Position numbers and translations under genes: made by a program
From: a virus
DNA length: 31,950 nucleotides
Virus record (IMG/VR): IMGVR_UViG_3300046000_007851
Location: 1-31,950 of that record
Direction: 5' to 3' (one strand)
The notes under the pieces: model-generated
Database searches by the model: none
Seen by the model: the letters and a program-made list of their open reading frames with translations, nothing else
Told to the model about the DNA's origin: nothing
In this document: piece after piece, positions 1 to 31,950 of the stretch
Numbering within the stretch: the first letter of the stretch is position 1
How the letters are laid out: each line of letters begins with the position of its first letter

Positions 1-45
1 CTGGATTGTAGAGACTGTACTAATACTGGTAAGGGCGGATGTTAA
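1..45 (+). CDS. 3' end of a Cys-rich protein (partial)
   Basis: Frame 1 is open from the window edge and reads LDCRDCTNTGKGGC then TAA at 43-45. Only 14 residues are visible, so function cannot be named. The short Cys/Gly-rich end with a terminal Cys resembles the ends of the display proteins further on (both paralogues at 13684-15585 end in Cys), which suggests another virion display protein. Frame 2 is also open across this stretch but gives an unremarkable hydrophobic/lysine peptide. The stop lies just before a hairpin terminator shared with the convergent gene. Confidence 0.45.
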   Translation: MDCRDCTNTGKGGC

Positions 46-78
46 TAAAAAAAAACCCCCACTTTTAAGGTGAGGGTT
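46..78 (-). terminator. Intrinsic terminator of the minus-strand glycosyltransferase unit
   Basis: Read on the minus strand, AACCCTCAC (78-70) pairs with GTGGGGGTT (62-54) in nine base pairs including one G-U, with a 7-base loop, followed by a run of nine T (55-47). It sits directly downstream of the stop at 83-85. On the plus strand the same stem has a C/A mismatch and no clean U-run, so it acts best for the minus-strand transcript. Confidence 0.85.
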
Positions 79-82
79 AAGT

Positions 83-3000
83 TTATTTTCTATTATCCAT
101 ATAAATAATCACTTCATTATAATACTCAATAAAGTGTTCATTCCACAAATCCCATTTAATATCAACTCCATCTACGGAGAAAACTTGTATGTTATCAAAT
201 TTGGGTAGGATGTTATCTCTAAACCATCTGAATTTACATTCGTGATAATTAGAATCATTTTTAAGATGAAATTCAGTCACAATTTTTGGAATTGATTTTA
301 AGAACTCAACATTACTTGGTTGGAATACGTCGTACTCACCACCTTCACAATCACATTTTAAAAAATCAATTTTATTAATTCTTTGGTTATCTAAGAACTC
401 CCTAAAACTAAATGTTGGAACAATCTCAGTCATTTCATCCCAAGAAATTTCAATTTTCTTTTTATCCGTAATTGCTCCTTGTATTATTTTAACATTTTCT
501 TGACCCACATTTCTTTTTAGAATTTCTATTTGGTGACTGATTGGTTCAACAACATAACATTGTTTTGGGTTTTTTGGTAATATCTTATATGTGAATGGTC
601 CTAAAGATGCTCCTAAATCCACAACAATATCCCCTTCCTCAACTTCAAAAAATCTTTCATAGGTGTTACCTTCGAATATTTCTTCTTCGGCTTGTTTAAC
701 GTACCATTCACTTCTTCCTCCCCAATCAAATGGTTTGTCTTCTATTTTTTCCATCGTTACTTCTTTATATATTATTTTATTTATTTCTTTTATAACCATA
801 TCGGTACTGATACGTTTTGTACACTCAAACATCCGATCGGTATTTTTATGTAGTGGACACCAATTCCAATCACTAGCATCTAATCTTTCTGAATTAAAAC
901 ATCCGTGACATACGTCTTCATTGATGACTCTATACGTATCCAATTTTGTTTCGGCCCATTTTTCACTGAACCCTGAGATTAAAATTACCGGTAGTTTACA
1001 CGCCCAGGCTAACCAACTTAATCCTGATCCAAGACCAATAAAGAATTCACATTCGGATAAGTCATTTATAACTTCTTGTAAATTACCTCCTTTGTAAATG
1101 GTCACACCTTTTGGGTAATTATTTTTCATATAACCATCACCTTCTTTTGAGTATATCATACACTCATAACCTAATGAGATGAGGTAATCAACTACTTTTT
1201 GCCAACCGTCAGGGTTATTCCAATACTTTGCTTGAGCAGTTGAGTGGAACCCAATACCAACTTTTTTCTTTTTAGTTAGGTTAGGTTGATTAAGTTTAGG
1301 TCTTATTTCGTTATACTCAAGACCTAAAATATCGGTTGCGGTTTTCTGTAGTGGTTGTTTTTTATAATCACTTGGTGTCATATTATAATTAACCGAACCA
1401 TCTTCATTGTAATACCAACCCAACCTATATTGTGACCTAATATTTTGAACAACATCACCTGGTTCAATAAATGTTATCTCAGGGTATTGATCAATAAATA
1501 AAAAGTTCATAAATGTTGAAACTATTAATTCGCAATTATGTTTTTTTCTGAACTCCTCAACATACGGGAACCAAGCTAATGTATCTCCTAATGATTTTGA
1601 CCCAAATGAAATATAGACTCTTTCTCCATTTAGATTTATTTTATTATTATAGATTAGTTCTCCGTTCTCCCAAACTTTGGTTTCCCAATCTGTATAATAT
1701 TCTCTATTTAATTTAACCCAACTATTAATTGGTAATGAATTTTGGTAGATTACATTTTCACCATCATACATTTTAATATCAAATTTATTGTTGCTTTGAC
1801 CTTTTATTTCAAAGAAAGGCTGACACACATAGTGTTGATTAAAAACATAATCATTTTTAATCGGGTCCTGTTGGGTGATATCTAAATTCTTTACTAACAT
1901 ATAATAACTTAATAGATCCTCACCAAAACTTTCATCATTTGGGATTTCATATGCGTTATCGTTATTAATTAAATTTATCAGTTGTTTTGAAATATTTTCC
2001 ACGTCACCTTCAATGGGCGTTATGTATTTATCAAACATCCCTGAATATTGTGGTAAGTTTCTTGTTAAGATTTTCATCCCGTAATTAATTGATTCCCTCA
2101 CCACCAATGGATTACATTCCCAAGTTGAGTTAAACATTAATACATCACAGGCTTGCATAAATTTATCTACATCATTTCTTTCTCCCCACACTTTCACATT
2201 AGATGGTAGGTCTTTCATAATTGGACCCCAATAATCCTCAAAGTTTGGGGCTTGGTTCCCTATAAAGTGGAATTGGATATCAGGGTTAGATTCTACCAAA
2301 GTCCTTGCGACTTCAACACCTTCTCCTTGATTTTTACCACTAGTCCATAGACCAACATTTAATACGTGAGTCTTCATTAAGTCTAACCCTAACTCTTCTC
2401 TAACTTTCATTTTTTGGATAAGTGGAACTTCATTAAACTCACCATAGATTTCATTTTCCTCCAAAATAGGTTTTATTTTATTTTCGTAAGGGTATAACGA
2501 TAAGAATTTCATTGGTGTCTCATCCTTAAATGTATTTTCCATATGATATGGAGTTACCAATGAATATGATTCAGGTTGTAATTTTTTATTTGTTTTTGGG
2601 TCGTACCATATATTATGACACGTCTCAACAATTCTCCAAGTCCTATCGTTGGAGTAAATTTGATTTAATAAATCTACGGGGATTTTGTTAAATGATTCAA
2701 AACCATCCAACATTTCTTCAGAGTGGACTATATCAATATTGTTGTTTTTAATAATATCAATTAATTCGTATTTTCTATTAACCTCATCCGTTCCTCCTAA
2801 TGTGAAAAAATGATCCTCACCTAATAGTTTAATGATTTCATTTCTTTGAACCACATATGTTGAACTAAACTGAGAGTATTCAACTAAGAATATTTCAATC
2901 TGATCTTTATATTCTTGTAGTGATTGAATTCGTTTTAATGCGAATTGAGGTGCACCTCCTGTTGATAGGTGGGGAGTAACGTATAGTAATTTAATTTTTG

Positions 3001-3658
3001 AGTTTTTCATAATAAAAGAGGTTATACTTTTTTTCCATTCGTGGTCATTTTCTTTTTCATATATCTTAACACTTTTAATGTTGTCTTGAATGTATTTGTT
3101 TTCATCTTGAGTTAGATATTCACTACTATAAGGTTTGTTTTGTAAATAATGTAGGGTGGTATTACTTTTGTCTAAGTTATTTTCCATTGGTCTACCATAT
3201 AACATTTTATTTGGTTCACATAATGATGTATGTAAATCCTCAATTACATAGATACCGTCATCCTTTAATAACGGAAATAGACAACCAAAAGTTAATTGTT
3301 GATCTGAAATATGGTGACTACCATCATCAATAATAATATCAAAAGTTATGTTAATATTTTTTTCAAATTCTTTTAAATCTTCTTTTTTGGATTGGTTTAG
3401 TACAACACATTTAACTCTTTCGTTGGTAAACTCAGATTTATCGTTAATGTCCGCACCATATATTGTAGCATTGGGAAAGTAATCATACCACATTTTTAAT
3501 GATGATCCATTATTAACACCAATTTCTAATATGTTTATCTTCTTATCTTTAAATCTTCTAAAGTATTTTTCGTAAGTTTCGGTAAAGTTATGTTTATCAC
3601 CATGTTCAGTCCCTTTATCTGAACCATATCTATTTGCGAGTATTGTTAGTTCTTTCAT
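83..3658 (-). CDS. Four-domain methyltransferase-glycosyltransferase-heptosyltransferase-methyltransferase
   Basis: This 1191-residue protein strings together four enzyme-like modules. Residues 1-215 are a class I SAM methyltransferase of the CmcI/macrocin-methyltransferase type (LEIGVNNGSS at 44-53, IIDDGSHH at 109-116). Residues about 220-600 are a GT-B, GT4-like glycosyltransferase (VTPHLSTGGAP near 217-227, VGLWTSGKNQG at 425-435, the donor-site stretch ECNPLVVRESINYG at 514-527). Residues about 605-965 resemble the TibC/Aah autotransporter heptosyltransferases, with SLGDTLAWFPYVEEF at 689-703, GLGSGLSWLAWA at 875-886, and a Cys set C917, C920, C934, C946 like the iron-binding Cys motif of that family. 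Residues about 985-1185 are an FkbM-type methyltransferase (VVDLGASLGPFTY at 1012-1024, FLKCDCEGGEYDVF at 1099-1112). Its ATG overlaps the upstream stop as ATGA, so translation is probably coupled. Likely role: building and methyl-capping a glycan, possibly on virion protein. The domain calls are firm; the substrate is unknown. Confidence 0.85.
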   Translation of the reverse strand: MKELTILANRYGSDKGTEHGDKHNFTETYEKYFRRFKDKKINILEIGVNNGSSLKMWYDYFPNATIYGADINDKSEFTNERVKCVVLNQSKKEDLKEFEKNINITFDIIIDDGSHHISDQQLTFGCLFPLLKDDGIYVIEDLHTSLCEPNKMLYGRPMENNLDKSNTTLHYLQNKPYSSEYLTQDENKYIQDNIKSVKIYEKENDHEWKKSITSFIMKNSKIKLLYVTPHLSTGGAPQFALKRIQSLQEYKDQIEIFLVEYSQFSSTYVVQRNEIIKLLGEDHFFTLGGTDEVNRKYELIDIIKNNNIDIVHSEEMLDGFESFNKIPVDLLNQIYSNDRTWRIVETCHNIWYDPKTNKKLQPESYSLVTPYHMENTFKDETPMKFLSLYPYENKIKPILEENEIYGEFNEVPLIQKMKVREELGLDLMKTHVLNVGLWTSGKNQGEGVEVARTLVESNPDIQFHFIGNQAPNFEDYWGPIMKDLPSNVKVWGERNDVDKFMQACDVLMFNSTWECNPLVVRESINYGMKILTRNLPQYSGMFDKYITPIEGDVENISKQLINLINNDNAYEIPNDESFGEDLLSYYMLVKNLDITQQDPIKNDYVFNQHYVCQPFFEIKGQSNNKFDIKMYDGENVIYQNSLPINSWVKLNREYYTDWETKVWENGELIYNNKINLNGERVYISFGSKSLGDTLAWFPYVEEFRKKHNCELIVSTFMNFLFIDQYPEITFIEPGDVVQNIRSQYRLGWYYNEDGSVNYNMTPSDYKKQPLQKTATDILGLEYNEIRPKLNQPNLTKKKKVGIGFHSTAQAKYWNNPDGWQKVVDYLISLGYECMIYSKEGDGYMKNNYPKGVTIYKGGNLQEVINDLSECEFFIGLGSGLSWLAWACKLPVILISGFSEKWAETKLDTYRVINEDVCHGCFNSERLDASDWNWCPLHKNTDRMFECTKRISTDMVIKEINKIIYKEVTMEKIEDKPFDWGGRSEWYVKQAEEEIFEGNTYERFFEVEEGDIVVDLGASLGPFTYKILPKNPKQCYVVEPISHQIEILKRNVGQENVKIIQGAITDKKKIEISWDEMTEIVPTFSFREFLDNQRINKIDFLKCDCEGGEYDVFQPSNVEFLKSIPKIVTEFHLKNDSNYHECKFRWFRDNILPKFDNIQVFSVDGVDIKWDLWNEHFIEYYNEVIIYMDNRK

Positions 3659-4611
3659 AATAATTTTATTTCAATAACATTATGCGTAATGTCTTTTATT
3701 TTTTCGGTTATATCTGATTCTATTCCATTATAAGATATTGATACGTTTTTTATGTTGGTCGGTTTAAATCCTAAATTAATGATGTCCCTATTTGATATAT
3801 CATAATAAGTTCCAATACCGTCCACCGTAATTAGTACGTTTATTTTTTCATCATTATCGTAAAAATATAAACATACGTCATCGTTAAGTATAACATCTTT
3901 TGTAATAAAAAAAATCAAACCGTCGATATCGGAATAATTAAATAATTTTTCATCTTTATGGAACAAAATTAAATCATCAACTTTTTCGGATTCAATCTTA
4001 TAATTTAGATCACCATTAATTAATGTATCGTAAAGCCAGTTCTCAACAATACAATTAAATTTACGATAACTCTCTAATGTGATATATTGTGAAAAATTTA
4101 ATAAGTTTTCTTTATCTAACGCAATTAAATGTAGGCTAACTTTATGTTCGTGAAATGGAAAGAAGTTACATTTTTTTTCGGATAAGAAAGTTGTTTTTAC
4201 CTTATCATCTATTACGGTATCATATACGATATGATAATACCTTTCGTAATCATATGTTAAAGCATATTCGGATAACTTTTTTGTTTGATAAAGTGCTGCC
4301 CATCCATAGTCAATTACCGATCTTTTAACCACAATTTCTCTATCCTTACCCACATATTTCGCCCAAGACATAACAGATTTTTCGGGCCAATAAAGTAGTG
4401 GGTTTTCTTTTGTTTGTATGTAAAAATCACACATATCGATAACCTCAGACGGTAATGGTATCGGACTATTTAACATCACATCCAAATTTAATTCCTTAAT
4501 GGTTTTGATATTATTAATTAAGATGTTAATTTTTTCTTCAGTGTCACAATAAGAACTTATCATTACAATTCTTTTACCTTGCAAAATATCCTCATTGACT
4601 ATCATTCCCAT
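3655..4611 (-). CDS. Unknown protein coupled to the multidomain glycosyltransferase (glycosyltransferase-like?)
   Basis: This 318-residue protein is not confidently recognised. The N-terminus (GKRIVMISSYCDTEEK at 12-27) followed by alternating strands and helices up to YYHIVYDTVIDD resembles the Rossmann-like half of a GT-A glycosyltransferase: a strand, a numbered-contact style helix, then an aromatic-rich acidic stretch. No clean DXD motif is visible. The C-terminal third is beta-rich and acidic and could be a binding domain. The stop overlaps the next start by four bases (ATGA, 3655-3658), which ties it functionally to the sugar enzyme that follows. AAGG lies two bases before the ATG at 4611; a second Met at codon 3 is an alternative start. 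Confidence 0.6.
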   Translation of the reverse strand: MGMIVNEDILQGKRIVMISSYCDTEEKINILINNIKTIKELNLDVMLNSPIPLPSEVIDMCDFYIQTKENPLLYWPEKSVMSWAKYVGKDREIVVKRSVIDYGWAALYQTKKLSEYALTYDYERYYHIVYDTVIDDKVKTTFLSEKKCNFFPFHEHKVSLHLIALDKENLLNFSQYITLESYRKFNCIVENWLYDTLINGDLNYKIESEKVDDLILFHKDEKLFNYSDIDGLIFFITKDVILNDDVCLYFYDNDEKINVLITVDGIGTYYDISNRDIINLGFKPTNIKNVSISYNGIESDITEKIKDITHNVIEIKLL

Positions 4612-4648
4612 AACCTTAAAAATAGGTGAACGGTATTCAAAATTAAAG

Positions 4649-4655
4649 TATTTAT
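4649..4655 (+). promoter_or_regulatory. TATTTAT box before the LamG gene
   Basis: GTATTTATA, 14 bases before the ATG at 4670, inside the 58-base divergent intergenic region. It is followed by an A-rich leader without Shine-Dalgarno sequence. Confidence 0.5.
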
Positions 4656-4669
4656 AAAATAAAGATTAA

Positions 4670-5629
4670 ATGCCAAATAGTATTAAATATAATGTGAGTG
4701 CCGAAACATTGGCACTTAAAAAAGGTAATTTTTGGATTGGTACCGGCGACGTAGGTAAAGGTCCGACAAGTACTACAGGTTATTGGAATGGTATAACCCC
4801 CCCCGCTGGTGGTTATACAATATACCTAAATAAGGCATCCAATGGTCCATCAATATATGTCGCATCAAACGACGCTGAATTAATTTCACGAACAAACCAA
4901 ATTGCTGGTACATCATATACCACCGCAAACGAATGTTTTAATTATTATGCGAGTCAATCGGATAAAATGGTTTTTAATAGGGATTACGATTCAATAATAA
5001 CAAATGGTTTGGTATTGAATTTAGATGCCGGATTTATCCCATCCTACCCAACAAACGGCACCACTTGGTATGATTTATCTTATGGTGTGAATAATGGAGT
5101 GTTAACAAACGGACCAACCTTTAATAGTTCAAATGGTGGTAGTATTGTCTTTGATGGTGTTAATGATTGTATTGTAGTTAATTCTAATGCGAATATATTA
5201 TCTAAAACAAGTTACACCAAAATTTCATGGTTTTATATTACAAGTTATCTTTATAATATTATTAGTGGTGGTAATAGTGGACAACATGCATTTTGGTTAG
5301 AGGGGACAAATAAACTACGTGCTGGTCATAATGGTCAATGGAGTACAGTTGTTAGTACTACCAGTTTATCTTTAAATACTTGGTATTTTGGTGCGGTTAC
5401 ATTTAATACAAGTACGGGATGGGTATTATATGTTAATGGTGTCCAAGAAGCGACATCTTCTAGTACCGCAACATACACAGGTGCTGATGAAATATTAATA
5501 GGTGCTTATGGTACTGGGTCTAATGTTTTTGCAGGTAGAATTGCGGTAGCGCAAGTTTATAATCGAGTATTATCCGCGTCAGAAATACTCCAAAACTATA
5601 ACGCAACCAAAGCAAGATTTGGATTATAA
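4670..5629 (+). CDS. LamG/concanavalin-like virion display protein
   Basis: This 319-residue protein has a small N-terminal region (1-100) with Gly/Thr-rich turns, then a LamG-type beta-sandwich from about residue 107 to the end. The diagnostic stretch is TNGLVLNLDAG at 111-121, then TWYDLS, the VFDGVNDCIVV strand, a LWYF/GAVTFN-type strand and the closing IAVAQVYNRVLSASEI helix. LamG sandwiches bind carbohydrates or serve as virion knobs; in tailed phages they usually sit on tail fibres or decoration proteins. No signal peptide or membrane segment is visible. It is the first gene of the plus-strand run and precedes glycosyltransferase genes. A role in surface binding or display is inferred; its place in the particle is not shown by the sequence. 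Confidence 0.75.
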   Translation: MPNSIKYNVSAETLALKKGNFWIGTGDVGKGPTSTTGYWNGITPPAGGYTIYLNKASNGPSIYVASNDAELISRTNQIAGTSYTTANECFNYYASQSDKMVFNRDYDSIITNGLVLNLDAGFIPSYPTNGTTWYDLSYGVNNGVLTNGPTFNSSNGGSIVFDGVNDCIVVNSNANILSKTSYTKISWFYITSYLYNIISGGNSGQHAFWLEGTNKLRAGHNGQWSTVVSTTSLSLNTWYFGAVTFNTSTGWVLYVNGVQEATSSSTATYTGADEILIGAYGTGSNVFAGRIAVAQVYNRVLSASEILQNYNATKARFGL

Positions 5630-5632
5630 TAA

Positions 5633-5639
5633 TATTTAT
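5633..5639 (+). promoter_or_regulatory. TATTTAT box touching the 5644 start
   Basis: AATATTTATTAATATGG: only four bases separate the box from the ATG. The same arrangement occurs before the HAD gene at 29289. If this is a promoter -10 element, the transcript would be leaderless. Confidence 0.4.
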
Positions 5640-5643
5640 TAAT

Positions 5644-5922
5644 ATGGAAACGCAAGTACAAGAATATGATAACAGAGAATTTATGATTTTTAATGTGAGT
5701 GAATTAAACGAAATAGATTTCACTCAAGTTTTAGAAACATCTGAGGACACCGTTAGAAAATCGGTAGACCAAACAAAAACATTTGTTAAATGGGATGGTG
5801 TAATTCCGGAATGTGTTAGTAATCTAAATACAAAGGAAGGACCTTACACGTATGAGGAAATTTTAACAATTTTATCAACACCAGAATGGACGGACCCAAA
5901 TCCACCAATGATAATGACATAA
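5644..5922 (+). CDS. Small acidic protein of unknown function
   Basis: A 92-residue acidic soluble protein without recognisable motif, signal peptide or membrane segment. It contains a FVKWDGVIPECV stretch and a Pro/Asp-rich C-terminus. It lies 14 bases after the LamG gene and 38 bases before a GT9-like gene, in the same orientation, and has the TATTTAT box at its start, so it is likely a real gene. It could be a chaperone or a small structural partner of the LamG protein; the sequence does not decide this. Confidence 0.6.
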   Translation: METQVQEYDNREFMIFNVSELNEIDFTQVLETSEDTVRKSVDQTKTFVKWDGVIPECVSNLNTKEGPYTYEEILTILSTPEWTDPNPPMIMT

Positions 5923-5924
5923 CT

Positions 5925-5931
5925 TATTTAT
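5925..5931 (+). promoter_or_regulatory. TATTTAT box upstream of the GT9-like gene
   Basis: TTATTTATTTTTAT, 29 bases before the ATG at 5961, with a second AT-rich stretch (CTTTATAATTAAG) nearer the start. Confidence 0.35.
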
Positions 5932-5960
5932 TTTTATCTCATAGTCTTTATAATTAAGAT

Positions 5961-6890
5961 ATGAAAAAAGTATGTTTGGATGTTTCAGGATCAAGGGCGT
6001 TAGGCGATACCATAGCGGTAACCCCTACTCTAAGGAAACTTTACCATTCATACAATCAAAAAATTTCAATTATTACTCACCATCCACACCTGTTTTCAAA
6101 TAACCCATATGTTGATGTTATCCATAGTGAATTAACAGATGAGATTAAAAACGAATGTGAGGTTTTTAATTCGTTCAATATTGGATATCACCCAAATGGT
6201 GTTTGTTATAAACACAACGCAATGGATATAAGACAATTCCACGCAATTAATCTTGGTTTTATGTTAACCAAAGATGAAATGGAATTGGATTACATTCCTG
6301 ACGAATACGAACCTATTGAAGGTCTGCCTGAAAAATACGTTTTAATACACCCCGTTCAAAATTGGAACTCAAGAACGTGGGGTGCAAAAAAATGGCAACT
6401 ACTTACAAAACTTTTAAACCAAAAAGGAATTGCGGTTGTATCGGTAGGAAAAGATTCTTCAGAACTTGGTGGATCTAATGTGGATAAACCAGTATTCAAC
6501 TTCCCAATAGAATTAGGTATGAACCTAATGAACCAAACAAGTTTATCTCAAACTTGGCACCTCATCAATAAATCTATGTGTTTCATCACAATGGACTCAG
6601 GTTTATTACATTTAGCAGGAACAACAGACATTGACATCATTCAATTGGGTAGTTCAATAAACCCTGAGTTTAGATCACCATTTAGAAAAGGATCTCAAGA
6701 ATATAAGTACCACTACGTAAGAGGCGGTTGTGGATTGAATTGTGCGTCTGATATGAAATATGGTGTAAGAGAATGGCAATCAATTCAAGGAATACCATCG
6801 TTAGTTAATTGTCTTGAGAGAAAGGAAACTTTTGAATGTCACCCAAACCCTCTAATAGTTTACAATAAGGTATTGGAGTTTGTTAGTTAA
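5961..6890 (+). CDS. GT9-like (ADP-heptose:LPS heptosyltransferase-type) glycosyltransferase
   Basis: This 309-residue GT-B protein has the GT9 hallmarks: SGSRALGDTIAVTPTLRKLY at 9-28 (the GD-x-(I/V)-xxTP acceptor-side loop), the first strand of the donor domain at VLIHPVQNWNSRTW (127-140), and TMDSGLLHLAG at 210-220, equivalent to the D-S/T-G-x-x-H-x-A-A nucleotide-sugar site. GT9 enzymes transfer heptose or related sugars. Four Cys (257, 261, 284, 293) lie in the C-terminal part, reminiscent of the Cys cluster in the TibC-like domain at 83-3658, so it may be a single-domain relative of that module. It stands between two small display-type genes. The host-LPS or virion-protein acceptor is unknown. 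Confidence 0.85.
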   Translation: MKKVCLDVSGSRALGDTIAVTPTLRKLYHSYNQKISIITHHPHLFSNNPYVDVIHSELTDEIKNECEVFNSFNIGYHPNGVCYKHNAMDIRQFHAINLGFMLTKDEMELDYIPDEYEPIEGLPEKYVLIHPVQNWNSRTWGAKKWQLLTKLLNQKGIAVVSVGKDSSELGGSNVDKPVFNFPIELGMNLMNQTSLSQTWHLINKSMCFITMDSGLLHLAGTTDIDIIQLGSSINPEFRSPFRKGSQEYKYHYVRGGCGLNCASDMKYGVREWQSIQGIPSLVNCLERKETFECHPNPLIVYNKVLEFVS

Positions 6891-6912
6891 TAACCATAAA
6901 GTCAAAACAAAG

Positions 6913-6919
6913 TATTTAT
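6913..6919 (+). promoter_or_regulatory. TATTTAT box before the 6938 gene
   Basis: AAAGTATTTATTAAGAAAG, 18 bases before the ATG; nearly identical in flanks to the box at 4649 (AAAGTATTTATAAAATAAAG). Confidence 0.5.
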
Positions 6920-6937
6920 TAAGAAAGAATTTAATAA

Positions 6938-7240
6938 ATGCCAAACATAGTTCAGATAAATGGAATAACAGGTACATCACCATATGATATATATGTTTGT
7001 GATATAACATTGAATTATTGTTTTTCCGCATTCACCGCAACAACAATAACACCACCCTTCCAATTTCCTGTGCCACCACCATTAGATAATACCACCGAAA
7101 TTATTTTAAAGATAGTAGATTCGTTGGGTTGTGAGAAATTTATTTTATTAACTTGTGGTGTTTTATATGGTAAACAATTCGAGGACTTTGAGGTATTCTT
7201 ATTCCAAGATTCGGATATTTATCTATTTGAGGGGCCTTAA
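6938..7240 (+). CDS. Small beta-rich putative virion protein
   Basis: A 100-residue protein beginning MPNIVQINGITG, with two Cys pairs, a Thr/Pro-rich middle (TATTITPPFQFPVPPP) and an acidic aromatic tail. The composition (Thr, Pro, Cys, hydrophobic strands, no charged helices) matches the other display-type proteins of this region. It has no recognised domain. It is preceded by a TATTTAT box and followed after 37 bases by a glycosyltransferase gene. A small decoration or fibre-associated protein is the likeliest reading, by context only. Confidence 0.6.
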   Translation: MPNIVQINGITGTSPYDIYVCDITLNYCFSAFTATTITPPFQFPVPPPLDNTTEIILKIVDSLGCEKFILLTCGVLYGKQFEDFEVFLFQDSDIYLFEGP

Positions 7241-7277
7241 TAATTTACAACTGATTTCCTTTTAATATTTTTAAGAT

Positions 7278-8522
7278 ATGAAAATATTTGTACAGATAGC
7301 ATCGTATCGCGACCCACAACTTATTCCAACAATTAAATCAATGTTGGAAAATGCGAAAAAACCAAAAAATCTTAGAATTGGTATTGCAAGACAATTTCAT
7401 CCTGAGGATGGCTTTGATGATTTAACCGAGTATGAAAAGGACGATCGTTTTCGTATTTTAAATATTGATTACACAGAGTCAAAAGGAGTTTGTTGGGCAA
7501 GACACCAAGTACAACAATTATATAAAGGTGAGGAGTATACCCTTCAGATTGATTCTCATATGAGATTTGAGAAGGATTGGGACGACACGCTTATCAAGAT
7601 GATTAAACAACTCCAAAAGAAAGGACATAAAAAACCATTGTTAACAGGTTATGTTTCATCTTTTAATCCTGAGAATGATCCTGAAGGTAGAACACAAGAA
7701 CCCTGGAGAATGGCTTTTGATAGATTTACACCCGAAGGTGTTGTATTCTTTTTACCTGAAACAATACCAGGATGGAAGGAACTTAAAGAACCTGTTACAG
7801 CTAGATTTTATTCAGCTCACTTCTGCTTTACGTTAGGTCAATTCTCAACAGAGGTCCAACACGACCCTGAGTTTTATTTTCACGGAGAAGAAATCTCAAT
7901 CACCGTAAGGGCTTACACTCACGGATATGATTTATTCCACCCACATAAAACCGTTATTTGGCATGAATACACTCGTAAAGGTAGAACAAAACAATGGGAT
8001 GATGATAAAGATTGGTATAAAAGAAATACCGCTTGTCACATTAAAAATAGACAACTTTTAGGTATTGATGGTGAAAACTATTCTGGTAACACATCAGAAT
8101 GGTTTGGTACCGAAAGAACAATCCAAGACTATGAAAAATATGCAGGTCTTTTATTCGAAACAAGAGGAGTACAGCAAGAAACAATTGACAAGACATACCC
8201 ACCAAACACGTATGATTATAAAAATATTAAGGAATGGAAAAAATCTTTCTCTAGCATTTTTAAACATTGTATTGATTTAAGTTTAAGTCAAGTACCTGAA
8301 ACTGATTATGATTTTTGGGTGGTTGCATTCCACGATAAAGATCACAACACATTGTTTAGGCAAGACGCTGACGCTAACGAAATAGTTAGAATAAAATCAG
8401 ATCCTGACGGATATGGGAAGGTATGGAGAGAATTCCACACAACTCAACGTCCGGCTTATTGGGTAGTTTGGCCTCACTCATTATCTAAAGATTGGTGTGA
8501 AAGAATTGTGGGTAATTTATGA
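7278..8522 (+). CDS. GlcNAc-transferase family (GT60/Skp1-GnT1-like) glycosyltransferase
   Basis: This 414-residue GT-A enzyme belongs to the GlcNAc family (Pfam PF11397), whose characterised members transfer alpha-GlcNAc to Thr or hydroxyproline of proteins. Seen in the sequence: the family N-terminus IFVQIASYRDPQLIPTI at 3-19, GVCWARHQVQQLY at 70-82 (donor-binding helix), the DXD-equivalent QIDSHMRF at 90-97, FYSAHFCFTLG at 177-187, the acceptor/metal region FHGEEISITVRAYTHGYDLFHP at 201-222, and VIWHEY at 226-231. Residues about 330-414 form an extra C-terminal part. The leader is AATATTTTTAAGATATG, a variant of the TATTTAT box. It opens a plus-strand run of sugar and methyl transfer genes. 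Family assignment is confident; the protein-Thr acceptor is inference. Confidence 0.85.
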   Translation: MKIFVQIASYRDPQLIPTIKSMLENAKKPKNLRIGIARQFHPEDGFDDLTEYEKDDRFRILNIDYTESKGVCWARHQVQQLYKGEEYTLQIDSHMRFEKDWDDTLIKMIKQLQKKGHKKPLLTGYVSSFNPENDPEGRTQEPWRMAFDRFTPEGVVFFLPETIPGWKELKEPVTARFYSAHFCFTLGQFSTEVQHDPEFYFHGEEISITVRAYTHGYDLFHPHKTVIWHEYTRKGRTKQWDDDKDWYKRNTACHIKNRQLLGIDGENYSGNTSEWFGTERTIQDYEKYAGLLFETRGVQQETIDKTYPPNTYDYKNIKEWKKSFSSIFKHCIDLSLSQVPETDYDFWVVAFHDKDHNTLFRQDADANEIVRIKSDPDGYGKVWREFHTTQRPAYWVVWPHSLSKDWCERIVGNL

Positions 8523-8562
8523 TATTAATATCTCATAAAGGAATATTCAAAATACTTTCACA

Positions 8563-9399
8563 ATGATTGAGGTTACATATCAAAAACCTAATGGGTCGAC
8601 TTGGTCGGTTACTAATATGTATGATAAATTTTTCAATTATTTATCTGAAAATTATGAGTGTATCCATAACCCCCCAACTTGCGTTGGTTATGGATCACCT
8701 AATTCTCCACATCATATGACCATAAAAAATCTTTCTAACAACAAGTATTTTGTTGTTTCATATTGGGATTATACGGGGGATATTTATAACCCTAAATATG
8801 GTTGGGATGTAGATAATATGATGGGTTTATTTACATCAAGTGGAGTTCATTATGATTTCAAGTTTACCCCATTTTCATATATGACGTATTCCACAGAATT
8901 TGAGAGTTATTCCAAAAACATTGTACCGTTTGATAAAAAACCAAATAATGAATTATTTTTTAGGGGATATCTACACGGGATGAGAAGAAAATTACATTTA
9001 TTAAATGAGATCCCAATGAGTGAGGAAAGAATAGAACCTTTTGATTATTTTAAAGAATTAACAAATAATAAAATATGTTTGTCACTTAACGGTGTTGGTG
9101 AAATATGTTTTAGAGATATAGAAATTTTATCTTCAGGATCTGTTTTATTGAGACCATTATTAAAACAAAAATTACATAACGAATTAATACCAAACGTTCA
9201 TTACATACCTTTTGAAGAAAGTTTTGACCCCGCTGAACAAATGGAGATAATAAAAGAAAAATATAATGAAATAAAAGATAATGATGATCTATTAAGAGAG
9301 GTTTCTAAGAATGGATATCAATGGTATAGGGAAAATGGGACACCTCAATCTAATGTTGATATTTTAAAAAACATACTTAATATTGATTTAATAATGTAA
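8563..9399 (+). CDS. Putative glycosyltransferase (GT90/exostosin-like GT-B half)
   Basis: This 278-residue protein has the layout of CAP10/GT90 or exostosin-type enzymes: ELFFRGYLHGMRRKLH at 130-145, then KICLSLNGVGEICFRDIEIL at 170-189 followed by SSGSVLLRP, which corresponds to the donor-binding loop where such enzymes carry a G-x-x-C-x-R-x-x-E pattern. A helix with EIIKEKYNEIKDNDDLLREVSKNG follows, like the C-terminal helices of GT-B enzymes. The N-terminal 110 residues are aromatic-rich and unusual. It follows the GT60-like gene by 40 bases and precedes the next by 10, with no TATTTAT box, so it is internal to the operon. The class is moderately certain, the sugar unknown. Confidence 0.65.
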   Translation: MIEVTYQKPNGSTWSVTNMYDKFFNYLSENYECIHNPPTCVGYGSPNSPHHMTIKNLSNNKYFVVSYWDYTGDIYNPKYGWDVDNMMGLFTSSGVHYDFKFTPFSYMTYSTEFESYSKNIVPFDKKPNNELFFRGYLHGMRRKLHLLNEIPMSEERIEPFDYFKELTNNKICLSLNGVGEICFRDIEILSSGSVLLRPLLKQKLHNELIPNVHYIPFEESFDPAEQMEIIKEKYNEIKDNDDLLREVSKNGYQWYRENGTPQSNVDILKNILNIDLIM

Positions 9400-9409
9400 A
9401 AAAATAAAT

Positions 9410-9781
9410 ATGGAATACCCAATAAGTGAAATTTTAGATAGATACTCAATTGCAGTTTTAAAAAAACAAAGATTAGATGCTGATAATGATATTGAATTAA
9501 ATGATTTATCGGAAGTAATTGAGGAATATAAAAAAATTAATTCTCAAATTATCGAAACTTATATTGATAAATTGGTTTCTATTAATGGTGATATATGGGA
9601 TTTAGAATCTGACATTAGAAAAGGTAAAGAAGGTGAGTTAGGGTTAGAGGAAGTTGGTAGACGAGCAATAAGAATTAGAGAATTTAACAAAATTAGAGTT
9701 GGTTATAAAAATATAATTGTAGAAACTTTTGGTGAAGGATATAAAGATGTTAAAATGAATCATGCAAGTTCTGACGAATAA
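9410..9781 (+). CDS. Small helical DUF6165-like protein of glycan loci
   Basis: This 123-residue all-helical protein looks like the DUF6165 type often found next to glycosyltransferases: an N-terminal ISEILDRYSIAVLKKQRL segment, a central DIWDLESDIRKGKEGE stretch, then the conserved-style REFNKIRVGYKNII helix ending with GEGYKDVK. The role of that family is not established. Its 3' end overlaps the next start by 20 bases (9762-9781), pointing to coupled translation with the GT2-type enzyme. No transmembrane or signal sequence is visible. The family match is from memory of motif layout and is moderate. Confidence 0.6.
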   Translation: MEYPISEILDRYSIAVLKKQRLDADNDIELNDLSEVIEEYKKINSQIIETYIDKLVSINGDIWDLESDIRKGKEGELGLEEVGRRAIRIREFNKIRVGYKNIIVETFGEGYKDVKMNHASSDE

Positions 9782-10589
9782 GATAGTAATTTCCCTAACA
9801 ACGGTTCCCGAAAGATTGTCGTATGATGTTGAGGACGGTTTTAAATCGGTACTAAAATCTATTTGTAATCAGAATTACGATAACTATGAAGTACATCTAA
9901 ATTTACCTGAAATATATAAAGTAACTGGCGAACATTACATTATACCTGAATGGTTAGATGAATTACAAAAAGAACACCCACATTTAAAAATTTATCGTGT
10001 TGAGGATATGGGTCCTCCGACTAAAGTTATACCAACAATATTGAGAGAGTCTGATGAAACACTCCTAATTGTTGTTGATGATGATTTAATTTATCACGAA
10101 GATATGATCTTAGAACACATTAAATACCATATGGAATTACCTAATTCTGTTATCCTATATGATGGTAGAAGTTTAATGGGGTCAAAATATGGTGATTTAA
10201 GAGATTCTTGGGTTATATGTGTGACAAAACCAACAAGAATAAGAGGGATGTTGCAACATTATAAATCTGTTTCCTACCACAAAAAATATTTCCAAGAAGA
10301 TTTCTTTCAAGATTTTTTAGGTAAAACAAAGTCTGACGACATTTTGATGACATATTATTTTTTACATAAAAAAATAAAAATGTATGTGGTTCCTTACGAA
10401 AAAGATGTGGAAAAAATCCAAACCTATGATGAATGGTATAATTTTCAAGGAGTTACAACTTTTCCTGTTTTAAGACACTCAAATAGTTTAGGAAACACAG
10501 GTTGTAATCACCCAAAAATTTTAGAATTAGAAACAAAATTTTTTATACCGGATGAGTTTAAACGAATAGATACCGAAATAATTGATTGA
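9762..10589 (+). CDS. GT-A (family 2-like) glycosyltransferase
   Basis: This 275-residue protein begins VISLTTVPERL (9-19), typical of a GT-A nucleotide-sugar fold. VHLNLPE and YIIPEWLDEL follow, then DMGPPTKVIPTI at 82-93, and the metal-binding LIVVDDDLIYHED at 102-114 with D106-D107-D108 as the DXD motif. The C-terminal part DFLGKTKSDDILMTYYFLHKK carries a likely catalytic Asp pair. It overlaps the preceding helper gene and is followed after one base by an FkbM methyltransferase, so it belongs to the glycan operon. The transferred sugar is unknown. Confidence 0.8.
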   Translation: MQVLTNKIVISLTTVPERLSYDVEDGFKSVLKSICNQNYDNYEVHLNLPEIYKVTGEHYIIPEWLDELQKEHPHLKIYRVEDMGPPTKVIPTILRESDETLLIVVDDDLIYHEDMILEHIKYHMELPNSVILYDGRSLMGSKYGDLRDSWVICVTKPTRIRGMLQHYKSVSYHKKYFQEDFFQDFLGKTKSDDILMTYYFLHKKIKMYVVPYEKDVEKIQTYDEWYNFQGVTTFPVLRHSNSLGNTGCNHPKILELETKFFIPDEFKRIDTEIID

Positions 10590-10590
10590 T

Positions 10591-11280
10591 ATGGAATACT
10601 TTAATGAAATTAAAAAATGGGATGATTTACATTGTGAAAAACACGTAATGAATTTGGTAAATAATATAACCGAATTGTTAGAAAATAGGGGTATCAGTGA
10701 ACTTTATTATATTGATATTGGTGCTAATGTTGGAAAAGTTTATGATTTACTAAAAGAAAGAAATAATTTAAAGAAGGTTTGGATGTATGAGGCGAGCCCA
10801 ATGTTATTTGATTATTTAAAAATTAAATACGAAAAAGACGATAACGTAGTTTTATCTCACGGAGCAATTTCAAATACAGAAGGGACTGTACCATTTGATG
10901 AAACATCAATGTTATATCAAATAAAAAACAACGTCGAAGAGTTTAATTTTGGATTATCCAAAATCGGTAACTCACCAAATCAATTAGAAATTAACTCAAA
11001 CAAAATTTCTAACCTTATAGGGAATAACGAAGAGATATTTAACAACGTATCTTTTATTAAAATTGACACAGAGAATGTTGATTTTTTTATTTTAGATGAC
11101 TTAATCTCAGTTGTTGAAAAATTTAAAACAAAACCGATCATTGAGTTTGAGGTTAACTACAAATCAAGTACAATCACTAATGAAATGGCTCAAGATATAT
11201 TGAATAAATACGTGTTGGTTGGGTATAAACCTTTACGATTAGAGGACTGCTGGGGTGACGGAATATTAATACCAAACTAA
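10591..11280 (+). CDS. FkbM-family SAM methyltransferase
   Basis: A methyltransferase of 229 residues from the ATG at 10591; an upstream in-frame TTG at 10582 would add three residues but overlaps the previous stop. Motif I is YYIDIGANVGKVYDLL, the adenosine loop is VWMYEASPMLFDYL, and VSFIKIDTENVDFFIL corresponds to the FkbM D-x-E-G/N signature. FkbM enzymes O-methylate sugars or polyketides; here a methyl cap on a glycan fits the neighbours. It has no membrane segment. It lies 1 base after a GT and 4 bases before another methyltransferase. Confidence 0.8.
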   Translation: MEYFNEIKKWDDLHCEKHVMNLVNNITELLENRGISELYYIDIGANVGKVYDLLKERNNLKKVWMYEASPMLFDYLKIKYEKDDNVVLSHGAISNTEGTVPFDETSMLYQIKNNVEEFNFGLSKIGNSPNQLEINSNKISNLIGNNEEIFNNVSFIKIDTENVDFFILDDLISVVEKFKTKPIIEFEVNYKSSTITNEMAQDILNKYVLVGYKPLRLEDCWGDGILIPN

Positions 11281-11284
11281 TATT

Positions 11285-11968
11285 ATGAATGAAATTTTAA
11301 AAATTGCGGAAGAATTTAACAAAATACCAAAAAAGTATTGGGATAGTATAACATTAACAGGACATCAACACGATTTTGAGAGAAGTAAACCAGGTCCCTA
11401 CCTAAAAACTGCCGCCGAAATTGCTCGGGTTCTGAATATGAAGACGGTTGTTGAGATAGGATCAACAAGATTTGCGTTATCTCAAAAATGTTTAGATTAT
11501 TATAATGGTAATATGGATCCTTTTGTGTCCCCTCCGTGTTGTGCCGATGGTCACGGTGGTATAATTTGGTCATTAGAGGGGTTTGAAGTTTATTCGTGCG
11601 ATATAGACCCTAATTGTAAAACTCAGGCTGAGTGGTCATTTGGTAACATTAGAATACCGTTTCCTAACAATTTACACCTTCACATACCTGAAGATGGTAT
11701 TGAGTTTTTAAGTAACTTTGATAAAACAATTGATGTTTTATTTTTAGATGGTTGGGATACAGGTACCTATGAATATAGAGAAAAACATCTCGAGTCTTTT
11801 ATTACCGCTAAAGATAAATTAGCTGACGTTCATTTAATTCTAATTGACGATACCGACTTCAATATCGAAGGGGAGGGTAAAGATGCGTTTTTATCCCCAC
11901 ATTTATTAGAGTTAGGTTATTACTTGTTATTTGATGGGAGACAAAAATTATATATAAACAAAATTTAA
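11285..11968 (+). CDS. Class I methyltransferase-like protein
   Basis: This 227-residue protein has a Rossmann methyltransferase layout: VVEIGSTRFALSQKCL (motif I without the usual GxGxG), FEVYSCDIDPNC (acidic residue for the ribose), then IDVLFLDGWD and HLILIDDTD as later strands. The DGWD/DDTD acids resemble CmcI-type or metal-dependent methyltransferases. A Cys/His-rich insert (SPPCCADGHGG) after motif I is odd and could bind metal. It sits 4 bases after the FkbM gene and 8 bases before the HtrL-type glycosyltransferase. The degenerate SAM loop leaves activity uncertain. Confidence 0.7.
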   Translation: MNEILKIAEEFNKIPKKYWDSITLTGHQHDFERSKPGPYLKTAAEIARVLNMKTVVEIGSTRFALSQKCLDYYNGNMDPFVSPPCCADGHGGIIWSLEGFEVYSCDIDPNCKTQAEWSFGNIRIPFPNNLHLHIPEDGIEFLSNFDKTIDVLFLDGWDTGTYEYREKHLESFITAKDKLADVHLILIDDTDFNIEGEGKDAFLSPHLLELGYYLLFDGRQKLYINKI

Positions 11969-11976
11969 TATTAACT

Positions 11977-13656
11977 ATGAGTGATCATAAAATTACATTA
12001 GTCACCGGTTTATGGGACATAGGTAGAGGAGACCTTACTGAGGGTTGGTCTAGATCATTCGATCATTATTTAAATAAATTTAGTCAACTTCTTGAGGTTG
12101 ATTGTAATATGATAATATTTGGTGATCGTGAACTAGAGTTATTTGTAAAAGAAAGAAGGAGTAATGATAAAACTCAATTTATTTTAAGAGATTTAGAATG
12201 GTTTAAAAGTAATGAGTTTTACGGTCAGATACAACAAATAAGAAATAACCCAAAATGGTTTAATCTTGCTGGTTGGTTAAAGGACTCCACTCAAGCAAGG
12301 TTAGAGATGTATAACCCATTAGTTATGTCAAAAATGTATTTGTTACACGACGCATTACTTATGGATAAATTTGATTCTGATAAATTATATTGGATTGACG
12401 CTGGATTATCAAATACGGTAAATATGGGTTACTTCACTCACGATAATGTTCTTGATAAGATAGACAAGTTGTTTGATAATTTCACATTTGTTTGTTTTCC
12501 ATACCATGCCGATCGAGAAATACACGGGTTTGATATTGATAAGATGACTCAAATAACAAATGTTAGGGTAGATAAAGTTGCTCGTGGAGGTTTTTTTGGT
12601 GGAACAAAAGAATCTATTAGACAAATTAACACATTGTACTACGACTTAATGAAAACAACATTAAGTAAGGGTTTAATGGGAACAGAAGAAAGTTTATTTT
12701 CAATATTACTATATAATAATCCAACCTTAACTGAGTATGTTGAGATTAATCAAGATGGGTTAATGTATAGGTTTTTTGAGGATGTTAAGAACGACTCCGC
12801 CCAAGTTAAAACAATGTCTAACGGTAAAAAAGTTGAGGTTAAAACAAATGGTGAGGTTGGTCTATACGTTATTACATACAATAGTCCAAAACAATTTGAG
12901 ACATTAATTAATTCTATGATGGATTATGATATGGATTTTATTGTTAAAACAAAAAAGTTTTTACTAAATAACTCAACGGACTTATCCACAACACCGGAAT
13001 ACGAAAGATTATGTAACCAATATGGTTTTGAGCACATCAAAAAAGATAATATTGGTATCACAGGTGGTAGAGTTTTTATTGCGGAACACTTTGATAAAAC
13101 GGAAATGGATTATTACATATTTTTTGAGGATGATATGTTTTTCTATAATGGTGTGGATCAAACTTGTAAAAATGGATTTAACCGAAATACAAAAAAATTA
13201 TTTAAGAAAGTCCTACAAATTATAAGAAAAGAACAATTTGATTATCTTAAATTAAATTTTACAGAATTTTATGGTAGTCACGAAAAACAATGGTCTTGGT
13301 ATAATGTTGACCAAGAGTTTAGGAAGAATCACTGGCCGTTTAATCAAAATTTAGCCCATCACGGGGAAAGCCCAAATGTCCCAAATTTAGAATTTAAACA
13401 TATAAAATCACACGAAGGTGTTCCATACGCAACGGGTGAGGTATATTTATCTAATTGGCCAATCATTTTGTCTCGTGAAGGTAATTATAAATGTTATATC
13501 GAAACTAAATTTGATTATCCTTATGAGCAAACATTGATGTCTCATTGTTATAAACAAATGGTTAATGGTAGGGTTAGTGCTGGTGTTTTATTGATGACAC
13601 CGACGGAACATAATAGATTTGATTTCTATGAGGGAAGTTCAAGAAAAGAATTCTAA
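11977..13656 (+). CDS. HtrL/YibB-type plus GT-A two-domain glycosyltransferase
   Basis: A fusion of 559 residues. Residues 1-270 match the HtrL/YibB family (PF09612): ITLVTGLWDIGRGDL at 6-20, the NP-x-VMSKMYLLHDAL helix at 113-127, YWIDAGLSN at 138-146 (catalytic-type D-x-G), and RGGFFGGTKESI at 203-214. Residues about 295-555 form a second GT-A domain starting VGLYVITYNSPKQFETLINSM, with GITGGRVFIAEHF and the metal-binding FFEDDM (382-387). Both halves look intact. It closes the operon begun at 7278 and is followed by the paralogous Thr/Ser/Pro-linker proteins. It probably adds one or two sugars to a shared acceptor. Confidence 0.75.
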   Translation: MSDHKITLVTGLWDIGRGDLTEGWSRSFDHYLNKFSQLLEVDCNMIIFGDRELELFVKERRSNDKTQFILRDLEWFKSNEFYGQIQQIRNNPKWFNLAGWLKDSTQARLEMYNPLVMSKMYLLHDALLMDKFDSDKLYWIDAGLSNTVNMGYFTHDNVLDKIDKLFDNFTFVCFPYHADREIHGFDIDKMTQITNVRVDKVARGGFFGGTKESIRQINTLYYDLMKTTLSKGLMGTEESLFSILLYNNPTLTEYVEINQDGLMYRFFEDVKNDSAQVKTMSNGKKVEVKTNGEVGLYVITYNSPKQFETLINSMMDYDMDFIVKTKKFLLNNSTDLSTTPEYERLCNQYGFEHIKKDNIGITGGRVFIAEHFDKTEMDYYIFFEDDMFFYNGVDQTCKNGFNRNTKKLFKKVLQIIRKEQFDYLKLNFTEFYGSHEKQWSWYNVDQEFRKNHWPFNQNLAHHGESPNVPNLEFKHIKSHEGVPYATGEVYLSNWPIILSREGNYKCYIETKFDYPYEQTLMSHCYKQMVNGRVSAGVLLMTPTEHNRFDFYEGSSRKEF

Positions 13657-13662
13657 TCGTAG

Positions 13663-13669
13663 TATTTAT
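13663..13669 (+). promoter_or_regulatory. TATTTAT box before the Thr-linker display gene
   Basis: GTAGTATTTATTGATAAAAGG, 14 bases before the ATG at 13684; an AAAGG stretch lies between box and start and could serve as a weak ribosome-binding site. Confidence 0.55.
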
Positions 13670-13683
13670 TGATAAAAGGTTAA

Positions 13684-14700
13684 ATGGAATTTTTTATCAA
13701 GAAAAACGCAACACTTCCAACACTAAAAATAAATGTAATCAAAGACGGAAGAAGTGATTACGATAGATCTATGCAGTTTTTATCTGAGACTGACATATTT
13801 TTTTCTATGGTAAATACGGAGAACGACATTCCAAAAATAACATCAAGACCGGCTGGTTTAATGGCAAAGCCACAATTAGATATAAGTGATACTACAGAAT
13901 ATTACGTTTACTATCAATTCACACCTTTTGATACAAGACAAGTTGGTAGATACAAAGGTCAGTTTTTATTTAGAAATAATACAGGAGTTTTAGTTCTCCC
14001 ACTAAATGAAGATATATATATTAATGTTACGGATAGTTTTATTATTGACGATATGGAATATGCAAGTTGTTATGTAATTGATTATCCGTGTTGTTTTGGG
14101 TCAGGTGGGATAAATCCAGGTCCAGGTCCATCACCAACAACAACTTCAACAACTAACATACCAACAACCACAACTAGCACTACAGGTCCGACAACAACTA
14201 GCACAACAATACCACAACCAATAGGTTACACCGAATGGGTTCTTAGTACAGGTGTTGCCGATTATGAGGATGCTTGTGCGAAAACTGATGAGTGGAAAAC
14301 GGCGTACACACCTGAACTTAATTACCTACCAATAGGTCAAACATTATACTCAAGTCCTGAATTTACGACCACCGCTTTCAGTATTAATCACGGGTTCTTT
14401 AAGATTATGTTAAGAAATGGTGTCCCATATGATCCAAGTACAATAATATGTGTTGGACCGTATAATTTTTATACAAATAATTATTGTCAAGTAATAAATA
14501 GTTATGAGTGCGGTACCCCAATACCTTGTAATAGTATGACATTTACTAAAACTGAAGATGTACCATACTCGTTTGTAATTTACAATTGTGAGGGCCGTTA
14601 TAGTGGGGTGACACTTAATTATAATCAAAGTACTACTTTATGCGTTTCAACGTATGTTCCACAACCATACATAACTAAAACTGATAATGGTTCTTGTTAA
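13684..14700 (+). CDS. Modular display protein with TTTSTT linker (paralogue A)
   Basis: This 338-residue protein has three parts. Residues 1-137 are a conserved beta domain (NATLPTLKINVI, FFSMVNTENDIPKI, EYYVYYQFTP, GRYKGQFLF, GVLVLPLNEDIYINV) shared with the next gene. Residues about 144-180 are a Gly/Pro then Thr/Ser-rich linker. Residues 181-338 are a Cys-containing domain unlike that of the paralogue, ending in Cys. The shared N-terminal part is probably the particle attachment or oligomerisation module, the rest a variable exposed module. The Thr/Ser stretch is a plausible O-glycosylation target for the enzymes just upstream. No known family is recognised; structural role by composition and position. 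Confidence 0.7.
   Translation: MEFFIKKNATLPTLKINVIKDGRSDYDRSMQFLSETDIFFSMVNTENDIPKITSRPAGLMAKPQLDISDTTEYYVYYQFTPFDTRQVGRYKGQFLFRNNTGVLVLPLNEDIYINVTDSFIIDDMEYASCYVIDYPCCFGSGGINPGPGPSPTTTSTTNIPTTTTSTTGPTTTSTTIPQPIGYTEWVLSTGVADYEDACAKTDEWKTAYTPELNYLPIGQTLYSSPEFTTTAFSINHGFFKIMLRNGVPYDPSTIICVGPYNFYTNNYCQVINSYECGTPIPCNSMTFTKTEDVPYSFVIYNCEGRYSGVTLNYNQSTTLCVSTYVPQPYITKTDNGSC
14113..14223 (+). repeat. Thr/Ser-rich low-complexity linker coding repeat
   Basis: Imperfect ACA/ACT/AGC codon repeats encode runs such as PTTTSTT and TTTTSTTGP (residues 144-180 of paralogue A). The arrangement suggests slippage-prone growth of the linker. Confidence 0.8.
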
Positions 14701-14721
14701 TACCAACTTTCAGTTTCCTTA

Positions 14722-14728
14722 TATTTAT
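14722..14728 (+). promoter_or_regulatory. TATTTAT box before paralogue B
   Basis: TTATATTTATAGATAAAAG, 14 bases before the ATG at 14743: the same distance and nearly the same downstream sequence (GATAAAAG) as the box of paralogue A. Confidence 0.55.
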
Positions 14729-14742
14729 AGATAAAAGAATAG

Positions 14743-15585
14743 ATGGATTTTACTATCGCACAGAACGCAACACTTCCTTTATTAAAAATGCAAATTGTGA
14801 ATGAAGGGATACAGGACTACAACTCAATGATGAAGTTCATTGAAACGTCTAGTATCTTTTTTTCGATGGTAAATACAGAAACTGGAATTCCAAAGATCAA
14901 TACGAAGTCCGCAGGGTTTGTGGAGAAATTAGAAATGGATCCTAACGCAAGTCCCGAATATTACGTGTACTACAGATTCAATGGTTTAGACACAAGTAAA
15001 CCTGGTAGATACGAAGGTCAATTTTTATTTATTAATGAGACGGGAACATTGGTTTTACCAATTAGGGAACCTCTTTTTATTAATATTGTTGAGAGTTACA
15101 TTGCCGATGACTTACCTTATAATCCTTGTTATGTTTTGGAATATAATTGTTGTACAACTCCATTCCCTTCTCCAACACCAACGTCAACACCTGATCCGGT
15201 AATTAGTCCGACACCATCACCATCGTCAACATCAACACCAACTCCTACCCCAACTCCGACTCAAACGCCAAACCAACCTATTTGTATTCACCCAAGATAC
15301 GAACAATTAATTTATAGTACGGTTGAGCAAGGTAACTTTAGTCAGAATTTAGAACTTGCGTGTTATGTTTTAGAATGTTTAAGAAATACAGATTGTACTT
15401 ACAATGGTTATTACGACAGATACTTTAATGTGAACGGACCAACCGTAGGGTCGTTAGCGTTCGAAAATGAAACAACTTGTTATCCAACTAACGACACAGG
15501 GTATTTTATAATGTGGACAGAAGGATCATTTAACCTAATTCAATTCACAAACGGGGTTTTACAAAATTCCGCATCCCTATGTTGA
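14743..15585 (+). CDS. Modular display protein with PTPT linker (paralogue B)
   Basis: This 280-residue paralogue of the preceding gene shares the 1-137 domain at high similarity (NATLPLLKMQIV, FFSMVNTETGIPKI, EYYVYYRF, GRYEGQFLF, GTLVLPIREPLFINI, then a CC pair). Its linker (about 138-178) is Pro-Thr/Ser-Pro rather than Thr-Thr-Ser. Its C-terminal domain (179-280) is unrelated in sequence to that of paralogue A, has several Cys and ends in Cys. The pattern is one conserved base with swapped linker and tip. It probably sits on the virion surface. The 83 bases after it hold a TATTTAT box and a mini-ORF before the polymerase. Confidence 0.7.
   Translation: MDFTIAQNATLPLLKMQIVNEGIQDYNSMMKFIETSSIFFSMVNTETGIPKINTKSAGFVEKLEMDPNASPEYYVYYRFNGLDTSKPGRYEGQFLFINETGTLVLPIREPLFINIVESYIADDLPYNPCYVLEYNCCTTPFPSPTPTSTPDPVISPTPSPSSTSTPTPTPTPTQTPNQPICIHPRYEQLIYSTVEQGNFSQNLELACYVLECLRNTDCTYNGYYDRYFNVNGPTVGSLAFENETTCYPTNDTGYFIMWTEGSFNLIQFTNGVLQNSASLC
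15154..15276 (+). repeat. Pro-Thr low-complexity linker coding repeat
   Basis: Imperfect CCA/ACA/ACT codon repeats encode PTPTSTP, SPTPSPSST and TPTPTPTPT blocks (residues 138-178 of paralogue B). Confidence 0.8.
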
Positions 15586-15606
15586 TATCCCAATTTCTTT
15601 AACTTA

Positions 15607-15613
15607 TATTTAT
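15607..15613 (+). promoter_or_regulatory. TATTTAT box upstream of the polymerase mini-leader
   Basis: TTATATTTATCTACGAAGG: the box lies 12 bases before an ATG at 15626 that opens only an 8-codon ORF, and 55 bases before the polymerase ATG. Confidence 0.45.
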
Positions 15614-15625
15614 CTACGAAGGTAA

Positions 15626-15652
15626 ATGTCGACCAAATTCGGCAGTAAATAA
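15626..15652 (+). CDS. Possible 8-residue leader peptide upstream of DNA polymerase
   Basis: ATG-TCG-ACC-AAA-TTC-GGC-AGT-AAA-TAA (MSTKFGSK). It has what looks like a proper start context, GAAGG five bases... before the ATG by three bases of spacing (GAAGGTAA-ATG), and a TATTTAT box in the usual place. It ends 16 bases before the polymerase start. It may be a regulatory leader ORF or the remnant of a displaced late gene. There is no proof that it is translated. Confidence 0.3.
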   Translation: MSTKFGSK

Positions 15653-15668
15653 ACCAACCGTAAATAGT

Positions 15669-18452
15669 ATGATATCACAAGAAGAAATTAAGAATTTCCT
15701 AGAGGGTAATGACCCTGAGGAACACATCGTAGCAATCGAATACGATTACATCTCCGACCACATTTATAAAATCAAAGAAGTTCCTGGCAAAGGAAAATCA
15801 ATCAATAGGGACACCCTCATTGCATTTGCTTGGGTTGGTGATCTTCGTGGTCTCAACTTTTACTCTGGGTCCAAAGGACTACAAAAGGAGGCAATGTCAA
15901 AACACGGAATCATTATCGAAAAGTTAAGAACTGATGGTAATGAACGATTAGAAAATGGTTTAACGTTCCTTGTTAAATCAATGAAAGGATACCGAGCACT
16001 TATTCAGTTTTTTCGTGATGGAGGTTTAGACCCTTGGAGTGAGAGAGCTAAAGATAGAATAATGTTATTATCTCCCGTAGAACAATACTTGGTATCAAAA
16101 GAGAAAAGATTATTCAAAGGATTTGAGGAATACAACGACATTACGAGATTTGTATTTGACCTTGAGACGACCGCGTTGGAACCGAAAGACGGTCGTATCT
16201 TTATGATTGGAATGAAAACCAATAAAGGTTTTATGAAAGTTATTGAGTGTAAGGACGCCGATGAGGAAAGAAAAGGTCTTGTTGAATTTTTTAGAATCAT
16301 AGATGAAATCAAACCATCAATTATTTCGGGTTATAATTCAGCGAACTTTGACTGGTTTTGGATCTTTGAAAGATGTAAGGCTTTGAACTTGGACATTAAA
16401 AAGATTGCAATCTCAATGAACGCTCAGAAAACAATTTCACAGAAAGAATCGATGTTGAAGTTGGCAAATGAGGTTGAGAGATTTAATCAAGTCCAAATGT
16501 GGGGATACAATGTAATCGATATCATTCACTCAGTTCGTAGAGCACAAGCAATCAACTCAAGTATTAAAGAAGCCGGTTTGAAGTATATTACCAAGTATAT
16601 TGATGCCGAAGCTAAAGATCGTATTTATATTGACCACACAAGTATTGGACCTATGTACGCCAAGAAAGAAGAATATTGGTTAAACATACAAAATGGTAAA
16701 TACAAAAAAGTTGGTGTTGACTCAAATGTTGATGACGTATGTGGGAGACACCCAAGTATATACATAAAGACAACAGGGGACGACATAGTTGAGCGTTATC
16801 TTGACGATGACCTTGACGAAACGTTGATTGTGGATGACGAGTTCAACCAAGCAACGTTTCTATTGGCATCTTTGGTTCCAACAACATATGAGAGAGCATC
16901 CACGATGGGTACTGCAACATTATGGAAAATGGTAATGTTGGCTTGGTCTTACAAGAATGGATTAGCGGTTCCTAAGAAAGAGGAAAAAAGAAACTTCGTC
17001 GGTGGTCTATCACGATTACTTAAAGTAGGATACTCTAAGGACGTATTAAAACTTGACTACTCTTCATTATACCCATCTATTCAGTTAGTTCACGACGTGT
17101 TCCCTGAGTGTGATATAACGGGAGCGATGAAAGGATTGTTAACTTACTTCCGTAACTCTCGTATTATGTATAAGAATTTGGCTGCGGAATATAAGGACAT
17201 TGATAAAAAGAAATCCACATCTTTTGATCGTAAGCAATTACCAATTAAGATCTTTATCAACGCATTCTTCGGATCGTTATCAGCACCACACGTATTCCCT
17301 TGGGGAGATATCGATATGGGTGAACAGATTACTTGTACGGGTAGACAATATCTTAGACAGATGTTAAAGTTCTTTGAGAAGAGAGGTTATAGTCCTTTGG
17401 TGTGTGACACCGATGGTATGAACTTCTCCTTACCACCTGAAGGTGTTGATGATAGAGTTTATATCGGTAAAGGATTAAATTGGTTAGTTAAAGAGGGTAA
17501 GGAGTATCGTGGTTATGATGCTGATGTTGCAGAGTTTAATGACATCTTTATGAAAGGTGAGATGGGACTTGATTGTGATGGAACTTGGGATTCGTGTATT
17601 AACTTAGCTCGTAAGAACTATGCAACTATGGAACACAATGGTAAAATCAAATTAACAGGTAATAGTATTAAATCTAAAAAGATGCCAAAGTACATTGAGA
17701 AATTCTTAGATAAAGGAGTAAAACAATTACTTAAAGGTGAGGGTAAAGAATTTATTGAGTGGTATTATGAATATATACAAAAGATATTTGATCAAAGAGT
17801 TCCGTTGGCTGAGATTGCATCTAAATCAAAAGTTAAGTTAAGTGTTGAGGATTACATTAAACGTAGTAAACAAACAACTAAAGCGGGTAATCTTAATTCA
17901 CGAATGGCACATATGGAACTTATTATTAGAGATAAGATTCAGTCAAACCTTGGTGATATGATTCTTTATGTTAATAATGGGACTAAAGCATCTCACGGAG
18001 ACGTTCAGAAAGTTAATGAAAAAATGTCTAAGAAAGATAAGGACGCGTACTTCGCAACTCACGGTAAGATGCCCGTTCTCGGGTCTCACATTGAATTAAA
18101 TTGTTATCGTATTGATCCGTCAGATTTAGAGAACAATCCTGAGATGTTAGGTGAGTACAATATCCAAAGAGCAATTGCAACATTTAATAAACGTGTTGAG
18201 CCTTTGTTAATTGTTTTTGATGATGAGGTTAGGGATACGTTATTGGTAAAAGATCCTGAAGATAGAGGTTTTTACACTACGGACCAATGTAAATTGATTA
18301 ATGGTAAACCATTTAGTCCTGGCGATCAGGATGATGTTTATGAAAACTTAATTAAGATGGAACAAGGTGAGGTTGATTTTTGGGAATCGGTAGGTATTAA
18401 TCCTGACTATATGTATGAATTGGCTGAAGAAGGATGGGAACATCACGTTTAA
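15669..18452 (+). CDS. Family B DNA polymerase (T4 gp43-like)
   Basis: This 927-residue replicative polymerase has a 3'-5' exonuclease. Exo I is FDLETTAL with D164 and E166, Exo II is GYNSANFDWF with N223 and D228, and Exo III is YLDDD with Y377 and D381. Polymerase motif A is LDYSSLYPS (D463), motif B runs K527 through N531 to G535 in the RKQLPIKIFINAFFGSL stretch, and motif C is CDTDG (D580, D582). A KKMPKYI-type thumb element follows near 670. The length is close to T4 gp43 (898 residues). All catalytic acids are present, so both activities should be intact. It copies the phage genome with clamp and helicase partners not in this window. It lies between display genes and a convergent structural block, an unusual place for a replication gene, and has its own upstream box and mini-leader. 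Confidence 0.95.
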   Translation: MISQEEIKNFLEGNDPEEHIVAIEYDYISDHIYKIKEVPGKGKSINRDTLIAFAWVGDLRGLNFYSGSKGLQKEAMSKHGIIIEKLRTDGNERLENGLTFLVKSMKGYRALIQFFRDGGLDPWSERAKDRIMLLSPVEQYLVSKEKRLFKGFEEYNDITRFVFDLETTALEPKDGRIFMIGMKTNKGFMKVIECKDADEERKGLVEFFRIIDEIKPSIISGYNSANFDWFWIFERCKALNLDIKKIAISMNAQKTISQKESMLKLANEVERFNQVQMWGYNVIDIIHSVRRAQAINSSIKEAGLKYITKYIDAEAKDRIYIDHTSIGPMYAKKEEYWLNIQNGKYKKVGVDSNVDDVCGRHPSIYIKTTGDDIVERYLDDDLDETLIVDDEFNQATFLLASLVPTTYERASTMGTATLWKMVMLAWSYKNGLAVPKKEEKRNFVGGLSRLLKVGYSKDVLKLDYSSLYPSIQLVHDVFPECDITGAMKGLLTYFRNSRIMYKNLAAEYKDIDKKKSTSFDRKQLPIKIFINAFFGSLSAPHVFPWGDIDMGEQITCTGRQYLRQMLKFFEKRGYSPLVCDTDGMNFSLPPEGVDDRVYIGKGLNWLVKEGKEYRGYDADVAEFNDIFMKGEMGLDCDGTWDSCINLARKNYATMEHNGKIKLTGNSIKSKKMPKYIEKFLDKGVKQLLKGEGKEFIEWYYEYIQKIFDQRVPLAEIASKSKVKLSVEDYIKRSKQTTKAGNLNSRMAHMELIIRDKIQSNLGDMILYVNNGTKASHGDVQKVNEKMSKKDKDAYFATHGKMPVLGSHIELNCYRIDPSDLENNPEMLGEYNIQRAIATFNKRVEPLLIVFDDEVRDTLLVKDPEDRGFYTTDQCKLINGKPFSPGDQDDVYENLIKMEQGEVDFWESVGINPDYMYELAEEGWEHHV

Positions 18453-18466
18453 CGTGTTATCCCATC
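18433..18466. terminator. Hairpin between convergent polymerase and structural genes
   Basis: GATGGGA (18433-18439) pairs with TCCCATC (18460-18466), and inside it CACG (18444-18447) pairs with CGTG (18453-18456) around a 5-base loop. It covers both stop codons. There is no U-run on either side, so it would be a bidirectional hairpin without the classical tail, or a 3'-end stabiliser. Confidence 0.4.
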
Positions 18467-18804
18467 TTAAGTCCGTCAGATGATAGGATATACCACACTC
18501 CACCAACATTTTGTAATTCAACACAAGCACCACGACCAACTGATATTTCATCCCAGTCGTCATCAATTCTTCCCATATCAGGAACAATAACACAATTTGT
18601 TAAAGTTTTAATTTTAATTTTGTCGGTCATTGTAGAATCAAGTTTAATTTTACAATGACTGACATCTCTTACAACGATTAACAATTCACCTCTTGTTGAG
18701 TAAAATTCATCACTCACAATTACGGTTTCAAAAGTATCGATACTTAATGATCTATTACCTCTTAATACGGTTTTTCTTATTGGTCTTTCTCTTAGTACTC
18801 CCAT
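18457..18804 (-). CDS. Small putative structural protein
   Basis: This 115-residue, probably beta-rich protein ends in GACVELQNVGGVWYILSSDGLK, the kind of strand pair seen in small tail or capsid-associated proteins of T4-like phages. No enzyme motif, signal or membrane segment is visible. It follows the neck-like gene by four bases on the same strand and converges on the polymerase, so the pair is probably one late operon. Function beyond 'structural' cannot be stated. Confidence 0.6.
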   Translation of the reverse strand: MGVLRERPIRKTVLRGNRSLSIDTFETVIVSDEFYSTRGELLIVVRDVSHCKIKLDSTMTDKIKIKTLTNCVIVPDMGRIDDDWDEISVGRGACVELQNVGGVWYILSSDGLKMG

Positions 18805-18808
18805 AAAA

Positions 18809-19936
18809 TTAAATTACATATATTTGTCTTGGCATCGCTCTAAACTTAAGTGACTTATTTAAGTTTTCTGCGAGTAACGCTTCTCTTTCCATAACTTTTT
18901 CAGGACGAAGTCTTGTTAATCTTCCTTCAGCACCTATTAGTTCATCGATTAATTTTGTTTTTTCATCTTTTGCTTCTGTTGCCAAAGACGTATAATCCAT
19001 AGTTAGATCTCCATCAGGAGCCTTTAAGTTACCACTAAACTTACCACGAACTCTTGATAGTGTTTCTTTACAATAAGCGGTAAACCATCTTCTGACCCAT
19101 ATCTGAGCCGGATTATTAAGCCTATCCCAACTGATTTTATTAAAAGGAACATCCGATGGTAATAAGACAATATCAGGATTATCTGCTAAACATTTATCTC
19201 TATCCCCTTGTGATGTGTCATAATACCAATACCAAACTTGACCTTTAGATAATTCCGCATTACCGAAATCGAATTTACCGCCAGGTGTATTTAAAAGGTG
19301 TAACGCCTTTTTACCACCTGGAAGTGCTGTAATATAATATGTTAACTCTCCCGCAAACATTCTTCGTTGTATGTTTACTTCTTGCATTCTAAGTAACATA
19401 TCAAACGCTGGTGTTAAATAATAACTTCCTGCCATATTACCAACTTGTGCGAGTCCTCCACCCCCACCTAAACCAGTTCCTACCCCAACACCGGCAAATC
19501 CACCGATACCAAACATTGTCGTATTTAAAGTTGATGGTGTAAACCATAAAACTTCATTTATTTCACGACCAGCTGGTATCTCATAAATTTGTTGATTAGG
19601 TACTAATTGTATGTAATCTTTTTTAATTTCCCAATCACCACCGGCCTGCAGACCAACAATTTTAGAATATGCGTAAGTGTATCTAGTTTCGAAATCTAAA
19701 CTTTTCGTGATGAAAGCTCGAGATAAAGATTGAGTTTCTAAATTTAAATTATTTAAAGTCGTCCATTGAGATTCAATTAACCAATCTTGAACGTATTGGG
19801 AATAATCGTCAATAGAATACTCCAATAGGGTATCCATCATTTCATCTTCTAACTCCACCGATCTTAAAGGTGCTCCTAATAAATGTCTTACTTTTTGGTA
19901 GAATTGACTTCTTTCTGGTTCGTTGATAATTGCCAT
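18809..19936 (-). CDS. Putative neck protein (T4 gp13-like)
   Basis: A 375-residue protein with a helical N-terminus (ERSQFYQKVRHLLGAP, then DDYSQYVQDWLIESQW) of the kind seen in head-tail connectors. A beta segment DYIQLVPNQQIYEIPAGREINEVLWF at 107-132 matches the style of T4-like gp13 neck proteins. An odd Gly-rich hydrophobic stretch at about 142-170 (GGFAGVGVG, GLGGGGGL) follows, and a helical C-terminus with a WVRRWFTAYCKETLSRVRGK segment. T4 gp13 (309 residues) caps the filled head and joins it to the tail. Similarity is by layout, not a catalytic motif, so the assignment is moderate. The Gly-rich loop could be a membrane- or DNA-contacting insertion. Confidence 0.55.
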   Translation of the reverse strand: MAIINEPERSQFYQKVRHLLGAPLRSVELEDEMMDTLLEYSIDDYSQYVQDWLIESQWTTLNNLNLETQSLSRAFITKSLDFETRYTYAYSKIVGLQAGGDWEIKKDYIQLVPNQQIYEIPAGREINEVLWFTPSTLNTTMFGIGGFAGVGVGTGLGGGGGLAQVGNMAGSYYLTPAFDMLLRMQEVNIQRRMFAGELTYYITALPGGKKALHLLNTPGGKFDFGNAELSKGQVWYWYYDTSQGDRDKCLADNPDIVLLPSDVPFNKISWDRLNNPAQIWVRRWFTAYCKETLSRVRGKFSGNLKAPDGDLTMDYTSLATEAKDEKTKLIDELIGAEGRLTRLRPEKVMEREALLAENLNKSLKFRAMPRQIYVI

Positions 19937-19950
19937 AGAGTTTTTTCTCT

Positions 19951-19957
19951 ATAAATA
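19951..19957 (-). promoter_or_regulatory. TATTTAT box (minus strand) before the neck gene
   Basis: On the minus strand GGATATTTATAGAGAAAAAAC, 14 bases before the ATG at 19936: the same spacing and A-rich follow-up as the plus-strand display genes. Confidence 0.55.
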
Positions 19958-19972
19958 TCCTACATAATAACT

Positions 19973-22177
19973 TTATTCATTTGTAGGACAAACGATCTTT
20001 TCTCTTTGGGTTGTTTTAACCGGTAATTCTTTTGTTACAAGAGTATCTTTATCCTTAAAGATATATCCTTTAATGGAGCTATATTCAGGTTTTATTCTAA
20101 AACGAATTGATAGCCTTTTTTCGTCACAACCTCTTTGACCTTTATTGGACCAATACAAATCAATATATTCTATAGGGATAATAAAATCTCCCTCATAAAT
20201 AATACCTGACATCTTTTGTTTTACTTTTTCTAAATACTCATCGGCACCTGAATTGTTAAGCAACCAAACATATAGTTTATCAATTAATTGATTATATGGG
20301 TCGATATAAATTTGTTTTTCGGGAGCTAGTGAACTCTGTTTAAATATTGAGAAAAATTCAGATAAGTAACTATCGATGAATGGATCCATCTTCTTAACTT
20401 CAAAATATGAGTTTGATGGGAATATTACTTTACCATCTTCGTCTTTAAGATCTTGTTTTGAAATTAAGTCCGCCTTAACGTAATATGTTCCACTTTTAAA
20501 CGATTTTGTTAAACACGATATTATTTTATCCGCTTGAATGTCTATCGCTTCTTCTCCTGAATGAACTTTTTTAATTACATCGATTAATTTTTCTTTTGCG
20601 TTGTCAGAACATTTATAATCCAATTGTAGTTTAGTTTGTTTTTTCTTGAAGAACTTTCCGGTAAATTTTTCTTCATACTTACTATGTTCTTTTTGCCTTG
20701 CGTATGCTAATAAACCCTCTAAGTTATCCGGAACCGTACTTGAATATCTTTGTCTGTTTAGGATTTTTTTAACTTCATTATCTTCATAATTTTTATCAAC
20801 AATAAAGTCAGAAATTAATTCTAAAAAGTTTACGGTTCTTTCTTGGTTCTGTAACGCCAATTTTATAATGACAGGAAATGTACCAACGTTCTTCTTAGCA
20901 AAAAACCCATCTAAAATAAAGATTGAATGTTCAAGTTCTCGTTTAAGGTAATCATCATTTAAATTATCTCTAAATTTTTTTAACTGACAATATTGAGATT
21001 CTTCCGTTTTAGATTGTTTACATAAGTAATCTATTTTTGAGTGTCTTCTTGGTGCAATCTCATTAATTAATGTTGATTCATTTAATTTTTTCTTAGAAGT
21101 TCTTTTAATAAAAAGGTCATTAACAAATTCCCAATTTACAACGTCCCAAAACTTTTTAATATATTCGTCTCTTTTGTTTTGGTATTTTAGATAATAAGCG
21201 TGTTCCCAAACATCAAGACCAAGAAGTGGATAACCACCACCTTTAACGATACCCATTAAAGGATTATCTTGATTTGGTGTGGACATAATTTTTAACTTAC
21301 CATCCTTTGCAAGATATAACCAAGCCCAACCAGATCCAAAACGATCTTTAGCCGCTTCGTTAAATTCATCCTTCATCTTTTTTATGTTTCCAAAATCAGA
21401 TGTTATCTTTTTTAATATTTCACCTTTCGGTAATTGTTTCTTCGGGGATAGCATTTTCCAAAACAAAGCGTGGTTAAAAGATCCGCCCGCATTATTCCTA
21501 ACCTTATCGTCAAATTTACCAATGGATTTAATAATCTCCTCAAGATCCATATCACCTTCTTTGTCTTTAAGTGATTTGTTTAATTTATCCACATAACCTT
21601 TGTAATGTTTGTTGTAGTGGATATCCATAGTTTTTGAATCAATGAATCTCTTAAGTGATGAGTACGAGTAAGGTAATTTCTCAATCCCGATTTTTTTCAT
21701 TTCAACTATTAAGTTTTCCTTAATTGTTTGTTTCTCGGTTATTAAAAGTTGTTCGTTAATAATCATCAACCTTTTTTCAATACCTCTACTCTCAAACATT
21801 AACTCTTGTATCTCGGGGTGTTTTTTCTCAAACATTTTAATTAATTGACCAGCAAACGCATTTGCTTCGTCTTCATTCTTCCCTCCAATATCAGGACCAA
21901 CTTGTCTTTTAAGAATTTTCATTTGGTGTTCGTGTACCCACTCGTGAGCCAAAGTTCTCAATACATCCCTATTAAGTCTCCCTTTAGATAAGATTTTTAA
22001 TTCGGAATCCATTGTTCTACTACCTGTGGACATTTCACCTTTTCTATCGCTTAAAAAAGTAACTTTTAAATCATTCTTTAAAGGGTATTTGGTTTGTAAA
22101 AAAGCAATAAATTTTTTAGCAAGATCTTTATCTTCCTTAGACATATCGCAATTTACGTGTTTGATTGAAACTCTCAT
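19973..22177 (-). CDS. Zn-peptidase-like / Mn-superoxide dismutase fusion
   Basis: This 734-residue protein has three parts. Residues 1-120: LAHEWVHEH with the HExxH pair H78/H82, then NEDEANAFAG (102-109) supplying a third acidic ligand, like the minimal zincin of ImmA/IrrE-type proteins. Residues about 162-357: a full Fe/Mn superoxide dismutase domain with IEKLPYSY, TMDIHYNKHYKGY (metal ligand H187; H191 and Y195 second sphere), GGSFNHALFW (H236), RFGSGWAWL, NQDNPLMG (Q303) and GLDVWEHAYYL (D322, H326). All four metal ligands are present, and G232 with Q303 fits the Mn type (SodA) rather than the Fe type. Residues 370-734 are unrecognised. SOD converts superoxide to peroxide and oxygen. The start is fixed by the ATG at 22177, five bases after a TATTTAT box. 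The neck-like gene follows 36 bases downstream, so this may be a virion or late protein. The SOD assignment is very sure; joint function is unknown. Confidence 0.9.
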   Translation of the reverse strand: MRVSIKHVNCDMSKEDKDLAKKFIAFLQTKYPLKNDLKVTFLSDRKGEMSTGSRTMDSELKILSKGRLNRDVLRTLAHEWVHEHQMKILKRQVGPDIGGKNEDEANAFAGQLIKMFEKKHPEIQELMFESRGIEKRLMIINEQLLITEKQTIKENLIVEMKKIGIEKLPYSYSSLKRFIDSKTMDIHYNKHYKGYVDKLNKSLKDKEGDMDLEEIIKSIGKFDDKVRNNAGGSFNHALFWKMLSPKKQLPKGEILKKITSDFGNIKKMKDEFNEAAKDRFGSGWAWLYLAKDGKLKIMSTPNQDNPLMGIVKGGGYPLLGLDVWEHAYYLKYQNKRDEYIKKFWDVVNWEFVNDLFIKRTSKKKLNESTLINEIAPRRHSKIDYLCKQSKTEESQYCQLKKFRDNLNDDYLKRELEHSIFILDGFFAKKNVGTFPVIIKLALQNQERTVNFLELISDFIVDKNYEDNEVKKILNRQRYSSTVPDNLEGLLAYARQKEHSKYEEKFTGKFFKKKQTKLQLDYKCSDNAKEKLIDVIKKVHSGEEAIDIQADKIISCLTKSFKSGTYYVKADLISKQDLKDEDGKVIFPSNSYFEVKKMDPFIDSYLSEFFSIFKQSSLAPEKQIYIDPYNQLIDKLYVWLLNNSGADEYLEKVKQKMSGIIYEGDFIIPIEYIDLYWSNKGQRGCDEKRLSIRFRIKPEYSSIKGYIFKDKDTLVTKELPVKTTQREKIVCPTNE

Positions 22178-22182
22178 TACAA

Positions 22183-22189
22183 ATAAATA
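22183..22189 (-). promoter_or_regulatory. TATTTAT box (minus strand) before the SOD fusion gene
   Basis: On the minus strand GGGGATATTTATTTGTAATG, five bases before the ATG; no Shine-Dalgarno sequence is visible. Confidence 0.45.
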
Positions 22190-22208
22190 TCCCCAACACT
22201 AAAAAGGA

Positions 22209-23978
22209 TTACCTTCTCTTGTTTATAAGTTTAAGGATTTCTTCCGCCACATCACCAGTACTTTCAATAACCCCATCACCCATTACGGTTCTAATTATTT
22301 CTTTCTTACGATTAAGGATATCATAAATCGCACCCTCAATGGTATTTTCGAATAACGGATAATAAACCAATACATTTGATTTCTGACCATAACGATATGC
22401 TCTGTCCTCAGCTTGTGCGTGTTCTGCAGGTACAAAAGATAAGTCATTCATAATAACAACCTCAGCGGCTGTTAATGTTAAACCAACACCTGCAGCTTTT
22501 AAGTTACCAACAAATACCTTTATCTTGTCGTCGTTTTGGAACTGGTCAACAGCCTGTTGTCTCATTGCGTTAGAACAACTACCATCAAGATAAACGGCTT
22601 GTTTACCGAAATGTTGATAGATTGTTTGGAGTGTGTCCGTAAAGTTGGTGAATATAATTACCTTCTTTCCTTGATCTAAAATATTCTCCGCAAAATCGAT
22701 TGTTGGTTTTGCTTTTTCATTTGCAATCACTTTTCTAACTTTCATTAACTTTGAAAACTGAACCGTAAGTGAAGACGATTCATCGGGATTTTTATCGTAC
22801 CAATCAAAGTATTCACCCATAAGTTCTTCATATTCTTTGGATTTCAACCTTAAATAAACAGGACTGATGATTTTATCGGGTAAATCTAAAACATCCTCCT
22901 TCAAACGGCGAAGAATTTGTTTCGAGGTTCTATCACGTAATTCCTCAAGATTCGATGCCCCCGTTACATTCCATACTTTTCTTTTACCTGCTGTAAACTG
23001 AAACCCTTGACAATAACGAATCGCATAAGCTTTCCAATTTTGAGCAACAGGACTCTCAATTAAGTTTAGTAAGTTGTAATAGTTCATAGGTCGAGATGTC
23101 ATAGGAGTTCCCGTTAATAACCAAACTCTATCTATTTTTTTTGCAAAACTATTAATTATTTTTGTTCTTTGAGCCTGAACATTTGAAATCATATGTGCTT
23201 CATCTAAAATAACGAGATCAAAATTACTTTGTAATAAAAGTGATTCATCTTTTTTCTTTGGGTCTGAATCGTAGAAATTCTTTAGAATATCGTAATTCAT
23301 AATCACAAAATCGGATTCTGTTGAGAATTTCTTTCCTTCCGCAATAAAAACAGATCGGTCAGAATAATTCTCAATCTCTCTTTGCCAGTTAATCTTTAAA
23401 GACGCGGGACAAACAATTAATATTTTTTTAACACCCGTCTCTAACGCGGCAATAATTGTTGATGTTGTTTTACCAAGACCCATATCATCAGCCAAAATAA
23501 ATCTTTTTGACCCCGCCAATTTTTCAATCGCAATCCTTTGATGATCTAACGGTGGTCGGTGAGAGTACTTTGAATAATCAATCTCAACTTTTTCTATCTT
23601 GTGGGTTTTAATGAGTGCCGATTTTGGAACCCAAAACTCACTTAACTTATCGTTATCAAAAAATTTACCCCAAATATGATACGACTTTTCTTTCTCAACC
23701 AAAAGTTTTTCTATGAATATTTGTTCGGGGACTTGTAGTAGATATCTTTCTTCTGAAAACTTTTTAGCAAAGTAAGAATCCAACTCAACCCACTTTCGAG
23801 CCACCTTAGGTGTTGTGTCGTAATACGTCGTAATGTAATCTGCTTGAGTTCTTGTTGGGTAAAATTTACTTGATACTTCCTTCTTATTTTTTAAATAAAG
23901 TATATAGTTATTCGCACCACTATAGGTGTCGAGCAAATCCAACGCCTTATGTTCAATAAGTGATTTAGTATTCTCCAA
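22209..23978 (-). CDS. SNF2/superfamily 2 DNA helicase-translocase
   Basis: This 589-residue SF2 ATPase of the SNF2 class has PLDHQRIAIEKL (Q-motif region, 143-154), Walker A ADDMGLGKTTS (163-173), VCPASLKINWQREI (Ia), DEAH at 259-262, LLTGTPMTSRP (287-297), then the second RecA half with KVIIFTNFTDTLQTIYQHF, KAAGVGLTLTAA and the arginine-finger motif QAEDRAYRYGQ. The layout resembles SMARCAL1-like annealing helicases and could do the repair/replication-fork job of T4 UvsW. It starts with TTG at 23978 and has no in-frame ATG nearby; an in-frame stop lies 12 bases before the TTG. The leader on the minus strand is A-rich (TATTTTTATTAAAAAG). It is the first gene of the minus-strand run 23978-18457. 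Confidence 0.9.
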   Translation of the reverse strand: MENTKSLIEHKALDLLDTYSGANNYILYLKNKKEVSSKFYPTRTQADYITTYYDTTPKVARKWVELDSYFAKKFSEERYLLQVPEQIFIEKLLVEKEKSYHIWGKFFDNDKLSEFWVPKSALIKTHKIEKVEIDYSKYSHRPPLDHQRIAIEKLAGSKRFILADDMGLGKTTSTIIAALETGVKKILIVCPASLKINWQREIENYSDRSVFIAEGKKFSTESDFVIMNYDILKNFYDSDPKKKDESLLLQSNFDLVILDEAHMISNVQAQRTKIINSFAKKIDRVWLLTGTPMTSRPMNYYNLLNLIESPVAQNWKAYAIRYCQGFQFTAGKRKVWNVTGASNLEELRDRTSKQILRRLKEDVLDLPDKIISPVYLRLKSKEYEELMGEYFDWYDKNPDESSSLTVQFSKLMKVRKVIANEKAKPTIDFAENILDQGKKVIIFTNFTDTLQTIYQHFGKQAVYLDGSCSNAMRQQAVDQFQNDDKIKVFVGNLKAAGVGLTLTAAEVVIMNDLSFVPAEHAQAEDRAYRYGQKSNVLVYYPLFENTIEGAIYDILNRKKEIIRTVMGDGVIESTGDVAEEILKLINKRR

Positions 23979-24012
23979 AATATCTTTTTAATAAAAATAA
24001 CAATAAAAAGAA

Positions 24013-24019
24013 TATTTAT
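24013..24019 (+). promoter_or_regulatory. TATTTAT box before the 24035 gene
   Basis: AGAATATTTATCAAGAAAAACG, 15 bases before the ATG, in a 56-base divergent region shared with the helicase gene. Confidence 0.5.
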
Positions 24020-24034
24020 CAAGAAAAACGTATT

Positions 24035-24547
24035 ATGCAAAGTAGTGTTCCTATAAGTAGATTGGGTAAATTTTTTGGAGATCGTGATTTTGAGTTAGAA
24101 ATTGGGATGGGTCAAGAATGGCTTATCGGTGATATGAATTTCACTTGTGTCCTTTATAGGGTTGATAAGAACAAAATTAAAACCGACGATGTCTATGGGG
24201 AAGTAGTTCAGGATGGTATTAAATTTTTACCTCCCGTTGAGTTTAATGCTTACGTTGGGATTGCGGCTCCCGATAATAAATTTTTGGGATCAACAAGAAT
24301 GGATCAGATGGAACCCGGAAATATTACAATGTCAGTTTATTTAAAAACATTAGAGGATTTAGATATCGATATTGATTTTGGGGATTACATTGGATATTAC
24401 GATAAAGAAAATTTTGTTAGATATTATACGGTCGTTAATGATGGTCGTGTAGTTTCGGATTTAAAACACACATATAAAGGCTTCAAACCCTTTTATAGAA
24501 CAATAATAGCGGCTCCTGTTGGACCAAATGAATTTAGAGGATTATAA
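24035..24547 (+). CDS. Putative neck protein (T4 gp14-like)
   Basis: This 170-residue protein has a Leu/Gly N-terminus, then NFTCVLYRVDKNKIKTDDVYGE and KFLPPVEFNAYVGIAAP, a stretch reminiscent of the part of T4-like gp14 that reads as a tyrosine/proline strand, a 'YGE' turn and a strand entering the jelly-roll. It closes with TYKGFKPFYRTIIAAPVG. T4 gp14 (256 residues) forms the neck with gp13, so this would be a short version. Its stop overlaps the next start by one base (TAATG). Gene order with the tail-completion gene and the sheath supports a head-tail joining role. The call rests on context and weak motif similarity. Confidence 0.55.
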   Translation: MQSSVPISRLGKFFGDRDFELEIGMGQEWLIGDMNFTCVLYRVDKNKIKTDDVYGEVVQDGIKFLPPVEFNAYVGIAAPDNKFLGSTRMDQMEPGNITMSVYLKTLEDLDIDIDFGDYIGYYDKENFVRYYTVVNDGRVVSDLKHTYKGFKPFYRTIIAAPVGPNEFRGL

Positions 24548-25584
24548 TGGGACTACCAAAGAAATCAGTTAAACCATTCATACCTTTGAACTACCCTAAA
24601 ACTCTTTTACCGAGAAGGGAAGAAATTAAAGATATGATAACTAAGGACGGAACTTACCTTCCTAAGTCATTACTTCATGCCGATTTAGATGGGGGATTTT
24701 TAGATTTTGTTAAAGGAACTCTTAAAATTTCGTCAGAAGGTAAAACAATTCCTGTTGTTGATATTTTGGTAACAACTCAAAACTGGTCTCAATTTGTCCA
24801 AACGTGGGACATACAAAACATTGATAAAAATATCGAACCCCCTTTTATTACGGTAATTAGAAACCCTGAAGTGAAATATGGTAATAACCCTGCGGTTATG
24901 TATAATATACCAAATAGAAGAATGTATTACTATATGGAAGTCCCAACTTGGGATGGGAATAGAGTTGGTGCCGATATTTATAAAATACCTCAACCAGTTC
25001 CTGTTGATATAAAATACACGGTGGCAATTGTGTGTAATAGAATGAGGGAAGCCAATACTCTTAATAAAAGAATAATGGAGACGTTCGCATCAAGACAAGC
25101 GTACCAAACAATTAAAGGACATTACATTCCAATCATTAATGATGGTATGTCAGATGAATCTTCATTAGATTTAGAGAAAAGAAAATATTATATCCAAAAA
25201 TACGAATTCACAATGATGGGGTTCTTAATTGATGAGGATGAGTTTGAGGTTTACCCTGCATTATCAAGAACGTTCCAAATGTACGAACTTGATCAAAGAC
25301 CGGCTAAAGGTCCACAAAAGAAACAATCTCCCATTCAACCTGAAGTTATTACATTATCTTACGTTGGTAATACAACTCAAGAATTTTATTTTGAATATGA
25401 ATGTGATTTATTATTTGAGGACTCCGTAAATTTGGACTCATATTCAGTTTATATAAACGACCAATATTATGGTGATGACGTAAACAGAATTCAGATTAAT
25501 AATGGGGATACTTTAAGAATTGATGTTGTCAAACAAGATCCATTGTTAGATGGTAGTGTTTCCTACTCTCAGTTCTTAGTTTAA
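24547..25584 (+). CDS. Putative tail completion / sheath stabiliser (T4 gp15-like)
   Basis: A 345-residue protein. The central part VDIKYTVAIVCNRMREANTLNKRIMETF followed by a YIPIINDG turn resembles tail-terminator proteins of T4 gp15 type, in which a strand, a 'contact-ring' helix and a strand build the hexameric ring that caps the tail tube. It has N-terminal FIPLNYPKTLLPRREEI and a C-terminal beta tail (about 270-345) that looks like an extra immunoglobulin-like or beta extension. T4 gp15 has 272 residues. It is translationally coupled to the preceding gene and precedes the tail sheath, which fits. Its 3' end overlaps the convergent RHH gene by four bases. Confidence 0.6.
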   Translation: MGLPKKSVKPFIPLNYPKTLLPRREEIKDMITKDGTYLPKSLLHADLDGGFLDFVKGTLKISSEGKTIPVVDILVTTQNWSQFVQTWDIQNIDKNIEPPFITVIRNPEVKYGNNPAVMYNIPNRRMYYYMEVPTWDGNRVGADIYKIPQPVPVDIKYTVAIVCNRMREANTLNKRIMETFASRQAYQTIKGHYIPIINDGMSDESSLDLEKRKYYIQKYEFTMMGFLIDEDEFEVYPALSRTFQMYELDQRPAKGPQKKQSPIQPEVITLSYVGNTTQEFYFEYECDLLFEDSVNLDSYSVYINDQYYGDDVNRIQINNGDTLRIDVVKQDPLLDGSVSYSQFLV

Positions 25585-25745
25585 TCTTCCCCGTATATAT
25601 CTTTTTTCTCCTTACATTTTTCAAAAATAAGGTTCTCTAAAAACTTATACATTTTAATTCCCCTCTTATCACAATACTTCTTTAGTGTTTCGTGAGATTC
25701 GATTGAAATTTTTAAATTTTTTATCTTCTTAATATCTTTATCCAT
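25581..25745 (-). CDS. Small ribbon-helix-helix DNA-binding protein
   Basis: A minus-strand ORF of 54 codons (stop at 25581-25583, ATG at 25743-25745), MDKDIKKIKNLKISIESHET continuing into LKKYCDKRGIKMYKFLENLI and a basic/acidic tail. It shows one strand (KNLKISIE), then two helices (SHETLKKYCDKRG and KMYKFLENLIFEKCKEK), the Arc/MetJ/CopG fold layout. Such proteins bind DNA as dimers through the strand and often repress their own gene. It lies between tail-completion and sheath genes on the opposite strand. Two GGCAGAA repeats lie directly upstream of the ATG. It could regulate the sheath/late genes. Confidence 0.65.
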   Translation of the reverse strand: MDKDIKKIKNLKISIESHETLKKYCDKRGIKMYKFLENLIFEKCKEKKDIYGED

Positions 25746-25747
25746 AG

Positions 25748-25765
25748 GGCAGAAAAAAGGCAGAA
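25748..25765. promoter_or_regulatory. Candidate RHH operator: two GGCAGAA direct repeats
   Basis: GGCAGAA occurs at 25748-25754 and again at 25759-25765, offset 11 bases (one helical turn), just before the start of the RHH gene. RHH dimers commonly bind tandem short repeats at this spacing. This is a guess from position and periodicity. Confidence 0.35.
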
Positions 25766-25781
25766 TAAAATCATACCAAAA

Positions 25782-25790
25782 TATAAATAC
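25782..25790 (-). promoter_or_regulatory. TATTTAT box (minus strand) before the RHH gene
   Basis: On the minus strand AAAGTATTTATATTTTGG, 36 bases before the ATG at 25745. It faces away from the sheath-gene box at 25826, so both divergent genes carry the motif in their own sense. Confidence 0.5.
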
Positions 25791-25825
25791 TTTCTATAAT
25801 GTAAAGTTTTTCCTTTTTTCTATAA

Positions 25826-25832
25826 TATTTAT
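25826..25832 (+). promoter_or_regulatory. TATTTAT box before the tail sheath gene
   Basis: ATAATATTTATAGGTAAAT, 34 bases before the ATG at 25867. A second AAATAAATAAG stretch follows. The 121-base gap 25746-25866 holds this box, the RHH box, the GGCAGAA repeats and nothing else that I can identify. Confidence 0.55.
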
Positions 25833-25866
25833 AGGTAAATAAATAAGTAAAAGACATTTTTAAATT

Positions 25867-28800
25867 ATGGCAACAAACAGTAAGGTTTTTGTTTCTCCTG
25901 GTGTATATACTTCTGAAGTTGACTTAAGTTTTGTAGCACAAAGCGTTGGGGTAACTACATTAGGTATTGCAGGTGAGACTTTAATAGGTCCTGCTTTCGA
26001 ACCGATCTTTATTACAAGTTTCGATGAATTCCAAACCGTATTTGGTGGGACTTCACCTGAAAAATTTGTTAATACTCAGATCCCTAAATACGAAGCGGCC
26101 TACATCGCAAAAGCATATTTACAACAATCTAACCAATTGTTTGTAACTAGAATATTAGGTTTATCTGGTTATGATGCGGGACCATCTTGGTCAATAACAA
26201 CGGTTGCAAACGTTAATCCTGCAACAATCAATCAATGGTGTTTAAGTTCTGTAACTGATTTTGATACTTGTGTTACAACTTGTGTGACACCTAAAGTATT
26301 ATCATTCTCAGTACCATTTACGGCTTGTACTAATGGAGAACAAACGATCGGATATAACGGATCATTCCCTTCAATTATAGAGGATATTCTTGCACAACAA
26401 TATGAAGAATTTAATGGGGACACATCAACATTAGAAGCTCAAATTAATAGTTTGATATTTGGTGTAATTACAAGTGATAATCCGTACACCGCTGAAGACG
26501 AACAAATCGCATATTTTGGTTCTATCGATACAGATGACTACAACACATTAAATGGTGCTGGTTGGACGGCAGAAACAAACGTATTCGAAGTCCCTTCAGT
26601 TTCGTTGGATGCAACTGATCTTATGTCATCATTAAATGACTCTTGGTACTACGCATTATTTGCTAACACTGGTAATACAAATTATTCAGGTTATTCATTC
26701 TTTACATATGTGTCAGGTTTAACGGCTTACTACCCTAACCCAACATCAACTCCTCAAGCGTCGGCAACACCGACACCAACACCATCATTTGTTAACCCTT
26801 GTATTACCCCATCACCTTTTACTTCACCAACACCAACACCAACACCGGTTAATATTGATTGTTATTCAGGTACGGTTGTGGGTAAAATTTATTACTACAC
26901 GGGGACATCTTATGTTGATTACGATAACGTAGTTGTTGCAACTTTAAGATCAAGAGGTTTATCAACTTATACCACAGACACAAACCCAATGTATTCAGTT
27001 ACGGGTGTAACAGATGTTTCTTTAGATATGACAGGACAATATTCTGGTGTTCTTAAGAACCCTTATTTAACATTTGCGGTAAATGCAAAAGATAAATTTG
27101 GAACAAACTTTACGTTTGAAACATCATTAACACAAAATGATCCTGAGTATATCACAAAAGTGTTTGGAGTTAGTAACTTCCAAAAACCAAGAATTGAGGT
27201 TCCAATATTTGCGGAAGAAGTATTCCAATCATTCTTAAATTATTCTTGGAAAAAAGGATACATTAGAGGATTAAACTCTGAGTTTATTGAATTAGATTCT
27301 GCTCAAAGCGGTGACCCTAATTCAATTGGGTGGTACTTAGACAGATGGCAAACACCTAACTCACCTTGGGTTGTATCTGAATTAAGAGGTAATAAAGTTT
27401 ATGACTTATTTAGATTCTATACAGTTTCTGATGGTGATGCGGCAAACACATTAGTTAAAATATCGATTATTAATCAAACATACAACAACTTAACGTTTGA
27501 CGTATTAATTCGTGATTATTTTGATACCGATGCAAATCCAGTGGTTATTGAGAAATACACTAATTGTACGATGGATCCGGGACAAAATAACTTTATCGGT
27601 AATAAAATCGGAACATTAGACGGAGAATACATATTGAATTCTAAATATGTTATGGTTGAAATGAATGAGGACGCACCTATCGATTCACTTCCTTGTGGAT
27701 TTAATGGATTTAATTTTAGAAATTATGCGGGAGCTAACTCACCATTCCCAATCATTAAAGGTAAATACGATTTCCCTGGTGAAGTTATTTATAACCCACC
27801 ATTTGGTTTATCAACAGGTAACGATGATGCTTTAATTAGCCCAGGAGACAATGTAAGAAGAACATACTTAGGTATATCTAATAGCCTTGGATGGGATCCG
27901 GCTTACTTCGAGTATGTTGGTAAGAGAAATCCAAACAACACTTGTGATATAGATGGTTTACCATTTAATTACAGGTCAGCAGGTTTCCATATGGATGTTA
28001 ACGCTAGTGGATTAACAATCGGACCTGAGTTCTCAACAAGTGGTCAAACAAGATTTATTTGTGGTAACTCACCGTTCATTACAGATCCTGAATTACCAAC
28101 AAATGCTTACTACAGATTATTCGCACGTAAATTTACATTCTTAGTACAAGGTGGATTTGACGGATGGGACATCTATAGAGAGTGGAGAACTAACACGGAC
28201 GAATTCGAAATCGGTAGAAGAGGGTTCTTACGTGGATCTTGTCCATCAACTAGATACCCTAACGCAACAGGATGGGGAGCATTTAAACAGATTTCTCTTG
28301 GTGATGGTACTCAGAATTGGGCGAATTCAGATTATTACGCATACCTATTGGGTCAACAAACATTCGCTAACCCTGAGGCAACAAACATTAATGTATTCGT
28401 TACCCCTGGTATTGATTATGTTAATAATAGTAACTTGGTTGAGTCGGCAATTAATATGATCGAATTCAGTAGAGCGGATTCACTTTATGTGTGTACAACT
28501 CCTGATTATGATTTGTATTTACCAACAACAACAGGTATTGACGGATTTATTTACCCAACAGAAGCGGTTGATAATTTAGATAACACAGGTATTGACTCTA
28601 ACTACACGGCAACTTACTACCCTTGGGTATTAACTCGTGACAGCGTTAACAACACTCAAATCTATATTCCACCAACGGCTGAGGTAACAAGAAACTTGGC
28701 GTTAACCGATAACATCGCATTCCCTTGGTTCGCGGCGGCAGGTTACACTCGTGGTATTGTTAATTGTGTTAAAGCTCGTAAGAAGTTAACTCAAGAAGAT

Positions 28801-29217
28801 AGAGACATTCTATATGTTGGTAGAATTAACCCAATCGCAACCTTCTCTGATGTTGGTACGGTAATTTGGGGTAATAAAACTCTTCAAGTTAGAGAATCTG
28901 CACTTGATAGAATCAACGTTAGAAGATTGTTATTACAAGCTCGTAAATTAATTTCAGCGGTGTCTGTAAGATTATTGTTTGAACAAAACGACGCACAAGT
29001 AAGACAGGACTTCTTAAACGCGGTGAATCCAATCTTAGATGCAATCAGAAGAGATAGAGGTCTTTACGACTTTAGAGTAACGGTTTCTTCAAGTCCTGAG
29101 GATATTGATAGAAATCAATTGACAGGTAAGATTTACATCAAACCTACAAGATCTCTTGAGTTCATCGACATCACATTCTACATTACTCCAACAGGAGCAT
29201 CGTTTGAGAATATATAA
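25867..29217 (+). CDS. Tail sheath protein (T4 gp18-like), oversized with inserted domains
   Basis: A 1116-residue contractile sheath subunit, far longer than T4 gp18 (659). The N-terminus VSPGVYTSEVDLSFVAQSVG (9-28) followed by GETLIGPAFEPIFITSFDEFQTVFGG is the canonical sheath opening with the strand that handshakes neighbouring subunits. The last ~150 residues (FPWFAAAGYTRGIVNC, ARKKLTQEDRDILYVGRINPIATF, VRESALDRINVRRLLLQARK, then EFIDITFYITPTG) are the canonical C-terminal sheath domain. Extra material fills about residues 105-800, including a Cys-rich segment (C125-C154) and a Pro/Thr linker at 291-328 like that of the display paralogues. The inserts would project outward from the contracted or extended tail. 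A GAAA-loop terminator follows the stop. Confidence 0.92.
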   Translation: MATNSKVFVSPGVYTSEVDLSFVAQSVGVTTLGIAGETLIGPAFEPIFITSFDEFQTVFGGTSPEKFVNTQIPKYEAAYIAKAYLQQSNQLFVTRILGLSGYDAGPSWSITTVANVNPATINQWCLSSVTDFDTCVTTCVTPKVLSFSVPFTACTNGEQTIGYNGSFPSIIEDILAQQYEEFNGDTSTLEAQINSLIFGVITSDNPYTAEDEQIAYFGSIDTDDYNTLNGAGWTAETNVFEVPSVSLDATDLMSSLNDSWYYALFANTGNTNYSGYSFFTYVSGLTAYYPNPTSTPQASATPTPTPSFVNPCITPSPFTSPTPTPTPVNIDCYSGTVVGKIYYYTGTSYVDYDNVVVATLRSRGLSTYTTDTNPMYSVTGVTDVSLDMTGQYSGVLKNPYLTFAVNAKDKFGTNFTFETSLTQNDPEYITKVFGVSNFQKPRIEVPIFAEEVFQSFLNYSWKKGYIRGLNSEFIELDSAQSGDPNSIGWYLDRWQTPNSPWVVSELRGNKVYDLFRFYTVSDGDAANTLVKISIINQTYNNLTFDVLIRDYFDTDANPVVIEKYTNCTMDPGQNNFIGNKIGTLDGEYILNSKYVMVEMNEDAPIDSLPCGFNGFNFRNYAGANSPFPIIKGKYDFPGEVIYNPPFGLSTGNDDALISPGDNVRRTYLGISNSLGWDPAYFEYVGKRNPNNTCDIDGLPFNYRSAGFHMDVNASGLTIGPEFSTSGQTRFICGNSPFITDPELPTNAYYRLFARKFTFLVQGGFDGWDIYREWRTNTDEFEIGRRGFLRGSCPSTRYPNATGWGAFKQISLGDGTQNWANSDYYAYLLGQQTFANPEATNINVFVTPGIDYVNNSNLVESAINMIEFSRADSLYVCTTPDYDLYLPTTTGIDGFIYPTEAVDNLDNTGIDSNYTATYYPWVLTRDSVNNTQIYIPPTAEVTRNLALTDNIAFPWFAAAGYTRGIVNCVKARKKLTQEDRDILYVGRINPIATFSDVGTVIWGNKTLQVRESALDRINVRRLLLQARKLISAVSVRLLFEQNDAQVRQDFLNAVNPILDAIRRDRGLYDFRVTVSSSPEDIDRNQLTGKIYIKPTRSLEFIDITFYITPTGASFENI
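26737..26850 (+). repeat. Pro-Thr linker repeat inside the sheath gene
   Basis: Imperfect CCAACA repeats encode NPTSTP, ATPTPTPS and SPTPTPTP blocks, residues 291-328 of the sheath protein. The codon pattern resembles the repeat at 15154-15276. Confidence 0.75.
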
Positions 29218-29238
29218 GATGGTTTATTATTCAAATAC

Positions 29239-29266
29239 AAAGGGGGACGAAAGTTCCCCTTTTTTT
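29239..29266 (+). terminator. Intrinsic terminator after the tail sheath gene
   Basis: AAAGGGGGAC (29239-29248) pairs with GTTCCCCTTT (29253-29262) in ten base pairs with one G-U, closed by a GAAA tetraloop, and runs into seven T (29260-29266). A textbook Rho-independent terminator, 22 bases after the stop. Confidence 0.93.
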
Positions 29267-29277
29267 ATTTATGGTGA

Positions 29278-29284
29278 TATTTAT
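29278..29284 (+). promoter_or_regulatory. TATTTAT box touching the HAD gene start
   Basis: GATATTTATTAATATG, four bases before the ATG at 29289. It lies inside the extra codons of the alternative upstream start at 29271, which argues that 29289 is the true start. Confidence 0.45.
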
Positions 29285-29288
29285 TAAT

Positions 29289-30116
29289 ATGAATTACAAA
29301 AAAATTGTTAGAGAAGTTATATCTGAGATCATTCACGATCAAATGAAACCTACAATGAAGTATTATGCTTTTGACTGGGATGATAATCTAATGTATATGC
29401 CAACTAAAATTTATCTTAAAGACGATAAAGGAAAAAGTGTTGGTATGTCGACGGAAGATTTTGCAGAGTATAGAACCGAAATCGGTAAAGAACCTTTTGA
29501 GTATGAAGGACACACTATCGTATCGTTCGATGAGAACCCTTTTAGGGACTTTAATGTCCCGGGTGATAATCAGTTCTTAAAGGACGCGATGAAAGCTCCT
29601 ACAGGTCCTGCATGGAGTGATTTTGTTGAGGCGGTTAATAACGGATCAATATTCTCAATTATCACAGCTAGAGGTCACACACCTTCAGTTCTTAAAAATG
29701 CGGTTTACAATTTAATCAAGAAAAACAAACACGGAATAAGTGAAAAAGAATTGGTTAAAAACTTAAGAAAATATCGAGAGTTGGCAGATGAAGAAGATTT
29801 AAGTGATGACGAATTAGTAAGAACTTATTTAGATATGAACAAATATCACCCTGTAAGTTTCGGAGAAGGTTCGGCTACCAACCCTGAAGAGTCAAAAGTA
29901 AAAGCAATGAAAGGATTTATGACTTATGTTCAAGACCTTTCTAGACAATTACAAGAAAAGGCATTTATGAAAAACAAGATAAGTAATTACTTTGTACCTA
30001 ATGTAGGCTTTTCAGATGATGACTTAAGAAATGTACAAGCTATGAAGAAGCATTTTAGTGATGAAGAAGGATTAGATATATATCATACTACTAAAGGAAA
30101 GAAAACTAAATATTAA
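29289..30116 (+). CDS. HAD-superfamily hydrolase-like protein
   Basis: This protein of 275 residues (ATG at 29289; an upstream in-frame ATG at 29271 would overlap the box and abut the terminator) has HAD motif I at YYAFDWDDNL (nucleophile D29, D31) and motif II at FSIITARGH (123-130, T126). Together they suggest a phosphatase or phosphotransferase. The middle third is helical with an acidic LADEEDLSDDELV segment. The family includes polynucleotide 3'-phosphatases and nucleotidases; the substrate here is not evident. A start-proximal amphipathic segment YKKIVREVISEI could be a targeting helix. It is placed between sheath and tube genes and has its own box after a strong terminator, so it is probably transcribed separately. 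Confidence 0.75.
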   Translation: MNYKKIVREVISEIIHDQMKPTMKYYAFDWDDNLMYMPTKIYLKDDKGKSVGMSTEDFAEYRTEIGKEPFEYEGHTIVSFDENPFRDFNVPGDNQFLKDAMKAPTGPAWSDFVEAVNNGSIFSIITARGHTPSVLKNAVYNLIKKNKHGISEKELVKNLRKYRELADEEDLSDDELVRTYLDMNKYHPVSFGEGSATNPEESKVKAMKGFMTYVQDLSRQLQEKAFMKNKISNYFVPNVGFSDDDLRNVQAMKKHFSDEEGLDIYHTTKGKKTKY

Positions 30117-30122
30117 TAAATT

Positions 30123-30132
30123 CTAGGCCTAG
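30123..30132. other. Perfect 10-bp palindrome CTAGGCCTAG
   Basis: Lies 6 bases after the HAD gene stop in the 113-base gap before the tail tube gene. It could be a protein-binding site or simple chance; the rest of the gap holds only AT-rich sequence and the tube-gene box. Confidence 0.3.
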
Positions 30133-30187
30133 TAAATGTATAACCCAAAAAATATTTGAAGTAAATAGAAAAATTTTTATTTCATAC

Positions 30188-30194
30188 TATTTAT
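30188..30194 (+). promoter_or_regulatory. TATTTAT box before the tail tube gene
   Basis: ATACTATTTATAATAAAAAA, 35 bases before the ATG at 30230, followed by a very A-rich leader. Confidence 0.5.
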
Positions 30195-30229
30195 AATAAA
30201 AAATAAAACAAAAGTAAAAAAAAATAGAT

Positions 30230-30718
30230 ATGGCTGATTTGTTAATGAAAATGCCGATTCCTTACGAACCGAAAAGAGAAAACCGATGGATTTTAAGATT
30301 TCCATCATCACTTGGTATTAATGAGTGGTATGTTGAATCATTCGCAAGACCTAAGATGACTATCGCATCAAAAGAGATTGAATTCTTGAATACTTCAACA
30401 TTTGTTGCGGGTAGATTTAAATGGGAACCACTTACGGTAAAATTCCGTGACCCGATCGGACCTTCAGCTTCACAAGCGGTTATGGAATGGATTCGTTTAT
30501 GTGCTGAGTCAGTTACAGGACGTATGGGTTATGCCGCTGGTTACAAGAAAAATGTTGACCTTGAGATGTTAGACCCAACAGGAGTTGTTGTTGAGAAATG
30601 GATTTTAGAAGGATCTTTCTTAACAGGATACGATGGAGGTTCGTTAGCTTACAATAGTGATAACATTGCAGGAATCACTTCTACTATCCAAATGGATAGA
30701 TGTATCCTTGTGTATTGA
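30230..30718 (+). CDS. Tail tube protein (T4 gp19-like)
   Basis: A 162-residue tube subunit, the normal length (T4 gp19 has 163). Typical features are an N-terminal NRWILRFPSSLGINEWYVESFARP segment, the strand pair IASKEIEFLNTSTFVAGRFKWEPLTVKFRDPIG, a helix ASQAVMEWIRLCAES, and the closing strands VVVEKWILEGSFLTGYDGGSL and STIQMDRCILVY. Stacked hexamers of this protein form the rigid tube inside the sheath through which DNA passes. It follows the HAD gene and, after three inverted repeats, precedes a homing endonuclease that separates it from the next structural gene. Confidence 0.93.
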   Translation: MADLLMKMPIPYEPKRENRWILRFPSSLGINEWYVESFARPKMTIASKEIEFLNTSTFVAGRFKWEPLTVKFRDPIGPSASQAVMEWIRLCAESVTGRMGYAAGYKKNVDLEMLDPTGVVVEKWILEGSFLTGYDGGSLAYNSDNIAGITSTIQMDRCILVY

Positions 30719-30724
30719 TTTTTT

Positions 30725-30749
30725 TTAGGTACTACTAAAATATACCTAA
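30725..30749 (+). other. Inverted repeat TTAGGTA...TACCTAA after the tube gene
   Basis: A 7-bp stem (30725-30731 with 30743-30749) with an 11-base loop, just after a T-run and the tube-gene stop. The T-run precedes rather than follows the stem on the plus strand, so it is not a standard terminator for the tube gene; it may protect the 3' end. Confidence 0.35.
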
Positions 30750-30751
30750 CC

Positions 30752-30769
30752 ATTTACAATATTGTAAAT
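30752..30769. other. Perfect 18-bp palindrome ATTTACAATATTGTAAAT
   Basis: A fully symmetric AT-rich palindrome between the tube gene and the homing endonuclease, overlapping the next hairpin by four bases. It is operator-like in size. Confidence 0.55.
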
Positions 30770-30797
30770 TCCCATATATTTATATGTATGGGAATTT
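30766..30797 (+). promoter_or_regulatory. Hairpin sequestering the homing endonuclease start codon
   Basis: AAATTCCCATA (30766-30776) is perfectly complementary to TATGGGAATTT (30787-30797). U77-G86, A78-U85 and U79-A84 extend the stem to 14 bp with the tetraloop TTAT (30780-30783). The ATG (30788-30790) is in the 3' arm. A TATTTAT box (30777-30783) occupies the inner stem and loop. Read-through transcripts from the tube gene should therefore hide the start codon. Confidence 0.7.
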
Positions 30798-31681
30798 TTA
30801 TTTGTAAAATATGTCAAAAAGAATGTGGTAACATTAATTCGTTAAGGTCACACTCCATTCAGAAACATAATATTTCTTCTGAAAAAATTTATCTTAATTA
30901 CGTTTTAAATGGTGTAAAACCTAAATGTGAGTGTGGTTGTGGTGAAATACCTAGTTTTATATCGGTAGTTAAGGGGTATTCTAAATTCGTCCAATCACAC
31001 CATAATAGAGTACCCGGTAAAAATAATTACCACAAAAATCCTGAAACTCATCAAAAGGCAATTAAGACCCAAAAGAAAAATTGGGAAGAAGGAAAGTATA
31101 AAGGTTGGTGGGAAGATAAAACACCGGAGACAATAAAAAAAATTGAGGGTATTAAGGATAAATTGAAAAACAATAAAGAAAGAGGTAAAAAAATATCTAA
31201 AAAATTAAAAGGAAAACCAAAATCTGAGGAATCTAAACGTAAATTATCAATTACTCAAAAGAAAAGATACGAAGGTAACCCACAACTTAGAGAAAATTCA
31301 TCAAATAAAAGAATTATGTGGTTAAAATCAAAACAATCTAATAAAAAAACTAAATTAGAAATTAAGTTTGAAATGATGTTAAATTTAATTGGTGTTGAAT
31401 TTGAGATTCAATTTGAATTTAAAAAAAGATTATTTGATTTTAAAATTAAAAACAAAGACATATTAATAGAAGTTGATGGAGATTTTTACCACTCCAACCC
31501 CAATACAAAACATTCCGAAATGTTATACGAGTCTCAAAAAATGACAAAAAAAAATGATCTATTTAAAGATGAATTATGTCAAAATCACGGAATAAAATTA
31601 CTTAGATATTGGGAAAAAGATATAAATGAAAGACCTGAATGGGTCATATCAGAACTTAAGAAAGAATTATCTTTACTATAA
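30788..31681 (+). CDS. Free-standing homing endonuclease (Zn-finger, NUMOD3, PD-(D/E)XK/Vsr-like)
   Basis: A 297-residue protein. An N-terminal C2H2 finger (C6, C9, H22, H27) is followed by a second Cys/His cluster (C47, C49, C51, H71, H72). A very basic middle with a NUMOD3-type motif (KKISKKLKGKPKSEESKRKL, 134-153) should bind DNA modularly. The C-terminal nuclease has KLEIKFEMMLNLIG (E191), FDF (D217), LIEVDGDFYH (E228, D230, H235) and LLRYWEKDI near 271-279. This is the Vsr/EDxHD-type fold seen in phage homing enzymes such as I-Bth0305I. Such enzymes cut a cognate site in related phages lacking the gene and so spread with the flanking DNA. The gene is Lys/Asn-rich and more AT-biased than its neighbours, consistent with being a separate mobile gene. 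Its start codon lies in a strong hairpin. Confidence 0.85.
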   Translation: MGIFICKICQKECGNINSLRSHSIQKHNISSEKIYLNYVLNGVKPKCECGCGEIPSFISVVKGYSKFVQSHHNRVPGKNNYHKNPETHQKAIKTQKKNWEEGKYKGWWEDKTPETIKKIEGIKDKLKNNKERGKKISKKLKGKPKSEESKRKLSITQKKRYEGNPQLRENSSNKRIMWLKSKQSNKKTKLEIKFEMMLNLIGVEFEIQFEFKKRLFDFKIKNKDILIEVDGDFYHSNPNTKHSEMLYESQKMTKKNDLFKDELCQNHGIKLLRYWEKDINERPEWVISELKKELSLL

Positions 31682-31715
31682 CTTCGCCACAACTATTATT
31701 AAAACAAAAACTATT

Positions 31716-31950
31716 ATGGAGCAAGATATATATGCAGCAGGTCAAGAAGGGTTTAGCCTCCCACACGATGTAATACAATTACCAACGCAAGGGGTGTTCT
31801 ACAAATCAAAGAAAAAATCAATTAAAGTTGGTTACTTAACTGCGGTGGATGAAAATATCCTTTCAGATTTTGATGGTAGAAAAAATATTACCGAATCAAT
31901 TATCTTACCTTTATTGCGAAACAAACTTTATGAAAAAGATTTAAGACCTT
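31716..31950 (+). CDS. Tail/baseplate-type structural protein, 5' part (partial)
   Basis: It starts at ATG 31716 and runs off the window; 78 codons are visible. The segment DVIQLPTQGVFYKSKKKSIKV followed by GYLTAVDENILSDF resembles the opening 'LP-(S/T)-x-G-x-(F/Y)-Y ... (M/L)TA-x-(D/E)-E-(D/N)-IL' of small baseplate-hub assembly proteins in T4-like phages. A conserved downstream helix ITESIILPLLRNKLY follows. Because only the first part is seen, the class is tentative. It was presumably next to the tube gene before the homing endonuclease inserted. Confidence 0.6.
   Translation, partial: MEQDIYAAGQEGFSLPHDVIQLPTQGVFYKSKKKSIKVGYLTAVDENILSDFDGRKNITESIILPLLRNKLYEKDLRP

Follow-up and report, generated by a model that had tools for sequence, protein, structure and literature searches.

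Virion O-glycosylation by phage-encoded enzymes is already known from mycobacteriophages, in which the glycosyltransferases of Che8, Corndog and Myrna (Freeman et al. 2023) decorate virion proteins, reportedly as a shield against antibodies (PMC12363180, PMC12619734). In that system, it is the capsid and the tail tube that carry the modification, whereas display proteins carrying a linker are the acceptors proposed here, and the available parts of the two sources mention neither Thr/Pro linker proteins nor a variable cassette. The locus described below, which combines a GT60 enzyme, an HtrL-type enzyme and linker proteins, would be a further variant. Like the phage studied here, the moraphages are large, come from freshwater and have T4-type structural genes; they are reported to have four core orthogroups of glycosyltransferases and Bacteroidota as predicted hosts, with no description of a GT60/HtrL island or of linkers as acceptors in the part of the source available (PMC12619734). 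They are probably the same lineage or a neighbouring one.

Initiation of O-glycans on Thr-rich or mucin-like protein, as proposed for the phage GT60, is carried out by T. cruzi OGNT1 and Dictyostelium Gnt1, which belong to the same Pfam family (GT60), and by the GT27 polypeptide GalNAc-transferases, which provide its nearest solved fold at a sequence identity of about 12%. The GT60 of T. cruzi forms GlcNAc-Thr in mucins; its activity was assayed on KPPTTTTTTTTKPP (PMC9472816, PMC3769586). These are eukaryotic Golgi or cytoplasmic enzymes, whereas the donor and acceptor of the phage enzyme are predicted.

The window, the whole stretch of 31,950 nucleotides analysed (IMG/VR record IMGVR_UViG_3300046000_007851), derives from the genome of a large T4-like freshwater phage and covers part of it. 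All ORFs named in an earlier sequence-only reading were recovered at their coordinates, and family assignments were made as profile matches judged against curated bit-score cut-offs. The plus-strand run begins with a LamG (concanavalin-like lectin) display protein (4670-5629; PF13385, 71 bits, cut-off 28; phrog_8510, virion structural protein) and a small protein with homologues in several relatives (5644-5922). The GT9-like glycosyltransferase recognised earlier was upheld (5961-6890; PF01075, 50 bits, cut-off 22), as was the GT60/GnT1-like enzyme, which is the proposed initiator (7278-8522; PF11397 (GlcNAc), 240 bits, cut-off 21), and a small display-type domain protein with homologues in relatives (6938-7240) lies between them. 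The next product is glycosyltransferase-like, but its GT90 label is weak (8563-9399; PF05686, 15.7 bits, cut-off 24), and the GT2-like assignment of the 9762-10589 product falls narrowly short (PF00535, 23.1 bits, cut-off 23.3); a 123-aa protein of the variable cassette is encoded at 9410-9781. Of the two methyltransferases proposed, the FkbM enzyme stands (10582-11280; PF05050, 32 bits, cut-off 23), while the 11285-11968 product is methyltransferase-like by a weak match (PF13578, 18.1 bits, cut-off 26.3). The enzyme read as HtrL-GT2 (11977-13656) does include an HtrL_YibB-type glycosyltransferase (PF09612, 67 bits, cut-off 24), fused to a C-terminal TAGT-like domain that scores below threshold (PF20691, 19.1 bits, cut-off 27.5). 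By its profile scores, this fusion is a member of the HtrL_YibB family but a different protein from the equivalog TIGR02192 (79 bits, cut-off 265). The gene content and its synteny, the fold class, the conservation of catalytic motifs and the co-distribution of enzyme and linkers make it likely, in our view, that the locus is a cytosolic O-glycosylation system encoded by the phage and predicted to act on the phage's own structural proteins.

In structure comparisons, which place a predicted model in a fold class and do not prove a substrate, the GT60 model matched mucin-type polypeptide GalNAc-transferases best (Z 21.5). The 29 best rows were all polypeptide GalNAc-transferases (Z 21.5 to 18.1), and other GT-A enzymes began at Z 17.3. 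The metal-binding DxD/DxH-type motif D92-S93-H94 (DSH) is invariant in 47 GT60 sequences, and is also conserved in the GT60 of phages XacN1 and RAS14. A sequence search of the PDB with the GT60 gave nothing useful. Before assembly, the enzyme would start the glycan on Thr/Ser residues of the Ig-domain display proteins, within their Thr/Pro-rich linkers; the sugar transferred is probably an N-acetylhexosamine, as it is for the GT60 enzymes characterised so far. An oxygenase-like ORF of XacN1 raised the idea of a hydroxyproline route like that of Dictyostelium, which was dropped because PF13640 was found only in Mel-JY01, which lacks GT60.

Downstream of the HtrL fusion, display protein 1 (13684-14700) consists of an Ig-like N-domain, a Thr-rich linker (aa 145-180) and a C-terminal domain, and its paralogue, display protein 2 (14743-15585; 48% identity across the N-domain), carries a Ser/Thr/Pro linker (aa 138-180). 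The tail sheath (25867-29217; phrog_23) has a Thr/Ser/Pro insert at about aa 288-334 and is a possible further GT60 acceptor. The best 20-residue windows of the three proteins contain 17, 19 and 14 T/S/P residues, respectively, as compared with a mean of 10.2 and a maximum of 13 in pooled shuffles of the window proteome. When each protein was shuffled from its own residues, the observed count was reached in 0/2000, 0/2000 and 10/2000 shuffles, which bears out the linkers noted in these proteins from sequence alone. As the linkers are encoded by mixed synonymous codons, they are not DNA microsatellites. The sheath insert is common to records G004 and G001, and is missing in the GT60-positive G005, XacN1 and RAS14 and in GT60-less orthologues. 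The display-type 6938-7240 product beside GT60 has no linker in this window, but its homologues are usually linker-bearing, and in relatives the domain stands at the head of proteins as long as 3289 aa, most of which have (TP)n linkers.

Given the Ig fold of the display domain, whose scores tie with those of antibody domains, we infer that the display proteins sit in the virion. In the fold list for the modelled domain, baseplate chains are on top at Z 8.0-7.9, level with antibody domains, and one member weakly matched a BppU-type baseplate N-terminal domain (E 0.077). A PDB search with the display-domain profile was uninformative, and a tblastn search of phage records with display protein 1 returned no match. 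The benefit of a sugar coat at this location would be shielding or adhesion.

The arrangement of the locus is fixed at its ends and variable between them. Sequence coverage was sufficient at 69 distinct GT60 loci, all of one lineage. HtrL was downstream of GT60 in every one of them (69/69), and a display protein was present in 67 and directly adjacent in 61. Between these two bookends lie 0-9 variable enzymes, membrane-free and largely sugar-related, and on either side of the pair are display proteins that carry Thr/Ser/Pro linkers. The glycan would be lengthened and capped by the HtrL fusion and these intervening enzymes, which would add more sugars as well as methyl groups. Alternatively, superinfection could be blocked through action of the glycosyltransferases on the LPS or capsule of the host envelope, with the linkers serving as flexible spacers. 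GT9 and HtrL_YibB are families linked with LPS genes in enterobacteria. Thr/Pro linkers are also found without GT60, and the glycosyltransferase clusters of jumbo cyanophages have been proposed to diversify the outer polysaccharide (PMC7824862). However, no hydrophobic segment was predicted at the threshold used in any of 211 cassette proteins, and no GtrA-type flippase was found in 12 records by a search with a positive control, which argues against a role at the envelope. Furthermore, GT60 resembles polypeptide GalNAc-transferases, and its fixed neighbours are linker proteins, in bacterial chromosomes as well. Modification of the envelope, raised earlier as the main alternative, is hence disfavoured and is considered unlikely.

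It is very improbable that the locus glycosylates phage DNA, a role that the TAGT-like C-terminus of the HtrL fusion would allow, as phage glycosyltransferases often modify hydroxymethylated bases. A DNA polymerase adjoins the locus, and there are weak matches to TAGT and to beta-glucosyl-HMC-alpha-glucosyltransferase, but the TAGT match lies under its cut-off, and Tet/JBP was not found in 15 records in a search that had no positive control. The fold class of GT60 and its association with linkers favour protein as the acceptor. Thymidylate-synthase-family genes are not diagnostic in this respect, because they are present both with and without GT60.

The minus strand encodes a 1191-aa fusion (83-3658) of a MycE/TylE-like sugar O-methyltransferase, a GT4 glycosyltransferase, an Aah/TibC domain (aa 626-962) and an FkbM methyltransferase, for which PDB searches returned TibC (4rap/4rb4, E 1e-63) and the sugar O-methyltransferases 8ia9/3ssm. 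The adjoining 318-aa protein (3655-4611), also on the minus strand, had no family match in profile searches and is possibly another glycosyltransferase; several relatives encode a homologue close to the island. The TibC/Aah-like module proposed earlier is a genuine domain (TIGR04414, 281.5 bits, equivalog cut-off 200), and like the autotransporter heptosyltransferases it retains the catalytic D110, T226, K230 and W305 and the iron-finger C339, C342, C358 and C370. It differs from them in belonging to a large multi-enzyme fusion, in the replacement of the sugar-binding R286 by V or T in 21/21 phage sequences and in a change at P300, and no TIGR04415 target repeats scored over the cut-off in 16 records, several of which are fragments. 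With R286 altered, the donor sugar may differ from the classical one; a heptose-like sugar would be added, perhaps onto the same proteins as those modified by GT60.

It is nevertheless a serious possibility, though short of an even one, that two systems are present, with the GT60-HtrL island acting on the linkers and the Aah/TibC fusion on another target, such as another protein of the virion or one on the host surface. The fusion lies on the opposite strand, its Aah/TibC domain is absent from the GT60-positive XacN1, RAS14, G005 and G007, and the altered R286 and the lack of classical repeats point the same way. Conversely, the fusion adjoins the island in many relatives, the domain is over the cut-off in 10/13 IMG/VR records, and the fusion includes sugar methyltransferases of the same kind as the island. 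Such a division is compatible with the role assigned to GT60.

The action of GT60 on linker proteins was further assessed by co-distribution. The five GT60-positive phages examined have 8, 7, 10, 15 and 5 linker ORFs, while the four GT60-negative phages, two of them only distant relatives, have none. However, GT60 is absent from 25/34 contigs bearing (TP)5, many of which are fragments. As GT60 is thus not a constant companion of linkers, the presence of Thr/Pro linkers has no diagnostic value by itself and was rejected as a mark of GT60 phages.

The GT60/HtrL pair and Thr/Pro linkers are also present in the isolated phages XacN1 (Xanthomonas) and RAS14 (Stenotrophomonas), where GT60 is 47 and 43% identical, respectively, to that of the window and the HtrL fusion about 40%. 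As in the window, PolB and Thr/Pro linker proteins are encoded nearby, but both phages lack the Aah/TibC domain and have a different cassette (carbamoyltransferase). At least two glycoproteins have been reported for XacN1, and in the available part of that paper, which names ORF328 and ORF334, no enzyme is assigned to them and neither the linkers nor the HtrL partner is described (PMC5852040). In Bacteroidota contigs, GT60-HtrL adjoins secreted Ser/Thr/Pro-repeat proteins, including some with Thr/Pro repeats. The pairing of enzyme and linker thus recurs in distant phages and some bacteria. Together with the fold class and synteny of GT60, these distributions and the XacN1 glycoproteins support the proposal that the phage sugar-coats its own linker proteins.

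More broadly, the chances are about equal for and against a counterpart of mucin-type O-glycosylation that is widespread among phages and bacteria, in which a cytosolic GT60 initiator, partly with HtrL, acts on Thr/Ser/Pro linkers and, in large phages, an exchangeable cassette extends the glycan. Under that reading, related phages would show different virion glycans, as O-antigen loci provide for bacteria. If the proposed role is correct, freshwater phages of a large group, and no fewer than two phages in culture, would have dedicated machinery for a mucin-like coat, with an initiator and acceptor sites that are predicted here and capping enzymes that can be swapped. This would provide a concrete and testable mechanism for the XacN1 glycoproteins and extend virion glycosylation by phages beyond the mycobacteriophages. 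For bacteria, it would suggest that secreted proteins with Thr/Pro repeats are glycosylated by GT60 enzymes before they are exported.

The window is the full record of 31,950 bases, yet a fragment of a bigger genome, and carries T4-type genes for PolB, a gp14-like neck protein, an SNF2 helicase, sheath and tail tube. The plus-strand gene run has exactly the position given in the sequence-only reading, and it falls between the minus-strand unit (83-4611) and PolB. Among its enzyme families, GT9, GT60, FkbM and HtrL_YibB exceeded the cut-off in the family profile search, as did LamG in the plus-strand run, but GT90, GT2 and the second methyltransferase fell below or at the edge of it, as did a TAGT match. 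Between the neck and SNF2 helicase genes, the minus-strand ORF 19973-22177 (734 aa) includes a whole iron/manganese superoxide dismutase (aa 166-354), preceded by a stretch that bears an HExxH protease-like motif; homologues of varied length occupy the same place in many relatives. A putative HAD-phosphatase-like ORF (29271-30116, plus strand) separates the sheath and tail tube genes, and a putative zinc-finger, homing-endonuclease-like ORF (30788-31681, plus strand) directly follows the latter.

For the structural model of GT60 (7278-8522, plus strand; pLDDT 87), all 50 Foldseek matches listed are of the polypeptide GalNAc-transferase class, and so are the 29 best rows of a second-look list (Z from 21.5 down to 18.1, with the first of the other GT-A enzymes at 17.3), although the substrate is not established by fold likeness alone. 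The DSH motif is invariant in the aligned sequences; human GalNAc-T2 likewise has DSH as its metal-binding motif. A characterised GT60 of T. cruzi forms GlcNAc-Thr in mucins (PMC9472816), and the peptide KPPTTTTTTTTKPP has served to assay the T. cruzi activity (PMC3769586). Use of these enzymes for glycosylation of phage DNA is disfavoured by the enzyme class of GT60; furthermore, Tet/JBP was not found in 15 records, in a search without a positive control. Thymidylate-synthase-family genes, which occur both with and without GT60, are not diagnostic.

Viral-contig relatives were identified for GT60 (n=274) and for display protein 1 (n=226). In all 69 distinct GT60 loci whose downstream sequence extends for 8 kb or more, HtrL (11977-13656 in the window) lies downstream of GT60 on the same strand, with 0-9 genes intervening, and a display protein then follows in 67 (immediately in 61); these loci are mainly from one lineage, hence the counts are not independent events. 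Upstream of GT60 there are often proteins sharing the small domain of ORF 6938-7240, most with (TP)n linkers. The cassette between GT60 and HtrL comprises 211 distinct proteins in 52 clusters, including glycosyltransferases, methyltransferases, a UDP-GlcNAc epimerase, a carbamoyltransferase, an aminotransferase and an acetyltransferase. The alternative that the glycosyltransferases modify the host envelope is disfavoured, since no hydrophobic segment passed the threshold in any of the 211 proteins and a GtrA flippase was not found in 12 records (control search positive).

The Thr/Ser/Pro linkers of the paralogous display proteins 1 (13684-14700) and 2 (14743-15585), recognised from sequence, were each matched in 0/2000 shufflings, and the sheath stretch (25867-29217) rarely (10/2000). 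Synonymous codons are mixed in the DNA coding for all three, an indication that selection acts at the protein level and that these are not DNA repeats. The model of the display N-terminal domain shows an Ig-like fold, with pLDDT of about 87 for aa 1-120. At the top of its second-look list are three entries for phage baseplates (Z 8.0-7.9), tied with antibody domains, and viral-library matches include BppU domain proteins. From these we infer that the display proteins are likely located in the virion.

As judged by one detector run over longest ORFs, linker ORFs number 8, 7 and 10 in three GT60-positive IMG/VR phages and 15 and 5 in the covered parts of the isolated phages XacN1 and RAS14, and 0 in each of GT60-negative Mel-JY01, LR756508 (381 kb covered), RaK2 and CBB. 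Linker ORFs are thus present in 5/5 GT60-positive genomes and 0/4 GT60-negative ones, but the converse fails, GT60 being present in only 9 of 34 longer contigs picked by a (TP)5 DNA pattern. The sheath insert is common to the window and relatives G001 and G004, and absent in GT60-less orthologues and also in GT60-positive G005.

The 1191-aa minus-strand protein (83-3658) combines a sugar O-methyltransferase-like domain, GT4, an Aah/TibC domain and FkbM. The suggested TibC/Aah-like module was borne out by the domain score (281.5 against a cut-off of 200 bits) and by retention of catalytic D110, T226, K230 and W305 and the iron-finger cysteines (reference residues from PMC4358343), but R286 is replaced by V/T and P300 by G/S, and no target repeats exceeded the cut-off in 16 records, several being fragments. 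The domain is over cut-off in 10/13 IMG/VR relatives and was not found in XacN1 or RAS14. Its acceptor and donor may differ from those of TibC.

Virion glycosylation is already known in mycobacteriophages (PMC12363180). Moraphages, probably the same lineage as the window's phage or a neighbouring one, have glycosyltransferases in four of their core orthogroups; virion glycosylation is raised in that study as one possibility (PMC12619734). The passages of this literature that the analysis covered contain no description of the GT60-HtrL bookends, the variable cassette or the linker acceptors.

XacN1 and RAS14, with GT60 47% and 43% identical to the window's, share a locus of GT60, carbamoyltransferase, another GT-like gene and HtrL (about 40% identity), with PolB nearby and a large Ser/Thr/Pro-linker protein close; at least two glycoproteins are reported for XacN1 (PMC5852040). 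In XacN1 (L192-L205), the ORFs with Thr/Pro tracts number about 15, and some of them form a neighbouring run at record positions 124-133 kb. In a Saprospiraceae contig, apparently chromosomal since NAD kinase and UvrB are among the neighbouring genes, and likewise in one from Bacteroidia, a Ser/Thr/Pro-repeat protein with a predicted signal-like N-terminus and C-terminal sorting-type domain is encoded divergently from GT60-HtrL. Among 80 bacterial-genome loci, a linker gene adjoins GT60 in 6 of the 7 bearing one (matched by 6/20,000 permutations), and 12 tracts occur in the 247 kb close to GT60, compared with 5 in 504 kb farther off. In bacterial contigs L472, L494, L517 and L522, GT60 adjoins Thr/Pro-repeat, adhesin-like proteins, which suggests that bacterial GT60 may have a role in adhesin O-glycosylation.

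Follow-up and report, generated by a model that had tools for sequence, protein, structure and literature searches.

The closest described counterparts of the superoxide dismutase (SOD) analyzed in this study are bacterial SODs of the Mn subtype, such as the MnSOD of Sphingobacterium sp. T2 (PDB 6gsc/5a9g), with which it shares the two domains, the metal ligands and the glycine/glutamine pair. Viruses also encode SODs. The Cu/Zn-SOD of chlorovirus PBCV-1 (A245R) is a late gene product, is found in the virion and is proposed to lower superoxide at infection (PMC7019647). Fe/Mn SODs occur as stand-alone proteins in giant phages, for example PA5oct-like Pseudomonas phages and Vibrio phage 2.275.O. 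Small zincins are encoded by Kyanoviridae, for example Synechococcus phage S-SRM01 (QPX48222.1). In T4, short N-terminal propeptides direct internal proteins, and even foreign proteins, to the inside of the head (PMC5694885), the protease gp21 cleaves by the rule L/I-X-E (PMC9026906) and gp23 loses an N-terminal stretch of 65 residues (PMC9958956). In both T4 and SPN3US, internal head proteins are cleaved and some of them are ejected (PMC5694885, PMC9026906). The cargo proteins of crAss001 are likewise phage-encoded, stored in the virion (capsid and tail) and ejected (PMC10172136).

The gene analyzed in this study lies in a window of 31,950 nucleotides (the whole stretch of DNA analyzed) and encodes a zincin, a linker, a Mn-type SOD and a variable C-terminal module on one chain. 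Unlike the bacterial MnSOD, the phage SOD is embedded between the zincin and the variable module, and in the tree the phage SODs group as a single long-stemmed clade, placed among the SODs of Bacteroidota and others. A245R differs in belonging to the unrelated Cu/Zn family, in being stand-alone and in coming from a eukaryotic virus. The stand-alone SODs of the PA5oct-like phages and Vibrio phage 2.275.O are 28-30% identical to the window SOD protein, have no zincin and, in the Vibrio phage, stand in another gene context. The S-SRM01 zincin has the HExxH motif and the ExEANAxAG signature in common with the window zincin, at about 30% identity; it differs in being a stand-alone protein of about 130 aa encoded among clustered replication genes, with no SOD. 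With the T4 internal head proteins (IPI-IPIII and Alt, whose propeptides are cut by gp21) the system shares (L/I)xE motifs, an S77 protease and Gp23 in relatives, and short N-terminal tags; the candidate sites here, however, are internal joints between enzyme domains, and packaging is putative. No SOD or zincin is described among the crAss001 cargo, whose packaging was shown by structure and mass spectrometry, whereas we infer it here. The literature searched contained no account of a SOD-zincin fusion and no description of a phage SOD inside the virion.

Table 1. Features of the zincin-SOD gene and its surroundings. Positions are those of the window unless a locus is named.
Feature	Position	Strand	Evidence
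Whole gene (zincin, linker, Mn-type SOD, variable C-terminal module)	19973..22177	(-)	ORF, 734 aa, ATG start
Minimal zincin domain, residues 1-128	21794..22177	(-)	AF2 pLDDT 92; Foldseek Wss1, M61, IrrE-like; conservation
HEWVH zinc-binding motif, residues 78-82	21932..21946	(-)	H78, E79, H82 invariant in 93/93
E102-D103-E104, probable third zinc ligand	21866..21874	(-)	Conservation
Linker, residues 129-161, (L/I)xE ending at E142, E148, E159; candidate propeptide/prohead-protease site	21695..21793	(-)	Only conserved (L/I)xE columns in core; N-terminus of zincin-less SODs
Mn-type superoxide dismutase domain, residues 162-357	21107..21694	(-)	Pfam, PDB, Foldseek; ligands invariant in 117/117
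Second junction KKKLNESTLINEI, residues 362-374, (L/I)xE ending at E367, E373	21056..21094	(-)	38/38 C-extensions with motif
C-terminal module, residues 375-734, exchangeable between relatives	19976..21055	(-)	No Pfam/PHROG match; several unrelated alternatives
Promoter-like element TATTTATT, 4 nt before ATG	22182..22189	(-)	8th base differs from family TATTTAT[AC]
SNF2-type helicase, upstream neighbour of conserved slot	22209..23978	(-)	Pfam SNF2-rel_dom E 2e-31; phrog_62; synteny
Head-tail adaptor (neck), downstream neighbour of conserved slot	18809..19936	(-)	phrog_211 E 1.4e-9; synteny
SOD-less slot protein of G002, natural version	L261:9207-10172		Both joints and C-terminal domain kept

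Domains of the zincin-SOD protein

Analysis of the SOD domain revealed matches to both Fe/Mn SOD profiles far above their cut-offs: Sod_Fe_N at residues 166-244 (E 6.8e-21) and Sod_Fe_C at residues 250-354 (E 1.5e-40), with scores of 75 and 137.8 bits against curated cut-offs of 27 and 20.9 for PF00081 and PF02777. Bacterial MnSODs in the PDB match residues 167-356 (E 1.9e-64), that of Sphingobacterium best. In the Foldseek search with the full AF2 model, all of the matches listed were SODs and, because they saturate it, this search is uninformative on the C-terminal module. The residue placement of the original prediction (H187, H191, Y195, G232, H236, W284, Q303, D322 and H326) was confirmed; these nine residues, including the metal ligands H187, H236, D322 and H326 and the second-sphere H191 and Y195, are invariant in 93/93 fusion cores and in 117/117 non-redundant phage SODs. 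The predicted Mn type also agrees with the larger set, G232 in the N-terminal domain and Q303 in the C-terminal domain forming the pair of the Mn subtype throughout the 117 sequences. In Fe/Mn SODs a Gly/Gln outer-sphere pair predicts Mn, and cambialistic members exist; the probable Mn subtype of the window SOD rests on this established family knowledge. Overall, our analysis suggests an apparently working SOD with an intact active site.

At the zincin domain, H78, E79, H82, E102 and E104 were found to be invariant in the 93 fusion cores, in keeping with the HExxH domain and the acidic third ligand near residues 102-104 that had been proposed. E102, but not E104, is invariant in all 27 zincins of alignment A6, which includes the S-SRM01 group, and E102 is probably the better candidate for the third zinc ligand. 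Residues 1-128 in isolation were modelled by AF2 with pTM 0.88 and the pLDDT given in Table 1. The closest solved folds found by Foldseek are Wss1 and an M61 aminopeptidase, and several viral fold neighbours are annotated IrrE-like. The window zincin gave no match to Pfam peptidase families, and none of 14 zincins reached the cut-off of Peptidase_M78 (IrrE/ImmA), to which four match weakly (best E 0.045). The model and the conservation pattern indicate a real zincin-like domain, whose proteolytic activity is putative. The same minimal fold was observed inside other large proteins of uncultured phages (BFVD models A0A6J5R4H4, A0A6J5M1C6 and A0A6J5MCV5) whose annotations are AAA, amidoligase and cytidyltransferase; the minimal zincin may therefore be a recurrent fusion partner.

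Distribution and exchangeable modules of the conserved slot

Scans of IMG/VR found 251 relatives with the window protein as query and 389 with the zincin-SOD core alignment, where hits may match the zincin alone. The distribution counts are lower bounds because each search is limited to its best 80 loci. Readable IMG/VR loci yielded at least 107 different zincin-SOD proteins. Where the flanks suffice, the gene order is sheath, w245 and w240, then helicase, SOD gene, neck adaptor and w184, then DNA polymerase. The downstream gene, noted earlier as neck-like, is a head-tail adaptor match (Table 1), and the phage origin of the zincin-SOD gene is supported. Fusion-bearing records reach 304 kb, and the carriers form a large group of uncultured giant tailed phages. 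The fusion was found neither in the cultured phages of the collection searched nor in bacterial genome contigs, where 18 of 18 hits of a short-peptide-pattern scan, which is non-exhaustive, were SOD only; the earlier statement that no such fusion was known thus holds for the cultured phages and bacterial genomes searched. The helicase resembles, among others, those of Rhodothermus phage RM378 and a Bacteroides phage, and this similarity together with a MAG bin makes Bacteroidota as host only a guess. A Fluviicola SOD was considered as donor or host gene and rejected, as its contig is phage-like and a 222-kb IMG/VR record contains the identical SOD.

Misassembly of a bacterial sod with a phage gene had been named as a way in which the fusion could be spurious. 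Nothing was found in favour of this explanation, the one close MAG hit (Fluviicola) being itself a phage contig, and the occurrence of at least 107 distinct fusion proteins on many independent contigs, with a common gene order, excludes both chance and misassembly; the residual likelihood is negligible. The zincin-SOD fusion is confirmed as genuine and non-artefactual. At one locus (L069:7965-10142) an in-frame stop, at a position corresponding to about residue 192 of the window protein, interrupts the fusion gene; it is either a sequencing error or real.

Comparison of the slot contents revealed zincin-SOD, SOD without zincin, and zincin-SOD followed by one of several unrelated C-terminal domains. 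The C-terminal domain of about 360 residues is present in the window protein, as described earlier, but it is not a fixed part: 43 of the 107 fusions end right after the SOD, and the rest carry several unrelated domains. The C-terminal module of the window protein has no family match in Pfam or PHROG; in some relatives, motifs like those of PD-(D/E)XK nucleases were recognized by eye in this module, again with no Pfam/PHROG match. Among the 77 loci of the fourth scan, 16 have a zincin-less SOD in the helicase slot, some of them followed by a C-terminal domain, and one (L330) is a bare SOD with no linker. In one record of 318 kb (G002), whose sheath is 68% identical, the SOD of about 190 residues is cleanly missing from the slot protein, which keeps the linker and the second junction; its C-terminal domain is almost the same as that in locus L395. 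This linker match was made by eye (INEMKKIEIEKL against LNEMKKIGIDKL), as the automatic alignment misplaces the linker. The zincin is a separate gene elsewhere in G002 and in a further record (G085). The slot variants, the SOD-less G002 protein and the separate zincins of G002 and G085 indicate that zincin, SOD and third domain are exchangeable units. This modularity, the zincin-less SODs in the slot and the SOD-less record were unforeseen by the original prediction.

Two further regions of the window deserve mention. Glycosyltransferases and methyltransferases cluster densely at positions 83-13656; among the proteins encoded there are one of 1191 aa with domains of both activities, a GlcNAc transferase and an HtrL/YibB-like protein. 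The tail sheath (25867-29217, plus strand, 1116 aa) matches known phage sheath families, in its best stretch, only over the last ~215 residues.

Motifs at the domain joints and the shared upstream element

Analysis of 44 core sequences below 90% identity found (L/I)xE in at least 91% of sequences at only three columns, those ending at E142, E148 and E159, all of which lie in the 33-residue linker; the last of these is just ahead of the SOD start. The linker holds 3.4 such motifs against 1.6 after shuffling, and the zincin and SOD domains hold fewer than their shuffled counterparts. The linker itself forms the N-terminus of most zincin-less SODs. At the other joint, all of 38 diverged C-extensions carry (L/I)xE within their first 35 residues (51% expected), with a mean of 1.92 motifs at the start against 0.66 shuffled and 0.2-0.5 further downstream. 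(L/I)xE is a short motif that was noticed before it was counted, and the core and C-extension counts come from different joints.

The protease that would recognize such sites was found in relatives. Of six records tested, the four largest each encode an S77 (gp21-family) protease (PF03420, E about 1e-23) and a Gp23 capsid protein; in G010 the protease gene lies at 184049-184774. The 32-kb window is too short to show the protease. All four of these Gp23 proteins have ENQASFLINE followed by A near residue 60, matching (L/I)xE. In one record (G010), a helical N-terminal tag such as MKRIIRLTESDLARIVKRVINE was found on 19 of 285 proteins against 3 of 1580 internal windows, by a pattern written after examples had been seen. 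A search of G010 with the linker profile gave no strong second hit; a profile of the shorter N-terminal tag did work. Pfam analysis of ten G010 proteins, mostly tagged, identified almost none of them, the exception being one VanY-like peptidase, itself untagged. The N-terminus of the fusion protein is the zincin, with no capsid-targeting tag of 10-20 residues, and its (L/I)xE segment is internal.

Similar tags were observed elsewhere. Short unrelated proteins of G010 (loci L264-L278, for example 234639-238362) share N-terminal MKRIIRLTESDLARIVKRVINE, many of them with TATTTAT[AC] just upstream. The contig of the Fluviicola MAG bin (JAJTEO010000009.1, loci L317/L318) is giant-phage-like, and many of its ORFs start with tags such as MSNKITLSELRKLIKQVINE; its stand-alone SOD, the one with an identical copy in the 222-kb record, starts with a short tag of its own. 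In the window, a 281-aa protein between the sheath and tube genes (29271-30116, plus strand) has its likely start at Met7, begins with the tag-like MNYKKIVREVISEIIHDQ followed by a HAD-like FDWDDN motif, and may be another tagged head protein.

Analysis of the upstream regions revealed the element TATTTAT[AC] at a fixed distance before neck (67 of 70 loci), w240 (61 of 62), sheath (47 of 61) and the SOD gene (55 of 80), with about three expected for each after shuffling. It also precedes w136 in 20 of 35 loci, is uncommon before the polymerase (4/42) and is absent before w245, w184 and w292. In G010 it precedes the protease, portal, tube and most tagged genes, and it is absent upstream of the capsid and core genes. 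The T4 late promoter TATAAATA was not clearly above chance in G010 and was dropped for TATTTAT[AC]. We infer that TATTTAT[AC] acts as a late promoter. The earlier suggestion of a late or virion-associated enzyme thus gained strong circumstantial support from the shared upstream element, the (L/I)xE joins and the S77 protease and Gp23 of relatives.

Proposed packaging model and alternative explanations

The explanation that we favour, at a probability of roughly 55%, is that the protein is a late, head-packaged polyprotein that would be cut during head maturation and ejected with the DNA. Each part of this model has a precedent, in PBCV-1, T4, SPN3US or crAss001. A modular polyprotein would be synthesized late in a giant phage with a T4-type head (Gp23, gp21/S77 protease), and the (L/I)xE segments ahead of the SOD and of the C-terminal module would be both capsid-targeting propeptides and S77 cleavage sites. 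Held in the prohead core by these segments, the polyprotein would be cut by the S77 protease at head maturation into zincin, SOD and, if present, the third protein; a cut, packaged protein would give semi-tryptic peptides beginning MKKIGIEKLPYS. These products would be packaged alongside the DNA and enter the host by ejection. There the SOD would clear superoxide that arises at entry as infection disturbs respiration, and the zincin and the third module would have targets of their own in host or phage. Against this model stand the position of the putative tag, which in the fusion is internal and not, as in T4 internal proteins, at the N-terminus; the upstream element, which is missing before the G010 capsid and core genes and deviates in its last base in the window; the finding of S77 and Gp23 in relatives and not in the window; and the brevity of a motif that was seen before it was counted. 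The broader proposal, that a widespread giant-phage clade packages an active Mn-SOD in its capsid as a protease-processed polyprotein with exchangeable domains, reusing prohead-protease sites as joints, is more tentative, falling a little short of even odds. Under the same reading, enzymes would be swappable in the ejected payload because prohead-protease sites would serve as domain joints.

The main rival is an intracellular auxiliary enzyme that protects the infected cell late (host respiration, phage nucleotide synthesis), with nothing packaged, the zincin and C-terminal module contributing other activities on one chain and (L/I)xE marking helical linkers only. Giant phages in culture, PA5oct-like phages and Vibrio phage 2.275.O among them, have SODs annotated as stand-alone genes with no sign of packaging, and SOD is a common entry among phage auxiliary genes (PMC12542629), both of which fit this rival. 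We nevertheless regard it as unlikely, as it offers no reason for the recurrence of one motif class at both joins, at the start of SODs that lack the zincin and ahead of each of the unrelated C-extensions, or for the gene's tie to neck and tail genes. Cleavage of the linker by the zincin itself, freeing the SOD in the cell with no role for the prohead protease, is suggested by the intact zincin directly preceding the linker and by the SOD start after E159, which resembles a native SOD N-terminus; the zincin-less SODs nevertheless retain the same linker, the zincin is encoded apart in G085 and G002, and the second joint carries the same motif, so that self-processing seems improbable. Still further down the scale is the option, raised in the original prediction and compatible with the adjoining neck adaptor gene, that the SOD fold serves the neck or head as an inactive structural or scaffold domain. 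It is disfavoured because the active site is completely conserved: ligands, second-sphere residues and the Mn-type Gly/Gln pair, none of which a scaffold needs, are invariant in 117 diverged sequences, and the G002 slot protein does without the SOD altogether.

The SOD-less natural record (G002) provides a ready comparison. If the joints are prohead-protease sites, a search for helical tags of the (L/I)xE type could point, from sequence alone, to proteins that uncultured giant phages may eject. If true, the model would also suggest that superoxide at DNA entry matters to phages, as has been proposed for PBCV-1 in algae.
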